NCBI GenBank assembly: GCA_020161615.1
Contig: JAIUPD010000006.1
Coordinates: 246,271-310,270, forward strand
Reading direction: 5' to 3'
Source: Pseudomonadota bacterium
GTDB lineage: Bacteria; Pseudomonadota; Alphaproteobacteria; Rhodobacterales; Rhodobacteraceae
Length of the DNA: 64,000 nt
Position numbers and translations under genes: made by a program. This document shows positions 1-64,000 of the stretch, in pieces (within the stretch, counting starts at the first letter, position 1; each line of letters starts with the position of its first letter). Under the pieces are notes generated by a model. The model made no database searches and was not told where the DNA came from. It worked only from the letters and a program-made list of their open reading frames with translations.

Positions 1-469
1 CGAGACCGAGCCCCGCCCCCGCCTCGCCCGGCGCAATGATGCCAGCTTCACCGCTACCTCCTCGCAGTCGGGCGGGATGGTCGCGGCCTCGCTGGTGGGC
101 GACCTGCCCTGCAACGAGATCCTGTTCCTGCTATTCCAGGGACCGCGCCATCCGCTGGCCATCACGCAGGAGCTGGCCCTGGGCGCGCCGGTGGTGCGCG
201 ACCGGCTGGACAAGCTGAAGGCGCTGAACCTGGTGCGGGAAGAGGTGCAGGGGCGGCGACTGGTCTATCACCTGCTGCCCCGGGCCGAGGGGTTCTTTCC
301 GCTTCTGCTGGCGATCGCCGAGTGGGGGGATCGCTGGTGCAACGACGGCCAGCCCCCCCCCGACCCGCGCCTCCATGCCTGCGGGGCGATCCTGCGCGGC
401 CGCTACCGCTGCCGGCATTGCCGGGAATGGGTCAGCCGGGACCAGCTTGAACTGCGCTTCCATGCGTGA
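1..469 (+). CDS. HxlR-type winged-helix transcriptional regulator (5'-partial)
   Basis: The frame is open from base 2 to the stop at 467-469, so the start codon lies before the window; an ATG at 77 would cut off visible homologous sequence. The protein is a small DNA-binding regulator of the HxlR (MarR-like) winged-helix class. Visible hallmarks are the helix-turn-helix region around FQGPRHPLAITQEL, the recognition/wing part VVRDRLDKLKALNLV, and the helix LLLAIAEWGDRW typical of HxlR proteins. The tail carries a CxxC pair (CRHC) that may bind metal or sense redox state. It may control the genes that follow or something upstream; the window does not show which. The family call is firm; target and effector are unknown. 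Confidence 0.8.
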   Translation, partial: ETEPRPRLARRNDASFTATSSQSGGMVAASLVGDLPCNEILFLLFQGPRHPLAITQELALGAPVVRDRLDKLKALNLVREEVQGRRLVYHLLPRAEGFFPLLLAIAEWGDRWCNDGQPPPDPRLHACGAILRGRYRCRHCREWVSRDQLELRFHA

Positions 470-491
470 CGCGGCGGGCCGAGGCGCTTGC

Positions 492-508
492 GTTCCGATT
501 AGCGGAAC
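492..508. promoter_or_regulatory. Inverted repeat, candidate operator upstream of the first IclR gene
   Basis: A perfect 6-bp inverted repeat GTTCCG-N5-CGGAAC lies 35 bp before the ATG at 543. Its 17-bp size and dyad symmetry suit an IclR-family dimer, and its position suits autoregulation of the 543-1773 unit. The assignment is inference from position and symmetry. Confidence 0.5.
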
Positions 509-542
509 TTTATTCTGAAAATTCGCGAAGGCAGGAAGTCCC

Positions 543-1373
543 ATGCAGCAAGACGTCGAGCAGACGGCCGAGGGCGACAGCCCCCTCGACGACAGCAGCG
601 ATCCGAAATTCGTCACCGCGCTGGCGCGAGGATTGTCGCTGCTGCGCGCCTTCCGGCCGAACGAGGTGCATCTGTCCAACCACACCCTCGCACAGCGCGC
701 CGGTCTGCCCAAGGCGACGGTCACCCGGCTGACCTATACGCTGTGCAAGCTGGGCTACCTGGTGCAATCCGAGCCCAGTGGCGAATACCGTCTGGGGCCG
801 GGCGTGCTGACGCTGGGCTATGGCGTCCTCTCGGGGATGGAGCTGAAGGAACGCGCGGCGCTGGAGCTGGCCGAGGTCTGCAAGGGCGAGAACGTGAATG
901 TCGCCGCCGCTCTGGGCGAGCGTTACGGTCAATCCGTGGTCTATCTCGCCACGCATCGCTTCCCCAATTCGGTGTCGATGGTCTTTCACCTCGGCGCGCA
1001 GGTGCCGCTTTTCCATTCCTCGATCGGCCGGGCGATCCTGATGGGGCTCACCGAGGACGAGCAGGCGGCCTTGCTGGACGAAGCGCAGCGCGCCACTGAA
1101 AGCGCCGACGAACGGGCGCGGCTGGCGCAGGGCCTGTCCCGCGCGCGCGAGGATTTCGCGCGCTGGGGTTTCTGCACGTCTTTCGGGGAATGGCGCAAGG
1201 AAATCAACGGTGTCGCGGCGCCGGTCCGGCCGATTCAGGGACGCTCTCTCTATGCGATCAACGTGGGCGGCTTCGGGTTCCTCAACCCGCCCGAGGACCT
1301 GCTGGCCCATTACGCCCCCCGCCTGCTGCGGGCGGCGCGGGCGCTGTCGCTGAGGCCCGAGACGGATGGCTGA
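543..1373 (+). CDS. IclR family transcriptional regulator
   Basis: A 276-aa regulator with the two IclR domains: an N-terminal winged helix at about residues 22-85 (ALARGLSLLRAF, then LAQRAGLPKATVTRLTYTL) and a C-terminal GAF-like effector domain (about 95-270) with the usual end GVAAPVRPIQGRSLYAINVGG. The ATG at 543 follows a good AGGAAG ribosome site. IclR proteins of this branch often sense aromatic acids and control their catabolic operons. The gene overlaps the following thioesterase by 8 bp, so the two are co-translated. A palindrome at 492-508 is a candidate autoregulatory site. Ligand not determinable from sequence. Confidence 0.93.
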   Translation: MQQDVEQTAEGDSPLDDSSDPKFVTALARGLSLLRAFRPNEVHLSNHTLAQRAGLPKATVTRLTYTLCKLGYLVQSEPSGEYRLGPGVLTLGYGVLSGMELKERAALELAEVCKGENVNVAAALGERYGQSVVYLATHRFPNSVSMVFHLGAQVPLFHSSIGRAILMGLTEDEQAALLDEAQRATESADERARLAQGLSRAREDFARWGFCTSFGEWRKEINGVAAPVRPIQGRSLYAINVGGFGFLNPPEDLLAHYAPRLLRAARALSLRPETDG

Positions 1374-1773
1374 GGAGACGACCGCCGCCGCCGCGCCCCA
1401 TGGCTTCCTGCATCTGCTGGGGCTCAAGCGCGCCCATTTCGCCGAGGGCATCGCCCGGTTCGAACTGGAGGCTGCGGCGCAGCACATGAACCGGATGGGC
1501 ATCCCGCATGGCGGGGTCTATGCGACGATGCTCGACAGCGCGCTGGGGGCGGCGGGCTGCTGGGCGGGGGCGCCCGACCGTTTCCGCCCGGCGGTCACCC
1601 TGACCCTGAATGTCAGCTTCATCGGCAGGCCGCAGGGTCAGCGCCTGATTGCCGAGGGGCGGCGCGTGGGGGGCGGGCGGTCGATCTATTTCTCGGAAGG
1701 CGAGGTGCGCGACGAACTGGGCGTGCTGGTGGCCCAGGCCACCGGCTCGTTCAAGGTGGTGACCCAGCGCTAG
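1366..1773 (+). CDS. PaaI-like hotdog-fold acyl-CoA thioesterase
   Basis: A 135-aa hotdog-fold thioesterase of the PaaI/YdiI type, expected to hydrolyse acyl- or aryl-CoA esters in the cytoplasm. The diagnostic loop IPHGGVYATMLDSALG (HGG at residues 48-50, acid D57) carries the catalytic signature. It starts inside the end of the IclR gene (8-bp overlap, shared ATGGCTGA), so it belongs to that operon. Its 3' end overlaps by 23 bp the 3' end of a convergent acyl-CoA ligase, giving CoA ester formation and hydrolysis side by side. A role in clearing dead-end aryl-CoA is inference. Confidence 0.88.
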   Translation: MAEETTAAAAPHGFLHLLGLKRAHFAEGIARFELEAAAQHMNRMGIPHGGVYATMLDSALGAAGCWAGAPDRFRPAVTLTLNVSFIGRPQGQRLIAEGRRVGGGRSIYFSEGEVRDELGVLVAQATGSFKVVTQR

Positions 1774-3232
1774 GCAGAGCCAGCGCCACCAGTTCGGCCT
1801 TGCGGATCTTGCCGGCCGCGGTCATCGGCATCGCCTCGACCACCACCAGATGCTGCGGCCGCTTGTAGGGCGCGAGGCGCGCGTTCAGCCAGTCGCTGAC
1901 CGAAGCGGCCTCGGTGCCGGGCGCAAGGGTGACGAAGGCCAGAACCTCTTCATTGTCGTCCGTCGGTCGGCCGGTCACGGCGGCCTGGAGCACGCCCGGG
2001 CAGGAAAGCAGCACTGATTCCACCTCGACCGGATAGACATTGAAGCCTGAACGGATGATCAATTCCTTCGCCCGGCCGACCAGATGCAGGGCGCCGTCCG
2101 GGTCTTGCCGCACCAGATCGCCGGTACGCAGGAAGCCGTCCTCGGTCAGGGCCTCGGCCGTCAGCCCCGGCGCGCGGTAATAGCCAAGCATCACCCCCGG
2201 CCCCCGGACCAGCAGCTCGCCGACGCCCGCGGCATCGGGCCGGTCCAGCCGCAGCCGCAGCCCCGGGAAAGGATAGCCGACCGAGCCATCGGCACGCAGC
2301 GGCCCCTGGGTGGTCGAGGCGATGCCGGGTCCGGCCTCGGTCATGCCATAGCCGTTGTGCAGCGGCAGACCGAAGACCGCTTCCACCTGCGCCTTCAATG
2401 CTGGATCGAGCGGCGCCCCGCCGCAACCCAGCTGCCGCAGTTGCGGGGCCTGCGGCGGCACCCCCTCAAGCCGGGCAAGAATCTGGCGATAGACCTGCGG
2501 CACGACCGACAGCACACTCGCCCCTTGCGCCAGACCCTCAAGCACCCCCTCGACGCTGAAACGCGCCATCAGCCGGACTGAAGCGCCCGCCTGCAGCCCG
2601 GCCAGAAGGCCCGTCGCCAGCGCCATGATATGCGTCGCGGGAATGGCCAGCAGCAATTGGTCCTGCGGGCCAAGCCCGCGCATCTCGGCCGCGATCTGGG
2701 CGTTCCAGACCAGCGACCGATGGCTCAGCATGACCCCTTTCGGCTGGCCGGTGGTTCCCGAAGTATAGACCAACGCCGCGACCTGCGCGGCCGGGTCCTC
2801 CGCCACCCGTTCGGGTTTCGAGGGGGCGGGGCGGGCAGCAAGCCCCAGGGCGCCCAGGCGGCCCGCGCTCTCTGCGCCGTCCCGCTCGGCATGGGCGCGG
2901 GCGGCGGGGGCGGCCATGGTATAGAGCGTCATGCGCGGTTCGGCATGCGCGCTCAACCCCGCCAGTTCGGCCGCCGTGAGGCGAGCGTTCACCGGCACGA
3001 ACCAGGCCCGCAACCGGGACGTGGCCAGGGCGATGATGGCCACGGCGGCGCTGTTCTCCGCGATCAGCATCACGCGGTCACCCGGCGCGACACCCGCCTC
3101 GCGTAGGGCCTCAGCAGCCTCCGCCACCGCCGCCCTGAGCGCGCCATAGGTCAGGCAAAGGCCATCGGGTTCGACAAGAGCCGGCGCCGTCGCCGGATGC
3201 CCCGCAATCAGCTCATCCAACCACGCCATCAT
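1751..3232 (-). CDS. Acyl-CoA synthetase (AMP-forming, class I)
   Basis: A 493-aa adenylate-forming ligase that activates a carboxylic acid to its CoA thioester using ATP. Core motifs are in order: P-loop YTSGTTGQPKGVMLSH (about 154-169), GYGMTE (about 295-300), the TGDL region (about 370), hinge GRAKELIIRSGFNVYP, and the catalytic lysine in TAAGKIRK near the C terminus. The length fits the 4-coumarate/cyclohexanecarboxylate/medium-chain ligases. Two ATGs are adjacent (3232 and 3229) behind a GGGAGGG site, so the start is good to one codon. It stands alone on the minus strand, convergent with the thioesterase and divergent from the IclR gene at 3496. Substrate unknown; an aromatic or cyclic acid is likely from context. 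Confidence 0.92.
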   Translation of the reverse strand: MMAWLDELIAGHPATAPALVEPDGLCLTYGALRAAVAEAAEALREAGVAPGDRVMLIAENSAAVAIIALATSRLRAWFVPVNARLTAAELAGLSAHAEPRMTLYTMAAPAARAHAERDGAESAGRLGALGLAARPAPSKPERVAEDPAAQVAALVYTSGTTGQPKGVMLSHRSLVWNAQIAAEMRGLGPQDQLLLAIPATHIMALATGLLAGLQAGASVRLMARFSVEGVLEGLAQGASVLSVVPQVYRQILARLEGVPPQAPQLRQLGCGGAPLDPALKAQVEAVFGLPLHNGYGMTEAGPGIASTTQGPLRADGSVGYPFPGLRLRLDRPDAAGVGELLVRGPGVMLGYYRAPGLTAEALTEDGFLRTGDLVRQDPDGALHLVGRAKELIIRSGFNVYPVEVESVLLSCPGVLQAAVTGRPTDDNEEVLAFVTLAPGTEAASVSDWLNARLAPYKRPQHLVVVEAMPMTAAGKIRKAELVALALPSAGSPP

Positions 3233-3495
3233 CGCCCTCCCATCCTGCTCGCGGCGAGACTAGGCGAGCACGGCAGGCGGGGTCAAGTCCATGGAATATA
3301 GTACCGTCAGGCGAAACATTACGCCAAGGCGAGATCCTGGCGCGCGCGCCCGGAACCGCGTCGGACCGAGCGACGAGCCGACCACACCGGCGCCTGTTGA
3401 CTTTACCCGGCGACAGGACAATTTTTCGCACGATATGATATCAGCAACGGCGCGGCGGCCGCCGCAGCCCTTTCCACTGGACAGAAAGCAAGATC

Positions 3496-4248
3496 GTGAC
3501 CGCATTGTCGACGCAAACAACGCTGATGATCCTGGATCTCTTCCAGGGACCGCAGGCCGAGCTTTCGACCGAAGACATCGCCTCGGCCCTCGGAAAGCCG
3601 GTCTCCACCTGTTACCGGTATCTCAAGGTCATGAGCGACATGGGGTATCTGGTCAGCACCTCGGGCTCGGGCTACAGCCTTGGCCCGAAGATCATGCTGC
3701 TGGGCTATCACCTGCGCCAGAACGATCCGGTCATCGCCGTCGGCCGCAAACATGCGGACAGCATGGTCCGGTCGTTTCATGGCACGGCGACGATCAACCG
3801 TGTCTTTCGGCAATCCTTCATCTGCATCTACACCACGCACTCCAAGTCCGAGAAGCGCAACAGCTTCGGCCCGGGCGATTCGATGCCGATCTTGTTCGGC
3901 GCGAATGCCATGGTGATTCAGGCCTTTCTGTCCCGGCATCTGCAAAAGAAGCTCTACGACGAGAACCAGGAGAAGCTGGCCAAGGGCGGACGGGGCGAGA
4001 CCTTCCAGGAGTTTCGCGACAATCTTGCCGCCGTGCGGCAGGCCCGTGTCTGGAAGGTGGATGGGGCGATCCGCGCCGATTCCTCGGGGATCGCGGCGCC
4101 GCTTCTGGGGTTGAAAGGGCAGATCCTGGGCACCTTCTCGTTCTCCGTGCCGACCGAAATCCTCAATCCTGAACTGGAAGAAACGCTGAAACTGCGCGTG
4201 CACGAGATCGGCATCCGCGTCAGCGAAATGCTGGGCCGCCCGACCTGA
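3496..4248 (+). CDS. IclR family transcriptional regulator (GTG start)
   Basis: A 250-aa IclR protein starting at GTG. The winged helix comes almost at once (TTLMILDLFQGPQAELSTEDIASALGKPVSTCYRYLKVMSDMG without the usual N-terminal extension, broken here for length: residues 9-50), followed by the effector domain ending in SSGIAAPLLGLKGQILGTFSF. It sits immediately before the ring-cleavage operon starting at 4455 and is the best candidate for binding the AT-rich element shared by four promoters (4342, 9622, 13672, 22734). Its own promoter is unclear: TTGACT at 3397 and a TATGAT at 3434 are both present but poorly spaced. The family is certain; the target assignment is inference from position. 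Confidence 0.92.
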   Translation: MTALSTQTTLMILDLFQGPQAELSTEDIASALGKPVSTCYRYLKVMSDMGYLVSTSGSGYSLGPKIMLLGYHLRQNDPVIAVGRKHADSMVRSFHGTATINRVFRQSFICIYTTHSKSEKRNSFGPGDSMPILFGANAMVIQAFLSRHLQKKLYDENQEKLAKGGRGETFQEFRDNLAAVRQARVWKVDGAIRADSSGIAAPLLGLKGQILGTFSFSVPTEILNPELEETLKLRVHEIGIRVSEMLGRPT

Positions 4249-4274
4249 CACTCCCTTTTCGCAGCCTGATGATC

Positions 4275-4299
4275 GGGCGCCGTCGGCAGGCGGGCGCCC
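4275..4299 (+). terminator. GC hairpin downstream of the IclR gene, weak terminator candidate
   Basis: GGGCGCC (4275-4281) pairs with GGCGCCC (4293-4299) around an 11-nt loop, 27 bp after the IclR stop. No T-run follows, so it is not a classical intrinsic terminator; it may only be a transcript-end or RNA-stabilising hairpin. Confidence 0.3.
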
Positions 4300-4341
4300 C
4301 GTCATGCCTGCGTTCGCCCGCCGATCACGATGCAAATAAAT

Positions 4342-4389
4342 TACCGATATACGAGAATATTTGACACGACTAACCACGCCTGCTATCGA
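4342..4389 (+). promoter_or_regulatory. Promoter of the ring-cleavage operon with upstream AT-rich element
   Basis: TTGACA at 4361-4366, a 17-bp spacer and TATCGA at 4384-4389 form a sigma-70-type promoter, with the ATG about 65 bp downstream. Just upstream and running into the -35 box is TACCGATATACGAGAATAT, which resembles elements at 9624, 13672 and 22734 (core ACGAtAATttt followed by a TTGaca-like hexamer). This placement suits an activator such as the adjacent IclR protein. Similarity was judged by eye. Confidence 0.55.
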
Positions 4390-4454
4390 CGGCTGACCAG
4401 AGCCGGACCTGCCTGATGGGCGGCGGGGCTCTCGCAACGGGAAGGAGAGCGAGC

Positions 4455-5474
4455 ATGGCCGATATTGTCGGGGTCATCACGACAGCCCATGGGCCGCAAT
4501 TGCACACGACCCCCGATCAATGGCTCTTGCGGCTGGCATCCGACAAGGCACGCAAACACCCGTTCAGAGGGGGGCTCTATACCTTCGACGAGCTGGTCGA
4601 CCTGCGCCGCGATGAAGGCCTGGCCGAGAAATCCTCGATGGAAGCCATGGTGCGCAACCATCACCTGTGCAACGCCGCGACTGAACGGCTGGCCGAGGCC
4701 TATGAGGCGATGCAGGCCGATGTCGCGGTGATCTTCGGCAATGACCAGCACGAGATGTACGGCGACGATCTGATGCCGCCCTACATGGTCTATTACGGCG
4801 ACAAGATCCCGCATTTCCCGGCCAGCGAAGAGGGGCGCAACCTGCTTCCGCCGGGGATCAAGGAGGGCGAACACGGCCACGCGCCCGACGAATACCGGGA
4901 ATACGTCTGCCAGTCGGACCTGTCGCGGCACATCATCGCCGAACTGGTCGAGGCCGAATTCGACATCACCGTCTCGCCCAAGCTGCCCAGCCACAATCCC
5001 CGGACCAACGGCGTCAGCCATGCCTTCGGCCATATCTACCGGCAGGTGATGCGCGACCGGGTGATCCCGAATGTGCCGATCTACCAGAACACCTTTTTCC
5101 CACCGAACCAGCCGACTGCCCGCCGGTCGTTCAACTTCGGCAAGGCGGTGGGTCGCGCCATCCGCAGCTGGAAAAGCGATGCGCGAGTCGTCGTCTTCGG
5201 CTCGGGCGGGATGAGCCATTTTACCATCGACGAGGAATGGGACCACCGCTTCATGCGCGCCATGCGCGAGAAGGACCGCGAGTTCCTGCAGTCCATCCCG
5301 CTGGCCGAGCTGCAATCGGGCACCTCGGAGATGAAGAGCTGGATCTCGGCGGCGGGCGTGATGGACGAGCTGGAAACGGTGATGCACGAAATCGCCTATG
5401 TTCCCTGCTACCGCTCGGCGGCGGGGACCGGCACGGCGCAGGGCATGTATTGGTGGGAGGTGACGGGCGCATGA
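4455..5474 (+). CDS. LigB-like (class III) extradiol ring-cleavage dioxygenase
   Basis: A 339-aa non-heme Fe(II) dioxygenase of the LigB/protocatechuate 4,5-dioxygenase superfamily, which opens a dihydroxylated aromatic ring next to the hydroxyl pair. The N-terminal TTAHGPQLH places a histidine at residue 12, as in LigB; GNDQHEMYGDD (95-105) and GSGGMSHFTID are other family motifs. I start at ATG 4455 because GGAAGGAG precedes it; an in-frame ATG at 4416 has no such site. No LigA-like small subunit is visible in the window. It opens a tightly packed operon with three RraA-fold genes. Protocatechuate or gallate fits the downstream LigJ and LigK homologues and PobA, but the true substrate is not proven. 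Confidence 0.9.
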   Translation: MADIVGVITTAHGPQLHTTPDQWLLRLASDKARKHPFRGGLYTFDELVDLRRDEGLAEKSSMEAMVRNHHLCNAATERLAEAYEAMQADVAVIFGNDQHEMYGDDLMPPYMVYYGDKIPHFPASEEGRNLLPPGIKEGEHGHAPDEYREYVCQSDLSRHIIAELVEAEFDITVSPKLPSHNPRTNGVSHAFGHIYRQVMRDRVIPNVPIYQNTFFPPNQPTARRSFNFGKAVGRAIRSWKSDARVVVFGSGGMSHFTIDEEWDHRFMRAMREKDREFLQSIPLAELQSGTSEMKSWISAAGVMDELETVMHEIAYVPCYRSAAGTGTAQGMYWWEVTGA

Positions 5475-6130
5475 GCGACGTTCTCGACAGGCTCGGGCGG
5501 CTCGATAGCTGCGCGGTGTCGGATGCCAAGGATGCGCTGGGGCTGAGTGCGGCGGTCAGCGGTCTGGGTCGCGCCTCGGGCCAGGGGGTTCTGGCCGGGC
5601 GGGTCAAGACGGTGCAGTTGGCCAAAGGCAAGCCCGCGTCGGATGCGCCCAAGGTGCATCTCGGCGCCCGCGCCATCGCCGCCGCGACGGCAGAGACGGT
5701 GATTGTCGTCGCCCATCCCGGTATCGACGCGGGCGGCTGGGGCGGGGTGCTGTCCACCGGGGCGCAGCTGGCCGGGGTGCGGGGCGTCATCGTCGACGGG
5801 CCGACCCGCGACGTGGACGAGGCCCGCGGCCTGGGCTTTGCCATCTTCTCGCGCACCACGACCGCCCGCACCGCGCGCGGCCGGGTGCACGAGGTCTCGA
5901 CCGGCGAGCCGGTGGTGATCGGCGCCGAGCCGGTCGCGGACGGCGATTTCGTGATCGCCGACGGATCGGGCGTCGTCTTCATCCGTCAGGTGGATATCGA
6001 GCGGGTCCTCGCCACGGCCGAGGGCCTTGCCGCGCGCGAGGCGGCGATGGTCGCCGCGCTTCGCGCCGGTACGCCGATCACCGAGGTGATGGGCGCAAGC
6101 TACGAAACCATGCTGGAGGCCCGCTCGTGA
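5471..6130 (+). CDS. RraA-fold protein 1 (aldolase-like, metal-site Asp missing)
   Basis: A 219-aa RraA/demethylmenaquinone-methyltransferase-like fold protein, starting at an ATG that overlaps the dioxygenase stop (ATGA). Class II pyruvate aldolases of this fold carry a D-x20-R-D motif. Here the R-D is present (DGPTRDVDE) but the first Asp is replaced by Gly (GGWGGVLS at the position where its neighbours have WGD or FGD), so metal-dependent aldolase activity is doubtful. It may be a partner or a decarboxylase/tautomerase variant. It is followed by two paralogues with start codons overlapping or within 3 bp of the preceding stop. Family certain, function open. Confidence 0.85.
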   Translation: MSDVLDRLGRLDSCAVSDAKDALGLSAAVSGLGRASGQGVLAGRVKTVQLAKGKPASDAPKVHLGARAIAAATAETVIVVAHPGIDAGGWGGVLSTGAQLAGVRGVIVDGPTRDVDEARGLGFAIFSRTTTARTARGRVHEVSTGEPVVIGAEPVADGDFVIADGSGVVFIRQVDIERVLATAEGLAAREAAMVAALRAGTPITEVMGASYETMLEARS

Positions 6131-6789
6131 GCGATCCGAACGTTACCCGCGCCGCAAAGCTCGATTGCGCCACGCTGTCCGACGCGATGGACAAGCTGGG
6201 GATCGAGGGCGTCTGCCGGGGCATCAAGCCGCGCAACCCGGGTTTCCGCATGGTGGGGCGGGCTTATACGGTGCTTTATGGACCCGTCGACGCGGCCAAT
6301 CCGGGCACTGTCGGCGATTATGTCGATGACATGCAGCCCGGCCAGATCGCCGTGCTCGACAATGGCGGGCGCGAGGATTGCACGGTCTGGGGCGATATCC
6401 TGACCCAGTTCGCCCATACCCGCGGTCTGGCGGGTACGGTGATCGACGGCCCTTGCCGCGATGTCCATCTATGTCTCGAGCTGGGCTATCCGGTGTTTTC
6501 CCGCAGCTATTCGATGAAGACCGGCAAGGACCGCGTGCAGGTCGATGCCGTGCAGGTGCCGGTTACCATCGGCGATGCGCGCGTCTGCCCGGGCGACATT
6601 CTGGTGGGCGGCGCGGATGGCGTCGTGGTCCTGCCCCGCTCGCACGAGGACCGCATCCTTGACGAAGCCGAGCGGATCCAGGCCGCCGAGGAGGCGATCC
6701 GGGCCCTCGTGGCCCAAGGGCATTCGATCGCCCAGGCGCGTCAGCGGATGAACTATCACGCGCTGCAATCGCGCAGCGACAAGGGCTGA
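6127..6789 (+). CDS. RraA-fold protein 2 (aldolase-like, GTG start)
   Basis: A 220-aa RraA-fold protein starting with GTG inside the previous gene's last codons (GTGA overlap). It keeps the full D-x20-R-D spacing: Asp in VWGDILTQ and Arg-Asp in DGPCRDVH, so a divalent metal site of the HMG/CHA aldolase kind is plausible. It differs from the third paralogue across the substrate loop (GRAYTVLYGPVDAANPG), suggesting another 2-oxo-acid substrate. Candidate reactions are retro-aldol cleavage of a 4-hydroxy-2-oxo acid or oxaloacetate decarboxylation. Operon position between ring cleavage and central metabolism supports a lower-pathway job. Exact substrate unknown. Confidence 0.85.
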   Translation: MSDPNVTRAAKLDCATLSDAMDKLGIEGVCRGIKPRNPGFRMVGRAYTVLYGPVDAANPGTVGDYVDDMQPGQIAVLDNGGREDCTVWGDILTQFAHTRGLAGTVIDGPCRDVHLCLELGYPVFSRSYSMKTGKDRVQVDAVQVPVTIGDARVCPGDILVGGADGVVVLPRSHEDRILDEAERIQAAEEAIRALVAQGHSIAQARQRMNYHALQSRSDKG

Positions 6790-6792
6790 GCG

Positions 6793-7464
6793 ATGACCTA
6801 CGCCATCCGCCAGATCGAGCGCGCCGATCCGGCCCTGATTGCCAGGCTGGGCGCATGCGGCGTCGCCACTTTGCACGAGGCGATGGGGCGCCGGGGCCTC
6901 CTGTCGTCGAAGATGCGGCCGATCCAGCCGGATCAGGCCATCGCGGGAAGCGCTGTCACCGTTTCGGCCGCCCCGGCGGACAATTGGATGATCCATGTCG
7001 CGCTGGAACTGGCCGAGCCCGGTGACGTGCTGGTGGTCGCGCCCTTCTCGCCCTCGGACGCGGGCTATTTCGGCGATCTGCTGGCCGAATCCGCGCAGGC
7101 GCGCGGCGTTGCCGGGCTGGTCATCGACGCCGGCGTGCGCGATCTGCGCGATCTGAAGCGGATGAATTTCCCGGTCTGGTCGACGGCGATCAGCGCCTGG
7201 GGCACGGTCAAGGAAACGCCGGGTTGGGTAAACATACCGGTGCAATGCGCGGGGGCGATCGCCCACCCGGGCGACGTGGTTGTCGCCGATGACGACGGCG
7301 TGGTGATCGTCCCCCGCGCCGAGGCGTCGATGGTGCTTGCCAAGGCACAGGCGCGCATCGCCGATGAAGGAGAAAAGCGCCGCGCCCTGCGCGAGGGGGT
7401 GCCGAGCATGGACCTTTACAACCTGCGGCCGGGCTTGGCGGCCAAGGGATTCACCTATCGCTGA
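6793..7464 (+). CDS. ligK: 4-carboxy-4-hydroxy-2-oxoadipate (CHA) aldolase / oxaloacetate decarboxylase, LigK-like
   Basis: A 223-aa RraA-fold aldolase closely resembling LigK/GalC/ProA enzymes, which split CHA to pyruvate and oxaloacetate at the end of the protocatechuate 4,5- and gallate pathways. Recognisable family stretches are [20 protein letters not shown], the D-x20-R-D motif (FGDLLAES to GVRDLRD), [19 protein letters not shown] and [18 protein letters not shown]. It lies 3 bp behind its paralogue. With the LigJ-like hydratase at 11403 it supplies the last two steps after 4-oxalomesaconate. The symbol is by family resemblance. Confidence 0.85.
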
Positions 7465-7558
7465 GCTGGACGGCGGCCGCGACGATGCATTCAAGGCGAA
7501 TGTCCCGGGTTTCGGCGGAAGAACCCTCCGCCGCACCGGGACCGAGGAAGGGGAGCCA

Positions 7559-8815
7559 ATGAGGCCCACACAATTGGACAAGGCCCGCATTCGCGAGCTG
7601 GAAGAGATCGGCACCCGCTCGGACACGCGCGACGTGCTGGCGCGGGCGACGATGCAGGCCCGACGCGATTACGACGATTATTTCGTGGTCGATATCGACG
7701 CCCATGTCTCCGAGGATCATTTCTGGGGCGAGGTGATCGAGCTGATCGACAACGAATATCTGCGCGACCTGGGCCAGAGCCAGCTGCGCAGCTTCGCGGG
7801 CAACAACGCGCTGCTCAACATTGTGCCGGGCTTGAGCCACCAGAGCGTCGGCGGCCGGATCACCCATCAGGGGCGGCGCGAGCCCGATGTCCCCCAGGGC
7901 GAGCATCCCTTTGTGGTCGCCGCGCGGCGCAGCATGGACGCGATGGGGCTGGATTATCAGATCGTCTTTCCCAGCGCGATGCTGCTGCTGGGCATGCACC
8001 CGCAGGACGAGGTGGAAGTCGCCCTCGCCCGCGCCTTCAATCGCTGGACGGTCGAGCGCATCCTGCCGATGGACGAACGGCTCAAGGCCTTTGTCTATCT
8101 GCCCTTCAACACCCCCGAAGCCTGCGAGACTCTGGTGGCGCAATACGCGGACGCCAAGGATGTCATCGGCTTCACCGTCTGCTCGACCCGCAACAACGCG
8201 ATCCACGCCGATTGCTACGCCCGGCTCTATGCGATGATCGAGGAAAGCGGCAAACCGCTGGCCTTCCACTCAGGCTATCACTGGGGTGATCCGTCCTTCG
8301 CGCAGCTCAACCGCTTCGCGACGATGCACGCGCTGTCCTTCACCCATTACAACCAGATCCATGTCTCGAACTGGCTGATCAACGCGATGCCCGAGCGCTT
8401 CCCCAAGCTGAAGATGCTCTGGGTGGAAAGCGGTCTGGCCTGGATCCCGTTCCTGATGCAGCGGCTGGACCATGAGGTCCTGATGCGGCCCAGCGAGGCG
8501 CCGGGGATGAAGCGCCTGCCCAGCGAATACATGGCCGAGATGTGGTACACCAGCCAACCGATGGAACGCACCAACATGGAATTGCTGGAAGCGACCATGA
8601 AGGTGATGAAGGCGGAAACGCAGCTCCTCTATTCCTCGGACTGGCCGCATTGGGATTGGGATGCGCCCTCGGTCATCACCTCGCTGCCGTTCCTGTCGGA
8701 ACAGGCCAAGCGCAACATTCTGGGCCTGAACGCCGCAAGGCTTTTCAATCTGGACATCAAACCCAAGAAGCCGCGCGCCGATGCGGTTCTGGCCACGCGA
8801 CCAGGGAGATCGTGA
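7559..8815 (+). CDS. Amidohydrolase-2 family metal-dependent hydrolase/decarboxylase
   Basis: A 418-aa TIM-barrel enzyme of the amidohydrolase-2 group (ACMS decarboxylase, gamma-resorcylate decarboxylase and 5-carboxyvanillate decarboxylase relatives). Metal-ligand motifs are DIDAHVSE near residue 46, the HSGYHW histidine in mid-sequence and SDWPHWDWD near the C terminus. I start at ATG 7559 behind GAGGAAGGGGAG; a longer frame to 7337 overlaps the aldolase and lacks a ribosome site. It lies 94 bp after ligK and one base before the next gene. It could decarboxylate a ring carboxylate or hydrolyse a ring-cleavage product; sequence alone does not decide. Confidence 0.87.
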   Translation: MRPTQLDKARIRELEEIGTRSDTRDVLARATMQARRDYDDYFVVDIDAHVSEDHFWGEVIELIDNEYLRDLGQSQLRSFAGNNALLNIVPGLSHQSVGGRITHQGRREPDVPQGEHPFVVAARRSMDAMGLDYQIVFPSAMLLLGMHPQDEVEVALARAFNRWTVERILPMDERLKAFVYLPFNTPEACETLVAQYADAKDVIGFTVCSTRNNAIHADCYARLYAMIEESGKPLAFHSGYHWGDPSFAQLNRFATMHALSFTHYNQIHVSNWLINAMPERFPKLKMLWVESGLAWIPFLMQRLDHEVLMRPSEAPGMKRLPSEYMAEMWYTSQPMERTNMELLEATMKVMKAETQLLYSSDWPHWDWDAPSVITSLPFLSEQAKRNILGLNAARLFNLDIKPKKPRADAVLATRPGRS

Positions 8816-8816
8816 C

Positions 8817-9131
8817 ATGACCGAGACCATCGAAACCTCTCAGGACGAGGTGCTGCGGCTGAAGTTGCTGATCGGCGAACTGACGGCGCTGACCGACCGG
8901 ATCTGCGCCACGCGGCAATCGGGGCAGTTGGACGAAGAGGCGCTCTCGACCCTCGTTGCGACCACGGCGCGGCTCTTTGCCGACCGCATGGACCGCGACC
9001 CCGCAACCACCATCGCGGTCCCGCCGGACCGGCTGAACGCGACGCAAAGCGTCATGCTGATCAAGGCGCTGATGGAGGTCACCGACATCAACCTCTTCGA
9101 TCTGGCGATCTGGTATCGGAGGGTGGGATGA
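8817..9131 (+). CDS. Hypothetical 104-aa protein in the ring-cleavage operon
   Basis: A short, mostly helical-looking acidic protein that I do not recognise. It starts 1 bp after the amidohydrolase and overlaps the Rieske gene by 4 bp (ATGA), so it is translated with both. Features are an N-terminal heptad-like helix (EVLRLKLLIGELTALTDRI), a central conserved-looking DRMDRDPATTIAVPP and a C-terminal NLFDLAIWYRRVG. I compared it with what I know of LigA, the small subunit of protocatechuate 4,5-dioxygenase, and find no convincing match. Its context suggests an accessory subunit of the amidohydrolase or an adaptor for the Rieske protein. Confidence 0.75.
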   Translation: MTETIETSQDEVLRLKLLIGELTALTDRICATRQSGQLDEEALSTLVATTARLFADRMDRDPATTIAVPPDRLNATQSVMLIKALMEVTDINLFDLAIWYRRVG

Positions 9132-9520
9132 CCGAGGCCCCTACCGCGCCGCGTCAGGTTTCCGTCGGCGCCCTTGCCACCCTGCGCACAAAAGAGCGCG
9201 TGGTGCTGGACATCGACGGCCAATCGGTCGGTGTCTATTTCCTCGGCGACGAGATACGCGCCTGGCACAATGTCTGCCCGCATTCCGGGGGGCCGGTGTG
9301 TCAGGGCAAGACCGTCGCCCGCACGCTGCAGGCCATAGACCCCGCCACGGGGAAAAGCCCGGGCCTGACGCTGGATCGCAGCAGCCGGATGATCGTCTGC
9401 CCCTGGCACGGGTTCGAATTCGATCTGCTGACCGGGGTCCACGCCGTCGACACCAAGACCCGCCTGCGGCCGGTGCCGGTCGCCGTGGTCGATGGCGATG
9501 TGGTCCTGACCCTGGGCTGA
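9128..9520 (+). CDS. Rieske-type [2Fe-2S] ferredoxin
   Basis: A 130-aa single-domain Rieske protein. The cluster motifs are CPHSGG (C-x-H) and CPWHGFEFD (C-x2-H), separated by an insertion containing the sequence from VCQGKT to SSRMI, longer than in the smallest Rieske ferredoxins. It overlaps the preceding orphan gene by 4 bp and ends the 4455-9520 operon. Such proteins pass electrons to ring-hydroxylating oxygenases; no oxygenase alpha subunit is adjacent, the nearest being at 28688 in another unit. Partner unknown. Confidence 0.9.
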   Translation: MTEAPTAPRQVSVGALATLRTKERVVLDIDGQSVGVYFLGDEIRAWHNVCPHSGGPVCQGKTVARTLQAIDPATGKSPGLTLDRSSRMIVCPWHGFEFDLLTGVHAVDTKTRLRPVPVAVVDGDVVLTLG

Positions 9521-9621
9521 CCCCCCTCGCAACGACCGAGCGCCCCCTGATCCGGCGTTGGAACAGGGGTCATGCGTCGTGGGCGGGTGGTGCGGAACGC
9601 CAAGCAGCATGCAGAAAATTT

Positions 9622-9648
9622 TCTCACTATAAGAAAATTCTTGCATTC
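9622..9648 (+). promoter_or_regulatory. AT-rich regulatory element, copy A
   Basis: TCACTATAAGAAAATTC directly precedes TTGCAT (a -35-like hexamer), about 55-75 bp before the hydroxylase ATG at 9701. The TCACTwT + (w)cGAtAATtyt + TTG pattern recurs at 13672 and 22734 and, less closely, at 4342. Likely a shared activator site, IclR at 3496 being the best candidate. Confidence 0.5.
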
Positions 9649-9700
9649 ACGTGGTCACTCCTTAACCTGTCAATCAATGGCCCCGGGCCGGAGGAATCAC

Positions 9701-11335
9701 ATGAAAACCGATGTCTTGATCGTCGGGGCCGGCCCCGTCGGACTCAGCCTTGCGCTGGAGCTTGCCTATCAGGGCGTCCGCTCGGTCGTGGTCGAACGGC
9801 GGGCGCGCGGTGGCTTTGTGACGGTGCGTTGCAACCACATCGCCTCGCGCTCGATGGAGTTCTTTCGCCGCCACGGCCTGGCCGAGACCGTGCGCCAATC
9901 CGGCCTGCCCGTGGATTATCCGCAGGACGTGTCCTACCGCACGACGACCACAGGGCAAGAATTGTCGCGGATCCCGATCGCCGCCCGCGGCGACCGCAAG
10001 ACCGAGCGCGACACGGGCGTCGATTCCCGATGGGCGACCGCCGAGCCCCCGCACCGGATGAACCAGATCTACCTTGAGCCGCTGATGATCGAGGCCGCAG
10101 CGCAGCGCTCCGAAATCACCCTGCTCTTCGAGCATGAGATGCTGGAGTTCAGCCAGGACGACAGCGCGGTTATCGCCAGGATCAGACCGGCGGACGGGGC
10201 CGAGATTACGGTGCAGGCGCAATATCTTGCCGGGTGCGACGGCGGCGGCTCGCAGGTGCGCAAGGCCATCGGCGCGCGGCTCGAGGGCGACGCGGTACTG
10301 CAACGGGTGCAATCGACCTATCTGCGGGCGCCCGGGCTGATCGCGGCGATGCAGGTGCCGCCCTGCTGGTGCATGTTCTCGCTCAACCCCCGCCGCAGCG
10401 GCAATATCTATGCCATCGACGGCAAGGAATTGTGGCTGGTCCACAATTACCTGCGCGACTCCGAGCCCGATTTCACCTCGGTCGACCGAGACGCCTGCAT
10501 CCGCGAGATCTTTGGCGTCGGACCGGATGTCGACTATGAAATCCTGAACATCGAGGATTGGTTCGGCCGCCGTCTGGTCACCGACAAGATGCGCGACCGC
10601 CGGGTGTTTCTGGCCGGGGATTCCGCCCATCTCTGGGTGCCCTATGCCGGCTATGGCATGAATGCCGGGATCGCCGATGCCTTCGACCTGGGCTGGATCC
10701 TGGGCGCGGTGATCAAGGGCTGGGGCGGTCCCCGGCTGCTGGATGCCTATGTCGCCGAACGGGGGGCGATCACCGAACAGGTCAGCCGCTTCGCGATGGA
10801 TCATTGCATCAAGCTGGCGGCGATGCGCAGTGCCGTGCCCGCCGAGCTGGAGGATCCGACGCCCGAAGGCGAGGCCGCGCGCAGGCGCATGGGGCACGAG
10901 ACCTATGCACTGAACGTTCAGCAATATTGCGCCGAGGGGCTGAACTACGGGTATTTCTACGACGCCTCGCCGGTGGTGATCGGCGACGGTGCCGCCCCGC
11001 CGGTCTATTCGATGTCCGAGTATACCCCCTCGACCGTGCCAGGCTGCCGGGTCCCGCATTTCTTCCTGCCGGACGGCCGCTCGCTCTATGACACCTTCGG
11101 CACCGGCTACACGCTGCTGCGGCGGGATCCGGGGCTGGATGTTTCCGCCTTCACCACCGCCGCCGCCGCCCTCGGCATGCCGCTTGGCCTGGTCGATATC
11201 GTGCCCGATGCCGCGACGGAGGCGCTCTATGACACCCCTCTGATCCTGGTTCGGCCCGATCAGCATGTGGCCTGGCGGGGCGACGCCGCGCAGGCGGACG
11301 CCGGGGCGATCCTGAACAGGGTGAGGGGCGCATGA
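9701..11335 (+). CDS. FAD-dependent aromatic hydroxylase (PheA/TfdB/MhpA type)
   Basis: A 544-aa class A flavoprotein monooxygenase that would add a hydroxyl to an aromatic ring using NAD(P)H and O2. Seen are the N-terminal Rossmann motif VLIVGAGPVGLSLALELA (residues 5-22), the YLAGCDGGGSQVRKAIG DG-motif region, the FAD-binding RRVFLAGDSAHLWVPYAG region and a C-terminal thioredoxin-like domain as in phenol hydroxylases. Start at 9701 follows CCGGAGGAATCAC, a near-ideal ribosome site. It has its own promoter region with regulatory element A at 9622. Substrate is probably a hydroxylated benzoate or phenylpropionate related to the ring-cleavage operon. Confidence 0.9.
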   Translation: MKTDVLIVGAGPVGLSLALELAYQGVRSVVVERRARGGFVTVRCNHIASRSMEFFRRHGLAETVRQSGLPVDYPQDVSYRTTTTGQELSRIPIAARGDRKTERDTGVDSRWATAEPPHRMNQIYLEPLMIEAAAQRSEITLLFEHEMLEFSQDDSAVIARIRPADGAEITVQAQYLAGCDGGGSQVRKAIGARLEGDAVLQRVQSTYLRAPGLIAAMQVPPCWCMFSLNPRRSGNIYAIDGKELWLVHNYLRDSEPDFTSVDRDACIREIFGVGPDVDYEILNIEDWFGRRLVTDKMRDRRVFLAGDSAHLWVPYAGYGMNAGIADAFDLGWILGAVIKGWGGPRLLDAYVAERGAITEQVSRFAMDHCIKLAAMRSAVPAELEDPTPEGEAARRRMGHETYALNVQQYCAEGLNYGYFYDASPVVIGDGAAPPVYSMSEYTPSTVPGCRVPHFFLPDGRSLYDTFGTGYTLLRRDPGLDVSAFTTAAAALGMPLGLVDIVPDAATEALYDTPLILVRPDQHVAWRGDAAQADAGAILNRVRGA

Positions 11336-11402
11336 CAGCGGTCTGCCCTGAGAAAACCGAAGAACACCCAGCAATGGACTGCCCGCGGGGAGGAAACGCG
11401 CG

Positions 11403-12425
11403 ATGATCATCGACTGCCATGCGCATATGGCCGTTCCGGGCAAGCTGCCCGCGTGGAAGGCAAGCCTTCTGTCCCATCGCGGGGCGCATGGGCGCAAGGC
11501 CCCCAGCTTTACCGCGCAGGAGATCGAGAGCGCCTTCACCCGCGTCGAAATGGCTGAATACGGACATATCGAATGCCTGGAACGGGCGGGCGTTGACCAT
11601 CAATTGCTGTCCCCGCGTCCCTTCCAGCTGATGCATTCCGAGGAACCCAAGAAGCTGGTGCATTGGTATGTCGAGGCCGCCAACGACCTGATCGCCCAGG
11701 AATGCGCGCACTATCCCGGCAAGTTCACCGGCATCGCCGGGCTGCCGCAGGCCGGTGACAGCCCGATCGAGCACTGTCTGCCCGAGCTGGAGCGCGCGGT
11801 GAAGGAGCTGGGCTTTCGCGGCTGCCTGCTGAATCCCGACCCCTTCGAGAACGATGGTCGCAAGGCGCCGCCGATGGGCGACCGCTACTGGTATCCGCTC
11901 TATGAAAAGCTCTGCGAACTCGATGTCGTGGCGCATATTCATTCGGCCAGTTCGCGGCTGGTGGACCGCGAGCCCTATTCGCTGCATTTCATCAACGAAG
12001 AGACCACCGCGGTCTATGGCCTGTGCAAATCGACCGTTCTCGATGACTTCCCGGATCTGAAGATCCTGGTCAGCCACGGCGGCGGCGCGATCCCCTATCA
12101 GGTCGGCCGCTTCGATGCGACCAGCGTGCCGCGCAAGGGCATGGATGTGTCCGGCAGCCGGTTCCTGACGCGGCTGCGCAAACTCTATTTCGACACCGTG
12201 CTCTATTCGCGCGAGGCGATCGAACTGCTGGTCAAGGTCGTCGGCCCCTCGCGCTGCCTTTACGGCGCAGAGATGCCCGGCGTGGGGTCGTCGATCAATC
12301 CCGATACCGGGCAGGCCTTCGACGACATCATCCCCTTCATTCGCGCGCTGGATTTCATCAGCGACGCTGACAAGGCCGACATCCTAGGCGGTAACGCGCA
12401 GCGGGTCTTCGGCCTGGCGCTTTGA
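11403..12425 (+). CDS. ligJ: 4-oxalomesaconate hydratase, LigJ-like amidohydrolase
   Basis: A 340-aa amidohydrolase-fold protein that resembles LigJ along its whole length. LigJ adds water to 4-oxalomesaconate to give 4-carboxy-4-hydroxy-2-oxoadipate. Matching blocks are MIIDCHAHM at the N terminus (HxH metal pair), CLPELERAVKELGF, GCLLNPDPF, DRYWYPLYEKLCEL, the HIHSAS histidine, LVSHGGGAIPYQ, and YGAEMPGVGSSINPDTG. The length matches LigJ (about 340 aa). It is preceded by AGGAAACGCG 67 bp after the hydroxylase and followed closely by pobA. With the LigK-like aldolase it completes OMA to pyruvate plus oxaloacetate. Symbol by resemblance. Confidence 0.85.
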   Translation: MIIDCHAHMAVPGKLPAWKASLLSHRGAHGRKAPSFTAQEIESAFTRVEMAEYGHIECLERAGVDHQLLSPRPFQLMHSEEPKKLVHWYVEAANDLIAQECAHYPGKFTGIAGLPQAGDSPIEHCLPELERAVKELGFRGCLLNPDPFENDGRKAPPMGDRYWYPLYEKLCELDVVAHIHSASSRLVDREPYSLHFINEETTAVYGLCKSTVLDDFPDLKILVSHGGGAIPYQVGRFDATSVPRKGMDVSGSRFLTRLRKLYFDTVLYSREAIELLVKVVGPSRCLYGAEMPGVGSSINPDTGQAFDDIIPFIRALDFISDADKADILGGNAQRVFGLAL

Positions 12426-12481
12426 CCCGGGGGCATCGGCCCCGACCGCCATCAAGCCATTCCTGACCGGAGAAACGACGG

Positions 12482-13657
12482 ATGAAAACGCAAGTGGGGA
12501 TCATCGGCGCAGGGCCCGCAGGCTTGCTGCTGGGCCGGATCCTGCAATCCCACGGCATCGACGCGGTCGTTCTGGAGCGGCGCAGCCGGGACTACGTGCT
12601 CAAGCGGATCCGGGCCGGCGTGCTGGAGCAGGGCACCGTTGACACGCTGCGCCAATACGGCGTCGCCGAAAGGCTCGACCGCGAGGGGCTGCCGCATACC
12701 GACATGAAACTCTTCTGGAAGGGCGAGCGCCATTCGATCCCGATGACCGGCGAAGGCGGGCGGCGGATGACCACCTACGGCCAGAACAAGATCGTCGAGG
12801 ATCTGGTCCTGCGCCGCGAAGCCGACGGCCTGCCGCTGATCTTCGACGCCGAGGTCAAGGCCATCGAGGGCGTGACCGACAGGCCCGTCATCCATTACGC
12901 GGTGAACGGCGAGCCGCAGGTGCTGGAATGCGATTTCGTCGCGGGTTGCGACGGGTTCTGGGGCGTCTCGCGTCGGCATATCCCCGACGCCGACGCGCAT
13001 TCCTTTGAGAAAGTCTTCCCCTTCTCGTGGTTCGGCCTGCTGGCTGAAGCGAAGACCAGCACCGAAACCCGGGGATTCTGCCACAGCGAGCGGGGCCTCG
13101 CGGTCAGCTCGTCGCGCGGACCGGATGTCAGCCGCCTCTATCTGCAGGTGCCGCCCGATTTCGACATGGCCAGCATGTCGGACGATCAGATCTGGGACGA
13201 GTTGTCGCTGCGGCTGGCCAACCAATACGGCAAGACGCTGAACCGTGGGCCGATCATCGACAAGGCAGTGGTCCGGCTCAGGGGTTTCATCTGCGAGAAG
13301 ATGGTCCACGGGCGGCTGGCGCTGGCGGGAGATGCCTGCCACACCGTCCCCCCGAGCGGTGCCAAGGGGCTGAATCTGGCGGTCGGGGATGTCAGATTGC
13401 TCAGCGAAGCGATCTTTTCGCTGCTGCGGGAGAATGACGACCGCAAGCTGGCGCGTTATACCGAACTGGCGTTGCAGCGGATCTGGCCGACCGTCCATTG
13501 GTCCTGCACGATGTCCGACGTGTTCCACATCTTCCCCGGTCAGACCGCCTTCGACACCCGGCGCCAATACGAGGTGCTGAACTTCTGGGCCTATGACGAA
13601 ATCGGCCAGAAGGTGTTCCGCGAAAACATGCTGGGTAGACCGCTGCCGCAATACTGA
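12482..13657 (+). CDS. pobA: 4-hydroxybenzoate 3-monooxygenase
   Basis: A 391-aa flavoprotein hydroxylase matching PobA (about 394 aa), which converts 4-hydroxybenzoate to protocatechuate with NADPH. Diagnostic segments are MKTQVGIIGAGPAGLLLG, LERRSRDYVLKRIRAGVLEQGTVD (given as residues 22-45), the FVAGCDGFWGVSRRHIP DG motif, and HGRLALAGDACHTVPPSGAK followed by GLNLAVGDV. Start ATG follows CCGGAGAAACG. It lies 56 bp after ligJ, in the same direction, and links 4-hydroxybenzoate to the ring-cleavage genes. Confidence 0.93.
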   Translation: MKTQVGIIGAGPAGLLLGRILQSHGIDAVVLERRSRDYVLKRIRAGVLEQGTVDTLRQYGVAERLDREGLPHTDMKLFWKGERHSIPMTGEGGRRMTTYGQNKIVEDLVLRREADGLPLIFDAEVKAIEGVTDRPVIHYAVNGEPQVLECDFVAGCDGFWGVSRRHIPDADAHSFEKVFPFSWFGLLAEAKTSTETRGFCHSERGLAVSSSRGPDVSRLYLQVPPDFDMASMSDDQIWDELSLRLANQYGKTLNRGPIIDKAVVRLRGFICEKMVHGRLALAGDACHTVPPSGAKGLNLAVGDVRLLSEAIFSLLRENDDRKLARYTELALQRIWPTVHWSCTMSDVFHIFPGQTAFDTRRQYEVLNFWAYDEIGQKVFRENMLGRPLPQY

Positions 13658-13671
13658 CCTGTGGCGATTTA

Positions 13672-13695
13672 TCACTTTACGATAATTTTCTGACA
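13672..13695 (+). promoter_or_regulatory. AT-rich regulatory element, copy B
   Basis: TCACTTTACGATAATTTT followed by CTGACA, a -35-like hexamer, about 38 bp before the aldehyde dehydrogenase ATG. It is nearly the same as copy C at 22734 and similar to copy A. It implies separate control of the 13733 gene even though it lies close behind pobA. Confidence 0.5.
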
Positions 13696-13732
13696 TGGCA
13701 GGCGTCCCTGCGCGCTTGCCCGGAGGGGGCGA

Positions 13733-15172
13733 ATGACGGATTTCACCTATCCTGAACCGAAGCTGTTCATCGGCGGTGTCTGGCACGAGGCCGGGGCGCG
13801 GGATACGATCCCCGTGCTCAACCCCGCGACCGGAGAGCCGATCGCGCAGTTGCCCGTCGCGACCCTGGGCGACCTCGACGCGGCCCTCGACGCGGCCAAC
13901 CGCAGCTTTCCCGCCTGGCGGGCGATGTCGGCCTTCGACCGCGCCGCGATCCTGCACCGGGCGGGGGCGCTGCTGCGCGAACGGGCGGCTCATATTGGCC
14001 GGGTCTCGACCACAGAACAGGGCAAGGTCCTGGCCGAATCGACGGCCGAGGCCGCGGCCAGCGCCGATATCTTCGACTGGTTCGCCGAAGAAGCGCGGCG
14101 TGCCTACGGCCGGATCGTGCCGTCGAAATTCCCCGGCGTGCGCCAGAATGTGCTCAAGGAGCCGGTCGGTCCCGTCGCGGCCTTCACACCCTGGAACTTC
14201 CCCACCACCATCCCCGCCCGCAAACTCGGCGCGGCTTTGGCGGCGGGGTGCACGGTCATCATCAAGCCCGCCGAAGAAACGCCCGGCAGCTGCCTGGAAC
14301 TGGCCCGGGCGCTGGACGATGCGGGATTGCCCAAAGGGGTTCTCAACGTCGTCTTCGGCGTGCCGGCGCAGATTTCCGAGTATCTGATCGCCTCGCCGGT
14401 GATCAGGAAGATCTCGTTCACCGGCTCGACCGTGGTGGGCAAGCATCTGTCGCGCTTGGCCGCGGACGGGATGAAGAAAAGCACGATGGAACTGGGCGGC
14501 CATGCCCCGGTGCTGGTGTTCGAGGACGCCGATATCGACAAGGCCGCGGCGATGATGGCGCGCTCCAAGTTCCGCAATGCGGGCCAGATCTGCATCGCGC
14601 CCACCCGGTTCTATCTGCATGACAGCATCCATGACCGTTTTGTCGCGGCTTTCGGCCGGATCGTCGACGGGCTGGTGGTTGGCAATGGTCTCGACCCGAC
14701 CGCGACCATGGGCCCCCTGGCCAATGGCCGCCGGCTCGGGGCGATGAAGGCGATGATCGACGATGCCGTCGACAAGGGCGCCAGGCTGCGCACCGGCGGC
14801 GTGCGGATCGGCAATGCCGGGAACTTCTGGCAGCCGACCGTCCTGACCGACGTGCCCAACAGCGCCGCGGTGATGAACACCGAACCCTTCGGCCCCGTCG
14901 CCGTCACCCAGCGCTTCACCGACATGGACTCCGTCATCGCCGAGGCCAACCGCCTGCCCTATGGCTTGTCTGCCTATGCCTTTACCGCCAATGGCGCCCG
15001 CGCCAACGCGCTGGCCGACCGGATCGAGGCCGGGATGATTGGCATCAATTTCAGCGTCCTGACCGGGCCCGAGACGCCCTTTGGCGGGATCAAGGAAAGC
15101 GGCCACGGCTCCGAAGGCGGGATCGAGGGGCTCGACGGCTTCCTGATCACGAAATACGTGGCCCAGGCCTGA
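13733..15172 (+). CDS. NAD(P)-dependent aldehyde dehydrogenase (succinate-semialdehyde type)
   Basis: A 479-aa ALDH-superfamily enzyme, closest in style to succinate/glutarate-semialdehyde dehydrogenases (GabD-like). The cofactor region PWNFPTTIPARKLGAALAAG and KPAEETPGSC, the general-base Glu in MELGGHAP (about 252) and the nucleophile Cys in NAGQICIAPTRF (about 286) are all present, so it should be active. The gene follows GGAGGGGGCGA and regulatory element B. Context suggests oxidation of an aldehyde from ring cleavage or from an aromatic aldehyde. LigC, the usual CHMS dehydrogenase, belongs to a different family, so this gene is not a plain LigC equivalent. Confidence 0.9.
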   Translation: MTDFTYPEPKLFIGGVWHEAGARDTIPVLNPATGEPIAQLPVATLGDLDAALDAANRSFPAWRAMSAFDRAAILHRAGALLRERAAHIGRVSTTEQGKVLAESTAEAAASADIFDWFAEEARRAYGRIVPSKFPGVRQNVLKEPVGPVAAFTPWNFPTTIPARKLGAALAAGCTVIIKPAEETPGSCLELARALDDAGLPKGVLNVVFGVPAQISEYLIASPVIRKISFTGSTVVGKHLSRLAADGMKKSTMELGGHAPVLVFEDADIDKAAAMMARSKFRNAGQICIAPTRFYLHDSIHDRFVAAFGRIVDGLVVGNGLDPTATMGPLANGRRLGAMKAMIDDAVDKGARLRTGGVRIGNAGNFWQPTVLTDVPNSAAVMNTEPFGPVAVTQRFTDMDSVIAEANRLPYGLSAYAFTANGARANALADRIEAGMIGINFSVLTGPETPFGGIKESGHGSEGGIEGLDGFLITKYVAQA

Positions 15173-15193
15173 GGCCGCGGCCTTCCCCCTTCC

Positions 15194-16231
15194 CTAGCCG
15201 CCGGGCTTCGATCCCGCCGCGGCCGATTGCCGGATGCGGTTGCGATACTCGACCGGCGTCAGGCCAACGCGGCGCTTGAAGAGGCGCGACAGATGCTCGG
15301 CGCTGGCGAAGCCCACGCGGCGCGAAACCGCGGCGATGGTCAGGTTCGTCTCGCTGAACAGCACCCGCGCGGCATCGAGCCTTATCCTTTCCAGAAACAC
15401 GCCGGGCGAGCATCCCCGGTCCTTGGCGAACCGCCGGGCGAAATTGCGTTCGCTCATGTTCACCACCTCGGCGATGTCCGAGATCTTGATGTTGCGGTGG
15501 TAATTGTCGTTGAGCCAGCCGATCGCCTGCCGCATGCGCGGCGTCAGGCTGTCCTGTGCCTCGAGACTGGCGCTGATCTGCGGCTGGTTGGCCGTGCGCC
15601 GAACGAAGACCACCAGGATGCGCGCGGTGCGGCTGGCGATGTCCTGGCCCAGATCTTCCTCGACCAGCTCCAGGCACAGATCGATCCCGGCGGAAACACC
15701 GGCCGAGCTGTAGAACTTTCCATCGCGGGTATAGAGCGAATCGGCGCGCGAATGGACCTTGGGGAAGTCGCTGCGCATGTCGTCGAAATACCGCCAATGC
15801 GTCACGCATTGCCGACCGTCCAGCTGGCCAGTCGCCGCCAGCAGCCCCACCCCGCCGCCGATGGTGACGACCCGCTGCGCCCCCAGGGCCAGCGGGGTCA
15901 GCGCCGCCACCTCGGCCGCCGAGCGTGTCGCCGCGCGGCATCCGGGGCCGCCCGGGATGATCAGCGTATAGCCGCCCTGCGGGGCAAGCTGGGTGACCGG
16001 CTCGGCCTCCATTCCAGCGCCGCAGGACAGTTTGACCATGCGGTCCGCCGCCGAGACGAAGCGCAGCCGATAGGGCCGGACATGGCGTCCCGGGGCCGGG
16101 CGCAACAGCTCTTCGGTTTCCAGATTGGCGGTCGAGAAGACCTCGGACGGCCCGGCGACATTCATCAGCAGTGCTCCCTTGTAGAGGAAGACGATGACGT
16201 CCCGTTGCGGGAAATGCGGCTCGGCGGGCAT
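15194..16231 (-). CDS. GlxA family AraC-type transcriptional regulator
   Basis: A 345-aa regulator with an N-terminal DJ-1/PfpI-like domain (IVFLYKGALLMNVAGPSEVF, and the TIGGGVGLLAATG nucleophile-elbow region lacking Cys) and a C-terminal double AraC helix-turn-helix (RNIKISDIAEVVNMSERNFA, then LTIAAVSRRVGFASAEHLSR). GlxA-type regulators sense small nitrogen-containing metabolites. It is divergent from the deacylase-aminotransferase operon across 87 bp with several TGTC/GACA half-sites, so control of that operon is likely. It ends 21 bp from the convergent aldehyde dehydrogenase. Confidence 0.92.
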   Translation of the reverse strand: MPAEPHFPQRDVIVFLYKGALLMNVAGPSEVFSTANLETEELLRPAPGRHVRPYRLRFVSAADRMVKLSCGAGMEAEPVTQLAPQGGYTLIIPGGPGCRAATRSAAEVAALTPLALGAQRVVTIGGGVGLLAATGQLDGRQCVTHWRYFDDMRSDFPKVHSRADSLYTRDGKFYSSAGVSAGIDLCLELVEEDLGQDIASRTARILVVFVRRTANQPQISASLEAQDSLTPRMRQAIGWLNDNYHRNIKISDIAEVVNMSERNFARRFAKDRGCSPGVFLERIRLDAARVLFSETNLTIAAVSRRVGFASAEHLSRLFKRRVGLTPVEYRNRIRQSAAAGSKPGG

Positions 16232-16250
16232 TCGGGCTCTGCTGGATCAA

Positions 16251-16284
16251 GACAGGTTTGTCCGAATATGTCATGAAACTGACA
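16251..16284. promoter_or_regulatory. Cluster of TGTC/GACA half-sites in the GlxA-deacylase divergent region
   Basis: Within 34 bp there are GACA (16251), TGTC (16259), TGTCA (16269) and TGACA (16280), forming GACA-N4-TGTC and TGTCA-N6-TGACA dyads. Repeated half-sites between divergent genes fit an AraC-type regulator, here the GlxA protein at 15194. Position-based inference. Confidence 0.45.
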
Positions 16285-16318
16285 GGCGCTGCAATTCGCC
16301 GCATGCAACCCTTGATGC

Positions 16319-17533
16319 ATGACAACGCGCACCGCCGATATCGAGACCCAAAAGCCATCAGCCGCCAGCCTCGAGGCTGTGGCAAGGCTTGTCGGCTTCC
16401 CCACGATCAGCACGGACTCGAACCTCGCGCTGATTCATTGGGTCCGGGGCCTTCTGGACGATCTGGGCATCGCCAGCCACCTGACCCATTCTGACGACGG
16501 TCGGAAGGCCAATCTCTTCGCCACGATCCACCCCGGGGATGGCCGGGTCGCGCCCGACAAGGGCGGGATCGTGCTGTCGGGCCATACCGATGTGGTGGGC
16601 GTCGATCCGTCGCAATGGAGCACGGACCCGTTCACGGCCACGCTGCGCGGCACGCGTCTTTACGGCCGCGGGACGGCGGATATGAAGGGCTTCCTGGGCG
16701 TGGTTCTGGCGCTCTTGCCCGCCATCGCCGCCACGCCCCGGGCCGAACCCGTTCACCTCGCCCTCAGCTATGACGAGGAGGTCGGCTGCAAGGGCGTGCC
16801 GCGCCTGATCGAGGATCTGGCGCGGCGGGGAGTCACGCCAGCGGTCTGTCTGGTCGGCGAGCCCTCTTCGATGCGGGTGATCACCGGCCACAAGGGCTCG
16901 CGGGTCTTTCGCTGCCTGGTGACCGGGAAAGAGGCGCATTCCTCGCTGGCCACGCAGGGCGTCAACGCCGTGCATGTCGCCTGCCGCCTGGTCGAGTTCA
17001 TCCGCCTCGAAGGATTGGCGCTGGCCGCGAGCGAAAGCCCGGATCCCGGCTATGCCGTACCCTTTTCGACCATCGGCACCGGCGCCATCGCAGGCGGCAC
17101 GGCGGTCAATGTCATTCCCGGCCAGTGCGAGTTCCGGTTTCAGATCCGTCACCTGCCCGATACCGACCCCGAGGCGGTGATCGCCCGGATCAGGGCTTTC
17201 GCCGAAGACGTCCTGCTTGCCGAGATGCAGGGCGTGGACCCCACCTGCACCATCGCCTTCACCGATCTGGGCGGCGTGCCGGCGCTGAATGAGCCGCCGG
17301 ACTCCGCCTGGACCCGGCGCGTCGCGCGGGCGGCGGGCAACGATCGGCCCGGGATCGTCGATTTCGGTTCGGAAGGCGGGCATTTCCAACGGGCGGGGAT
17401 CAGCACCGTGATCTGCGGCCCGGGCGATATCGCCCACGCGCATCGCCCCGACGAATTCATCGACCTGGACCAGCTTGCCGCCTGCGAGCGGTTCCTGACG
17501 CGCCTCTTGGGCCTGACGCCCCCTGAGGCCTGA
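16319..17533 (+). CDS. M20 family amidohydrolase, acetylornithine deacetylase (ArgE)-like
   Basis: A 404-aa M20 metallopeptidase-fold deacylase. Active-site motifs are LSGHTDVVGVDPSQW (metal His and Asp), GRGTADMKGF, SYDEEVGCKG (catalytic Glu), VGEPSS, HKGSR, EAHSS and the C-terminal AHRPDEFI metal ligand. ArgE removes the acetyl group from N-acetylornithine, but this gene leads a catabolic operon with an aromatic-type aminotransferase, so removal of an acyl or formyl group from an amino acid is a better guess. No clear ribosome site precedes the ATG, and the 5' leader may be very short. It lies 45 bp before the aminotransferase. Confidence 0.9.
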   Translation: MTTRTADIETQKPSAASLEAVARLVGFPTISTDSNLALIHWVRGLLDDLGIASHLTHSDDGRKANLFATIHPGDGRVAPDKGGIVLSGHTDVVGVDPSQWSTDPFTATLRGTRLYGRGTADMKGFLGVVLALLPAIAATPRAEPVHLALSYDEEVGCKGVPRLIEDLARRGVTPAVCLVGEPSSMRVITGHKGSRVFRCLVTGKEAHSSLATQGVNAVHVACRLVEFIRLEGLALAASESPDPGYAVPFSTIGTGAIAGGTAVNVIPGQCEFRFQIRHLPDTDPEAVIARIRAFAEDVLLAEMQGVDPTCTIAFTDLGGVPALNEPPDSAWTRRVARAAGNDRPGIVDFGSEGGHFQRAGISTVICGPGDIAHAHRPDEFIDLDQLAACERFLTRLLGLTPPEA

Positions 17534-17578
17534 AACACCACTGAAAGACCGGGCACGCGCCCGCATTGGGAGGTTACC

Positions 17579-18781
17579 TTGCTTTTCGAAGGACTGACGA
17601 CGCCCTCGCCCGATCCCATCCTGGGGATGGCCGCCCGCTTCAACGCGGACCCCGCCCCGGACAAGGTGGACATGGGGATCGGCGTCTACATGGACGACCA
17701 CGGCCGCGCGCCGGTGCTCGAAAGCGTCAAACAGGCCGAGGCGAAGCTGCTCAAGGATCAGTCGAGCAAGGCCTATCTCTCCTCGGCCGGGCATGAGACC
17801 TACAACCATCATATTCGCGCGCTGTTGCTGGGGACCGATCATCCGGCGATCGACCGCGCCCGGACCATCCAGACTCCGGGCGGCACCGGCGCGCTGCGCG
17901 TTGCCGCGGACTTCCTGCAGGCCCTGAAGGGCGCCTGTCGCGTCTGGATCCCCGATCCGACCTGGGCCAATCACCGCGGGCTCTTTGCCGGCGCCGGTCA
18001 CTCGGTATCCACCTATCGCTACCTCGATGCCGAGACCGGCGGGGTCGCCTTTGAGGCGATGATGGCGGACCTCGCCCCGCTGGGCCCGGGCGATGTCGTC
18101 ATCCTGCACGGCTGCTGCCAGAACCCGACCGGCGCCGACCTCACGCCCGCGCAATGGGCCGAAGTGGGCGAGCTGCTGCGCGCACGCGGGGCGGTGCCGC
18201 TGATCGACATCGCCTATCAGGGCTTCGGTCAGGGTCTGGACGAGGATGCGGCCGGCCTGCGCCTGCTGGCCGATACGCAGCCCGAGATGCTGATCGCCAG
18301 CTCCTGCTCGAAGAATTTCGCGCTCTACCGCGAACGGGTCGGGGCGCTGACGCTGGTGAGCCAGAGCGCCGAATCCGCCGACAAGGCGCTGGGGCATCTG
18401 CTGCCCGTGGTGCGCGCGAATTACTCGATGCCGCCCGACCATGGCGCCGCCGTGGTGGCGCAGATCCTGGGCGATCCCGATCTGCGGGCGCTGTGGATCG
18501 CGGAACTCACCCAGATGCGCGAGCGGCTGATCGGCGTCCGCGCAGCCCTGGCGGGGGCCATGAACCAGACCGGTGGGCGCGACTATGGCTTCATCGCCCG
18601 CAATCGGGGCATGTTCGTGCAGCTGGACCTCAGCCCCGCGCAGGTCGATTACCTGCGCGAGCACGAGCATATCCACCTCAGCCGCAGCGGCAGGATGAAT
18701 GTCGCGGGCCTGAACCGGGGCAATGTCGCGCGGGTCGGCGCGGCGGTCGGACGGCTTTTGCGTGGGGCGGCCCATGGCTAA
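17579..18781 (+). CDS. Aspartate/aromatic amino acid aminotransferase, class I (TTG start)
   Basis: A 400-aa PLP enzyme of the AspC/TyrB branch, starting at TTG behind TTGGGAGG. Family segments are GIGVYMDDHGRAPVLESVKQ, the TPGGTGALRVAADFL loop, ILHGCCQNPTGADLT, IDIAYQGFGQGL, the PLP-lysine region SSCSKNFALYRERVGAL and the C-terminal SGRMNVAGLN. It moves the amino group of an aromatic or acidic amino acid to a 2-oxo acid. Upstream deacylase and downstream ThDP decarboxylase plus ALDH suggest amino acid to aryl-pyruvate to aldehyde to acid. It overlaps the next gene by 8 bp. Confidence 0.92.
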   Translation: MLFEGLTTPSPDPILGMAARFNADPAPDKVDMGIGVYMDDHGRAPVLESVKQAEAKLLKDQSSKAYLSSAGHETYNHHIRALLLGTDHPAIDRARTIQTPGGTGALRVAADFLQALKGACRVWIPDPTWANHRGLFAGAGHSVSTYRYLDAETGGVAFEAMMADLAPLGPGDVVILHGCCQNPTGADLTPAQWAEVGELLRARGAVPLIDIAYQGFGQGLDEDAAGLRLLADTQPEMLIASSCSKNFALYRERVGALTLVSQSAESADKALGHLLPVVRANYSMPPDHGAAVVAQILGDPDLRALWIAELTQMRERLIGVRAALAGAMNQTGGRDYGFIARNRGMFVQLDLSPAQVDYLREHEHIHLSRSGRMNVAGLNRGNVARVGAAVGRLLRGAAHG

Positions 18782-19475
18782 GCTGATCATCGGCATGGTC
18801 GCGTTCGAGCAGGCGACCAATCTCGACTTCACCGGCCCGCTGGAGGTCTTCGGCAAGCTCGCGGGATGCGAGGTGCAGATCTGCGCCAAGACGCTGGATC
18901 TGGTCGCCTGCGAGGGACTCTCGGTCATTCGGCCGACGGTGACCTTCGCCGATTGCCCGCAGGTCGATGTGCTGTTCGTGCCCGGCGGGCCGGGGCAGGT
19001 CGATGTCATGACCGATGACGAGACGATCGGCTTCGTCGCCCGTCAAGGCCAGGCGGCGCAATGGGTCACGGCGGTCTGCACGGGCTCGCTGGTACTGGGG
19101 GCCGCGGGTCTGCTGCAGGGCTACCGGGCCGCCTGCCACTGGATGTCGCGCGATCAGCTGCCGCTCTTCGGGGCCGAGCCCGTCAATCGGCGCGTGGTCT
19201 TCGACCGCAACCGGGTCACCGGCGGCGGCGTCACCGCGGGCATCGATTTCGGCTTTGCCCTGGCGGCGCGACTGGTCGGCGAACCCGCCGCCCGCCGCCT
19301 GCAACTGGCGCTGGAATACGCGCCGGAACCGCCTTTCGACAGCGGCCTGCCCGAACGTGCCGAACCCGAGACGGTCACCGATCTGCTGGGCCGGGCGGCG
19401 GGACTGCTGGAAAAACGCTGGGCCGCATCGAGAGCCGCTGCCGAGCGGCTCGCTCACCAGGGCGCGAAACCATGA
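18774..19475 (+). CDS. DJ-1/PfpI family protein, isonitrile hydratase (InhA)-like
   Basis: A 233-aa DJ-1/PfpI protein resembling Pseudomonas isonitrile hydratase InhA, which hydrates isonitriles to N-substituted formamides. Shared blocks are the LDFTGPLEVF aspartate region, FADCPQVDVLFVPGG, the nucleophile elbow AVCTGSLVLGAAGLLQG (Cys near residue 102), VTGGGVTAGIDF and LQLALEYAPEPPF. Unlike the GlxA regulator nearby, it has the Cys and no DNA-binding domain. Start at 18774 (8-bp overlap) is chosen over a longer frame lacking homology. Both an InhA-like enzyme and a generic DJ-1 amidase are possible. Confidence 0.85.
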   Translation: MAKLIIGMVAFEQATNLDFTGPLEVFGKLAGCEVQICAKTLDLVACEGLSVIRPTVTFADCPQVDVLFVPGGPGQVDVMTDDETIGFVARQGQAAQWVTAVCTGSLVLGAAGLLQGYRAACHWMSRDQLPLFGAEPVNRRVVFDRNRVTGGGVTAGIDFGFALAARLVGEPAARRLQLALEYAPEPPFDSGLPERAEPETVTDLLGRAAGLLEKRWAASRAAAERLAHQGAKP

Positions 19476-20929
19476 GCATCGACTTCCTGAACCGCGAGCA
19501 CGGCCTGTACATCGCCGGCGGCTGGCAGCCCAGCGACGGCGGCGGGCGGCTTGACGTGATCAATCCCGCCACCGGTGCCGTCATCGCGACCATCGCCGAC
19601 GCGAGCCCCGCCGATGTGGACCGGGCCGTCGCCGCCGCGCGCGCGGCCTTCGAACGCAACGACTGGGCCTCCCTGCTGCCGAATGCCCGCGGCCAGCTGC
19701 TCTGGCGCATCGCCGAGGCGATCGAGGCGCATGCCGAGGAGTTCGCGCGCCTTGAATGTCTGGACAACGGCAAGCCGCTACTGGCCGCCCGGCGCGGGGA
19801 CGTGCCGGGTGCTGCCGATACCTTCCGCTATTTCGCGGGCTGGTGCACCAAGATCACCGGACAGACCATGCAGGTGTCGCGCCCGGGTCAGACCTTCGCC
19901 TATACGATGCGCGAACCGCTGGGCGTGGTGGCGGCGATCGTGCCCTGGAACTTCCCGCTGCTGATGGCGGCCTGGAAACTGGCCCCGGCGCTGGCGGCCG
20001 GCTGCACCGTGGTTCTGAAACCGGCCGAGGATACCTCGCTCACCGCGCTGCGCCTGGCCGAGGTGATGGCCGACTGCGGGATGCCCGCAGGGGTGGTTAA
20101 CGTCGTTACCGGGCGTGGTGCCACCGTGGGCGCGGCCCTGACCCGGCATCCCGACGTGAACAAGGTCGCCTTCACCGGCTCGACCCTGGTGGGCAAGGAG
20201 ATCATTGGCGCCGCAGCGGGCAATCTGAAGAAGCTGACCCTGGAGCTGGGCGGCAAATCGCCCACGCTGATCCTGCCCGATGCCGATCTGACCAAGGCCA
20301 TCCCCGCCGCGGTCATGGGCATCTTTCACAACGCCGGACAGGTCTGCGCGGCGGGCTCGCGGCTCTATGTGCACGAGAAGGTCTTCGATCAGGTGACCGA
20401 GGGAATCATCCAGCGCGCCCGCGCCCTGCGCAGCGGGCCGGGCGAGGTACCGACGACCGACCTGGGCCCCCTGGTCTCGCAGCGCCACCGCGAGCGCGTG
20501 CACGGCTATGTCGAATCCGGCCAGCGCGACGGCGCGCAGCTGCTGACCGGCGGCGCGCGTGGGCTGGGCGAGGGCTTTTTCTACGAACCGACGATCCTGA
20601 CCGGCACCAAGCCCCACATGAGCATCGTGCGCGAAGAGATCTTCGGTCCGGTGCTTGTCGCCGAGCGCTTCGGCGATCTGGACGAAGCCGTTGAACGCGC
20701 CAATGACAGCGACTTCGGCCTGTCGGCGACGGTCTGGACCACGAACCTGAGTCTGGCCCATGGCCTGGCCCGGCGGCTCGAAGCCGGGACGATCCGCGTC
20801 AATACCGGCGGCGGCACCGACCCCAACCAGCCCTTTGGCGGCACCAAGCAATCCGGCTGGGGCCGCGAGTTCGGCGAGGAAGGCCTGCTCGAATACATGC
20901 AGACAAAATCTGTGCTGATGACCCTGTAA
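19472..20929 (+). CDS. NAD-dependent aldehyde dehydrogenase (phenylacetaldehyde/betaine aldehyde type)
   Basis: A 485-aa ALDH with all key elements: PWNFPLLMAAWKLAPALAAG, KPAEDTSLTALRLAE, FTGSTLVGKEI, catalytic Glu in LELGGKSPTLI (about 260) and catalytic Cys in NAGQVCAAGSRL (about 294). Its form is that of class 1/2 and phenylacetaldehyde dehydrogenases. The start overlaps the DJ-1 gene stop (ATGA), and the ThDP gene starts 3 bp after its stop. It probably oxidises the aldehyde made by that decarboxylase to a carboxylate. Confidence 0.92.
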   Translation: MSIDFLNREHGLYIAGGWQPSDGGGRLDVINPATGAVIATIADASPADVDRAVAAARAAFERNDWASLLPNARGQLLWRIAEAIEAHAEEFARLECLDNGKPLLAARRGDVPGAADTFRYFAGWCTKITGQTMQVSRPGQTFAYTMREPLGVVAAIVPWNFPLLMAAWKLAPALAAGCTVVLKPAEDTSLTALRLAEVMADCGMPAGVVNVVTGRGATVGAALTRHPDVNKVAFTGSTLVGKEIIGAAAGNLKKLTLELGGKSPTLILPDADLTKAIPAAVMGIFHNAGQVCAAGSRLYVHEKVFDQVTEGIIQRARALRSGPGEVPTTDLGPLVSQRHRERVHGYVESGQRDGAQLLTGGARGLGEGFFYEPTILTGTKPHMSIVREEIFGPVLVAERFGDLDEAVERANDSDFGLSATVWTTNLSLAHGLARRLEAGTIRVNTGGGTDPNQPFGGTKQSGWGREFGEEGLLEYMQTKSVLMTL

Positions 20930-20932
20930 GCG

Positions 20933-22603
20933 ATGGACAAGACAATGAACAAGACGATGCGGACGGATGCGGCGGTGGAAAGCCTGACGGGCGGCGACGC
21001 GGTGGTGGAGAGCCTGAAGCGCTGGGACGTGGACACGGTCTTCGGCCTGCCCGGCGTCCAGCTGGACCAGCTTTTCGACGCGCTCCATCGCCGGGGGGAC
21101 GGGATCCGCGTGATCCACACGCGGCACGAGCAGGGCGCGGCCTATATGGCGCTGGGGGCTGCGGCCTCGACCGGGAAACCCGCCGTTTTCGCGGTGGTGC
21201 CGGGGCCGGGCGTGTTGAACGCCGGGGCTGCCTTGTCCACCGCTTTTGCCTGCGGGGCGCGGGTCCTCTGCGTGACCAGCACCGTGGCGACGGCGCAGAT
21301 CGGCCGCGGCAATGGCGCCCTGCACGAGATCCCGGATCAGACCGGCTATCTGCGCGGTCTGACCAAGTGGTACGGCCGCGCCGCCTCGGCCGCCGAGGTT
21401 CCCGCCGTCATGGACGAGGCTTTCCGTCAGTTGATGAGCGGACGCCCGCGCCCCGTCGCCGTCGAGGTGCCGCCCGATGTGCTGGCGCAGCGGGCGATCT
21501 TCGCGCCGCAGGTCCGCCCGGCGGTGCCTGCCCGCCCGCAGGTCGATGCCTCGGCCGTCGAAAGCGCGGCCGACCTGCTGATGGCGGCGAAGAAACCGAT
21601 GATCATCGTTGGCAGCGGCGCCCGTCACGCGGGCCCTGCCCTGACCCGCCTTGCCGAACGTCTGCAGGCGCCCGTGGTCAGCCGCACGCAGGGACGCGGG
21701 ATCGTGCCCGATACATCGGACCATAGCTGGTCGGCGGCGATGGCGAATGACCAATGGGCCGAGGTGGATGTGGTGCTGGGCCTCGGCACGCGGATGACGC
21801 AGTTGCGGGAATGGGGCGTGGACAAGGACCTGTCGGTCCTCCGCGTCGATATCGACTATCCCGAGATCGTGCGCAGCGGCCCGCCGCGCCTGGGCATCGT
21901 CGCGGATGCCGCCGATTTCACGGATCGGTTGCTGGCGCTTCTGGAAAAGCGCGGCTTCCAGGCCGACGACCGCGGGGAAGAACTGCGCCGCGTGCGCCGC
22001 GACTTCGCGGCGACCCTGCAACAGACCATCCAGCCGCAGACCGATTACCTGCAGGCGATCCGGGCGGTTCTGCCCGAGGATGGCATTCTGGTCGACGAGA
22101 TGACGCAAGTCGGCTTCGTCGCGCGCTACGGCTTCCCGGTCACCCATCCGCATGGCTTCATCTCGTCCAGCTATCAGGGCACCTTGGGCTATGGCTTTGC
22201 CACCGCGATCGGCGTGCAGGCCGCCAATCCCGACCGCCGGGTCGTCGCGATCAGCGGCGATGGCGGGTTCCTCTTCACCATGCCCGAGCTGTCGGTGCTG
22301 GCGCAGCAACAGATTCCGCTGACCACAGTGGTCTTTGCCGATGGCCATTTCGGCAATGTGCGCCGCATCCAGGAACGCAGCTATGGCGAGCGTTTCATCG
22401 CCTCCGAACTGTGCAACCCCGACTTCGTGCAGCTTGCACAGAGCTTCGGGATCAGGGGCCTGCGGGCCGAGGGGCCTGCCGGGCTGCAACAGGCGCTGGC
22501 CGCGGCCTTTGCCGGCACCGGGCCGACCCTGATCGAGGTTCCGGTGCGGATCGAGGACATGGCCTCGCCCTGGCAATTCGTCCACGGGCGCAAGGTGCGC
22601 TGA
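20933..22603 (+). CDS. Thiamine diphosphate-dependent 2-oxo acid decarboxylase (acetolactate-synthase-like)
   Basis: A 556-aa ThDP enzyme with three domains. The PYR domain has the cofactor-activating Glu in HTRHEQGAAYMALGAA (about residue 63); a central domain follows; the PP domain has the ThDP motif GDGGFLFTMPELSVLAQQ and ends in HFGNVRR. Benzoylformate, phenylpyruvate and indolepyruvate decarboxylases share this fold, as do acetolactate synthases. An aminotransferase and an aldehyde dehydrogenase in the same operon favour decarboxylation of an aryl-pyruvate. A second in-frame ATG at 20945 could also be the start. It ends the operon. Confidence 0.88.
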   Translation: MDKTMNKTMRTDAAVESLTGGDAVVESLKRWDVDTVFGLPGVQLDQLFDALHRRGDGIRVIHTRHEQGAAYMALGAAASTGKPAVFAVVPGPGVLNAGAALSTAFACGARVLCVTSTVATAQIGRGNGALHEIPDQTGYLRGLTKWYGRAASAAEVPAVMDEAFRQLMSGRPRPVAVEVPPDVLAQRAIFAPQVRPAVPARPQVDASAVESAADLLMAAKKPMIIVGSGARHAGPALTRLAERLQAPVVSRTQGRGIVPDTSDHSWSAAMANDQWAEVDVVLGLGTRMTQLREWGVDKDLSVLRVDIDYPEIVRSGPPRLGIVADAADFTDRLLALLEKRGFQADDRGEELRRVRRDFAATLQQTIQPQTDYLQAIRAVLPEDGILVDEMTQVGFVARYGFPVTHPHGFISSSYQGTLGYGFATAIGVQAANPDRRVVAISGDGGFLFTMPELSVLAQQQIPLTTVVFADGHFGNVRRIQERSYGERFIASELCNPDFVQLAQSFGIRGLRAEGPAGLQQALAAAFAGTGPTLIEVPVRIEDMASPWQFVHGRKVR

Positions 22604-23019
22604 CATGGCACGCGGCCCTCGCATCGGCAGGGGTCGCCCCATCCCCCGCGGTGGATGCGTCAGGCGCCGCCCGGGCCAGGCGCCTTCCGGCGTGCAACAG
22701 GCCGGCACATCGGCGACGGGTGCAAAAATAAAATCACTATTCGATAATTTTTTGTTGCCATGCCGCCCCGGAATCTGTCACCTGCTTGCAAGGAGTCGTC
22801 AGGGAAAAACGATCAATACAGCCCGCCGTATCACCCGCCGGAATCCGGTCGCCCGCGCTCCGGGCGAGGGCCGGTGCGTGGACAAGTCACCGTCACCGGG
22901 GCAAGGACAGGGCTGAAATGACCACGGGGCACCGGGAGCGAAGGCCACTGAAGCAGGGCCGGGAAAGCGTGCCCAACGCTGCAATCAAGAACCGCGTTTG
23001 ACAAAAAGGGAGAAGGAAG
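22604..23019. other. 416-bp intergenic region before the peptide ABC transporter
   Basis: Holds a hairpin at 22662-22685 (AGGCGCC / GGCGCCT, 10-nt loop, no T-run), regulatory element C at 22734, and a long leader of about 260 bp before the solute-binding-protein start. I see no convincing gene in it. Confidence 0.6.
22734..22759 (+). promoter_or_regulatory. AT-rich regulatory element, copy C
   Basis: TCACTATTCGATAATTTT followed by TTGTTG. It matches copy B in most positions and copy A less closely, and lies about 260 bp before the transporter start. It ties the transporter to the regulation of the aromatic genes upstream. No clear -10 box follows. Confidence 0.5.
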
Positions 23020-24555
23020 ATGACCGAAGGACTGAAGCTCTCACGTCGCAGATTGCTGGAACTGACCGCCATGTCGGGCGCCATGGTGCTGGCGCCGCGG
23101 CTTGCCTGGGCCGGTGAACCCCAACGCGGCGGCCACCTCGTGATCTCGAGCGGTGGCGCCGCGGCCGGCGACTCGCTCGACCCGCGGACCTTCAACTCGC
23201 CCTATGGCGCGGCAATGTCGGGGATCATCTACAACAACCTGATCGCGGTGCAGGGACCGAACAAGGAACTCGTCCCGGAACTCGCCCATAGCTGGGAGGC
23301 GATCAACGGCGGCCTGAGCTGGGTGTTCAACCTTGTCGAGGGCGTCGAGTTTCACAACGGCAAGATCCTGACCAGCGAGGATGTGGTCTTCTCTCTGCGC
23401 CGACACGCCGAACCGGACTCGCGCTCCAGCATGCGCTCGGTGATCAGCAACCTCGTCGATATCCGCGCCGATGGCGACCACCGCGTCATCATCGACCTGC
23501 CCGCGGTCAACTACCTCTTCCCGGCCTATATGGCGCATTTCACGCTGGGGATCGTTCCGGCGGGCACCACGGACTTCACCGGGATCGGCACGGGCGGCTA
23601 CAAGGTCACCAATTTCGCGCCCGGCGAAGTGCTGGAGATGGTCCGCCACGAGAATTATTTCAAGCCGAACGCGGCCTTCGTGGACAGCGTGGAACTGCTG
23701 GCGATCAACGATCCCTCGGCCCTGACCGCGGCCTTCCAGAGCGGACAGGTCAACATGACCAGCGGCTTGGATGCCCGGTCGGCCGGATTGCTCGAATCGA
23801 TGGCCAATCTGCGGATCTTCAAGATGGAGGGCGGCGGCTACATCAGCTTCAACATGCGCTGCGACATTCCCCCCTTCGACAATCCCGACATGCGGCTGGC
23901 GCTCAAGCTCGCCGTCGACCGCGAAGACATGCTGCAACGCGTGGGCGCGGGTGTCGGCAGCATCGGCAACGACACGCCGGTGCCCTCGAACGATGCTGTC
24001 TTCTCGCCCAATGTCGAGCAGAAGCGCTACGATCCCGAACGCGCGCGCGCGCTGTTTGAAAGCGTGGGCTATACCGGCCCCATCGTGCTGCATACCTCGG
24101 ACGCGATCTCGTCGCGGGCCGTCGACATGGCCACGGTGTTCCAGGAACACGCCGCCCGCGCCGGGATCCCGATCGAGGTCCAGCGCGATCCCGCGGATGG
24201 CTATTGGAATTCGGTCGTCGGTGTCGCGCCCTTCCACGTCTCGGCCCGTTCGGCGCGGCCGACGGCGGATGCGATCTTCTCGACCGCCTTCCTGGGCACC
24301 TCGGAAAACAACGAGTGCAAATGGGTGAACGAGGAATTCGACGCCGCCATCATCGCGGCTCGCGCCGAGGAGAACCTTGAGCGCCGGCTTGCCCTTTACG
24401 AACGCGCGCAGGAGATCTGCAGCGTCGACGGCGGCACGATGATCCCTTTCTTCTCGGCCACGGTGCAGGGGACCAGCGCGGATGTCGACGGCTTCAACGT
24501 CGGCGCGGTCGAACTCAACGGCTACCGCGCGGTCGAGCAGGTGTGGTTCACCTGA
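23020..24555 (+). CDS. ABC transporter substrate-binding protein, family 5 (peptide/opine type)
   Basis: A 511-aa periplasmic binding protein of the DppA/OppA class. The N terminus LSRRRLLELTAMSGAMVLAP has a twin-arginine signal and a cleavage-like AWAGE. Family 5 landmarks are YNNLIAVQGPNKELVPELAHSW (residues split at about 71-92), the GVEFHNGKILTSEDVVFSL motif, GTGGYKVTNFAPGE and RLALKLAVDRED. The start follows AGGGAGAAGGAAG. It heads a four-gene import operon. The ligand is probably a peptide-like or N-acyl amino acid, given the deacylase-aminotransferase operon just upstream. Confidence 0.93.
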   Translation: MTEGLKLSRRRLLELTAMSGAMVLAPRLAWAGEPQRGGHLVISSGGAAAGDSLDPRTFNSPYGAAMSGIIYNNLIAVQGPNKELVPELAHSWEAINGGLSWVFNLVEGVEFHNGKILTSEDVVFSLRRHAEPDSRSSMRSVISNLVDIRADGDHRVIIDLPAVNYLFPAYMAHFTLGIVPAGTTDFTGIGTGGYKVTNFAPGEVLEMVRHENYFKPNAAFVDSVELLAINDPSALTAAFQSGQVNMTSGLDARSAGLLESMANLRIFKMEGGGYISFNMRCDIPPFDNPDMRLALKLAVDREDMLQRVGAGVGSIGNDTPVPSNDAVFSPNVEQKRYDPERARALFESVGYTGPIVLHTSDAISSRAVDMATVFQEHAARAGIPIEVQRDPADGYWNSVVGVAPFHVSARSARPTADAIFSTAFLGTSENNECKWVNEEFDAAIIAARAEENLERRLALYERAQEICSVDGGTMIPFFSATVQGTSADVDGFNVGAVELNGYRAVEQVWFT

Positions 24556-24654
24556 CCTTCCCGTCCCGGGCGCCCCTGGCGGTGCCCGGGATCCTCTGAC
24601 ATGCACCACGCACCGGCGCCGCCCGCCCCGGTGTTCAAGAGAGAAGGTGCCGGC

Positions 24655-25635
24655 ATGACGTTGATGCAAGGGTCCGCTGTGCGCTCGTTCGTCGTTGCGC
24701 GCATAGCCTCGGGCCTCGTGTCGATCCTCTTCATTTCGTTCCTGGTCTTCCTTGGAACGGCGCTTTTGCCCGGCGACGCGGCGACCGCGATGCTGGGACA
24801 AGAGGCGACACCCGAACTTGTCGAAAGCCTGCGCCAGGCGCTGGGATTGGATCAGCCCCTGCTGATCCGCTATCTCAACTGGCTGTGGGACGCGCTGCAC
24901 GGGGATTTCGGCGTCTCGCTGTCAAATGGGCAGCCCGCCATGGCCATGCTGCTGCCCCGGCTGGAAAATTCGCTGATCCTGGCCTTTTCCGCAGCGGTGA
25001 TCGTGCTGCCGCTGGCCATCTCGATCGGCCTCGTTGCCGCGATCAAGAAAGGCAGGCCCTTCGACACGATGTCGGGCCTCGTCTCTGCGCTGTTCCTGTC
25101 GATGCCGTCCTTCATGATCGGCTATGTGCTGATTTATGTCTTCGCGGTCGAGTTCCGGCTGTTCCCGGCCGTGTCCAGCGTGCGCGCCTCCACCTCGCTG
25201 ACCGGATGGGCCTGGGCGCTGACCCTGCCGGTCCTGACGCTGGTGCTGGTCGCGCAATCCCATGTGCTGAAGGTCACCCGCGCCGCGGTGCTGGGCGTGA
25301 TGGGATCCGATTACATCCTGATGGCCGAGACGAAGGGCATCCCCCGCATCCGCATCATCCTGCTGCATGCCCTGCCCAATGCGCTGTCGTCGATCGTGTC
25401 GATCTGCATGATCACCATGGCGCATCTGATCGTCGATGTCGTCGTGATCGAGGCGGTCTTCAGCTATCCGGGCATGGGCAAGCTGATGGTCGATGCCGTG
25501 GCCTATCGCGACATCCCCGTCGTTCAGGCCTGCGGCGTGCTGTTCTCGGCGATCTTCGTCGTGCTGAACATGCTGGCGGATCTGCTGGGCGTCCTCGTCA
25601 ATCCACGCCAACGCCTGCCGCGCCGGGGAGTTTGA
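24655..25635 (+). CDS. ABC transporter permease, DppB type
   Basis: A 326-aa inner-membrane permease with about six membrane segments, beginning VARIASGLVSILFISFLVFLG and containing the DppB signature ATPELVESLRQALGLDQPL and the ATPase-coupling EAA-like loop MAETKGIPRIRIILLHALPNA (residues split for length). I choose ATG 24655, behind GAGAGAAGG, over an ATG at 24601 that adds a Pro-rich tail. It pairs with the DppC-type permease starting 3 bp after its stop. Confidence 0.92.
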   Translation: MTLMQGSAVRSFVVARIASGLVSILFISFLVFLGTALLPGDAATAMLGQEATPELVESLRQALGLDQPLLIRYLNWLWDALHGDFGVSLSNGQPAMAMLLPRLENSLILAFSAAVIVLPLAISIGLVAAIKKGRPFDTMSGLVSALFLSMPSFMIGYVLIYVFAVEFRLFPAVSSVRASTSLTGWAWALTLPVLTLVLVAQSHVLKVTRAAVLGVMGSDYILMAETKGIPRIRIILLHALPNALSSIVSICMITMAHLIVDVVVIEAVFSYPGMGKLMVDAVAYRDIPVVQACGVLFSAIFVVLNMLADLLGVLVNPRQRLPRRGV

Positions 25636-25638
25636 ACC

Positions 25639-26445
25639 ATGCTGAGCAGAATTGCGGTTATCGGGTCCCTGTGCCTGTTGTCGGCGATGGTGCTGGCGGC
25701 CCTCCTCGCCCCCGTCCTGGCGCCCGTCCTGCCCAACGAGATGGTCTATCCGGCCTATGCCGCGCCGGGCCCGGGCGGGGTACTGGGGGCTGACGGCCTG
25801 GGCCGGGACATGCTGTCGCGCGTCCTTTACGGCCTGCGCTACACGCTGGTGATCACCTTCGCCGCGACCACGCTGGCCGGCGCGATCGGCGTGTCGCTCG
25901 CCATCGCCTCGGGCCTGCTGAGGGGATGGTTCGACATTCTGGTGGGCCGGGCCTTCGACATCCTGATGTCGATCCCGCATATCATCCTGGCGCTGATCGT
26001 ACTTGCCATTCTGGGTGTGTCGATGACGACGCTGGTCCTCACCATGGCCGTGCTGCAATCGAGCACCTATTACCGCGTGACGCGCCCCATCGCCGGGGAT
26101 CTGTCGGCCATGGATTATGTCGAGGTCGCCCGCCTGCGGGGGGAGCGGCTGGGCTGGAACCTGTTCCGCGAGATCTTTCCCAATATGGTGCCATCCCTGC
26201 TGGCGCAATACGGGCTGGGCCTGTCGTCGGCGACGCTGTTCATAAGCTCGCTCAGCTTCCTGGGGATCGGCATCCAACCCCCGGCCGCCGATCTGGGTGG
26301 GCTGGTGCGGGAAAACGCGCTGGCGCTGTCCGCCGGCCGCTTCACCCCGCTGGTTCCCGCCGCCTGCATCGCCCTCTTCTGCCTGGCCGTGAACGGCATC
26401 GCCGATTGGCTGGTCGGCCACTTCTCAGAAAGGCCGGAATCGTGA
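25639..26445 (+). CDS. ABC transporter permease, DppC type
   Basis: A 268-aa permease, second half of the Dpp-type channel. Typical features are the first membrane helix (LCLLSAMVLAALLAPVLAPV), the periplasmic segment GVLGADGLGRDMLSRVLYG and the coupling loop DYVEVARLRGERLGWNLF. It ends in TGA that overlaps the ATG of the ATPase gene by one base. Shorter than many DppC proteins (about 300 aa) at the N terminus, but with all motifs. Confidence 0.92.
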   Translation: MLSRIAVIGSLCLLSAMVLAALLAPVLAPVLPNEMVYPAYAAPGPGGVLGADGLGRDMLSRVLYGLRYTLVITFAATTLAGAIGVSLAIASGLLRGWFDILVGRAFDILMSIPHIILALIVLAILGVSMTTLVLTMAVLQSSTYYRVTRPIAGDLSAMDYVEVARLRGERLGWNLFREIFPNMVPSLLAQYGLGLSSATLFISSLSFLGIGIQPPAADLGGLVRENALALSAGRFTPLVPAACIALFCLAVNGIADWLVGHFSERPES

Positions 26446-28031
26446 TGACGACAAATCCCATCCTTCGGATCGAGGCCCTGCGTGTCGAAGCCCGCAACGC
26501 AGTGCTGCTCGATGACGTGTCGATCACCCTCGGAAAAGGCGAGGTTCTGGGGATCATCGGTGAATCGGGCGCGGGCAAGAGCACGCTGGCGCTGTCCTCG
26601 ATGCTGCTGATGCGGCCGGGTTGCCGGGTGACGGCGGGCAGTGTCGAGCTTTGCGGCCAGCCGCTGATCGGCCTGCCCCAGGTCGAACTGGAACAGATCC
26701 GCCGTACCAGGGTCGCCTATGTCGCCCAAAGCGCCGCCGCCGCCTTCAACCCCTTCTACCGGCTGGAAAGGCAGATCACCGAACTGCCCGCCCTGAGCGG
26801 CCGGCTGGGCCGGTCCGAGCGTCACCGCATGGCCGCCGCGCTCTTTGAGGAATTGCAGCTGCCCGATCCCGAGAGTTTCGGACAGCGCTATCCGCATCAG
26901 GTCTCGGGCGGGCAATTGCAGCGGGCGATGATCGCCATGGCGTTGATCAACAAGCCCGAGCTGATCATCTTCGACGAGCCGACGACCGCCCTCGATGTGA
27001 CCACGCAGATCGAGGTGCTCCAGCTGATCCGCAAGGTCGTGCGCGAGCACGATTGCGCAGCGCTCTATGTCTCGCATGATCTGGCCGTGGTCGCACAGAT
27101 GGCCGACCGGGTGCTGGTGATGCGGCACGGCAAGATGGTCGAGGAGGGCCCCACCCGGCAATTGGTGGACAACCCGCAGACGGAATATGCACGCCAGCTG
27201 GTCAGCAACCGGGGCCATCACGGCTATGCGGAACAAAGGGGCGACGACCGGCCGATCCTCGATATCCGCAACGTGACCGCCGCCTATGGCGCGGTAACGG
27301 CGGTCGACAATGTGTCGCTGGCCATGGCGCCGGGCGAGGTTCTGGCGCTGGTCGGGGAATCGGGCAGCGGCAAGACCTCGCTTGCCCGCTGTGTCGCCGG
27401 ATTGCAGCCGGTGCGCAGCGGGACCATCGCGCTGCAAGGGGCGGCGTTGCCGCCGCTGGTCGAACAGCGCAGCTTCGAACAGCGACGGCTGGTGCAATAT
27501 AACCACCAGTTGCCCGACCTCGCCCTGAACCCGCGCCAGACGCTGCGCCAGATCATCGGCCGGCCGCTGAGCTTTTTTCACAAACTCTCGGGCACCCAGC
27601 GCGAGAAGCGCCTGGCCGAGTTGATGGCGGCCATCGAACTGCCGGTCAGCTATCTGGACCGCTATCCCTCGGCCCTGTCCGGCGGGCAGAAGCAGCGGGT
27701 CTGCATCGCCCGGTCGCTGGCCGCCGAACCCAAGGTTCTGATCTGCGACGAGATCACCTCGGCCTTGGATCCGCTGGTCGAGGAATCGATCGTCCTGCTA
27801 CTCGGCCGTCTGATCCGGGACGAGAATCTGGCGATCCTGTTCATCACCCACAACCTGGGGCTGGCCGCGCGCTTTTCGCATAACGTGGCGGTCATGCAGC
27901 ACGGCAGGCTGGCCGAGTTCGGCCCGACCGCCCAGGTCTTCGAAACGCCGCAATCGGCCTATGCCCGCACGTTGATGGAGGCCGTTCCTCAACTGGACGA
28001 GGGTTGGCTCGAGTCCCGGCGCAGGGCCTGA
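26445..28031 (+). CDS. Fused double ABC ATPase of a peptide-type importer (DppD-DppF fusion)
   Basis: A 528-aa protein with two full ATPase cassettes in one chain. Cassette 1 has Walker A GESGAGKST, signature VSGGQLQR and Walker B LIIFDEPTTALD; cassette 2 has GESGSGKTS, LSGGQKQR and VLICDEITSALD. Cassette 2 has isoleucine where DEP is usual, which is a mild deviation. Such fusions are known for dipeptide, glutathione and opine importers. The ATG (26445) overlaps the permease stop, and a GTG three bases earlier is a weaker alternative. It supplies energy for the importer and ends the operon. Confidence 0.92.
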   Translation: MTTNPILRIEALRVEARNAVLLDDVSITLGKGEVLGIIGESGAGKSTLALSSMLLMRPGCRVTAGSVELCGQPLIGLPQVELEQIRRTRVAYVAQSAAAAFNPFYRLERQITELPALSGRLGRSERHRMAAALFEELQLPDPESFGQRYPHQVSGGQLQRAMIAMALINKPELIIFDEPTTALDVTTQIEVLQLIRKVVREHDCAALYVSHDLAVVAQMADRVLVMRHGKMVEEGPTRQLVDNPQTEYARQLVSNRGHHGYAEQRGDDRPILDIRNVTAAYGAVTAVDNVSLAMAPGEVLALVGESGSGKTSLARCVAGLQPVRSGTIALQGAALPPLVEQRSFEQRRLVQYNHQLPDLALNPRQTLRQIIGRPLSFFHKLSGTQREKRLAELMAAIELPVSYLDRYPSALSGGQKQRVCIARSLAAEPKVLICDEITSALDPLVEESIVLLLGRLIRDENLAILFITHNLGLAARFSHNVAVMQHGRLAEFGPTAQVFETPQSAYARTLMEAVPQLDEGWLESRRRA

Positions 28032-28037
28032 CGAGGG

Positions 28038-28619
28038 CTAGCCGAGCAGGTGGTCGATATCGTCACCCTGACCGACCCGCCGCCGGATCGTGGCGATCAG
28101 CCGGAACAGCGTGTCGCGGTCTTCCGCGGACAGATCGCTCATCAGCCAGTCGTTGCGGCGGCGCGTGACCGGCGCGATCTGGCGATAGACCTCCCAACCG
28201 GCTTCGGTGGCGCTGGCAGGACCGAAATAGCGCCGCTCGCTGCCGCCGGGCCAGGCGATCAGCCCCTTGGCCCCCAGCGCCCGCATGCCCCGGCTGGCCT
28301 GCGGGCGGCTGACGTTGCACAATTCGGCAAGCTCGCTACCGGTCTTGGGGCCACGGGTACACAGCGTCAGCAGGCACCGCCATTCCAGCAGGTTCAGCCC
28401 GGCAAGCCGGTCGAGGATATTGGCAGTCTGATGCTCGATCGCTGCGTTGAGCCAGGAAATCCGAACCGAGAGCATGTCGGTCATGATCACCCTGCCGTCG
28501 GATGACGGCTGCGGCGGGCGCAATTCGTCGTCGCTCAGGCGTCTGACGCCTTCGGGCTTGTCCATCTCGACCACGGGCTTCCTGATCCTGCCCTCACGAG
28601 GTAGCAGCCCGGCGGTCAT
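28038..28619 (-). CDS. MarR family transcriptional regulator
   Basis: A MarR-type winged-helix regulator of about 193 aa. The DNA-binding part is LEWRCLLTLCTRGPKTGSEL then ELCNVSRPQASRGMRALGAK, and the C-terminal helices pack as LSAEDRDTLFRLIATIRRRV. The start is uncertain: ATG 28619 is chosen, but ATG 28565 has AGGAAG 12 bp upstream. It follows the Rieske oxygenase gene on the same strand, so it may be the last gene of the 30865-28038 operon and act at the inverted repeat at 30918. Effector likely an aromatic acid. Confidence 0.82.
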   Translation of the reverse strand: MTAGLLPREGRIRKPVVEMDKPEGVRRLSDDELRPPQPSSDGRVIMTDMLSVRISWLNAAIEHQTANILDRLAGLNLLEWRCLLTLCTRGPKTGSELAELCNVSRPQASRGMRALGAKGLIAWPGGSERRYFGPASATEAGWEVYRQIAPVTRRRNDWLMSDLSAEDRDTLFRLIATIRRRVGQGDDIDHLLG

Positions 28620-28687
28620 GTCGCAACGCCCTGCGGCGCCCTGACCGCGACCGGCCAAGGCCGGGAACGGCCCGGGGCCCGCCAGCG

Positions 28688-29881
28688 TCAGCCTGCGGGC
28701 GCCTCCTCGAACCAATTGCCTGCCGGGCTGTCGATCCATTCCTCGCCCGCCGTGAAGGCCACGCCGACCGGATCCCGGCCGTCCTGCACCGCCTTGACCT
28801 GACGCAGCATGAAGCGACGCAGCATGACGATCCCCTGATCGGTGGTGCCCAGATGCTCGTGATTGTGCCAGGTGATGTCACCCTGACCTTTCTGCGCCTC
28901 GTAATCGCCGGGGAAGATGCGGTGTTCCTCGTCGCTCAGCTCTTCCCAGAGCTTGCCATCCTGACGCGACCGCACATTGGCCAGCTCGCCCTCGGCGGTG
29001 ACGCGGCCGATTGTGTAGATCTGGAAATGCGTGTCGTCGATCGGCAGCACGAAGCCGATGGATTGACAACGCCCCGCCGTCAGCTTGGGCGAGGGAACGA
29101 TCCGCAGGGTCGGAATCTGTACCTCGGTGATCCGGCGCAGCCGCTTGCCGCCCTCGAGCGCCCGGTACGAGGTCGTGCGCACGCCCAAGGCCTCGTTGGT
29201 GAAGTCGCAGACCGGCATGGTCGCCATCTCGGCCACGAATTGCGTGCCCGAGAAGGTCGAATGCAGCACCACCACATGAAACGGGTCCATGACGTTTTCC
29301 CAGTGCTGGAACCAGTTGAAATCGACAATCCTGGGACCGCCGCCGCCAATGGACCTATCGTTGACTTCAAGGAATTCGCCCGCGTCCAGGTCTTCCAGCA
29401 GCCGGAAGCGCGGCAGAAGGGGCCGCTTCGCCGCCGGTCCCATATAGACCCAGATCAGCCCGTAGCGCTCTTCTGCCGGATACCAGGGCTGACGCACTTT
29501 CTCGCGCGACCCTTCGCCCAGCCGGGGCTCGCAGGGTTGTTCGAGGCAATTGCCCTGCGCGTCGAAGAGCCACCCGTGATAGCAACAGCGGATGCCCCGT
29601 TCCTCGACCTTGCCATAATAGAGCGAGGTCCCGCGATGGGCGCAGCGCGGGTGCACGATGCCCACCTTGCCCGACCCGTCGCGGAACAGGATCAGATCCT
29701 CGCCCAGGGCGCGGATCTGCCGGGGGGTTGCCGTCGCGTCCGCGGCCACGCCGACCGGATGCCAGTAGCGGCGCAGCAATTCCCCCATCGGCGTACCCTT
29801 TGCCACCGCTGTCAGGCTGGGGTTCGGCGCGCCGGGCCCCAGGTCATAGGCCGTTTCGGCACCGGGCATGGATCCTTCCAT
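28688..29881 (-). CDS. Rieske non-heme iron oxygenase, alpha (terminal) subunit
   Basis: A 397-aa ring-hydroxylating or demethylating oxygenase, closest in style to phthalate 4,5-dioxygenase and chlorobenzoate dioxygenase (start MGELLRRYWHPVGV). The Rieske cluster is CAHRGTSLYYG and CCYHGWLFD; the mononuclear iron site is NVMDPFHVVVLHSTF (Asp-His-His) at about residue 200, preceded by DFNWFQHWE. Both metal centres are intact. A reductase gene lies 48 bp upstream on the same strand, making a two-component system. Substrate undetermined; ring dihydroxylation or O-demethylation of a benzoate would fit the window. Confidence 0.92.
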   Translation of the reverse strand: MEGSMPGAETAYDLGPGAPNPSLTAVAKGTPMGELLRRYWHPVGVAADATATPRQIRALGEDLILFRDGSGKVGIVHPRCAHRGTSLYYGKVEERGIRCCYHGWLFDAQGNCLEQPCEPRLGEGSREKVRQPWYPAEERYGLIWVYMGPAAKRPLLPRFRLLEDLDAGEFLEVNDRSIGGGGPRIVDFNWFQHWENVMDPFHVVVLHSTFSGTQFVAEMATMPVCDFTNEALGVRTTSYRALEGGKRLRRITEVQIPTLRIVPSPKLTAGRCQSIGFVLPIDDTHFQIYTIGRVTAEGELANVRSRQDGKLWEELSDEEHRIFPGDYEAQKGQGDITWHNHEHLGTTDQGIVMLRRFMLRQVKAVQDGRDPVGVAFTAGEEWIDSPAGNWFEEAPAG

Positions 29882-29929
29882 GAATAGTCCTCCGCTTGTT
29901 GTATCACGATGCCCGGGGCAGCCCCGGCG

Positions 29930-30865
29930 CTACAGGTCCAGAACCAGATGCGGCGTCTTCGCGCGTGAGCAGCAGATCAGCATCCGCCCTTCGCCGCGCT
30001 CCTCGCTGGTCAGGATGAGGTCGCGGTGATCCGGCTCTCCGTCCAACACCTGACATTCGCAGGTGCCGCAGACCCCGACCCGGCAGGAATGCGCAGCGTC
30101 GACGCCAGCGGCGAGCAGGGCATCGAGGATCGTCTCCTGCGGGCCCACCACGATGGTGCGTCCCGACCGCGCCAGATCGACCGCGACCTCGCCCTCGCCC
30201 GCCGTGGGCCTGGGCTGCTCAAAACGCTCAAGATGCACATGCCCCGGGTCCCGATCCGCCGTCGCCGCCAGGAAGGCGTCCAGCATGGGGCCGGGGCCGC
30301 AGCAATAGAGGTGGGTGTCGGGCGAAACCCCGGCCAGCAGCGCGGGAAGATCCGGGACCCCGTCCTCGTCATCCGCGCGCACGCGGGCGCCCAGTTGCGA
30401 GAGCCGACCGGCAAAGGGCAGCGCCTTGCGCGAGCGGACACAGGCGATCATCGACCAAGGGCGCGTGCCCTGCGACAGGGTTTCGGCCATGGCCAGCAGG
30501 GGCGTCATCCCGATACCGCCCGCGATCAGCAGCACCGGCCCGTCGCCGGGGTCCAGAGCAAAGGCGTTGCGCGGGGCCGAGATCCGCAGAACGTCACCGG
30601 GCCGCAGGGTTTCATGAACTGCCGCCGAGCCGCCGCGGCTGCGCGGTTCGCGCAGGATGCCCAGGACATAGGCATCACTCGAACTACCCGCGGTCAGCGA
30701 ATACTGGCGGACCATGCCGCCCGGCAGATGCAGATCCACATGCGCGCCGGGCTCGGGTCGCGGCAGGCGACCGGCGAGGGGGCTGAGGGTCAGGCTCAGA
30801 ACGCCGGGGCATTCCCAGCGCATGAGGGTCAGTCGGGTGTCGATGGTGCCGCTCTTCTTGCTCAT
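29930..30865 (-). CDS. Phthalate-dioxygenase-type reductase (FMN/2Fe-2S, VanB-like)
   Basis: A 311-aa electron-transfer protein for the oxygenase downstream. Domain order is flavin (RQYSLTAG, residues 53-60), nicotinamide (LLIAGGIGMTPLLAM, about 110-125) and a C-terminal plant-type [2Fe-2S] domain (CRVGVCGTCECQV with a fourth Cys in LICCSRA). This order is that of phthalate dioxygenase reductase and vanillate demethylase VanB. Transcription probably starts from the promoter at 30915-30943. It passes electrons from NAD(P)H to the Rieske protein. Confidence 0.92.
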   Translation of the reverse strand: MSKKSGTIDTRLTLMRWECPGVLSLTLSPLAGRLPRPEPGAHVDLHLPGGMVRQYSLTAGSSSDAYVLGILREPRSRGGSAAVHETLRPGDVLRISAPRNAFALDPGDGPVLLIAGGIGMTPLLAMAETLSQGTRPWSMIACVRSRKALPFAGRLSQLGARVRADDEDGVPDLPALLAGVSPDTHLYCCGPGPMLDAFLAATADRDPGHVHLERFEQPRPTAGEGEVAVDLARSGRTIVVGPQETILDALLAAGVDAAHSCRVGVCGTCECQVLDGEPDHRDLILTSEERGEGRMLICCSRAKTPHLVLDL

Positions 30866-31456
30866 CGCGCCCTGCCCCCTGTGTCAAAGGCGCCCCAAGC
30901 CCCTTTCGCCGGCTTTTATTGCGTATGCAATTTGTTATTTCAAGTGCAATTTGATGCCCGGCAGCGCGTAATCCCCAGATGCGCAGCGCGTCCACCGCGG
31001 TCCCGCAACCCCCGCCCTTTGATCTGAAGGACGTTCATGACAGGCGGGGGAACGCTGGCAAGCGGCCCTTAAGGAGGCGCCGCAACAGGTCCGAGGGGTC
31101 AGGGTGTCGCGGGAAAGGAACCGGCCGTCAGCAACGGATTTGGGCAACCCGGCCTTCCGGAGGAGATAATTTGCCCGACCCGTGCACGGCCGGTGCGGCC
31201 GGGCCTGATGCGGCTGTCGCTTTTGAATATTGCCACATTCTGGACACAACCTTAAGGATTATTCACTCTTGTCCCCGGTGGCCACGGTCGCTAGCTTCCG
31301 CCGCGTATTGAAGCGGCGCCAGGGTGGCGTGGGGGCTGCCGCGCACAACCGTCCCGTCCCTCCGAAGACCCGCATCATGATGATCGTTTCCCATGCTCCG
31401 TGCCCGATCGTGACCCCCATTCCTTGCCGGTTCCCGTCTCGTCTCCCTGACCCCGC
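30866..31456. other. 591-bp divergent intergenic region (reductase / histidine kinase)
   Basis: The left end holds the oxygenase promoter (30915-30943). On the right, TTGCCA-N17-TAAGGA near 31226-31254 is a weak candidate promoter for the kinase gene. Short open frames in between have no recognisable protein features and no good ribosome site. Otherwise I see nothing in it. Confidence 0.5.
30915..30943 (-). promoter_or_regulatory. Promoter of the Rieske oxygenase operon with embedded operator
   Basis: On the minus strand TTGAAA (30943-30938), a 17-bp spacer and AATAAA (30920-30915) form a promoter, with the start codon about 45 bp on. Within the spacer and -10 lies ATTGC-GTAT-GCAAT (30918-30931), a perfect 5-bp dyad, and GCAATTTG is repeated at 30946. 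A repressor bound there would block the polymerase; the MarR protein at 28038 is the likely one. Confidence 0.55.
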
Positions 31457-33766
31457 ATGGCACCAGCGACCGGGGCGATGAACTGTCTCACCGATCTGCA
31501 GCATTCGGCCGCCTCGACCGCAGCGCTTGGCCTGTGGCTGACCTGCGCATTGATCCTGGCGGCCGTCCTGCGCAACAACCGCTTCGCCGGGAAAACGGCC
31601 TTCAGCCTGGCATTCGGCGCGATGCTGTGGTGGCTGTTCGCCGCCTATGTCGAACTGGTCGCCCGGCAGGAATCCTGCAAGCTGCTCTGGTCGCTGGTCG
31701 CCTGGCCTGCCATCACCCTTCTGCCGATCGCCTGGTCGCTGTTCATCTTCGACTACACGATGAACCAGCCGCCGATATGGCGCTGGCAGCGGCTGCTGGC
31801 GCTTGTCGGTCTGCCCGGGATTGTCACGCTGATCGCGCTGACCAATGCGCAGACCCATCTCCTTTATGGCCCCGACAATCAGATGGTCACCGAGGGCGGA
31901 TACACGTTCGTCCGCTACGACCACGGGCCACTCTTCTTCGTGGTCGCCGCCTTTCTCTATGTATTCGTGTCCTCGGCCCTTGGCGTGCTGACCATGGCGA
32001 TGGCGAAGGGCAAGCCGGTCATCCGGCCTTTCCTTTCGGTCCTGGCAATCGTCACGATCGCACCTTTGCTTGCAAACATGGGCTATGTCCTCTTCGGCCT
32101 GACGATCTTCGGGTTCGACCCAACCCCCTTCGCCTTTGCGGTGGCGTTGATCGCGCTGAGCTGGATGGTCTTCAACAACACGATCATGGACACCGCGACG
32201 CTGGGGCGCGAGCTGATGTTTTCCGACACCGGCGACCCGGTTTTCGTCGTGGACACGGCGGGACGCCTGGCCAGCGCCAACCCCGCGGCCCAGGCGCTCT
32301 TTTCCGACGCGCTGCCCTGCCCTGGCGAGAGCCTGTCCCATCTGGGCCAGATCGGACGCCTGCTGGACGAGGTCGTGCGCGCCCGGGCGCCGGTGCCGGT
32401 CGATACCCTGCGTCTGGGCCAAAAGGTCTTCGACACGCGCATCCGGCCCATCGACAGCCCCATTCCCGGCCCGAACGCCCTGCTTGGCTGGACGGTTTCG
32501 CTGATCGACATCACCGACCGCGAGCATGCCGCCGAGGCATTGCGCGAGGCGCTGGCGCGCGCCGAAGAGGCCAATCAGGCCAAGTCGCGCTTCCTGGCGA
32601 ATGTCAGCCACGAAATCCGCACCCCCCTGAACGGGATCCTCGGCATGGCCTCGTTGCTGGGCGAGACCGCGCTCTCGCCCGAGCAGCGCGACTATCTGAA
32701 AGTGATCGACGATTCCGGTCAGGTGCTGTTGTCGACGATCGGCGATGTGCTCGATCTGTCCAAGGTGGAAGCGGGCCAGATGGCGCTGGAAAGCCGCGCC
32801 TTCGCGATCCGCGATACCCTCGGCTCCGCGCAGATGCTGTTCTCTGCCCGAGCCCGGGAAAAGGGTCTGGCGCTGACGGCGACGATCCACCCGGATCTGC
32901 CAAGGCTGATCATGGGCGACGAGCACCGCATCCGCCAGGTGCTGCACAACCTGATCTCGAACGCGATCAAGTTCACCGAGGCGGGTTCGGTCGCGCTTCA
33001 CGCCGCCCCCAGCGAGAATGGCAAATGGCTGCTGCTGCGCGTCACCGATACCGGCCCCGGCGTGCCGACCAAGGCGCGTCAGACCATCTTCCTTCCCTTC
33101 CATCAGGCCGACGCCGGGGATAGCCGCAAGTTCGGCGGCACCGGGCTAGGGCTGGCGATCTCGCGGCACCTTTGCCTGCTCATGGGCGGCTCGCTCGACC
33201 TCGCGCCCGAGTCCGAGACGGGCGAAACCTTCGAGATGCGCCTGCCGCTGGTGCCTGCCGAGGCCGACCCTTCGGACGGCGCGCCCATCTCGGCCGCACC
33301 CTCCCCCACGTCCGCGCCCCCCGCCGCGGCATCGCTGCCGGACGCAGCGCCGCCGGCGGTTACAGCGTCCCATCAGGCGGCTCCTCTGCGGGTTCTGGTG
33401 GTGGACGACAACCAGACCAATCGCCTGATCCTGGAGAAATTCCTCGCCGCGACGCCCTGCCGCGTGCATTCGGTCTCCAGCGGGCGCGAGGCCATCGAGA
33501 TGGTGCGCGCCCACCTCTTCGACGTGATCCTGATGGATATCCAGATGCCCGGCATGGACGGACTCGAAGCCACCCAGGCAATCCGCCGGATCGAGCGCGA
33601 GGGGCACCGCCCGCCCAGCCACATCGTCGCCGTGACAGCCAATGCCATGCCGGAACAATTCCAGCAGTATCTTGAGGCGGATATGGATCAGGTTCTGTCC
33701 AAGCCGGTGTCAAAGGCGCGCCTGCTTGCGCTGATGGACCAGATCGACCGACGTGCCCTGGTGTGA
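31457..33766 (+). CDS. Hybrid sensor histidine kinase with 7TM sensor and receiver domain
   Basis: A 769-aa membrane kinase. The N terminus has seven hydrophobic segments (about residues 18-235) of the 7TM histidine-kinase sensor type, then a PAS-like region (about 250-350), HisKA with the phospho-acceptor His in ANVSHEIRTPLNGILGM (about 385), HATPase with N-box NLISNAIKF and GTGLGLAIS, an Ala/Pro-rich linker, and a receiver domain with phospho-acceptor Asp in ILMDIQMPGMDG (about 693). No HPt domain is attached, so a separate phosphotransfer protein may be needed. An ATG at 31478 is an alternative start. The AraC gene follows at 41 bp. The signal sensed is unknown. Confidence 0.92.
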   Translation: MAPATGAMNCLTDLQHSAASTAALGLWLTCALILAAVLRNNRFAGKTAFSLAFGAMLWWLFAAYVELVARQESCKLLWSLVAWPAITLLPIAWSLFIFDYTMNQPPIWRWQRLLALVGLPGIVTLIALTNAQTHLLYGPDNQMVTEGGYTFVRYDHGPLFFVVAAFLYVFVSSALGVLTMAMAKGKPVIRPFLSVLAIVTIAPLLANMGYVLFGLTIFGFDPTPFAFAVALIALSWMVFNNTIMDTATLGRELMFSDTGDPVFVVDTAGRLASANPAAQALFSDALPCPGESLSHLGQIGRLLDEVVRARAPVPVDTLRLGQKVFDTRIRPIDSPIPGPNALLGWTVSLIDITDREHAAEALREALARAEEANQAKSRFLANVSHEIRTPLNGILGMASLLGETALSPEQRDYLKVIDDSGQVLLSTIGDVLDLSKVEAGQMALESRAFAIRDTLGSAQMLFSARAREKGLALTATIHPDLPRLIMGDEHRIRQVLHNLISNAIKFTEAGSVALHAAPSENGKWLLLRVTDTGPGVPTKARQTIFLPFHQADAGDSRKFGGTGLGLAISRHLCLLMGGSLDLAPESETGETFEMRLPLVPAEADPSDGAPISAAPSPTSAPPAAASLPDAAPPAVTASHQAAPLRVLVVDDNQTNRLILEKFLAATPCRVHSVSSGREAIEMVRAHLFDVILMDIQMPGMDGLEATQAIRRIEREGHRPPSHIVAVTANAMPEQFQQYLEADMDQVLSKPVSKARLLALMDQIDRRALV

Positions 33767-33806
33767 TGCTGGACAGCCGGGCGATTTCCCCCGTAGTCTT
33801 TCAACC

Positions 33807-34772
33807 ATGACGATCATTTCGGTTTCGACCTCGGACCTGACGACCCGTGCGCGCGTTTCGGCGTTTCAGGCCACCGTGGCGCCGCTGTGTCGGCTGGAAT
33901 TCACCCCCGACGATCCTGAAAGTTTCAGCTCGGCCACCGCGGTTGGCCTCATGCCCGAGGCCACGCTGGCCTGGGGGCGCCATTCGCCCTGCCGCGCCGA
34001 GCGGACAGCGGAACTGGCCGCTGGGGGGTCGAACAATGTGATGATCCATTTTCTGCGCCGCGGTGCCTTCTGGATGAAGCAGCAAGGCGGCGCCGAGGTG
34101 ATCTGCGAACCCGGCCATATCTATATCGACCCCAACGAGATCGCCGGAACCTCGCGCTTTCTCGTCGATGGCACCGAAGGCTTCTACATCTCGCTGCCTC
34201 GCTCGCTGATCCGGGGCCTGCGCGGCATCAACGACCATCTGCGCCAACGCCTCGACCTGACGCCGGAATGGCGACTTCTGCAACGCTACGGCGAGGCGCT
34301 TTTCGGCGAGCTTGACGCACTGACCCCCGACCAGATCGCGCTTTCCTCACGCCATCTGCACGACCTGACCCTCTCGGCCTTCGGATCCCGCGATCCGGGG
34401 CCCCTGCCGGGAACGATGGCCGCGCGGCTGCGGCTCATCAAGGAGGATATCGCAGGCCTTCTGTCACAGCACGATCTCTCGCCGGATCTGATCGCCGCGC
34501 GGCACGGGATCTCGACGCGCTACCTGCGGATGATGTTCGCCGAGGAGAAGTCGAGCTTTCGCGCCCATGTGCTGGAAGAGCGGCTGCGCCAGGCCCACGC
34601 CACGCTTTCGGCGCCCGAGGCCGCGGGCAGGGCGATCTCGGACATCGCCGGCGCGTCCGGCTTTTCGGACCTTTCCTGGTTCAACCTCAGCTACCGCCGC
34701 CGCTTTGGCCAGACCCCGCGCGAGACCCGCGCCGAGGCAATGCTCGCCACCATCCCGCGCGCCGCCAACTGA
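33807..34772 (+). CDS. AraC family transcriptional regulator
   Basis: A 321-aa regulator with an N-terminal AraC-binding-like (NphR/FeaR-like) domain and a C-terminal double helix-turn-helix (LSPDLIAARHGISTRYLRMM and GRAISDIAGASGFSDLSWFN) followed by the usual FGQTPRETR. Start ATG 33807 removes an N-terminal extension without homology. It lies 40 bp after the hybrid kinase, probably in the same transcript, though the kinase would not phosphorylate it directly since it has no receiver domain. Regulators with this N-terminal domain often respond to aromatic amines or acids. Confidence 0.9.
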   Translation: MTIISVSTSDLTTRARVSAFQATVAPLCRLEFTPDDPESFSSATAVGLMPEATLAWGRHSPCRAERTAELAAGGSNNVMIHFLRRGAFWMKQQGGAEVICEPGHIYIDPNEIAGTSRFLVDGTEGFYISLPRSLIRGLRGINDHLRQRLDLTPEWRLLQRYGEALFGELDALTPDQIALSSRHLHDLTLSAFGSRDPGPLPGTMAARLRLIKEDIAGLLSQHDLSPDLIAARHGISTRYLRMMFAEEKSSFRAHVLEERLRQAHATLSAPEAAGRAISDIAGASGFSDLSWFNLSYRRRFGQTPRETRAEAMLATIPRAAN

Positions 34773-35160
34773 GCAGCGCGCGCGGCGATCACAAGCGCGC
34801 CAGAACCGGCGTTCCCTTCCGTGCAGCCCGGGTTCCTGCCGTCCTGCCCAAGACAGGAATGCTGACGGCGCTTAGCGTCTGGCCGTCAGCGAAGGATGGA
34901 TCCCGATGCGCATATTTTCGACCGACGGGACACCGCGCCCCTTGGCGAGGTGGCCTGCCCCGCCGGGTCCGGTCGCCGGGCCTCAGGATGACGCGCCAAC
35001 CCGCCCGTCCGCCGTGATCACCGATCCTCACCCTCTCCGCCCGGCTGGGCGGACTGCTTCGGCGGCGGCCTGAGGCTGGCCGGCGGGCACGGCATTTGCT
35101 GCGGATCCCCGTCAACAAGCATTTGGCCGCGACAGTGGCCCCGATGAAAGGACTTTCCCG
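34773..35160. other. 388-bp intergenic region with no recognised feature
   Basis: Between the AraC gene and the exported VWA gene. I find no good promoter hexamers, no strong hairpin and no convincing gene; long minus-strand frames that enter it are the antisense shadow of the VWA gene. Confidence 0.5.
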
Positions 35161-37587
35161 ATGCCTCACCCCTTCCGAATGGTCGCTGCGCTTTCGCTCG
35201 CCACGGCCCTCGCCACGCCTGCCAGTGCCGAGCGGGTCTCGGTCCTGGTCTTCGATGCCTCGGGCTCGATGTGGAACCGGGTCGAGGGCGATCTGAGCCG
35301 CATCGAGGTTGCGCGCGACGTGATGGGCGAATATTTCGCCAGCCGCGACACCGGTGTGCCGCTGTCGGTCATCGCCTATGGCCATAACCGGCGGGGCGAT
35401 TGCCGCGACATCGAGGTGGTGGCACCGATGGGTCAGGGCTCGCCCGATGCGCTGGAGCGGCGGTTGCGGGCGCTGATGCCCCGCGGCATGACACCGCTGA
35501 CCGACAGCCTGGCGCTGGCGCGCGACCAGATCCCGGCCACGGCCGAAGCGGCCGACATCATCCTCGTCACCGACGGGCTCGAAACCTGCGAGGGCGATCC
35601 CTGCGCGCTGGCGGCGAGCCTCGCCGCCGAGGGGATCGAGATCCGCGCCCATGTGGTGGGGTTCGGCCTCAGCCGCAGCGAGTTGGAAGGGCTGTCCTGC
35701 ATCACCGACCAGACTGGCGGGATGATGTTCGACACCAATTCCGGCGCCGAACTGGCCGCAGCCCTGCAACAAGTCAGCACCCCCGAGCCAGCGCCGCCTG
35801 CGCCAGAGCCGGAACCTGAACCCGAACCCGCCGCGGCCTTCGACCTGGGCGACCGGGCGGAGGCCGGGTTCGCCTACCGCATCCGCTGGAATGGCGAGGC
35901 CACGAATGTCGATTACATCGGCTTTGTCCCGCAGGGCGGCACCAACATGACCGCGGCAATCAGCTACCAGCCGATCGGCGGGACCGGCACTGCGCCCACC
36001 AATCCCGTGACCCGCACCGCGCCGGCCGAGCCGGGGATGTATGACATCGTGCTGGTGAGCGCCCGCGCCGGGATCATCGCCCGCCAGGCGGTCGAGGTCG
36101 TGGCGCCACATCTGGGCTTCGAGGCCATCGGCTCGGTCGAGCCCGGCGCGCGGGTGGTCTTTACCTTCCGTGGCCCCGAGCGGGTCGAGGAACGCATCGT
36201 CATCGCCCGACCGGGCGATCCGCCCAATGCCCAGATCGGCGATTGGGGCTATGCGCTGCACAAGAACGGCACCATCCGCCTGACGGTCCCCGATGAGCCC
36301 GGCGAGTATGAAGTCCGCTATCTGAACCGGGGCCGGAGCGAGGTGCTGTTCGCCCGCCGCTTCGGCGTCGGCATTCCCTTCGTCGACGAGGACCAGATGC
36401 GCGCCGCGGACCTCGCCGCCGCCGCTGCCGCGGCGACCCAAGCCGATCCCGGCCAGGACGCCATCGCCGCGATACCGGCCACCTTCCGCCTGCCCCCGGG
36501 CACCCCGACCAGCGCGGTCAGCTGGGAGGGCATCCCGCTCGACCCCGACATGGCGCCCGAGGCCTGGGCGCCGGAGGAAACAGGCGCCTCCGTCTCGGGC
36601 CTGTTCGAGCCGGGACGCTGGCGGATCATCGCCCGCGCCCCGGGCGAGGTGGTCTATCAGGCCGAGGTGGCGCTCTTCCCCGGCCAGAGCAATGACGTGA
36701 CGCTGAGCATGGTGGACGAGGGCTCGGACGGCGCGTTGGTCGGGGGTTGGATCCTCTGGGCCATCCCCCCGCGCGAGATCGACGACCAGCCGATGCGGAT
36801 GGCGTCGTTCACCCTGCGGCTGAGCGACGAGGGGCAGGATTACATCGGCCGGATCGACCCCGGGCCGGGGATGGGACCCGCCGCGACGCCTGAGGCGCTG
36901 TCGTCGGTCGTGCTGGAATCCGGCGATCTTTCCATCGACTTCCCGCAGCCCGGGATCACGGCCGAGCCGCTGCGCCTCGCCCTCTCGCCGCAGGGCGCGG
37001 GCTTTGTCGGCACGCTCTTTGCCGGGGGCGAGCGACTGGCCGTCGCTGCCTGGCCCGAGGATGCGCCACAGGATCTGGCGCTCTGGCGCGACGCAGCCTT
37101 CGGGCCGGCGCAAGAGCCCGCCCCACAGCGCGACATCGCGGCACGCTGTGACCAACCCCGCTGTGATATTGTCGTCGACGGGCTGGCGGTGACGCTGGAA
37201 CAAGGCTGGTCGATGACCCCGCCCGCCTGGGTCGGCGCCACCGCCGGGGCGCATCCGCTCGACGCGCCGCGGGTCGATTTCTACGGGCCGGAGGGCGCGG
37301 GCCTGCATCTCAACCCGCATCAATGGCTGGCCAGTAACGGGCCGTGCTTCTCGACCGAGGCAGGCGCTCTCTGCCTCTTCCTCGACGCCCCGGCCGCGGC
37401 CACCGCCGCCGCCCTGCCGCTGTCCATGTCCCTGCGGCTGGTCGAGCGTTCCCCCGCCCCGGCACCGACGGCGAAGGACCCGGACCGCCCCGCCGCCGAA
37501 CGCCGCCTCGTCCCCGTCGACCTGCCGGAGGGGCTGAGCCCGGCCGAGGTTCTCGACCGTCTCCTGCCCGGCCTGACCACGGAGTAA
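35161..37587 (+). CDS. Exported von Willebrand factor A domain protein
   Basis: An 808-aa protein with an N-terminal signal peptide (LSLATALATPASA, cleavage near residue 23) followed at once by a VWA domain (about 24-205). The metal-ion-dependent adhesion site is DASGSMWNR with a downstream TPLTDSL threonine and TDGLETCEGD aspartate; the last includes a Cys pair. A Pro/Glu-rich linker (APPAPEPEPEPEP) leads to a long C-terminal part of beta-rich repeats that I cannot assign. Periplasmic or surface-bound location is expected. The next gene starts 4 bp after its stop, so the two likely act together. Function unknown; ligand binding or assembly are options. Confidence 0.9.
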   Translation: MPHPFRMVAALSLATALATPASAERVSVLVFDASGSMWNRVEGDLSRIEVARDVMGEYFASRDTGVPLSVIAYGHNRRGDCRDIEVVAPMGQGSPDALERRLRALMPRGMTPLTDSLALARDQIPATAEAADIILVTDGLETCEGDPCALAASLAAEGIEIRAHVVGFGLSRSELEGLSCITDQTGGMMFDTNSGAELAAALQQVSTPEPAPPAPEPEPEPEPAAAFDLGDRAEAGFAYRIRWNGEATNVDYIGFVPQGGTNMTAAISYQPIGGTGTAPTNPVTRTAPAEPGMYDIVLVSARAGIIARQAVEVVAPHLGFEAIGSVEPGARVVFTFRGPERVEERIVIARPGDPPNAQIGDWGYALHKNGTIRLTVPDEPGEYEVRYLNRGRSEVLFARRFGVGIPFVDEDQMRAADLAAAAAAATQADPGQDAIAAIPATFRLPPGTPTSAVSWEGIPLDPDMAPEAWAPEETGASVSGLFEPGRWRIIARAPGEVVYQAEVALFPGQSNDVTLSMVDEGSDGALVGGWILWAIPPREIDDQPMRMASFTLRLSDEGQDYIGRIDPGPGMGPAATPEALSSVVLESGDLSIDFPQPGITAEPLRLALSPQGAGFVGTLFAGGERLAVAAWPEDAPQDLALWRDAAFGPAQEPAPQRDIAARCDQPRCDIVVDGLAVTLEQGWSMTPPAWVGATAGAHPLDAPRVDFYGPEGAGLHLNPHQWLASNGPCFSTEAGALCLFLDAPAAATAAALPLSMSLRLVERSPAPAPTAKDPDRPAAERRLVPVDLPEGLSPAEVLDRLLPGLTTE

Positions 37588-37591
37588 TCCC

Positions 37592-38338
37592 ATGACCAAT
37601 GCCATTTTTCCCAGCCTCGCCGTGGCGCTGGCCCTCCTGCCCCTCCCCGCCCTTGCGCAGGATCTGCCGCGGCAGGGCAGTGGCGTCCAGCGCACGGATG
37701 CCGATGGTCTGATCGTCGCCACCTGCCGGCAGGGCGAGGGGTGCCATTGCTACCAATCCTCGCATTCGTTGGCCACGCTGGAGTCCCAGACCGACCTCGC
37801 CCCGCCCGAGGGGCTGGACGCGCCGATCCTGGTCAGCCTCGACGGGGCGCTCTTCTGGAGCGGGGAGAGCGGGCATGTGGTCGATCTGACTTATGGCGGC
37901 GACGGGCTCTGCGATCCGCAGATCTTCCCCGCCGGTGAGACCGGCCTGCCCCGAAACGGCGTCTGGGCGATGACGATCACCGGCCACAGCCTGTCGGGCT
38001 GCCCCGATCAGGTCGCCTCGGCCATCACCGGCGACATCGGCCTCGGCCGCAGCGAGCGGCGGCCGATCACCTGGCCCCGCCCCTTCACCATGGCGCCCCT
38101 GACCGCCGACAATCCGGCGGCGGGCCCCTGGGTCGATCAGGGCGCCGGCGTCTGGCGCAACGAGGTCCTGAACACCAGCGGGTCGATGGGAGGCAACGCA
38201 AGGGTCACGATGACCGCCCGGGTCGTCAGCCCGACCGAGATTGCGGTGACCAGCGTCTTTTCGACCGACGCGCTGGCCGCCCTGACCGGCGAAACCTGTC
38301 GTTCGACGACCGAGGCACGGCTACGCATCGCAGGATAG
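37592..38338 (+). CDS. Hypothetical exported protein coupled to the VWA gene
   Basis: A 248-aa protein with a clear signal peptide (LAVALALLPLPALAQ, cleavage after about residue 23). I recognise no family. The mature N terminus has a Cys cluster (CRQGEGCHCYQ), and other cysteines occur at CDPQ, GCPD and ETCRST, which could form disulfides in the periplasm. It starts 4 bp behind the VWA gene and is probably its partner. It converges on the ferredoxin gene across 129 bp that contain a weak hairpin (38402-38409 / 38429-38436, GCCTTGCC / GGCAAGGC). Confidence 0.82.
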   Translation: MTNAIFPSLAVALALLPLPALAQDLPRQGSGVQRTDADGLIVATCRQGEGCHCYQSSHSLATLESQTDLAPPEGLDAPILVSLDGALFWSGESGHVVDLTYGGDGLCDPQIFPAGETGLPRNGVWAMTITGHSLSGCPDQVASAITGDIGLGRSERRPITWPRPFTMAPLTADNPAAGPWVDQGAGVWRNEVLNTSGSMGGNARVTMTARVVSPTEIAVTSVFSTDALAALTGETCRSTTEARLRIAG

Positions 38339-38401
38339 GATCTGCGCGCGGGCGCGGCCGCCCGAACTAGGAGCCGCACTTCCGGGCGATCCCGTCGCTT
38401 A

Positions 38402-38436
38402 GCCTTGCCGCGCCGCTGCTGCCTCCGGGGCAAGGC
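38402..38436. terminator. Hairpin between convergent genes, weak terminator candidate
   Basis: GCCTTGCC (38402-38409) pairs perfectly with GGCAAGGC (38429-38436) around a 19-nt loop between the exported-protein gene and the ferredoxin gene. There is no T-run on either side, so factor-independent termination is doubtful. Confidence 0.3.
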
Positions 38437-38467
38437 CACACAGGTCCCGGGTGATCCTTGCGGCGCC

Positions 38468-38782
38468 TCAAGCCGGAACGACGAGAATCAGACCGTCCAG
38501 CGCTTCCGTGACCTCGATCTGGCACGCCAGCCGGCTTTGCGCGGTCGGTGGGGCCATGGCCATGTCGAGCATATCCTCCTCGTGCGGGGCATAGGCGGGT
38601 AATCTGGGGAACCAGGCGGGGTCCACATGGACGTGGCAGGTGGCACAGCTCAGCGAGCCGCCGCATTCGCCGATGATGCCCTCGACCCCGGCCTGAACCG
38701 CCGCTTCCATGACGCTCATGCCGGGTTTTGCCACGACCTCGACCGCGCGGCCATCGGCCTGTCTGAAAACCAGTCTTGCCAT
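38468..38782 (-). CDS. [2Fe-2S] ferredoxin, adrenodoxin/putidaredoxin type
   Basis: A 104-aa ferredoxin of the class that reduces bacterial cytochromes P450. Cluster cysteines are in IGECGGSLSCATCHVHV (C-x5-C-x2-C) with the fourth in RLACQIEV. ATG 38782 follows GGGAGGG; an upstream extension to 38878 has no ribosome site. It is divergent from the P450 gene and is almost certainly its electron donor. The matching ferredoxin reductase is not seen in the window next to it. Confidence 0.93.
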   Translation of the reverse strand: MARLVFRQADGRAVEVVAKPGMSVMEAAVQAGVEGIIGECGGSLSCATCHVHVDPAWFPRLPAYAPHEEDMLDMAMAPPTAQSRLACQIEVTEALDGLILVVPA

Positions 38783-39177
38783 AGCATACCCTCCCTCGCT
38801 GCCCCGTCTGCCCGGGCTCACACCATGGCGGGGGCTTACAGCGACATCTTGATAGGTTGATTGATAAAGCGGAGTCAATGGTGACGTTTTGGTGTGGCCT
38901 GGGAGGATTCCTTACCTGACTTCTCGGAAATATGCGTCAGAGAAGGCTTAGACCCCAATCAACAAATCATTGTTTAACTTAAAAATTACCCGCAGAATAT
39001 GTGGGCTCAGCAGTCCCGTCCGGCCCCAATCTCCACAGTCAAATTGACTTATTGATTACTCGATAAGTCAATGATAGGATCAAACCGCGGCGTGGAGGCC
39101 GCACAGGGAGAATCCATGGGAAACGGCTGGCGGCCCCGCCCGCGCGCAGCCCATGACTTGCGGCGAGAGGCAGTATT
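38783..39177. other. 395-bp divergent intergenic region (ferredoxin / P450)
   Basis: Unusually AT-rich for this window between about 38850 and 39080. It holds a 10-bp-armed inverted repeat (39043-39072) and a short leader ORF (39116-39181). TTGATAGGTTGATTGATAAAG at 38854 is a related half-site near the ferredoxin start, split here as two TTGAT units. Confidence 0.55.
39043..39072. promoter_or_regulatory. Long inverted repeat, operator candidate for the P450 operon
   Basis: ATTGACTTAT (39043-39052), a 10-bp spacer TGATTACTCG, and ATAAGTCAAT (39063-39072) form a perfect 10-bp inverted repeat. TTGACT inside the left arm could serve as a -35 box, so a bound dimer would block or direct polymerase. 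It lies about 44 bp before the leader ORF. Probable TetR- or MarR-type site; the cognate protein is not known. Confidence 0.6.
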
Positions 39178-39181
39178 GTGA
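39116..39181 (+). CDS. Leader ORF (21 aa) translationally coupled to the P450
   Basis: ATG at 39116 has a strong ribosome site (AGGGAGAATCC) better than that of the P450. It encodes a 21-residue Arg-rich peptide (starts MGNGWRPRPRAAHD) and its TGA stop overlaps the GTG start of the P450 (GTGA, 39178-39181). The layout is that of translational coupling, letting ribosomes re-start on the P450. The peptide itself may have no function. It could be chance, but the overlap and ribosome site argue for real use. Confidence 0.5.
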   Translation: MGNGWRPRPRAAHDLRREAVL

Positions 39182-40431
39182 CGCATTCAACCGGCCCCGA
39201 CGCCACGATCCACGACATTCCGAATTTCGAGGCCCTGCTGGACCCTTACCCGGGCTATTCGGCCCTGGCGGCGACCGGGCCGGTGCTGCTGCTACGCAGC
39301 CATCGGGGCGTCGAGTATTACGGCATCTTCGACGCGAAACTGGCGCGCGAGGCGCTGCGGGACCAGCGCTTCTCCAAATCCTCGGCCGCGATGAAGCGGG
39401 CGCTGGACCGGCAGGGGCTGGACGGGGCCAGCGCGGGATTCCCGATCTCGTCCATGAAGGGCGGCAACCTGCTCAACACCGATCCGCCCGACCATACCCG
39501 CCTGCGCAAGCTGGTGAACATGACCTTCTCGCCCCGCCGGATCGAGCTTCTGCGCCAGCAGGTCGAAACGCTGGTCGTGGGCCTGATCGACGCCATGCGG
39601 CAGAAATCCGAGCTGGATCTGGTGGCCGATTACACCTATCCCATCGCCCTGACGATGATTTGCGACATCCTCGGCGTGCCGCGCCAGGACCGCGACCAGT
39701 TCCGCCATCTGGCAACGCAGGCGATGACCCCGGGCGCCCCGGACCAGGCCGAATGCCGGACGCAGCTGATCGCCTATCTCACCGCGCTGGTCGCAGCCAA
39801 GCGCGAGGCCAGCGATCCGGCCGTTGCCCCGGACGACCAACCCGACGTCCTGTCAGCGCTTTGTGCCGCGCGCATTGCCTCGGACGCGCTGACCGAGGAT
39901 GAGCTGATCAGCATGTCCTTCCTGATGCTGGTTGCCGGGCACGAGACGACGGTTGGCCTGATCGGCAACGCCCTGATCCTGCTGGACCGCTACCCCGACC
40001 AGCGCCGCCTGCTGATCGAGGACGAGAGCCTGCTGCGCCAGGCTATCGAGGAGGTGCTGCGCTTCGACGGGCCGGTGCACCAGACCACCATGCGCGCGAC
40101 ATTGGAAAGCGTCGAGATCGGCGGCGTCACCATCCCCGAGGGCTATTTCGTCCGCGTGTTCCTGGCGCATTGCAACCGCGACCCCGGGATCTACGAAGAC
40201 CCGGACCGCTTCGACATCACCCGCAAGCCGGTGCCCAACCTCGCCTTCGGCCATGGCCCGCATCTGTGCCTCGGCTCGCACCTCGCGCGGCTCGAAGCGC
40301 AGGTGGCGATCAAGCGATTTCTGGAGGCTTTTCCCACCTACACGCTGACCGGTGGGGCGGAGGCTATCAAATGGGCGGGCACGGTCATCCGTGCGGCGGC
40401 GGTGATCCCCGCCGATGCCGGTGCAGCCTGA
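39178..40431 (+). CDS. Cytochrome P450 (bacterial class I)
   Basis: A 417-aa soluble P450 starting at GTG. The I-helix oxygen-binding motif is VAGHETTVGL, the ExxR is EEVLRF, and the heme-Cys loop is FGHGPHLCLGSHLARLE with Cys as axial ligand. All catalytic elements are intact. Electrons should come from the divergent [2Fe-2S] ferredoxin. It heads an operon with ALDH, ADH, DUF35 and a thiolase homologue, which suggests hydroxylation or O-demethylation of a substrate that is then oxidised through alcohol and aldehyde and C-C cleaved. The CYP family number cannot be given from reading alone. Confidence 0.94.
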   Translation: MTHSTGPDATIHDIPNFEALLDPYPGYSALAATGPVLLLRSHRGVEYYGIFDAKLAREALRDQRFSKSSAAMKRALDRQGLDGASAGFPISSMKGGNLLNTDPPDHTRLRKLVNMTFSPRRIELLRQQVETLVVGLIDAMRQKSELDLVADYTYPIALTMICDILGVPRQDRDQFRHLATQAMTPGAPDQAECRTQLIAYLTALVAAKREASDPAVAPDDQPDVLSALCAARIASDALTEDELISMSFLMLVAGHETTVGLIGNALILLDRYPDQRRLLIEDESLLRQAIEEVLRFDGPVHQTTMRATLESVEIGGVTIPEGYFVRVFLAHCNRDPGIYEDPDRFDITRKPVPNLAFGHGPHLCLGSHLARLEAQVAIKRFLEAFPTYTLTGGAEAIKWAGTVIRAAAVIPADAGAA

Positions 40432-40438
40432 GGCGATC

Positions 40439-41869
40439 ATGGAGCGGATCGACAATATCATCGGCGGTGCCCTGCGGGGTGGGCGGGCCGTGGACGTCCA
40501 AAACCCGGCGACTCTGAACATCGTGGGACAGGTTCCCGCCGCAACGGCGGACGACCTCGACGATGCGGTTGCCGCAGCCCGGGCGGCGCTGGCCTCGGAT
40601 TGGCACAAGGCTGACGTTCGGCAGGCGGCGATGTTGGCCTGTGCCGGGCGACTCGAGGACGAGCGTGACGGCCTGGCGCGGCTCCTGTCTCTGGAGCAGG
40701 GTAAGACGCTGGCAGCCGCGCGGGTCGAGGTCGATATCGCCCTGCGCATCCTGCGCCATTACGCCGCCTGGGAGGAAGACCCCGCAAGCACCTTCCTGCG
40801 TCGGACACGTGCCGAAACGGTTCGCTTCGACCGCCTGCCGGTCGGCGTATGCGGGCTGGTGGTGCCGTGGAACTATCCGCTGGCGATCCTGTTCATGAAG
40901 CTGGGCCCGGCGCTGCGCGCAGGCAACACGCTGGTCATCAAGCCGGCGCCGACGACACCCCTGACGACGCTGCGGCTGGCCGCACTATTTGCCGAGATCC
41001 TGCCCGCCGGGGTGATCAACACGGTGACCGGCGATGGCGACATCGGCACCCTGCTGACCGCGCATGGCGGCATCGACAAGGTATCCTTCACCGGTTCGAC
41101 AGCGACGGGCCGCAGGGTCATGGCCTCGGCCGCCCCGACCCTCAAGCGGCTGACGCTGGAACTGGGCGGCAACGATCCCGCCATCGTACTGGCGGACGCG
41201 GATCTGGAGCGGACGGCGGCGCGGCTCTACCTTTCGGCCTTTTCCAACGCCGGGCAGGTCTGCGCCGCAGTCAAGCGGGTCTATGTCGAGCGTCGCCTGC
41301 ATGACGATTTCGTCGCCGCTCTGGAGCGGATCGCGCAGGGGATCACGGTCGGCGAGGGGCTGGACCCGGCCAGCCAGATGGGGCCACTGCACACGGCGGC
41401 GCAGCGCGATTTCGTCGTCAGCCTGCTGGATCAGGCGGCGGCGGATGGCGCGCGGATTTTCCGCGACGGCCCCGGCCTGCCCGACTTGCCCGGGTATTTC
41501 CTGCGGCCTGTCATCGTCTCGAACCTGCCGCATGACTGCGCGCTGGTGCAGCGCGAGCAATTCGGCCCGGCCCTGCCGGTCGTCGCCTTCGACCGGGTCG
41601 AGGAGGCCATCGCCATGGCCAATGACAGCGATTTCGGGCTGGGGGCCTCGGTCTGGTCGGCGGACGAGGAACAGGCCTCGGCCATCGCCGGCCAGCTGAT
41701 CGCCGGTAGCCTCTACATCAACACCCATTCCGTGCCGCCCGACCCGGAAGTCCCCTTCGGCGGCGTCAAGCAGAGCGGCCTAGGGGTGGAGCTGGGAGAT
41801 TGGGCGCTGGACGAATACACGCTGCGCCGGGTGATCCGCACCGAGCATCTGCCGCAGGGGGCCCTGTGA
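40439..41869 (+). CDS. Aldehyde dehydrogenase (NAD(P)-dependent)
   Basis: A 476-aa ALDH. Present are VVPWNYPLAILFMKLGPAL, the cofactor KPAPTTPLTTL, FTGSTATGRR, catalytic Glu in LELGGNDPAIV and catalytic Cys in NAGQVCAAVKRVYVE. I start at ATG 40439 behind TGAGGCG; ATG 40415 lies inside the P450 end and lacks a ribosome site. The stop overlaps the ADH start. The pair would oxidise an alcohol to a carboxylate after P450 or aldolase action; an aromatic aldehyde such as a vanillin-type product is possible. Confidence 0.91.
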   Translation: MERIDNIIGGALRGGRAVDVQNPATLNIVGQVPAATADDLDDAVAAARAALASDWHKADVRQAAMLACAGRLEDERDGLARLLSLEQGKTLAAARVEVDIALRILRHYAAWEEDPASTFLRRTRAETVRFDRLPVGVCGLVVPWNYPLAILFMKLGPALRAGNTLVIKPAPTTPLTTLRLAALFAEILPAGVINTVTGDGDIGTLLTAHGGIDKVSFTGSTATGRRVMASAAPTLKRLTLELGGNDPAIVLADADLERTAARLYLSAFSNAGQVCAAVKRVYVERRLHDDFVAALERIAQGITVGEGLDPASQMGPLHTAAQRDFVVSLLDQAAADGARIFRDGPGLPDLPGYFLRPVIVSNLPHDCALVQREQFGPALPVVAFDRVEEAIAMANDSDFGLGASVWSADEEQASAIAGQLIAGSLYINTHSVPPDPEVPFGGVKQSGLGVELGDWALDEYTLRRVIRTEHLPQGAL

Positions 41870-42963
41870 TGCGCCGCATGAAAGGCGCCCTGCTGACCGA
41901 GCCGGGCCAGCCCCTGCAGATCGTCGACGATCTGATGATCGACGCGCCGCGCCCGGGCGAAGCGCTGGTCCGCGTCACCCATTGCGGTATCTGCCAGTCG
42001 GATGTGTCGATCATCGACGGCAAGATGCCCTACCCGCTGCCCGCGGTCCTGGGGCACGAGGCCGCGGGCGAGATCGTCGCCCTGGGCACGCCGGACGATG
42101 GGTTCAAAGCGGGCGACCGGGTGGTCCTGTCGATGCGCGCGCCCTGCGACGAATGTTTTCACTGCCGCCACGACCAGCCGGTCCTCTGCGAGAAAAGCGC
42201 GGCGCCCCCCGGCGTCGGCGAGGCCCGGCTCTGGCGCGACGGCAGGCCCGTCACGCGCGGGTTCCAGCTGGGCGCTTTCGCCGAATACGCGCTCGTCTCC
42301 CTGCGCGGTCTGGCTCCGGTGCCCGAGGCTCTGCCCTCGGACCAGGCGGCGATCACCGGCTGCGCGGTGCAGACCGCCTATGGCAGCGTGCATAACGTCG
42401 CCCGTCTGACTGCCGGGGACAGCGCCTGCGTGATCGGCCTGGGCGGTATCGGCCTGGCCGAACTCATGACCCTGCGCGCCGCCGGGGCCGGGGCAATCGC
42501 CGCGGTCGAGCCAAACGCCAGCCGCCGCGAAGCCGCGCGAGCGTCCGGCGCGGACTGCGCGCTGGCCCCCGACGATCCCGCGCTCTCCGACAGGCTGATG
42601 GCACTGACCGGCGGGCGCGGCTTCGATGTCGTCTTCGACAATGTGGCGACCACCGGCACCAGCGATCTGGCGCTGCGGCTGACCCGGGCGGGGGGAAAGC
42701 TGGTGCTGGTCGGCGTGACCGGCGCACCGCAGCCCCCGGGCTTTTCGACCATGGACCTCGTGCTGCGGCAAAAGACCGTCACCGGCGCTTTCCTCGGCAA
42801 TTGCCATCCCCGCCGCGACCTGCCGCGCATCATGGAAATGGCAATCACAGGCCGCATGGATCTGGGCGCGCTGGTCACCGCCACCCTGCCTTTCGACGAC
42901 ATCAACGAGGGCCTTGCGCGCTTTCGGCGAGGCGAGGGCGTCCGCACCGTCCTCTGCCTCTGA
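41869..42963 (+). CDS. Zinc-dependent alcohol dehydrogenase (MDR superfamily)
   Basis: A 364-aa medium-chain dehydrogenase. The catalytic-zinc motif is HCGICQSDVS plus GHEAAGEIV, the structural zinc site is CDECFHCRHDQPVLC (four cysteines) and the NAD Rossmann motif is IGLGGIGLAEL. The ATG overlaps the ALDH stop (TGATG-type), and an ATG at 41878 is an alternative. With the ALDH it would convert an alcohol to the acid. The class is that of class III-like and aryl/benzyl alcohol dehydrogenases; specificity is not visible. Confidence 0.91.
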   Translation: MRRMKGALLTEPGQPLQIVDDLMIDAPRPGEALVRVTHCGICQSDVSIIDGKMPYPLPAVLGHEAAGEIVALGTPDDGFKAGDRVVLSMRAPCDECFHCRHDQPVLCEKSAAPPGVGEARLWRDGRPVTRGFQLGAFAEYALVSLRGLAPVPEALPSDQAAITGCAVQTAYGSVHNVARLTAGDSACVIGLGGIGLAELMTLRAAGAGAIAAVEPNASRREAARASGADCALAPDDPALSDRLMALTGGRGFDVVFDNVATTGTSDLALRLTRAGGKLVLVGVTGAPQPPGFSTMDLVLRQKTVTGAFLGNCHPRRDLPRIMEMAITGRMDLGALVTATLPFDDINEGLARFRRGEGVRTVLCL

Positions 42964-42997
42964 GCGCGCCCCAGACCCTGACCAAGGAGGGACAGCC

Positions 42998-43324
42998 ATG
43001 TCCGACCCCTCGACCAGCCCCGGGCGGCTGGAGGCCAGCCGCGATCCCGTGACCGGCGACATTTTCTTTCCCGCCCGGTGGCTTGCCGCCGATGGCAGCC
43101 TGCGCCGTTGCGAACCGCATCCGCTGCAGGCGGCGGGCAGGCTCTACAGCTGGACCCGCATGGGCCGGCGGTGCTTTGGCCAGATCGACCTGACGCATGG
43201 CCCGCGCATCCAGGTCACCCTGTTGGGCGAGGTCCATGAGATCGGCGCCCTCTACGTGCTGAGCACGCAAGAGGCCGAGGATGGCAAGGTCAGGAAAGGA
43301 TATGCCCGTGTCGCAGCCGGTTGA
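42998..43324 (+). CDS. DUF35 OB-fold protein, partner of the thiolase homologue
   Basis: A 108-aa OB-fold protein of the DUF35 group, which binds acyl-CoA and forms complexes with thiolase-fold enzymes. The core is GRLYSWTRMGRR and RIQVTLLGEVHEIGALY. It lacks an obvious N-terminal zinc ribbon (only scattered Cys), unlike most full-length DUF35 proteins, so it is a short form. ATG follows AAGGAGGG. It overlaps the thiolase homologue by 23 bp, which suggests a stoichiometric complex as in Ltp2/ChsH2-type aldolases. Role by family and gene order. Confidence 0.78.
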   Translation: MSDPSTSPGRLEASRDPVTGDIFFPARWLAADGSLRRCEPHPLQAAGRLYSWTRMGRRCFGQIDLTHGPRIQVTLLGEVHEIGALYVLSTQEAEDGKVRKGYARVAAG

Positions 43325-44447
43325 GATTTTCGTGGCGGGCACCGGCTGCGTGCCGGTCGGAAAACACCCACTCGGCAGCGGCCGCGCGCTGGCGGCCGAA
43401 GCCGCCGTCGCCGCGCTGGAGGATGTGGGCGCCACCTTCCGTGACGTGGACGCCACCTTTGCCGGGGTGGCGCTGCCCTCGTCCCCCTGGGCCGTGCATG
43501 TGGCCAAGGATCTGGGCCTGACCGGAAAGCCGGTGTTCCAGCTTTTCAACGCCTCGGCCAGCGGGCTGGCGGCGGTGCATGCGGCGATCAGCGCGATCCG
43601 GGCCGGTGAGGCGAATGTGGTGCTGGTGCTGGGCTATGACGTTCCGGCCAATGACGAAGACCCGCTTGCCGCGCAGGGCTTCCTGCCACCGCCCGCGCTC
43701 TTCGCCCTCTGGGCCCAGCGGCGGATGGTCGAGCGGGGCACGCGGCCCGAGCATTTCGCCCTGGTCGCGGCGAAGAACTGGAACTACGCGCGCAGCCAGC
43801 CGCATGCCGCGCGCCGGGCGGATCACGAGGTCACGGTGGACGAAATCCTTGGCTCGAAAATGATTGCCGAGCCGATGACGGCGATGATGTGCACGCCCTG
43901 GGTCTTTGGTGCCGCGGCGCTGGTGCTGGCCAGCCGCGAGGGGCTGAAACGGCTGCCCGGTCTGCGCTGGCCCCTGTCGCGCATCGACAGTTCCGAGGCG
44001 CAATCCGAGGTCTATGCCGGCCCCGGGCATGTCATCGAGGGCCAGGTCGTCGGCCCGCCCGAGATCACCCGCACCACCATCACTGCCGCCCTGCGCAAGG
44101 CGGGGCGGGACATCAAGGATGTCGATATTGTGCAGGTTCATGACGCCTTCGCCGTCGAAGAACTGGTCTATTACGAATTGCTGGGCTTCTCGAAACCCGG
44201 CGAGACCGAGGCGCTGGTCGAGGCGGGGGCATTTGGTCCGGGCTCTCGCGCCGCGTTCGGCCTGCCCGAATTCTCGACCGATGGCGGGTTGATCGGGCGG
44301 GGGCATCCGGCAGGCCCCTCGGGGATCTTCCAGCACATCGAAAGCCTGCGCCGGTTCCGCGAGCATGGCGACCAGCTGGGCATCTGCCACCTGCTCGGTG
44401 CCGGGTCTACCTGCATCACCCAAATCGTCAGCCGCGCCGATGGCTGA
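43302..44447 (+). CDS. Thiolase-superfamily protein lacking the nucleophilic cysteine (aldolase-like)
   Basis: A 381-aa thiolase-fold protein of the SCP2-thiolase type. The normal nucleophile motif N-x-C-x-SG reads FNASASGLAAV, with Ser for Cys, and the C-terminal CxGGG motif reads HLLGAGSTC, also without Cys. The His in GRGHPAGPSG and VHDAFA are kept. True thiolysis is therefore doubtful; thiolase-fold retro-aldolases such as Ltp2 also work without it and need a DUF35 partner, and one overlaps here. Start at ATG 43302 behind AGGAAAGG. The call as an aldolase-like enzyme is inference; the missing Cys is seen. Confidence 0.85.
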   Translation: MPVSQPVEIFVAGTGCVPVGKHPLGSGRALAAEAAVAALEDVGATFRDVDATFAGVALPSSPWAVHVAKDLGLTGKPVFQLFNASASGLAAVHAAISAIRAGEANVVLVLGYDVPANDEDPLAAQGFLPPPALFALWAQRRMVERGTRPEHFALVAAKNWNYARSQPHAARRADHEVTVDEILGSKMIAEPMTAMMCTPWVFGAAALVLASREGLKRLPGLRWPLSRIDSSEAQSEVYAGPGHVIEGQVVGPPEITRTTITAALRKAGRDIKDVDIVQVHDAFAVEELVYYELLGFSKPGETEALVEAGAFGPGSRAAFGLPEFSTDGGLIGRGHPAGPSGIFQHIESLRRFREHGDQLGICHLLGAGSTCITQIVSRADG

Positions 44448-44460
44448 GGGACGGAGACGG

Positions 44461-44493
44461 CAAAGGCCCGCCGGAACCGCCGGCGGGCCTTTG
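44461..44493. terminator. Strong bidirectional intrinsic terminator
   Basis: CAAAGGCCCGCCGG (44461-44474) and CCGGCGGGCCTTTG (44480-44493) form a perfect 14-bp stem with a 5-nt loop. It sits between convergent genes (thiolase homologue + and fadJ -), and the A/T ends of the stem give a short U-run in either direction. The clearest terminator in the window. Confidence 0.85.
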
Positions 44494-44513
44494 TGCTTGT
44501 GGGAAGCGATCTG

Positions 44514-46607
44514 TCAGAGCGCGTGGAACCGGCCATCCCGCGCCGCCATATCGCGCAGCGACTGCGGCGCCTCGAACCGCCCGCCATAGGCCGCAGCCAG
44601 CGCGTCACATTCGGCGACGAAGCGGCGGGCGCCGATTGTGTCCACATAAGACAGCACGCCGCCAAAGCCGCGCGGAAACATCCAGCCCAGGACCGAGCCG
44701 ACATCGGCATCCGTGGCATTGGCCAGAATGCCTTCCTCCATCGCGCGCACGGTTTCCAGCGCCTGCGCATGCATGAGCCGCTTGCGGATCTCGGCATCGG
44801 GCATGGCCGTGCCCTGGCGCGGGAAAAGAGCGGCGAGACCGCCCCAAGATACCAGCTTGCCCTCGGCATAATCATAGATCCCGGCGCCGTCGCGCCGCCC
44901 GGTACGGCCGGCCTCGACCAGCGCCTGAAGCACCTCGACCGCGCGGTTGCCCCGGTTCGACACCCGCGTGTCGTCGCTGCGGACCGAGCTGAAAATGTCG
45001 ATCAGCAGCGGCAATCCGGTCATGTCGTTCATCGCGCAGGGGCCGATCACCATCCCGAACTCGGTCGCCACCCGGTCGATCTGGCCCGCGCTGACCCCCT
45101 CGCCCAGCAGGGTCATCGCCTCGCCGGTGTAGGAGGCGACGACGCGGCTGGTGTAAAAGCCCAGCCCGTCCTGCACGACAATCGGCGTCTTCCGCAGCAG
45201 CTTCAGCAGATCGAGCATCCGCGCCAGCGTGGCCTGCGAGGTCTGGGCGCCGCAGATCACCTCGACCAGCGGCATCCGCTCGACCGGGCCGAAGAAATGC
45301 GCGCCGATGAAGGCCTCGGGATCGGCGCAATAGCCGGCCAAGGTGGTGATCGGCAGGGTCGAGGTATTCGATGCCACGGGGCCACCGGGGCGGATCGCAG
45401 CGCTGAGTTGCTGCAGAACCGCCGCCTTGACGGCCTCGACCTCGACCACCGCCTCGATGCCCGCATCGACCTCGGCAAGCCCGGCATAGCCCCTCTGGCC
45501 CTTGATCCGCGCCAGCACCGCGTCGCGATCGGCAGGCGTCATGCGCCCGGCCTTGACCTGCCGTTCGCCGGTTTTGGCGATGGCCGCCAGGCCGCGGGCG
45601 AGGGCCTCGTCGCCCACCTCGATCAGCGTCACCGCGAGCCCCGCAGCGGCGGCGGTGAAGGCGATGCCGCCGCCCATGGTGCCGCCGCCCACCACCGCGA
45701 CCGAACGGAGATGATAAAGCGGTTCACCCTGCGGGCGGCCCTTGATCGCCCTGGCGTCGTTCAGCGCGAAATGCAGCCGGATCCGGTTCTTGGCGGTCGG
45801 CGAGACGACGAGCCCGGCGAAGGCCCTCCGCTCGGTCTCCAGCGCCGCCTCGAAGGGCTGGGCAAAGCCGGTTTCGATGACATCGAGGATCGCGGCCTCA
45901 GCGATATCGGCAATTCCCGACCGGCGGGCGCATTGCGCGCGGGCCTTGGCGAACAGTGCGGCGTCCGCGGCCTGCGGCTTGGCCCCGACCCGGTCCCAGG
46001 GCTGCACCGGCCGGGTCGCGCGGGCCAGCGCGATTGCGGCGTCGAGCAGGTCATCGCGCGGCACAACGCGATCCACCAGCCCCATTTCCAGCGCGGCAAC
46101 GGCATCCACCGGCTTGCCCCCGGTCAACAGGTCCAGCGCCGGGCCGACACCGATCAAACGCGGCAGGCGCTGCGTGCCGCCCGCGCCGGGCATCAGGCCC
46201 AGCGTCACCTCGGGCAGACCCAGCAGGGCGTCACTCGCCGCGACCCGGGCGTGGCAGGCCAGCGCCAGTTCCACCCCGCCGCCCATGGCGGCACCGTTGA
46301 TCGCGGCGACGACCGGCTTGCCGCCTTTCTCCATCCGCCGCATCACTGCCCGCACCCCCTTGACCAGCGCGGTTGCCTCGGCTGGGTCGGTCACGCGCTG
46401 CAGATCGCGCAGATCGCCGCCGGCGACGAAGCCCCGCTTGCCCGAGGCCAGCACGATCCCGACGACGCTGTCATCGGCCAGCGCGGCCTCCAGCTGCTGC
46501 GCCAGTTCCTCTTGCGCGGCCCTCGTCTTGGTGTTGACCGGGGCGCCCGGCTGATCCCAGGTCAAGACGGCGATGCCGTCGCGGTCGTTCCGCGCTACGA
46601 TGGGCAT
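44514..46607 (-). CDS. Bifunctional enoyl-CoA hydratase / 3-hydroxyacyl-CoA dehydrogenase (FadJ-like)
   Basis: A 697-aa fused beta-oxidation enzyme. The N-terminal crotonase domain (about 1-190) has the oxyanion GGDLRDL and GAAMGGGVELALAC with GLMPGAGGTQRLPR; the middle Rossmann domain starts SVAVVGGGTMGGGIAF (about 290), with catalytic His in GAHFFGPVERMPLVEV; two C-terminal helical domains follow. This is the normal FadB/FadJ order and length. It is the last gene of a minus-strand operon with an acyl-CoA ligase and dehydrogenase, and shares its end with a terminator. It would hydrate an enoyl-CoA and oxidise the product; substrate chain unknown. Confidence 0.92.
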   Translation of the reverse strand: MPIVARNDRDGIAVLTWDQPGAPVNTKTRAAQEELAQQLEAALADDSVVGIVLASGKRGFVAGGDLRDLQRVTDPAEATALVKGVRAVMRRMEKGGKPVVAAINGAAMGGGVELALACHARVAASDALLGLPEVTLGLMPGAGGTQRLPRLIGVGPALDLLTGGKPVDAVAALEMGLVDRVVPRDDLLDAAIALARATRPVQPWDRVGAKPQAADAALFAKARAQCARRSGIADIAEAAILDVIETGFAQPFEAALETERRAFAGLVVSPTAKNRIRLHFALNDARAIKGRPQGEPLYHLRSVAVVGGGTMGGGIAFTAAAAGLAVTLIEVGDEALARGLAAIAKTGERQVKAGRMTPADRDAVLARIKGQRGYAGLAEVDAGIEAVVEVEAVKAAVLQQLSAAIRPGGPVASNTSTLPITTLAGYCADPEAFIGAHFFGPVERMPLVEVICGAQTSQATLARMLDLLKLLRKTPIVVQDGLGFYTSRVVASYTGEAMTLLGEGVSAGQIDRVATEFGMVIGPCAMNDMTGLPLLIDIFSSVRSDDTRVSNRGNRAVEVLQALVEAGRTGRRDGAGIYDYAEGKLVSWGGLAALFPRQGTAMPDAEIRKRLMHAQALETVRAMEEGILANATDADVGSVLGWMFPRGFGGVLSYVDTIGARRFVAECDALAAAYGGRFEAPQSLRDMAARDGRFHAL

Positions 46608-46668
46608 GAAGGTTCCTTTCCGGGGCGCGGCCGCGTCCCATTCTTCGCATCACAAATTGGGTCGAGGC

Positions 46669-47799
46669 CTAGAGCGTCCGCCCGATGATCTCGCGCAGGA
46701 CTTCCGACGAACCGCCCGCGATCCGCTCGACCCTCGCGTCGGCGAAGGCGCGGCAAATGGGCATTTCCTGCATGTATCCCCACCCGCCATGCAGTTGCAG
46801 ACAGGCATCCACCGTCCGGCCCAGCATCTCGGTGGTCCAGAGCTTTGCCATTGCCGCCGTCTCGGCATCGAGGCCGCCGTCCAGATAGCGGCGCAGCTGG
46901 TCATCGACATAGGCCCGGCCGACCGCCAGGTCGGTCTTCACGCTGGCCAGGACGAAGCGGGTGTTCTGATGGTCCAGAAGCCGCTGGCCGAAGACCATGC
47001 GGTTCCGGCAATGGGCCAGCGTCTCGGCAAAGGCGAATTCCGCCTTGGCGACGCAGGACAAGGCAATCGACAGCCGCTCGCGTGCGAGGCCCTTCACCAG
47101 ATAGGACAGGCCCTGCCCCAGATCGCCCAGCAACGCGTCGGCGGGCAGGATCATGTCGTCGAAGAACAATTCGGAGGTGTCCTGCGCGTGAAGCCCCAGC
47201 TTCGCCAGATTGCGACCGCGCCGGAAGCCGGGGCGGGAGGCATCGACGACAAAGAGCGACAGGCGCTCGCCTTCGGTCTTCGCCGCCAGGATCACGACAT
47301 CGGCCATCTGCCCGTTCGAGATGAAGGTCTTCTGCCCGCTCACGCGCCACTGGTCGCCCTCGCGCCGGGCCTGCGTGCGAATACGGCGCAGGTCTGACCC
47401 GGCCTCGGGCTCGGTCATCGCCACCGCGCCGATCGCCTGACCCGAGACCATGCGCGGCAGCCACCGCGCCCGCTGCGCCGCGGACCCGAAGGTCTGCAGA
47501 TAGGGCGCGACCATTTCGGAATGGATCCAGAACCCGGGACCGCTGGCGCCGACGCGGCTCATCTCTTCGATCACCACTGCGCTGAACCGGTAGTCCAGAC
47601 CCAGGCCGCCGTCTTCCTCGGCGACGGTCGGACACAGAAGGCCCGCCTCCCCGGCCTTGACCCAGGCGTCGCGGTCGACCTGACCCTGCGCTTCCCAGGC
47701 CTGGTGCCGGGGCAGGATCTCGGCCTGAAGGAACTTGCGCACCTGATCGCGGAACATCTCCTGATCGGCATCGAAGACGGGGCGGGGGGTGGGGGTCAT
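46669..47799 (-). CDS. Acyl-CoA dehydrogenase
   Basis: A 376-aa FAD flavoenzyme that introduces the 2,3 double bond in an acyl-CoA. Signature segments are AMTEPEAGSDLRRIRT, the FISNGQMADVV loop, the LQLHGGWGYMQE helix and the C-terminal RIAGGSSEVLREIIG. Start ATG 47799 overlaps the ligase stop (ATGA). It sits between ligase and FadJ genes, an order fitting activation, dehydrogenation, hydration and oxidation. A saturated dihydro-aryl or branched acid is a likely substrate type. Confidence 0.92.
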   Translation of the reverse strand: MTPTPRPVFDADQEMFRDQVRKFLQAEILPRHQAWEAQGQVDRDAWVKAGEAGLLCPTVAEEDGGLGLDYRFSAVVIEEMSRVGASGPGFWIHSEMVAPYLQTFGSAAQRARWLPRMVSGQAIGAVAMTEPEAGSDLRRIRTQARREGDQWRVSGQKTFISNGQMADVVILAAKTEGERLSLFVVDASRPGFRRGRNLAKLGLHAQDTSELFFDDMILPADALLGDLGQGLSYLVKGLARERLSIALSCVAKAEFAFAETLAHCRNRMVFGQRLLDHQNTRFVLASVKTDLAVGRAYVDDQLRRYLDGGLDAETAAMAKLWTTEMLGRTVDACLQLHGGWGYMQEMPICRAFADARVERIAGGSSEVLREIIGRTL

Positions 47800-49328
47800 G
47801 CGCGTCCCTCCTGCGCCAGCCAGTCGGCGCGCAGCAGATCCTTGCGGATCTTGCCGACACCGCTGCGGGGCAGAGCCTCGCGGAAGGTCACGCCCTTGGG
47901 GCATTTGTATCCGGCGATTCGCGTCCGGCAATGCGCGATCAGGGCGGCGGTACCGGGGGGCTCGGCGCCAGCAGCGGGAACGACGAAAGCATGCACCGCT
48001 TCGCCCCATCGCTGGTCGGGAACGCCGATCACGGCAACCTCGGCAATGCCCGGATAGGTCGAAAGCGCGTTCTCGACCTCGCCGCAGAAAACGTTCTCGC
48101 CGCCGGTGACGATCATGTCCTTCAGACGGTCGACGACAGTGACGTAACCATCCGCCGACATAATCCCGACATCGCCGGTGCGCAGCCAGCCGTCGACAAT
48201 GGTTTCGGCGGTCTTTTCGGGCAGGCCATGGTAGCCGTTCATCACCCGCAACCCGGCGACCTGGATCTCGCCCGCCGTACCGCGTGGCAGTTCCACCCCG
48301 TCAGGCCCGGCGATGCGCACATCGACCGAGAGCGTCGCACGCCCGGCCGCGGCCAGATGCGGCGAGCCGGGCGCATGCGCCTCGGGCGGCAGGATGATGC
48401 AGGCCCCACCGATCTCGGTCTGACCGTAGGCCTGTTTGAGCCGTGCCTGCGGAAAGGCCGCCATGGTCCGGCGCAACAGCCCCTCGGACATCGGCGCGGC
48501 GCCATAGACCAGGCTGCGCACCTGGCCGAACACCCCGGCATTGCCCGCATGGTCGAGCAGATCGTGCAGGGCGGTCGGCACCACGCTGAGGAAATTCACC
48601 CCGTATTCCTGCAGGGCATGCAAAACCCCGGCCGGCGAGGCGTCGGCGGTGAACACATGCGTGCCCTGCCCGTAGGTGATCGCATTGGCCAGGGACGAGC
48701 CGCCGAGGTGAAAGAACGGCATCGTGTGCAGGTAGACCGACGCGGCGGTGCATTCCATCGCCACGCATTGATCGAGGGCCTGAAGATGGATCGAACGATG
48801 CGAGAGTTCGGCCCCCTTGGGCGCGCCGGTGGTGCCGCCGGTGTAATAGAGGCCCAGCACCTCGGCCGGGTCGGGGTTGACCGGGGACATCGGCTCATGA
48901 TCCAGCAGGTCGTCCAGGCTGCAGCCCGAGAGATCCGCGCCCCGGTCCAGGGCGATGCAGGCGGCCGACGGCAGATCGGCGGCGAGGTGACGCGCCACCG
49001 AAGCCATCGGTCCGTCCACCGCCAGGGCCCGCGCGCCGCTGTCCCTGAGGATGGCGCGCAATTCGGGCACCGACAGTCGCCAGTTCAGCGGTACGACGAC
49101 GATCCCCGCCCAGATGGCCGCAAAGGTCAGTTCCATATGCTCGGCAGTGTTCCCGGCGAGGAAAGCGATGGACTGGCCCCGCCCCAGCCCCTGCGCGCGC
49201 AGCCCGGCGGCAAGGCGCGCGATCCGGTCGGCGGTCTGCGCCCAGCTGCGCGAAAAGCCTGCGCCGACCACGGCAGGCCGGTCGGGCGCCTGATGCGCGG
49301 CGCGGGTGATGGCAAGGGCCAGCGTCAC
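47796..49328 (-). CDS. Acyl-CoA synthetase (AMP-forming, FadD-like)
   Basis: A 510-aa class I adenylate-forming enzyme. Motifs are YYTGGTTGAPKGAELSH (note YTGGTTG rather than YTSGTTG), AYGQTEIG, WLRTGDVGIM, DRLKDMIVTGGENVF and the catalytic lysine in SGVGKIRKDLL. The whole gene is on the minus strand and starts the operon that ends in fadJ. It converts a carboxylic acid to acyl-CoA. Its promoter must lie in 49329-49820, a region shared with the divergent monooxygenase. Acid specificity unknown. Confidence 0.91.
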   Translation of the reverse strand: MTLALAITRAAHQAPDRPAVVGAGFSRSWAQTADRIARLAAGLRAQGLGRGQSIAFLAGNTAEHMELTFAAIWAGIVVVPLNWRLSVPELRAILRDSGARALAVDGPMASVARHLAADLPSAACIALDRGADLSGCSLDDLLDHEPMSPVNPDPAEVLGLYYTGGTTGAPKGAELSHRSIHLQALDQCVAMECTAASVYLHTMPFFHLGGSSLANAITYGQGTHVFTADASPAGVLHALQEYGVNFLSVVPTALHDLLDHAGNAGVFGQVRSLVYGAAPMSEGLLRRTMAAFPQARLKQAYGQTEIGGACIILPPEAHAPGSPHLAAAGRATLSVDVRIAGPDGVELPRGTAGEIQVAGLRVMNGYHGLPEKTAETIVDGWLRTGDVGIMSADGYVTVVDRLKDMIVTGGENVFCGEVENALSTYPGIAEVAVIGVPDQRWGEAVHAFVVPAAGAEPPGTAALIAHCRTRIAGYKCPKGVTFREALPRSGVGKIRKDLLRADWLAQEGRA

Positions 49329-49820
49329 TCCGCACCCCCTGTCTGCCCGATTCGCCCCATCGGATTGCCGCTGAACAGATCTGCCATGTCACCCCTCCCT
49401 TGTCGTTTGCTTATAGTACTATTGATTATGTGGTGCAAATACAAAATCCGCGAGCATCGGGGCGGGCATTGCCCGAGCCGGCACGGCACAGTCCTGGAGC
49501 CGTCAGGCCCGCGGCATCGACAAGCGTGAAGGATTGCTGCATCTTGTCAGTATGATGCGACTATTGATCGCGTATTCCCTGCCAAACAAGCAGTCGCACG
49601 CCGCCGGATGCGCGGTGCTTTCCCGCCGATGTCTTGGTGTCGAAGGACACGGAGGAACGGCATGGCCCCTCAGCGGTCCAGGGGAGGGCAAGCCCGCAAG
49701 ATAGCATTTGACTGATGAAAACAATAGAACGATAAGGACAGTGACAGCCGCAGCCCTGCCAGGGATCGGCCCGGCCCCGCGGACGCGCGGCCGACGGAGG
49801 GATAGAGGGAGGAGCCCGCA
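49329..49820. other. 492-bp divergent intergenic region (ligase operon / monooxygenase)
   Basis: It carries a palindrome ATAGTACTAT (49413-49422), TATTGAT motifs at 49420 and 49562, and a promoter for the + strand at 49708-49736. I see no gene in it. The palindrome and the TATTGAT motifs probably serve regulation of one or both operons. Confidence 0.5.
49708..49736 (+). promoter_or_regulatory. Promoter of the salicylate-hydroxylase-type gene
   Basis: TTGACT (49708-49713), a 17-bp spacer and GATAAG (49731-49736), which is four of six in the -10 box, followed about 85 bp later by the ATG at 49821. The spacing is ideal for a sigma-70 promoter. Confidence 0.5.
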
Positions 49821-51017
49821 ATGACTCGGAAAGCATTGGTGGTTGGCGCCGGCATCGGGGGCCTGACGGCCGCGGCGGCGCTGATCAAGCAAGGGATCGA
49901 GGTCACGGTTCTTGAACAGGCCCCGCAGCTTGGCGAGGTCGGCGCGGGCCTGCAAGTCTCGCCCAATGCCGTGAAAGTGCTGCGCGGCCTGGGGCTCGAA
50001 TCCGGCCTGAAAGAGATCGCCTGCACCCCCGACGCCTTTTGCGGCTATGAATGGGACAGCGGCGAAGAGCTTTACCGCACGCCGCTGGCCGGGACGCACG
50101 AGCGCCTTTACGGCGCAGGCTATTATCAGGCACACCGCGCCGACCTGCACCGCCTGCTCGCCAGCGCCGTCCCGGCCGATTCCGTGCGTCTCGGCACACG
50201 AATCACCGCGGCCGCGCAGGACGAGGCCGGCGCCTCGGTCACGCTGGAAAGCGGCGAGGTGCTGCAGGCGGATGTGGTGATCGGCGCGGATGGCATCAAA
50301 TCGGTGGTCCGCGAGGCTATTGGCGCCGCCCAACCGACCACCTACACCGGGATGACCGCCTTTCGCGGCCTGATCCCCGCCAAGGCGATCCCGCCGGGGA
50401 TGATCGACCGGGTGGCCGCCAACTGGCAGGGGCCGCACGGCCATGTGATTCATTATTACCTGCGCGCCTACCAGTTGGTGAACGTGGTCGCGGTGATGGA
50501 ACTGGACAGCTGGACCGCCGAAAGCTGGAGCCTGGCGGTATCCAGCGACGAAATGCTGGCGCTTTTCGAAGGCTGGCACCCGACGATCCAGCATCTGTTG
50601 CGCTCCATCGAGCAACCCTTCCGCTGGGGCCTCTATGGCCGCGAGGCAACCCATGACTGGGGACGGGGCCGGCTGACCTTGCTGGGGGATGCCGTGCATC
50701 CGATGGTCCCCTTCCTGGCGCAGGGGGCGGCGATGGCGATGGAAGACGGCTATGTCCTAGCCGGCGTGCTGGGTCGCTATCTCGACGACCCGGTTGCGGG
50801 GCTGCGCGCCTATGAGAACGCGCGGCGCGACCGGGCGAATGCGGTGCAGCAGGGCTCGCTGGAGCGGGCGCAGACGGTACACGAGCCGGATCCCGTCAAG
50901 CGGGCCGAGCGCAACCGGGCTTATGCCGAGCTCAACCGCAAGGACCCGGAGAAGACAATGCATCGTGCAGAGTGGATTTTTTCCTACGATCCAGACGCAG
51001 CAATCGCGGCGGCTTGA
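49821..51017 (+). CDS. FAD-dependent monooxygenase, salicylate/3-hydroxybenzoate hydroxylase type
   Basis: A 398-aa flavoprotein hydroxylase. The N-terminal dinucleotide motif is LVVGAGIGGLTAAAALIKQG, the DG motif is DVVIGADGIKSVVREA and the FAD ribityl motif is LTLLGDAVHPMVPFLAQGAA. Salicylate 1-hydroxylase and 3-hydroxybenzoate 6-hydroxylase share this layout and length. RBS GAGGGAGGAG precedes the ATG. It lies before a TRAP transporter that could import its substrate, but 490 bp of intergenic DNA separate them. The product, gentisate or catechol, would need genes outside the window. Confidence 0.9.
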   Translation: MTRKALVVGAGIGGLTAAAALIKQGIEVTVLEQAPQLGEVGAGLQVSPNAVKVLRGLGLESGLKEIACTPDAFCGYEWDSGEELYRTPLAGTHERLYGAGYYQAHRADLHRLLASAVPADSVRLGTRITAAAQDEAGASVTLESGEVLQADVVIGADGIKSVVREAIGAAQPTTYTGMTAFRGLIPAKAIPPGMIDRVAANWQGPHGHVIHYYLRAYQLVNVVAVMELDSWTAESWSLAVSSDEMLALFEGWHPTIQHLLRSIEQPFRWGLYGREATHDWGRGRLTLLGDAVHPMVPFLAQGAAMAMEDGYVLAGVLGRYLDDPVAGLRAYENARRDRANAVQQGSLERAQTVHEPDPVKRAERNRAYAELNRKDPEKTMHRAEWIFSYDPDAAIAAA

Positions 51018-51507
51018 AGGCCGGCGTGCGGAGGGACAGCACCCACATAGATCTATTGATTGATTTCAATCAACGCACCGCCAAGATCCATGATCCTGGG
51101 GGCTGTCGCCGCTGAACCGTCGGCCGCCCCTCGTCACGCCTTTATCACCTTCTTTGATTTGCTGCAGAGCAAAGCGAAAAATCGTCAAATTTCTACGATT
51201 CCAAGCCCCAGACCGGCGAGGCCCTTTGCCCACCAGAAAGACGAAAGCGTCGCGTCCAATAATTTATTGACATATAAGCATACTGGTGTTTTCCTGAAAT
51301 CGCGACAGTGTTTGGGAGGACATGGAAGCGCCCGCAGGCCCCGGTCACCGGCGCAGCCCGCGACAGCTCGGCACCAGGGCCGGCCCCCGGCATCACCCGA
51401 TCCCCGCGCGCTGCCCGGGCAGCGTGGCCGCTGCGGCCTGCCCGGGCGTGGGGTTGCCTATCGTTCAACGGACCTGCCGGAGGGGCGGTCCATCAGGAGG
51501 AGGAAAC
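51018..51507. other. 490-bp region before the TRAP transporter with two inverted repeats
   Basis: It holds a palindrome at 51056-51073 and an AATCGT-N9-ACGATT inverted repeat at 51180-51200, then TTGACA at 51267 without a good -10 partner. The right part, from about 51300, is GC-rich without recognised features. No convincing gene is present. Confidence 0.5.
51056..51073. promoter_or_regulatory. Perfect 18-bp palindrome upstream of the TRAP operon
   Basis: TTGATTGA-TT-TCAATCAA is a perfect 8-bp dyad with a 2-bp centre, about 40 bp after the monooxygenase stop. The TATTGATT core is also found at 39050, 49420 and 49562. It could be a repressor operator for the transporter; the TetR protein at 54601, the regulator nearest to the TRAP operon, is one candidate. 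Confidence 0.5.
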
Positions 51508-52542
51508 ATGACCATCAATCTCAACCGCCGCGCCGTTCTGACCGGCTCGCTGGGCGTCGCGCTGAGCATGCCGTTCGTCTCGCGGCTCTCGGCGCAGGAG
51601 CGCGTGACGCTGCGTGTCGCCAATTTCTCGGCGCCCAACAGCTATATCGGCACCAATGTCTACCGGGCCTGGCTGGACCGCGTGGTCGCCGACAGCGAGG
51701 GCACGCTGGACTACCGCTATTTCCCCGGCGGCGTGCTGGGCGGCAACCCGACGCAGCAGTTGAAACTGGTGCAGGACGGGGTGGCCGACATGGCCTTTGT
51801 TATCCCTTCGTATATCTCTGGCTCGTTCAACAAGTGGGGCGCTTTGGGCATTCCCGGCCTTGCGCATACAGCTGACGAGGCGGCGGTAGCGCTGCAACGA
51901 ATCTACGAGGAAGGGCTGATGGAGCCGGTCGAGGGCGTTGAACTGCTGGCGGTCTACACCACCGCCATTGCGCATTTCCACACCAGCCACCCGATCCGCT
52001 CGCTGGCCGATATCGAGGGCAAGCGCATCACCGGCACCAGCCCCGCGCAATACGCGGCGCTCACTCGCCTGGGCGCCGTGCCCGAGGGCAATGTCCGCGC
52101 CAACGAGGCAGCCGAAGCGATGAGCCGGGGCACCGTCGATGGCGTGCTGATGGATTACATGGCGACGCAATCCTTCCGCGTCGATGATGTGGCGACGGCC
52201 CACGCCAACCTTCCGATGGGGCTGAGCGCGCTTTGGTATCCGATCAACGCCGCCACCTGGGCCAGCCTTGCCGAACCGGCGAAAGAGGCGTTCCGCACCC
52301 ATAGCGGCGAGGCCTTCACGCAATTCGCCGTCGAGGTGATGCGCGCCGGGGCCGACGCCAACGAAGCCGTGCTGGCGGCACGTCCCAACGAGAGCTTCCT
52401 CGACATCACGCCCGAGGTGCAGGAGGAATTCGCCGCCAAGATCGCCGGGATCGAGGAGGAATGGATCGGCGGCGACAGCGAGCGGCAGGCGGTCTACGAC
52501 CGCTTCGTCGCGGTGATCGCCGATATCCGCGCGGGCAACTGA
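51508..52542 (+). CDS. TRAP transporter substrate-binding protein (DctP type)
   Basis: A 344-aa periplasmic receptor of the TRAP family. The RR-type signal (NLNRRAVLTGSLGVALSMPF) and AQE cleavage site are followed by DctP elements such as TLRVANFSAPNSYIGTNVYR, VVADSEGTLDYRYFPGGVLGG (first 20 shown as separate parts) and KRITGTSPAQYAAL. ATG 51508 has a strong CAGGAGGAGG site. It captures an organic acid and passes it to the membrane subunits. The ligand may be an aromatic acid given the neighbours. Confidence 0.92.
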   Translation: MTINLNRRAVLTGSLGVALSMPFVSRLSAQERVTLRVANFSAPNSYIGTNVYRAWLDRVVADSEGTLDYRYFPGGVLGGNPTQQLKLVQDGVADMAFVIPSYISGSFNKWGALGIPGLAHTADEAAVALQRIYEEGLMEPVEGVELLAVYTTAIAHFHTSHPIRSLADIEGKRITGTSPAQYAALTRLGAVPEGNVRANEAAEAMSRGTVDGVLMDYMATQSFRVDDVATAHANLPMGLSALWYPINAATWASLAEPAKEAFRTHSGEAFTQFAVEVMRAGADANEAVLAARPNESFLDITPEVQEEFAAKIAGIEEEWIGGDSERQAVYDRFVAVIADIRAGN

Positions 52543-52595
52543 TCCCGCACCAGAACCCGGGAAGCGCGCGCCGTTTCCCGGGCAACGAGGCGCCC

Positions 52596-53087
52596 ATGCT
52601 GAACAATCAAAAAATCGCCGGATACCTCTCGATCGCCTCTCTGGCGTTGATCGGGTTGTACATGATCGCGGTGGCGATCAACGTCGTCAGCCGCTACGGC
52701 CTTAACGCACCGCTGGCGATCATTTCGGATATGTCCGAATTTCTGGTCCCGGCCGCGCTGGCCCTGGCCTTTCCGGTCGCCGCCCTCAGCGGCAGCCATT
52801 TGTCGCTGCGCTTTCTGGGGGGCTTTCTGGGCCCTCGGGTTACCCGCTGGCTCAATTTCCTGGGACGGCTGGCCACGGTCGTCCTGCTGGCGGTGATCAC
52901 CTGGCGGCTCTTTCACTACGCGCAATACACGCTTGAATCGTCGCGGGCGAGCAGCCTGCGCAACATTCCGCTCTGGCCGGTCTGGGCTTTCGTGACACTG
53001 GCCATGGCGGCGGCAACCCTCGCCACCCTCTTCGCGGCTCCGGCCGAGACGCCCTCGGCCGACAAGGCCGAAGCCGGTCTTGAATAG
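52596..53087 (+). CDS. TRAP transporter small permease (DctQ type)
   Basis: A 163-aa membrane protein with four hydrophobic segments (first ending VAINVVSRYGLN, then FLVPAALALAFPVAALSGSHLSL-type region, and two more at about 85-150). Size and the V-SRYG motif are typical of DctQ. ATG 52596 is 54 bp after the receptor stop; the large permease starts 25 bp after its end. Confidence 0.9.
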   Translation: MLNNQKIAGYLSIASLALIGLYMIAVAINVVSRYGLNAPLAIISDMSEFLVPAALALAFPVAALSGSHLSLRFLGGFLGPRVTRWLNFLGRLATVVLLAVITWRLFHYAQYTLESSRASSLRNIPLWPVWAFVTLAMAAATLATLFAAPAETPSADKAEAGLE

Positions 53088-53111
53088 GCCTTCTGACAAT
53101 GGATCCTTCCC

Positions 53112-54419
53112 ATGGTTGACCAACCGATTCTGTGGCTCTCTGGCGGCATGCTGGCGATGCTGGGCCTCATAGCGCTGCACATTCCCATCGGTGTCGCCAT
53201 GGCCATCGTCGGCTTCGCCGGAACCAGCCTGATCATCGGCACGGGCCCTGCCCTGTCAGTCCTGGCGGTCGAGCCGGTGACCGCGCTGAGCAGCCTTGAC
53301 CTCGCCACCATCCCGCTCTTCCTGCTGATGGGCGGCTTCGCCGCGGCAAGCGGCATTTCCTCCGACCTCTTCAACATCGCGGCCCGCTTCATCGGTCATC
53401 GGCGCGGCGGTCTGGCGATGGCGACAGTGATGGGCAGTGCGGGGTTCGGCGCGATCTGCGGCTCGTCCGTGGCGACGACAGCCTCGATGGCCAAGATCGC
53501 CCTGCCCGAGATGCAGGCGCGCGGCTATGGCACCAGCATCTCGGTCGGCGCCATCGCCGGCGGCGGGGGCCTGGCCATCCTGATCCCGCCCTCGATCATC
53601 ATGGTGATCTACGCCGTGCTGACCGAGCAATTCGTGCTGGACCTCTTCGTCGCGGGCATCGTGCCGGGGATCATCGCCGTCTCGCTCTACACAGTCGCGA
53701 TCATGATCTACGCGCGGATGTACCCCGAAACTTCGCCTACCGGGGAACGCGCCACCCTCGCTCAGCGCTTTCGCTCGATCCTCGCCGCCTGGCGGGCGAT
53801 GACGACAATTCTGGTCGTGACCGTCGGCATCTATGCCGGTGTCGTCACCGTGATCGAGGCCGCCTCGCTCGGCGCCTTCATGACCTTCCTCTTCTGGCTG
53901 GGGTCGAAGAACGCCTCGTGGCGGGGACTGTTCGAGATCGCGCGCGACACGCTGGCGGTGACCGGGATGATCCTGATGATGGTGATCGGCGCCCATGTGC
54001 TGAGCTATTTCGTCACCCTGACCGACGCGCCCAACGTGATTGTCGACCAGGTGTCGAATTCGGGCCTGCCGCCGATGGGGATCATCCTGCTGCTCATGGC
54101 GATGTATATCGTGCTGGGGGCGATCTTCGACTCGGTGGCGGCGATGGTGCTGACACTGCCCTTCGTCTTTCCGCTGGTCATGAACCTTGGCTACGATCCG
54201 ATCTGGTGGGGCATCATCAATGTCATGATCATCGAGATCGCCGCCGTGACCCCGCCCATCGGCATCAACGTCTTTGTCATGCATGCCGCTGCGCCGCATA
54301 TCGCGCTGAAAACCATCTTCCGGGGGATCGTTCCCTTCCTGATGGCGGATTTCGTGCGACTGGCGATCCTGCTGGCCTTCCCGGTCGTCGTGACCTTCTT
54401 GCCGGCGCTGGTTCGGTGA
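53112..54419 (+). CDS. TRAP transporter large permease (DctM type)
   Basis: A 435-aa permease with about 12 membrane segments. DctM landmarks are LHIPIGVAMAIVGFAGTSLI, PLFLLMGGFAAASGIS, GSAGFGAICGSSVATTASMA and IPPSIIMVIYAVLTEQFVLD, each found in the usual order. It forms the Na+-coupled channel with the small permease and the DctP receptor. It is the last gene of the operon; a TetR gene follows in the same direction after 180 bp. Confidence 0.92.
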   Translation: MVDQPILWLSGGMLAMLGLIALHIPIGVAMAIVGFAGTSLIIGTGPALSVLAVEPVTALSSLDLATIPLFLLMGGFAAASGISSDLFNIAARFIGHRRGGLAMATVMGSAGFGAICGSSVATTASMAKIALPEMQARGYGTSISVGAIAGGGGLAILIPPSIIMVIYAVLTEQFVLDLFVAGIVPGIIAVSLYTVAIMIYARMYPETSPTGERATLAQRFRSILAAWRAMTTILVVTVGIYAGVVTVIEAASLGAFMTFLFWLGSKNASWRGLFEIARDTLAVTGMILMMVIGAHVLSYFVTLTDAPNVIVDQVSNSGLPPMGIILLLMAMYIVLGAIFDSVAAMVLTLPFVFPLVMNLGYDPIWWGIINVMIIEIAAVTPPIGINVFVMHAAAPHIALKTIFRGIVPFLMADFVRLAILLAFPVVVTFLPALVR

Positions 54420-54600
54420 GCCTGCGGCACCCTGCCCCGCAAGGGACGGTTTGCCGGCGGCGGGGGCCGATTGCTATGGTTGTGTCGCTCGGTGTAAGCA
54501 GGGACCGGTTTTCGCCGTTTCCGGGGACGATCTCAACGGGTGCCTCGCCGGGCCGGTCTTTCAGCGGCGTCACGCCAACCTCTTGCGAAAAAGAGCATTC

Positions 54601-55320
54601 ATGAGCGACAAGCCCCCCGTCAGGACGAAGGCCCCCCGCGCAGCCAGACCAGCCCGGACCGCCAGCCCCGAGGCGAAGCCCCGCGGTCCCGGCCGGCCGC
54701 GGCTGGAGCTGGGCAAGCCCAACCCCTCGGCAAAGACCCGGCTGATAGAAGTCGCCATCCCCCTCTTTGCCGCCTATGGCTACGACGCCGTATCGACCGG
54801 GCAGATCGCGCGTGCCGCCGGGGTGACGCAGCCGATGGTGCATTATCATTTCAAGACCAAGGACCGCATCTGGTACGCCGCCATCGAATCCCTGATGCGC
54901 GACCTGTCGACCCGCTTTCCCAACCGGCGCGAGGAACTGAAGGATCTGGAACCGCTGGCCCGGCTCAAGGTCCTGACGCGCCGCTTCATCCTGATGAGCG
55001 CGGCCGACACCACCCTCACCCGGATCATCGTCCACGAAAGCCTGACCAACAGCGAGCGTCTGCGATGGCTGGTCCGGCACTATGTCTCGCGCGGGTTTCG
55101 CGATTTCGACAATGCCATCGTCGACGGGATCAAGGCGGGGCAGCTCAAGGACCTGCCGGTCTATTCCGTGTCGAACACGATCATCTCGGCCTCGACCTTC
55201 ACCTTCTGTCTGGCGGGCATGGTGAAGCTGGTCCACGACAAGAACGTCTCCAGCGAGGCGGTCGTGCATGACATGGCCGACAGCATCATCGAGATCCTGT
55301 TCCACGGCATCGCCGCCTGA
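54601..55320 (+). CDS. TetR family transcriptional regulator
   Basis: A 239-aa TetR regulator with a basic, Pro/Arg-rich N-terminal tail (SDKPPVRTKAPRAARPART) of about 35 residues and a helix-turn-helix at about 50-90 (VSTGQIARAAGVTQPMVHYH). The C-terminal ligand domain is typical. It is convergent with the acyl-CoA dehydrogenase gene (6-bp gap). It may control the TRAP operon before it or the phenylpropanoid operon after it; the palindrome at 51056 is a possible site. Confidence 0.91.
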   Translation: MSDKPPVRTKAPRAARPARTASPEAKPRGPGRPRLELGKPNPSAKTRLIEVAIPLFAAYGYDAVSTGQIARAAGVTQPMVHYHFKTKDRIWYAAIESLMRDLSTRFPNRREELKDLEPLARLKVLTRRFILMSAADTTLTRIIVHESLTNSERLRWLVRHYVSRGFRDFDNAIVDGIKAGQLKDLPVYSVSNTIISASTFTFCLAGMVKLVHDKNVSSEAVVHDMADSIIEILFHGIAA

Positions 55321-55326
55321 TCCCGC

Positions 55327-56916
55327 TCACCCGCAGAGCGACGCCCAATAGACGATCTTCGCGTCGCAGGTCCGGCGTACATGGTGATAGAGCCGTTCGA
55401 GCCGCGCCGGATCCGCCGCATGTCCCGAGACAGCGTACAGCCGGTGCCAGGCGGCAAGAAACAGCAACGTCCCCGTCAATTGCATGAAAGCATGCGCCGA
55501 TTCCCGCGGCCGGTCGCTGCCAAGCAAGGCCGCGCGGGCGCCGTTCCAGACCTCCAGCGCCGCGGCAAGGGCTGCACCGTCCGGCGATTGCGCGGCAAGC
55601 CCTGCGACGAAGACCGCGAAGGCCTCGGCCAGTTTCCCCTCTTTCAGTCGCAGCAGCCGGGTTGTCAGCGTGCTGGCATGAATGCCATTCGCCCCTTCGA
55701 AAATCGCCGCGATGCGCACGTCGCGCAGGTTCTGCTCGGCCTGGTATTCCTGCAGATAGCCGTAGCCGCCCAGAACCTGAATCGCGGCATTCGAGGCCTC
55801 GATAGCGCCCTCGGTGCAGAAGACCTTGCAGACCGGCGTGAGGAAATCGACCAGATCGGCGCGTCCGGGATCGGTCAGCGCCACCAAAAGAAGGTGGCTC
55901 ATCGCGCGCATGCCCAGGGTCAGCGCATCCATCTCGCGCAGCATCCGCGCCACATCGGGGTGCCGGTCGATGGTCACACCCCCCTGCTGGCGCTCGGCCG
56001 CATAGCGCGTGGCGATATCCGTTGCGCGCGCCGCATGGGCAACCCCCAGAAGCGAGGTGCCGATGCGGGCCGAGTTCATCATCGTGAACATGCCCAGCAA
56101 ACCCTTGCCGGGCTCGCCGATCAGCTCGGCCCGGGCGCCGTCGAAACGCAATTGGCAGGTGGGCGAGCCGTGCAGGCCCATTTTCTCTTCAAGCCGGGTG
56201 ACGGAGATCGCGTTGCGGTTCCCCGCATCGTCCTGCGAGGGACAGAGGAACAGGCTCAACCCTTTCAGGCCCTCGGACATCTCGCCCGTGCGCGCCAGCA
56301 CCAGATGCAGGATGCCCTCGCTCAGATCGTGATCGCCGCCCGAGATGAAGATCTTCTCGCCACGGATCGCCCAGCCGTCACCCTCGGCCACCGCCTTTGT
56401 CCGCACGCCGGACAGATCCGACCCCGCGCCCGGCTCGGACAGACACATGGTCGCCGTCCAGGCACCCGAGGCCAGGCGAGGCAGGTAGCGGGCCTGTTGC
56501 TCGGCCGAGCCCGAGACCAGCAGCGTCTGCGCCGCACCCTTGATCAGGCCCGTCGCCATGGCGAAGCCCGGACAGGCGCCGGTGGTGATCTCGCCCAACA
56601 GGGCCGAGGCCATGGCGCCGGGCATACCCTGGCCCCCGAACGCCTCGGGCAGGGTCAGCCCGCACCAGCCCTGGTCGGCGTAGCGGCGGAAGGCTTGCGG
56701 GTAGCCATCGGGCGTGCGGACGCGGCCATTCTGCAACCGGCAACCCTGTCGGTCGCCGGGCGCGTTCAGGGGCGCGATCTCGCTTTCGGCGAATTGGGCG
56801 AAATGCCTGGCGATCTGAGCCGCCAGATCGCTGTCCCAATCGGGGATGGTCCGTGCCTGGGCGACGTGTTCCAGGCTGAACAGGATGTCGTCCAGCGGGG
56901 CCGTGAAGGGGGTCAT
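55327..56916 (-). CDS. Acyl-CoA dehydrogenase (large, DmdC-like)
   Basis: A 529-aa acyl-CoA dehydrogenase of the extended type (as 3-methylmercaptopropionyl-CoA dehydrogenase and related phenylpropanoyl enzymes), about 130 residues longer than usual with a C-terminal helical domain. Motifs are TMCLSEPGAGSDLSG, FISGGDHDLSE, NAAIQVLGGYGYLQEYQAEQ and the catalytic EGANGIHASTL region. It is the last gene of the minus-strand operon with feruloyl-CoA synthase. It could oxidise a dihydro-phenylpropanoyl-CoA to the enoyl-CoA that the hydratase uses. Confidence 0.91.
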   Translation of the reverse strand: MTPFTAPLDDILFSLEHVAQARTIPDWDSDLAAQIARHFAQFAESEIAPLNAPGDRQGCRLQNGRVRTPDGYPQAFRRYADQGWCGLTLPEAFGGQGMPGAMASALLGEITTGACPGFAMATGLIKGAAQTLLVSGSAEQQARYLPRLASGAWTATMCLSEPGAGSDLSGVRTKAVAEGDGWAIRGEKIFISGGDHDLSEGILHLVLARTGEMSEGLKGLSLFLCPSQDDAGNRNAISVTRLEEKMGLHGSPTCQLRFDGARAELIGEPGKGLLGMFTMMNSARIGTSLLGVAHAARATDIATRYAAERQQGGVTIDRHPDVARMLREMDALTLGMRAMSHLLLVALTDPGRADLVDFLTPVCKVFCTEGAIEASNAAIQVLGGYGYLQEYQAEQNLRDVRIAAIFEGANGIHASTLTTRLLRLKEGKLAEAFAVFVAGLAAQSPDGAALAAALEVWNGARAALLGSDRPRESAHAFMQLTGTLLFLAAWHRLYAVSGHAADPARLERLYHHVRRTCDAKIVYWASLCG

Positions 56917-56935
56917 AATCGGGGCTTCCGGTGCG

Positions 56936-57730
56936 TCAGGCGGGGCGGTCGGTCTTGTCGAAGAAGGTCTTGATCCGCTCGGCCGAGTTCGACTCGGCCG
57001 CCGAGGCCGAAAGCGTCGCCATCAGCGATTCCGTGAACAGCCCCTGATGCGGCGGCATGGCCGAGATGTGCGAAACGCCATTGGTAATGGCGAAGTTCGA
57101 GACCGGCGAATTGGCGGCGATCTTCTGGGCCAGGTCCCGCGCCAGCGCCATCCCTTCGCCCTCGCCGACCAGGTAATGCGACAGCGCCAGCCTTGCGCCC
57201 TCGTCCGCGTCGAGCTTGCGGCCGGTCAGCATCATCTCGGTCACCCGGGTCTTGCCGATGATCTGCGGCACCCGGACCGAGGCGCCGCCGCCGACGAAGA
57301 TCCCGCGTTGCCCCTCGGGCAATTGGTAGAAGGTCGAGGGTTCGGCGATGCGGACATGGGTCGCCGCGGCCAGTTCCAGCCCGCCGCCGATGACGCCGCC
57401 CTTGAGCACGCTGATCACCGGCGCCTCGCAATATTCGATCAGATCGAACACCCGGTGCCAGCCGCGCGAATGGCGCACACCGGCCAGCGAGTCCGCCTGT
57501 TCCGTCGTCTTTGCCCGTGCCGCCATGCGTTCGATCAGATCGAGGCCGGCGCAGAAATGCTCGCCCTCGCCCTGCAGGATCACACAGCGGACACCGGCCG
57601 GAAGCTGGCCGAAATAGGCGCCCAGCTCGGCGATGAGCTGATCGTTGATGGCATTGCGCTTGGCGGGCCGGTTCAGCGTGACGAGGCCGATGGCGCCGTC
57701 CTGGTCGATCTGGACGAGTGGGTCGCGCAT
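56936..57730 (-). CDS. Enoyl-CoA hydratase/isomerase family protein (crotonase fold)
   Basis: A 264-aa crotonase-fold enzyme. The oxyanion hole is in FCAGLDL and KGGVIGGGLELAAATHVRI, followed by LPEGQRGIFVGGGASVRVP. A catalytic Glu is visible as LPEGQRG. The order next to feruloyl-CoA synthase is the one found in phenylpropanoid clusters, so hydration of a hydroxycinnamoyl-CoA is the best guess. It is not clear from sequence whether it stops at hydration (beta-oxidation) or goes on to retro-aldol cleavage (hydratase-lyase). Confidence 0.88.
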   Translation of the reverse strand: MRDPLVQIDQDGAIGLVTLNRPAKRNAINDQLIAELGAYFGQLPAGVRCVILQGEGEHFCAGLDLIERMAARAKTTEQADSLAGVRHSRGWHRVFDLIEYCEAPVISVLKGGVIGGGLELAAATHVRIAEPSTFYQLPEGQRGIFVGGGASVRVPQIIGKTRVTEMMLTGRKLDADEGARLALSHYLVGEGEGMALARDLAQKIAANSPVSNFAITNGVSHISAMPPHQGLFTESLMATLSASAAESNSAERIKTFFDKTDRPA

Positions 57731-57736
57731 GAGGGG

Positions 57737-59599
57737 TCAGCCTTCCTTCTGGTGCTGGGGAACGATGATGACGGCGGCCGGGGGCGGGTCGGCATAAAGC
57801 GCCTCGACGCTCGCGGCGCGCTCCGCCAGGGCCCGACGCTGGTTCACATAGCCCTTGTCGGTGATCTCGCCGGTGCCAAGCGAGGGCGGCTCCTCCAGCA
57901 GGATGGCGCGGGCAATGGCCATGCTGGAGGCCGGATTGCGGGCCTTGTGCCGGGCAAGGCGCCGGGCGATCTCGGCCTTCAGGGCAGGATCGGCGGCAAG
58001 CTGGGCGGGGGTTGCATCGGGCCTCCCCAGGAAGGCGCGGCAGGGCTGGACGGCGGGCCAGGCCAGGGCCGCGACATAGCCCCGGTCGGCGCCCGCCAGC
58101 AGCACGTCCGACACCAGCGGCGCCAGCGCGTCGATGACCTGGGTGCGCAACGTGCCGACCCGGACGAAGGTGCCCGACATCAGCTTGAATTCCTCGGACA
58201 CGCGGCCGGCAAAGACCATCCCCTCGGCGGGATCGGCGGGATCGACGAATTCCGCCGCATCGCCCATGCGCACGAAGCCGTCCTCGTCGAACAGCGCGCG
58301 GGTCTCGTCTGGATTGTGCAGATAGCCGGGCGTCACGCCGATATGCTTGACCCGGACCTCATAGCGGCCATCCGCCAGCGGAACCAGCTTGGCCGTGACG
58401 CCCGGATGGGGCAGGCCGATCAGGCCCGTGCGTTCCACCGGCCAGAACACATAGAAGGCCGAGGGCGAGGTTTCGGTCGCGCCATAACCGCTGACGAAGA
58501 CGATCCGGTGGCCGGTGTGGCGGACCGACAGGGCCTGAAAGCGCTCGTAGATATCGTCGGGCAAGCGCGCCCCGGCATAGGACAGCTTGTTGATCTGCCG
58601 GAAGAACCGCTCGGCCAGCGCCTCGTCCTTTTCCAGCGCGGCGACCAGCAGCGCGTAGCCGATCGGCACATTGCGGTATTCGGTCGGCATGATCTCGGCG
58701 ATGTTGCGCAGGCTGATATCGAAGAGCCCCGGCACGGGTCGCCCTTCGTCGATATAGAGCGAGCCGCGGCGGAACAGCGTGGCGTTGAAGATGTAGTTGC
58801 CGGCCATGACATGGCTCCAGGGCAGCCATTCCATCGCGATGTCGTGCTGACTTTCGTCGCGCAAAACCAGTTGCTCGGTCATCGCCAGATTGGCGCAGAG
58901 CATGCGCTGGGTGGTGATCACCGCCTTCGGAACCCCGGTCGAGCCCGAGGTGAAGAGGTATTTGGCGACGGTGTCATGGTCGATCCGGGCAACGGATTGC
59001 TCGACCGCCTGCGTCGGTTTGGTGGCCAAGGCCTTTCCCCAGAGGGTCGCACCGCTGCCGGTCACGGCCAAGACGGCGGCCCCGGGCTGGGCGATACCCC
59101 TCAAGGCAGAGGCAAAGGCGTCGGCATCCTGCGCGAACAACACGGCGGGCTTGAGCAGATCCGCCATCGACCGCAGCTTGCTGTGGTCGGCCGTCCGCAG
59201 CGAATAGGCCGAGCTGATCGGCGTCACCGGCATCCGTGCCTGCATCGCCGCCAGGATCAGCACACCGGCCTCGACGGAATTGTCGCTCAGGATCATCACC
59301 GGGGCGCCCGGGCGATCCAGATCCAGCAGCCATTGCGTCAGCGCATCGACCTGCGCGCGGGCCTCGCCATAGCTCAGTTCATGCCACGCGCCCGCGGCGC
59401 CGCGTCGCTGCCCCAACCAGGTACGCTCGGGATGGCGCGCGGCGGCATCGCGCAGCAGTTGCGGGATATGCGCGGGCAAGGGCGCCAGCGGCACGTTGTT
59501 GTGCAGCGTGATCGTCCCGTCCGGCGCGGTCTCGACGGAAATGTCACGCTCGATGAAGCGGACGGGCCGGAAGTCCGTAGTGTCCTGTTCTGCGGTCAT
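57737..59599 (-). CDS. Feruloyl-CoA synthase (AMP-forming)
   Basis: A 620-aa adenylate-forming ligase resembling feruloyl-CoA synthases of bacterial phenylpropanoid clusters. The start RPVRFIERDISVETAPDGTI and the HIPQLLRDAAARHPERTWLG region are typical of that group, as are LFTSGSTGVPKAVITTQRML (P-loop), SGYGATETSPSAF and the long C terminus. It activates ferulate, p-coumarate or similar acids to CoA thioesters. It starts 25 bp after the stop of the DUF35-dehydrogenase fusion and ends 6 bp before the hydratase, clearly one operon. Confidence 0.88.
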   Translation of the reverse strand: MTAEQDTTDFRPVRFIERDISVETAPDGTITLHNNVPLAPLPAHIPQLLRDAAARHPERTWLGQRRGAAGAWHELSYGEARAQVDALTQWLLDLDRPGAPVMILSDNSVEAGVLILAAMQARMPVTPISSAYSLRTADHSKLRSMADLLKPAVLFAQDADAFASALRGIAQPGAAVLAVTGSGATLWGKALATKPTQAVEQSVARIDHDTVAKYLFTSGSTGVPKAVITTQRMLCANLAMTEQLVLRDESQHDIAMEWLPWSHVMAGNYIFNATLFRRGSLYIDEGRPVPGLFDISLRNIAEIMPTEYRNVPIGYALLVAALEKDEALAERFFRQINKLSYAGARLPDDIYERFQALSVRHTGHRIVFVSGYGATETSPSAFYVFWPVERTGLIGLPHPGVTAKLVPLADGRYEVRVKHIGVTPGYLHNPDETRALFDEDGFVRMGDAAEFVDPADPAEGMVFAGRVSEEFKLMSGTFVRVGTLRTQVIDALAPLVSDVLLAGADRGYVAALAWPAVQPCRAFLGRPDATPAQLAADPALKAEIARRLARHKARNPASSMAIARAILLEEPPSLGTGEITDKGYVNQRRALAERAASVEALYADPPPAAVIIVPQHQKEG

Positions 59600-59623
59600 G
59601 CTGTCCCCTCCCCGGGCATTCTG

Positions 59624-61288
59624 TCAGGCGGCGTCGGGCGACGGCGCAAATAGCGCCCGCCCCTCGGCGACCATGGATTGCAGCAGCGCGGCGGGGCGGA
59701 AAGCCTCGCCCTCCTGCGCCTGAAGCGCGGTGAGCCGGTCCAGAATGGCGCCAAGCCCCTTTTGCTGTGCGTAATACATCGGGCCGCCGCGCCAGGCGGG
59801 CCAGCCATAGCCCCGCAGCCAGACGGTATCGACATCTTCAGGCCGATCCGCGATGCCTTCCTCGAGCAGTTTGAAGCCTTCGTTGAGCATCGGCAGGATC
59901 AGCCGGTCGTGCATCTCGGCGGGCGGAATCGGGCGGCGCGTGACGCCTTCGGCGGCCGACCACTCGCGGATCAGCGCCTCGACCTCGGGATCGGGGATCG
60001 GTTTGCGGCTGCCCGGTTCATAGCGGTAATAGCCCTTGCCGGACTTCAGCCCCGTGCGTCCGGCCTTGAAAAGCCGGTCGATCAGCCAATCGGTGCGCCC
60101 GGTGTCCTGCCGCTGGCGATAGGCCAGCTCGATCCCGCCCGCCATGTCCTGCAGGGTGAAGGTGCCCATCGGCAGGCCAAAGCCGGTCTGGAACGCATCC
60201 ACCTCTTGCGGCAGCGCCCCGGCGAGCAGCAATTGCGCCGCATGATGCTCGCGCGCGATCATCAGCCGGTTTCCGACAAAGCCGAAGGCATTGCCTACCG
60301 TCACCGAGGTTTTCCGCAAACGGTCCCCCAGTGCCCGCGCGGCAGCGAGGGTCGCGGGCTCGGTCGCTGTGCCCCGAACGATCTCCAGCAGCTTCATGAT
60401 ATGCGCCGGGCTGAAGAAATGCAGACCCACCACCGCGCCAGGCCTTGTGGTGGCCCGGGCAATCGCGTCGATGTCGAGGGTCGAGGTATTGGTCCCCAGC
60501 ACCGCGCCCGGCCGGGCGAAGCGATCCGCCTGTGCCATGACCTCCTGCTTGAGGGCCATGGCCTCGTAGACCGCCTCGATCACCACATCGGCCCGGGAAA
60601 TCGCGGCCATGTCGGTGGTGCAGACCAGCGCGTCAAGGCAGGCGGCGGCTGCGGGACGGGCTTTGCCCTTGTCGATGGCCTGGGCGACATTGGCCGCGAT
60701 AACCGACCGCGCGCGCTCCAGCGCCTCGTGCGCGCGGTCGACCAGCACCGCCGAAAGCCCGGCGATCAGACAGGCCGAGACGAGGCCTTGGCCCATGGTC
60801 CCGCCCCCGATCACCGCGACCTGCGCCAAGGCGGGTGCCTCGCCCGGTGGGACGGCGTCGGCCTCAGCAATGACACGGGCGGCGTAAGCCTCGGCCCGCA
60901 GCGAGGCCGGGGCGACGAAGGCGGGCACCGGGGCACCCTTCGGGCCCTTGGTGAAGCGCAGCGTCATCGGCTGGCCGATCTCCAGAGCCTCGAAATCCGA
61001 CTGCACGATGATCGTGGGCATGGTCGGCCCCTCGGCCAGCGTGACCATCGCGTAATGGGTGGCCGGGGGCAGCATCGGCGACGTGGTATAGGAATAGAGC
61101 GTCGCGGCGCCGCTGGCTTTCCGCCATTCCGTCCCGCGATGACCGCAGAGCGGGCAATGCGGGCGGGGATAGACATGCGCCTCGCCGCAGGATTGGCAGG
61201 CGCGCAGCAACAGGATGCCCGCTTCGGCCGCCGCCTGGTACTCGGCCAGCAGCGCGGCCTCTCGGGGTTGGGTGTCGTGTCCGCTCAT
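59624..61288 (-). CDS. DUF35 - 3-hydroxyacyl-CoA dehydrogenase fusion
   Basis: A 554-aa protein with an unusual layout. Residues about 1-140 are a DUF35 zinc-ribbon/OB-fold unit (CQSCGEAHVYPRPHCPLCG, four cysteines) and residues 150-550 a 3-hydroxyacyl-CoA dehydrogenase: Rossmann AQVAVIGGGTMGQGLV, catalytic His in GLHFFSPAHIMKLLEIV, NAFGFVGNRLM, and a FadB/J-like second C-terminal part (RGYGWPAWRGGPMYY). Thus the crotonase domain of a FadJ is replaced by DUF35. It overlaps the thiolase homologue by one base. DUF35 units dock on thiolase-fold enzymes, so this is a probable bridge between the two reactions. Confidence 0.88.
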   Translation of the reverse strand: MSGHDTQPREAALLAEYQAAAEAGILLLRACQSCGEAHVYPRPHCPLCGHRGTEWRKASGAATLYSYTTSPMLPPATHYAMVTLAEGPTMPTIIVQSDFEALEIGQPMTLRFTKGPKGAPVPAFVAPASLRAEAYAARVIAEADAVPPGEAPALAQVAVIGGGTMGQGLVSACLIAGLSAVLVDRAHEALERARSVIAANVAQAIDKGKARPAAAACLDALVCTTDMAAISRADVVIEAVYEAMALKQEVMAQADRFARPGAVLGTNTSTLDIDAIARATTRPGAVVGLHFFSPAHIMKLLEIVRGTATEPATLAAARALGDRLRKTSVTVGNAFGFVGNRLMIAREHHAAQLLLAGALPQEVDAFQTGFGLPMGTFTLQDMAGGIELAYRQRQDTGRTDWLIDRLFKAGRTGLKSGKGYYRYEPGSRKPIPDPEVEALIREWSAAEGVTRRPIPPAEMHDRLILPMLNEGFKLLEEGIADRPEDVDTVWLRGYGWPAWRGGPMYYAQQKGLGAILDRLTALQAQEGEAFRPAALLQSMVAEGRALFAPSPDAA

Positions 61289-62451
61289 CACATCGCCTCG
61301 AGAATGACGGTTGCCGCCATGTGCTGCCCGGCGAGCGAGCCGCCGGTGCCATGCGCCAGCACCAGATCGTGACGCGGCACCTGCACGGCGGGATGCGCCT
61401 CGCCCCGGCACTGGCGCACGGCTTCCAGGATCTTGGTCATGCCGCCCTTGTTGCCGGGGTGGTTGTTGCACAGGCCGCCGCCATCGGTGTTGACCGGCAG
61501 GCGCCCGACCCCCGCGATCAGGTTGCCGTCGGCCACGAAACGCCCGCCCTGCCCTTTCGCGCAGAAGCCCAGATCCTCCAGTTCGACGATCACGGTGATG
61601 GTGAAGCTGTCGTAGATCGAGGCATAGCGGATGTCCTCCGGGGTCAGCCCCGCCTCGGCAAAGGCGATGGCGCCCGAGCGCACACCGGCGGAGCGCGTCA
61701 GATCGGCCCGCCCCCCGGCCGCATGCTGCATGGCTTCCCCAGTGCCGCGGATGCGGACCGGCGGACGCTTCAATTGCCGCGCGATTTCGGCGCGCACGAC
61801 GACCAGCGCGCCACCGCCATCGGTCAGGACGCAGCAATCGTCACGGTGCAGCGGATCGGCGACCATGGGCGAGGCCAGCACATCCTCGACCGTCAGCACC
61901 TTGCGCAACCTGGCCTGCGGATTGTGCTGGGCATGGTGCGAGGCGGCGACCTTGACCCAGGCAAGCTGCTCGGACGTGGTGCCGAAGTCGTGCATATGGC
62001 GGCGGGCGACCATGGCGTAGCCCAGCATCGGGAACGGTGGCACCGGGGGCTGGAAGTGCCGCTCGGGGATCAGGCTGAAATCGACCCCGGCCAGCCGCGG
62101 CCCGGCCTTGCCCGCCACTGGCCGATCCGCCAGCGTGATCAGCGCCACGTCGCATTTGCCCGCCGCGATGGCCTGCGCCGCGTGGCTGAGATGGACCATG
62201 TAGGACGAACCGCCGGTTTCAGTGGTGTCCATGTGCCGCAGGCGGGTCAGCCCGAGGTATTCAGCCATCGAAAAGCCGCCGACGCCTGGCGCCTCGGCAC
62301 CGCAGAAGAAGCCGTCGACATCGGACAGGCCAAGCCCCGCGTCAGCCAGCGCGCCGAAGGCAACATCGGCGTGCAGCTCGGCCGTCGAGATCCCTTCGGC
62401 GTTGCGCGTGGGATGCTCGTAAATCCCGGCGATATAGGCTGTGTCGGCCAT
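61288..62451 (-). CDS. Thiolase-superfamily protein, nucleophilic cysteine absent
   Basis: A 387-aa protein of the SCP2-thiolase type, first gene of the minus operon. At the nucleophile loop it reads MDTTETGGSSYMVHLSHAA, with Gly/Ser instead of Cys, and the C-terminal Cys motif reads LVLAHGTGG. The His in LCNNHPGNKGG is present. The region ASIYDSFTITVIVELEDLGF is characteristic of non-classical thiolases that work with DUF35 partners, some of which are aldolases. Start ATG 62451 follows GGAGGGG; a longer frame to 62484 is less likely. Thiolysis or retro-aldol action cannot be decided here. Confidence 0.86.
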   Translation of the reverse strand: MADTAYIAGIYEHPTRNAEGISTAELHADVAFGALADAGLGLSDVDGFFCGAEAPGVGGFSMAEYLGLTRLRHMDTTETGGSSYMVHLSHAAQAIAAGKCDVALITLADRPVAGKAGPRLAGVDFSLIPERHFQPPVPPFPMLGYAMVARRHMHDFGTTSEQLAWVKVAASHHAQHNPQARLRKVLTVEDVLASPMVADPLHRDDCCVLTDGGGALVVVRAEIARQLKRPPVRIRGTGEAMQHAAGGRADLTRSAGVRSGAIAFAEAGLTPEDIRYASIYDSFTITVIVELEDLGFCAKGQGGRFVADGNLIAGVGRLPVNTDGGGLCNNHPGNKGGMTKILEAVRQCRGEAHPAVQVPRHDLVLAHGTGGSLAGQHMAATVILEAM

Positions 62452-62506
62452 CCGCGTCCCCTCCGCTGCTTCGCGCCCTCGCACAGCACTAGCGCGTGGC
62501 GGGAAT

Positions 62507-62529
62507 TATTGCAAGGTTACCTTCTAATA
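62507..62529. promoter_or_regulatory. MarR-type operator between the phenylpropanoid operon and its regulator
   Basis: TATTGCAAGGT (62507-62517), centre T at 62518 and ACCTTCTAATA (62519-62529) form a 23-bp dyad matching in 9 of 11 pairs, with the core AAGGTTACCTT perfect. It lies 56 bp from the thiolase ATG and 112 bp from the MarR GTG. Position and form suit MarR binding that controls both directions. Confidence 0.6.
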
Positions 62530-62640
62530 TTGTGACCGGAGCTTTGGCGTCCTGTCCAGAGTGGCGTTGCCTTGGCGGGGATGCGCGGGGTAAGCCGGAC
62601 CTGCCGCTGGGACGGCACCAAAACGTGACGAGGAAATGTC

Positions 62641-63081
62641 GTGTCGCAGAACCCGCCGCGCGAGCTGCCACAGGTTTTCTTCCTGCTGTTCCGGCTGCAC
62701 CAGCAGATCCGCGATCAGCTGGCGCTGACGCTCAGCGCCAGCCAATTGACGATGGCCCAATACACCACGCTGAGCCTGCTGCGCGGCGAGAAGCTGGTGA
62801 CCGTCGCCGATCTGGCCCGCACCCTGCCGATCAGCGCGCAATCGCTGGGCGAAACGATCAAGATCCTGGACGAGAAGGGCTTCGTGCAGAAGCGCCGTCT
62901 GCCGACTGACAGCAAGCGCAAGTATATCGCGCTGACCGAAGCCGGGCGCGCCACCTTGTCGGAAACCGACGCCTTGGTCGTCGAGGCCGAGCAGGCCTTT
63001 CTCTCGACGCTCGATCCGCAGCAGGCGGCGCTCTTCGTCGCCAGCCTGCGCAACCTGCACAAGGCCCAGCAGGGCGGTTAA
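62641..63081 (+). CDS. MarR family transcriptional regulator (GTG start)
   Basis: A 146-aa MarR regulator starting at GTG behind GAGGAAATG. Helix-turn-helix part: TVADLARTLPISAQSLGETIKIL, with wing KRRLPTDSKRKYIALTEAG, and the usual helical dimerisation ends. Divergent from the feruloyl-CoA synthase operon and separated from it by the palindrome at 62507-62529. In many phenylpropanoid clusters a MarR protein represses the genes and is released by hydroxycinnamoyl-CoA, and this gene fits that role by position. Confidence 0.9.
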   Translation: MSQNPPRELPQVFFLLFRLHQQIRDQLALTLSASQLTMAQYTTLSLLRGEKLVTVADLARTLPISAQSLGETIKILDEKGFVQKRRLPTDSKRKYIALTEAGRATLSETDALVVEAEQAFLSTLDPQQAALFVASLRNLHKAQQGG

Positions 63082-63584
63082 GGCCCGTTGCCGGGATTCG
63101 GGGCCGGCGCCGGAGTGCGGGGAGGTCAGGGACGCCCGCGCGCCCCTCGGCGGTTTGTCGAAGGGGAGAGCGGCTGCCATTCTCCGGCAGTCCAGCCTGC
63201 GCGCGCTATCGCGGCCGCCCGCCCGGACCCTGCTTTGCCGTTCCGCGCCGGCGTCAGGCACCCGCCGCCGGAACCAGGCGAGCGTTCGGCGGCACCCGAT
63301 TCCTGAAATGAGATCCTGCCAGCACGGGAATCGGCCCTGCCGGGGCCCGTCCAGGGGATTTCAGCGGCCAAATCCGATTCGGTCCTGGGGGTGATTCCTG
63401 CTGAGAAGACCCACCGCAGCAGCCCCTGCGGGAAAAGTTCCAGAAAATAACCTTTTAAAAACAAAGATTTGCAAAATTCTTCGGCTTGCGGCTCTAAAGT
63501 GTATTTACAACACTATCTATTAGTGTCATAACTACACCATCGAAAGACACAACGCCAACCCACACAAACTTCAGGAGATACCAA
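63082..63584. other. 503-bp intergenic region before the peptide genes
   Basis: From 63082 to about 63430 the sequence is GC-rich without a recognisable gene. After that it turns AT-rich, holding a repeat ACACTA-N5-TAGTGT (63510-63526) about 60 bp before the peptide ATG and TTGCAA at 63461 as a possible -35. A change to AT-rich DNA here marks the promoter zone of the peptide genes. Confidence 0.5.
63510..63526. promoter_or_regulatory. Inverted repeat upstream of the small secreted peptide gene
   Basis: ACACTA (63510-63515), spacer TCTAT and TAGTGT (63521-63526) form a perfect 6-bp dyad in an AT-rich stretch. Distance of about 58 bp to the ATG suits an operator or a transcript-start hairpin. 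Confidence 0.45.
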
Positions 63585-63818
63585 ATGTTCAAGATCGCCC
63601 TCACCGCCGCCGCCCTCTCCGTCTTCGCCCTGAGCGTTCAGGCCGCGCCGACCACCCTGGAAACCGCCCCGCTGGCCGCCTCGCCCGCCTTCGCGCTGAC
63701 CCTCGACACCCCGGCCATCGAAGAGGCCACCGACTACGAAGAGACCGCCTATTACTGCGAATGGGTCACCGTCTACGACGCCTGGGGCAACTGGGTCACC
63801 GTCTGGCAGTGCTACTGA
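63585..63818 (+). CDS. Small exported aromatic-rich peptide, copy 1
   Basis: A 77-aa protein with a signal peptide (MFKIALTAAALSVFALSVQA, cleavage near residue 20-21). The mature part of about 56 residues is acidic, then ends in a Trp/Tyr-rich tail with two cysteines (C58, C76) that may form a disulfide. The tail holds a short repeat: WVTVYDAWGN then WVTVWQCY. RBS CAGGAGAT precedes ATG. I recognise no family. A near-identical gene follows 99 bp downstream. It may be a bacteriocin-like, surface or metal-binding peptide; nothing in the sequence decides. Confidence 0.8.
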   Translation: MFKIALTAAALSVFALSVQAAPTTLETAPLAASPAFALTLDTPAIEEATDYEETAYYCEWVTVYDAWGNWVTVWQCY

Positions 63819-63826
63819 CCTTCGCC

Positions 63827-63862
63827 GGCGGTGCCCCGACCCTCCCCCCGGCAGGCACCGCC
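63827..63862 (+). terminator. Hairpin between the tandem peptide genes
   Basis: GGCGGTGCC (63827-63835) pairs exactly with GGCACCGCC (63854-63862) around an 18-nt loop, 8 bp after the first copy's stop. It is followed by a pyrimidine-rich run of C and T rather than T alone, so it may be an attenuator or partial terminator lowering expression of copy 2. Confidence 0.45.
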
Positions 63863-63917
63863 ACCTCCTCCCAACCCTTCCCGACATCCTCCCCCTCAAA
63901 CCCCATAGGAGACCACC

Positions 63918-64000
63918 ATGTTCAAGATCGCCCTCACCGCCGCCGCCCTCTCCGTCTTCGCCCTGAACGTTCAGGCCGCGCCGACCGCCCTGGAAACCGC
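63918..64000 (+). CDS. Small exported aromatic-rich peptide, copy 2 (3'-partial)
   Basis: The ATG at 63918 follows TAGGAGACC and the frame runs to the window edge. The visible 27 residues (MFKIALTAAALSVFALNVQA then APTALE) match copy 1 except Asn for Ser at 17 and Ala for Thr at 24. The signal peptide and start of the mature region are intact. The rest lies outside the window. Confidence 0.75.
   Translation, partial: MFKIALTAAALSVFALNVQAAPTALET

Follow-up and report, generated by a model that had tools for sequence, protein, structure and literature searches.

A DUF35–dehydrogenase fusion and its thiolase-fold neighbor travel with genes for 5,5'-biphenyl lignin-dimer breakdown

Introduction

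In the window, the 64,000-nucleotide stretch of rhodobacteral DNA analyzed here, a single gene joins a DUF35 unit to a FadB-type 3-hydroxyacyl-CoA dehydrogenase (HAD) and follows directly on a thiolase-fold gene whose product has glycine in place of the nucleophilic cysteine. This CoA module travels with genes for the breakdown of 5,5'-biphenyl lignin dimers, LigY foremost, and the linkage suggests a still undescribed bacterial use of cross-linked plant phenolics. We propose that the fusion tethers the dehydrogenase to a retro-Claisen enzyme devoid of that cysteine, which would shorten the C3 side chains of a 5,5'-linked dimer; taken as a whole, the proposal could equally prove right or wrong.

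In the cell walls of grasses, 5,5'-diferulate serves as a cross-link. The 5-5 linkage counts among the carbon–carbon bonds that survive lignin depolymerization, and the bacterial route described for it has as its model substrate dehydrodivanillate (DDVA), whose side chains are short from the outset (PMC12997858; papers with such numbers are cited here from excerpts). The terms 'side chain' and 'beta-oxidation' are absent from the excerpt of that review, in which the 5-5 model dimer is dehydrodivanillate itself. If the module shortens side chains, it would supply the missing upstream part of this route. A literature search of titles and abstract openings, with subscription papers mostly outside it, found neither a bacterial 5,5'-diferulate pathway nor a DUF35–HAD fusion; the excerpt of PMC11323797 deals with beta-5 dimers and lacks the terms 'thiolase', 'DUF35' and 'hydroxyacyl', and that of PMC5863372 deals with vanillin enzymes.

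Architecture of the fusion and its thiolase-fold partner

The fusion gene (59624..61288, minus strand, ATG at 61288) encodes 554 residues with no internal stop; a plus-strand reading of the same interval was rejected, as it has a stop inside its translation. Residues 19–51 match zf-ChsH2 (30.2 bits, Pfam gathering cut-off 23.2), residues 55–112 OB_ChsH2_C (37.0 against 27.1), residues 156–333 3HCDH_N (177.6 against 22) and residues 336–423 together with a second stretch 3HCDH (86.8 against 22.1). A first-pass annotation had described DUF35 and a FadB/J-like dehydrogenase without crotonase in one frame, and with all domains above gathering on the minus strand this description stands. Cys31, Cys34, Cys45 and Cys48 of the DUF35 unit (residues 19–112; 60953..61234, minus), a putative docking domain with a C4 zinc ribbon, are invariant in all 14 aligned fusion copies and follow the C-x2-C-x10-C-x2-C zinc-ligand pattern of DUF35 (PMC12329534). 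The HAD part (residues 156–547; 59648..60823, minus) is active-looking and FadB-type, with the catalytic-type His290, Glu302 and Asn340 and the Rossmann glycines G161, G163 and G166 likewise invariant (14/14). H290, E302 and N340 are assigned as catalytic by the numbering of HAD enzymes. The best solved match of this part, 6ium, is aligned over 266–690 of 701, the FadB-type region behind the crotonase half; no crotonase domain appeared in the Pfam/NCBIfam scan, and the fusion scores below the FadB and FadJ family cut-offs of NCBIfam (224.9 and 230.4 bits versus 870 and 869). Between Phe124 at the end of DUF35 and the NAD motif, the copies have a linker of 37–42 residues.

The neighboring gene (61288..62451, minus), correctly said to overlap the fusion by one base (its TGA and the fusion's ATG form TGATG at 61288), encodes a thiolase-fold protein of 387 residues that matches the PRK08142 model of NCBIfam at 631.7 bits (cut-off 462) and carries YDSF and HPG motifs. 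The thiolase nucleophile position, located by alignment to 7yvy, is Gly81, and glycine occupies it in 33/33 family rows. The label 'cysteine-less' given to this protein therefore holds for the nucleophile position and fails for the whole protein, where Cys328 (GGGLC) is invariant in 33/33 rows and other cysteines are invariant too. The HP of the thiolase histidine motif is conserved in the family. The tyrosine of the YDxF motif is conserved in the thiolases of all 14 fused and all 19 unfused loci.

Distribution of the fusion

Thirteen further full-length fusion copies were found in alpha- and betaproteobacteria, and because they are independent, a sequencing or frameshift artefact is excluded. 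In all 14 loci the same thiolase lies immediately upstream, the 13 others being 71–76% identical to that of the window; this constancy agrees with the proposed DUF35–thiolase pairing and with a fusion that links the dehydrogenase to it. A 174-residue fragment at a contig edge (L023) is excluded from all 13/13 and 14/14 counts. The thiolases of fused loci form one clade in the tree (support 100/100).

At the 19 less related thiolase loci a separate DUF35 gene of about 130 codons (118–136 residues) is present throughout (19/19); they derive from 24 thiolase places in 398 genomes of the window's phylum (E<=1e-100), 20 of which were retrieved, less the window's own locus. In a second locus set DUF35 is separate in 28/30, and the two fused cases come from the L015 and L020 genomes; two members of this set, L084 and L090, coincide with L028 and L029. 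That DUF35 proteins are usually separate subunits thus holds within this thiolase family; as a general statement it is qualified by Shy, an already known fusion of DUF35 with a MaoC hydratase. The fusion itself is rare in the genomes and plasmids sampled, and with DUF35 matched and the frame intact in 13 other copies, the architecture is real as well as uncommon. Its own genome is the one carrier among 292 of its order (E<=1e-100), the sole other match having no DUF35, and none of 15 plasmid records with a match at E<=1e-80 covers 80% of it.

The CoA side-chain module

Behind the fusion lie three further genes on the minus strand: an acyl-CoA synthetase of the PRK12582 family (57737..59599; 798.9 bits, cut-off 777) of putative substrate specificity, which we take to be feruloyl-CoA-synthetase-like; a crotonase/enoyl-CoA hydratase of the PRK08150 family (56936..57730; 337.7 bits, cut-off 232); and an acyl-CoA dehydrogenase identified by Pfam (55327..56916), predicted to desaturate 3-arylpropanoyl-CoA. 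A divergent MarR-family regulator (62641..63081, plus; Pfam) completes the group, and MarR-type regulators 30–40% similar to it occur in 12 of the 13 other fusion loci. The p-hydroxycinnamoyl-CoA hydratase-lyase, an aldehyde-forming crotonase, has lost one hydratase glutamate. Such a function is not supported for the window's crotonase: Glu119 and Glu139 are both invariant in 11/11 aligned rows, and no hydratase-lyase of this type is named among the best 60 of its 97 PDB matches, which are headed by 3hin (putative 3-hydroxybutyryl-CoA dehydratase) and 4izb (enoyl-CoA hydratase/isomerase family).

The same functions recur elsewhere. CoA ligase and hydratase are present in 13/14 fusion loci, the window counted, in keeping with the CoA-dependent, phenylpropanoid-type setting envisaged by the annotation; the examined segment of L022 has no close copy of either. 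The acyl-CoA dehydrogenase is 34–39% similar to the one immediately behind the fusion in 10 of the 13 other loci. An acyl-CoA dehydrogenase that acts on saturated phenylpropanoyl-CoA (phloretoyl-CoA, Pcd) is reported from a Pseudomonas fcs/ech cluster (PMC12642758).

Linkage to biaryl genes

The biaryl genes of the window are led by a predicted LigY-like C–C hydrolase of a biphenyl meta-cleavage product (11403..12425, plus), which matches solved LigY (6e6i/5vn5) with E 9e-124 and a score of 416 bits, in an alignment that spans 338 of 340 residues. An HxH at positions 6/8 and a late glutamate align with solved LigY and presumably form the metal site; assignment of this amidohydrolase as a 4-oxalomesaconate hydratase was rejected (196 bits versus 416 for LigY). 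Its genome has ten PF04909 places, one of them this gene; 7 of the other 9 were scanned and gave no LigW model (NCBIfam). A PobA-like gene adjoins LigY in the window.

Also on the plus strand are a class III extradiol dioxygenase of the LigB family (4416..5474; Pfam), LigZ-like by class and place only, which is 64–66% similar to one close to LigY in L046–L048, and three RraA-like genes. The first, an RraA-like aldolase (5465..6121; Pfam), is 48–55% similar to RraA genes of linked clusters, the second, also an RraA-like aldolase (6127..6789; Pfam), has PRK08245 as its best NCBIfam model with the LigK model under cut-off, and the third (6793..7464) matches RraA-like genes of other loci at 39–43% in tblastn. 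A Rieske oxygenase (28691..29881, minus; Pfam) is 44% similar to its counterpart in fusion locus L014, and its reductase partner (Fer2; 29933..30865, minus; Pfam) 38–42% to the reductase in L014–L017 and L020; an O-demethylase role for the oxygenase is a guess from class and position only.

A LigY-like gene (E<=1e-75) occurs in 11/14 fusion genomes versus 1/397 other genomes of the phylum (2/398 with the window's own), in a Fisher test that takes no account of relatedness among fusion genomes that include four Paraburkholderia and one Cupriavidus. Two of the 11 (G294, G300) are only 43–48% identical; neither G296 nor G304 yielded a LigY match, and G301 gave a distant match only. In the window LigY and fusion are 47 kb apart. 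The sole other LigY-positive phylum genome has LigY 7.6 kb from a thiolase/DUF35 pair, and in the family of G297 (249 genomes) 12/27 LigY places begin 7.0–8.5 kb from the thiolase start, with 14/26 LigY genomes there lacking a thiolase match at E<=1e-150. The per-place chance behind the linkage statistics, 0.007, is a rough figure of which these distances are independent. A clear LigXa-type gene is confined to 6/14 fusion loci (L015–L017, L019–L021). L015 is compact and complete, with LigY, a LigZ-type gene, three RraA genes, LigXa, hydratase and ligase divergent from thiolase, fusion, acyl-CoA dehydrogenase and reductase.

Eleven genomes have clusters of a second type, in which these functions are all present but HAD and DUF35 are encoded apart. 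Free HAD and hydratase adjoin LigX-type reductase, LigXa-like and LigY-like genes in 11/11 checked genomes, DUF35 is separate in 11/11, and the 7 genomes examined in full also have CoA ligase, three RraA-like genes and one of LigZ type. In the same setting, the components of the fusion thus also occur unfused; the tree of fused and free HADs has long branches and does not resolve an origin of the fused HAD from the free HAD of this cluster type.

Proposed function and competing explanations

From what the sequences show, namely the domains, motifs, conservation, single fused clade and gene linkage, we infer docking, step order, cleavage chemistry and substrate as follows. By analogy with Ltp2–ChsH2 and Sal–Shy, DUF35 would bind the thiolase-fold protein of the preceding gene and hold the HAD beside it. 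The CoA ligase would activate an aryl-C3 acid, the acyl-CoA dehydrogenase would desaturate the chain when saturated, and the crotonase would hydrate the unsaturated acyl-CoA. The tethered HAD would then oxidize the 3-hydroxyacyl-CoA to the 3-keto form, which the partner may cleave to acetyl-CoA and an aromatic acid, a retro-Claisen reaction with no cysteine acyl-enzyme. Tyr280 (YDSF) and His331/Cys328 are candidate acid–base groups, and water as nucleophile is a guess. The usual substrate would be a phenylpropanoid dimer with a 5,5' link, either 5,5'-diferulate or the corresponding dihydro compound, yielding dehydrodivanillate for LigX/LigZ/LigY/RraA-type enzymes. More tentatively, there may be a dedicated bacterial 5,5'-diferulate route, in which both C3 chains are shortened by a trifunctional-enzyme-like assembly, evolved independently of FadAB, of DUF35–HAD and a cysteine-less retro-Claisen hydrolase of thiolase fold that passes its product to LigXZY.

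The annotation had a hydroxycinnamate as substrate. The same complex might indeed serve monomers (ferulate, p-coumarate or dihydro forms) and give vanillate or 4-hydroxybenzoate, the biaryl genes being mere neighbors in a general aromatic island. Four loci (L012, L014, L019, L022) lack a nearby LigY and three of these genomes lack a close one anywhere, a PobA-like gene stands next to LigY in the window, and Agrobacterium fabrum is known to process monomers by the same succession of steps, from ligase through hydratase and dehydrogenase to keto-cleavage (PMC7797058). However, LigY is scarce in the phylum sample yet frequent in fusion genomes, and two differently built clusters each unite CoA side-chain genes with LigXa/LigY/LigZ-type genes. 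Because biaryl-type genes travel with the module, a monomer is probably not the main substrate, and we regard this explanation as possible but doubtful.

Regarding the cleavage step, the partner might instead be a Sal/Ltp2-like retro-aldolase that converts the 3-hydroxyacyl-CoA to aryl aldehyde and acetyl-CoA, with the HAD serving another step or the reverse direction. The missing nucleophile and the conserved YDxF tyrosine, which is also compatible with an aldolase, would fit, and Sal and Ltp2 are the second and third closest solved structures. Tyr280 is retained relative to both, but serine replaces the catalytic-acid cysteine of Sal (YDCY) and the histidine of Ltp2 (YDHF), and Ltp2 Tyr344 aligns with His331, so that the pairs Tyr302/Cys304 of Sal and Tyr294/Tyr344 of Ltp2 are both incomplete. 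No aldehyde dehydrogenase was found in 13/13 full-length fusion loci as examined (tblastn, one query) or in the 7 fully examined second-type clusters. Moreover, in an assay of Shy–Sal a dehydrogenase diverted the beta-hydroxy substrate from the aldolase, and a Sal-type aldolase cannot use the beta-keto form (PMC12329534). Since a tethered dehydrogenase would take the aldolase's substrate, an Ltp2-type aldolase, which the annotation had mentioned, fits poorly and is rather unlikely; the tether suggests a beta-keto substrate for the partner. Ordinary thiolysis by CoA through another cysteine, such as Cys328, to an aroyl-CoA, comparable to BbsAB, would accord with the invariance of Cys328, the retained HP and the place of BbsB among the five closest solved chains. 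It is improbable given a score of 139.5 against a cut-off of 750 for the BbsB model NF053628 (NCBIfam) and a nucleophile site without cysteine in 33/33 rows, though 9/19 unfused relatives have one a single place further on. That DUF35 is a relic or mere folding aid, the HAD acting freely on various 3-hydroxyacyl-CoAs, is very unlikely in view of the invariant zinc cysteines and adjacent thiolase (each 14/14). For a retro-Claisen reaction in this family, whether driven by water, as we prefer, or by CoA, the catalytic residues remain candidates from sequence comparison.

If the dedicated route is true, the DUF35-bound thiolase fold without the cysteine would add a third type of chemistry to those of the thiolases and the Ltp2/Sal aldolases. 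The proposal would further give a testable function to the widespread but loosely named pair annotated 'thiolase domain-containing protein' and 'OB-fold domain-containing protein', and present DUF35 as an exchangeable tether that carries a hydratase in Shy and a dehydrogenase here.

Comparison with known systems

BbsA is the DUF35 protein of BbsAB, as a separate subunit. Benzoylsuccinyl-CoA thiolase BbsAB (PDB 7pxp) likewise combines DUF35 with a thiolase fold and acts on an aryl beta-keto acyl-CoA (entry name, PMC12329534), whereas the window's partner lies far below the BbsB family cut-off. Shy–Sal of Comamonas testosteroni, from bile acid side-chain degradation (PDB 9myr; PMC11321319, PMC12329534), also has a thiolase fold without the usual nucleophile cysteine and a DUF35 flexibly linked, through 26 residues in Shy, to the enzyme that acts one step earlier. 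There DUF35 is C-terminal and joined to a MaoC hydratase, while here it is N-terminal and joined to a dehydrogenase; Sal has Tyr302/Cys304 in a steroid context, the partner YDSF in an aromatic one. Although the annotation expected channelling, Shy–Sal, the closest tested complex and tethered through DUF35, gave none that was significant (PMC12329534).

Ltp2–ChsH2 (PDB 6ok1) similarly places a C4 zinc-ribbon DUF35 on a cysteine-less thiolase fold, but with a YDHF/Tyr344 pair that is not conserved here and with a hydratase instead of a dehydrogenase as partner. The A. fabrum hydroxycinnamate pathway (Atu1415–1417, Atu1421; PMC7797058) is alike in step order, from CoA ligase through hydratase and hydroxyacyl-CoA dehydrogenase to keto-cleavage releasing the free aromatic acid. 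The FadB/FadA complex holds a dehydrogenase together with a thiolase-fold enzyme, as we propose for the FadB-type HAD of the window, which in contrast has DUF35 in place of the crotonase half and a thiolase without nucleophile cysteine. As for the DDVA pathway LigX–LigZ–LigY of SYK-6, LigY-like, LigB-type and RraA-like genes adjoin the module, and at some loci a Rieske oxygenase with a LigXa_C domain accompanies them.

A dehydrogenase fused to DUF35

The fusion gene runs on the minus strand from 61288 to 59624 and encodes 554 amino acids with no internal stops. Pfam profiles, all above gathering, place zf-ChsH2 at residues 19-51, OB_ChsH2_C at 55-112, 3HCDH_N at 156-333 and the best stretch of 3HCDH at 336-423, bearing out the first-pass annotation, which had read DUF35 joined in one frame to a 3-hydroxyacyl-CoA dehydrogenase (HAD). 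As it also held, the HAD part is FadB/J-like without a crotonase half, an absence that rules out FadB/J identity itself, and the gene overlaps that of a thiolase-fold protein (61288-62451, minus strand) by the one base common to the thiolase stop and the fusion start in TGATG.

A scan of genome contigs located 14 loci in other genomes, one with a 174-residue end piece and 13 with full-length fusions (47-54% identical), a lower bound since the scan depends on exact short peptides. These 13, from Hoeflea, Pararhodobacter, Pseudorhodoferax, Pinisolibacter, Paraburkholderia (four), Bradyrhizobium, Cupriavidus, Tropicibacter and two class-level MAGs, show that the fusion is no sequence error. All 14 fusion copies keep the zinc ligands, the Rossmann glycines and the HAD triad unchanged. 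A survey of 292 genomes from the order to which the window belongs finds the fusion in its own genome alone (E<=1e-100), the single further match having no DUF35. The thiolase occurs in 24 of 398 phylum genomes (E<=1e-100), and a fused-type score is reached in the window's own genome only (766 versus at most 633 bits, the own protein being itself a row of the profile). The fusion is real, conserved and rare.

In a tree, a 100/100 branch separates the 14 fusion-adjacent thiolases from 19 relatives. Each relative adjoins a separate DUF35 protein of 118-136 amino acids, which has its own stop and ends about where the fused ones continue through a 37-42 residue linker into the HAD. In a further sample of 30 loci, drawn from 249 genomes in the family of G297, DUF35 is separate in 28 and fused in two (the genomes of loci L015 and L020); for this thiolase family the expectation that DUF35 is usually a separate subunit thus holds. 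All three annotated plasmid records viewed carry the thiolase and a separate OB-fold protein, adjacent in two, and two have an SDR or FabG dehydrogenase nearby. On the Phaeobacter inhibens plasmid pP66_d (L121), typed mobilizable, an unfused thiolase/OB-fold pair and an AMP-binding protein lie beside pobA and pca genes.

The thiolase-fold partner and the CoA module

By sequence the partner is a PRK08142 member (631.7 bits; cut-off 462) of putative function. Its nearest solved chains are, in order, 4u4e, Sal (9myr), Ltp2 (6ok1), 7yvy and BbsB (7pxp). Gly81 aligns with the nucleophile Cys of 7yvy, which upholds the claim of a Cys-less homologue for the nucleophile position and sets the protein apart from a true thiolase. 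Judged by the catalytic pairs of Sal and Ltp2 it does not class as an aldolase of their type, nor by score as BbsB. Every family row, 14 fused and 19 unfused, has Tyr-Asp-Ser-Phe (280-283), Cys328 and His331-Pro. Residue 82, one past the usual nucleophile position, is Ser in all 14 fused-type proteins and Cys in nine of the 19 unfused relatives (L025-L043), and these nine may differ in function from the Ser82 proteins.

Counted over 14 loci, the window among them, the thiolase lies directly upstream of the fusion in all, CoA ligase and hydratase are present in 13, MarR in 13 and an acyl-CoA dehydrogenase in 11. A glutamate rule separates hydratases from aldehyde-forming hydratase-lyases. Both catalytic-type Glu are kept in 11 of 11 aligned rows (11 of the 13 close hydratases), and the top matches among solved structures carry the names dehydratase or hydratase/isomerase family, which makes the aldehyde-forming reaction less likely. 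In Pseudomonas, an fcs/ech cluster is reported to include an acyl-CoA dehydrogenase acting on a saturated phenylpropanoyl-CoA (PMC12642758). At L010:7676-8653, a cupin directly before the thiolase partially matches a gentisate 1,2-dioxygenase model (180.6 bits; cut-off 442.1).

A biaryl neighbourhood

The biaryl setting of the module was missed by the first-pass annotation. A conserved Amidohydro_2 neighbour is LigY-like; the window's copy (11403-12425) scores 416 bits with solved LigY, far above the 196 bits of the rejected 4-oxalomesaconate hydratase. Right after it, 12482-15169 encodes a PobA-like monooxygenase (PRK08243, 467.7 bits) and an aldehyde dehydrogenase. LigB-family dioxygenase and RraA-like genes lie beside the LigY-like gene. 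The RraA family includes 4-hydroxy-4-methyl-2-oxoglutarate aldolase. Loci L015-L017 and L020-L021 add a Rieske oxygenase and reductase; these oxygenases match that of L015, which has LigXa_C as its C-terminal domain, at 80-100%. With a 67% similar gene at L019, LigXa-type genes reach six of 14 fusion loci. L014 and the window have a Rieske oxygenase of another type. For L011 and L013 the only similar oxygenase (33%) lies at a greater distance (L047, L048). Published dehydrodivanillate pathways include the 4-hydroxy-4-methyl-2-oxoglutarate aldolase step, according to a table in PMC12673573.

LigY lies within the fusion locus or window in nine of 14 cases; in a tenth (L018) it shares a contig of 129,500 bases with the fusion. 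At E<=1e-75 it occurs in 11 of 14 fusion genomes (a count leaving out G305, source of the end piece at L023). In nine of the 11 a copy is 57-100% identical, in the other two (G294, G300) 43-48%. The phylum sample, by comparison, has it in two of 398 genomes. One of those two is the window's own; the other, G623, has an unfused thiolase/DUF35 pair at 7.6 kb from LigY. Among the 249 genomes, LigY occurs in 26 (27 places, E<=1e-75), the thiolase in 42 (51 places, E<=1e-150) and both in 12. Of the 27 LigY places, 12 (spread over 11 genomes) begin at a distance of 7.0-8.5 kb from where a thiolase gene starts, two of the fused type (G297 on contig C363, and G302) and ten unfused. No thiolase match at E<=1e-150 was found in 14 of the 26 LigY genomes; LigY alone therefore exists, which counts against a fixed link and is as expected for strains starting at dehydrodivanillate. 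Clusters of LigY, LigZ-type, Rieske and RraA genes at L110, L108 and L109, with no thiolase within the 19.5 kb examined, probably represent such strains.

Ten unfused thiolase/LigY clusters in the family of G297, a genome with both types, and that of G623 make a second type in 11 genomes. Full gene content, from seven of these, comprises what we take from sequence starts to be an ADP-forming-type CoA ligase and a CaiB-type protein, two acyl-CoA dehydrogenases, thiolase, separate DUF35, LigZ-type, three RraA-like, LigXa-like and LigY-like genes. DUF35 is separate in all 11, and beside a LigX-type reductase all 11 also encode a hydratase and a FadB-type HAD that stands free of DUF35 (the HAD of G895 is interrupted by a contig end). 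The parts fused in the window thus occur apart in the same setting, a classic sign that they may work jointly.

Proposed mechanism

Ltp2-ChsH2 and Sal-Shy are established cases in which DUF35 docks on a Cys-less thiolase fold, and Shy shows that a DUF35 unit can hold the enzyme acting one step earlier (PMC12329534, PMC11321319). What is known is the DUF35-tethered thiolase-fold complex, which the fusion system would resemble in its working; new is the variant with a dehydrogenase fused to DUF35. The first-pass proposal that tethering channels hydroxycinnamate CoA esters to the thiolase homologue loses ground by analogy, as Shy-Sal is reported to show no significant channelling (PMC12329534).

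The same work reports that a dehydrogenase oxidising the hydroxy substrate puts it beyond an aldolase's reach. Given this conflict, the fused HAD, together with the HAD present in all 11 second-type clusters, argues by analogy for a beta-keto substrate of the thiolase-fold partner. One tblastn query found no aldehyde dehydrogenase in the 13 full-length fusion loci; the window has three, more than 15 kb from the fusion, one within the LigY/PobA group. In Agrobacterium fabrum, ligase, hydratase and dehydrogenase precede keto-cleavage to the free acid, as described in PMC7797058. Together these points favour a putative Cys-less retro-Claisen cleavage with a hypothetical nucleophile: the fused HAD would oxidise a hydroxyacyl-CoA to its beta-keto form, which the thiolase-fold partner would cleave. 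The module would have a putative role, specific and testable, in biaryl phenylpropanoid catabolism. Fusion and partner bear a loose likeness to FadAB. A second CoA oxidation cluster in the window (43281-48006) encodes a FadB/J-type protein with its crotonase part and an acyl-CoA dehydrogenase; it also has a remote thiolase-like ORF that matches the window's own fusion-adjacent thiolase at 27%.
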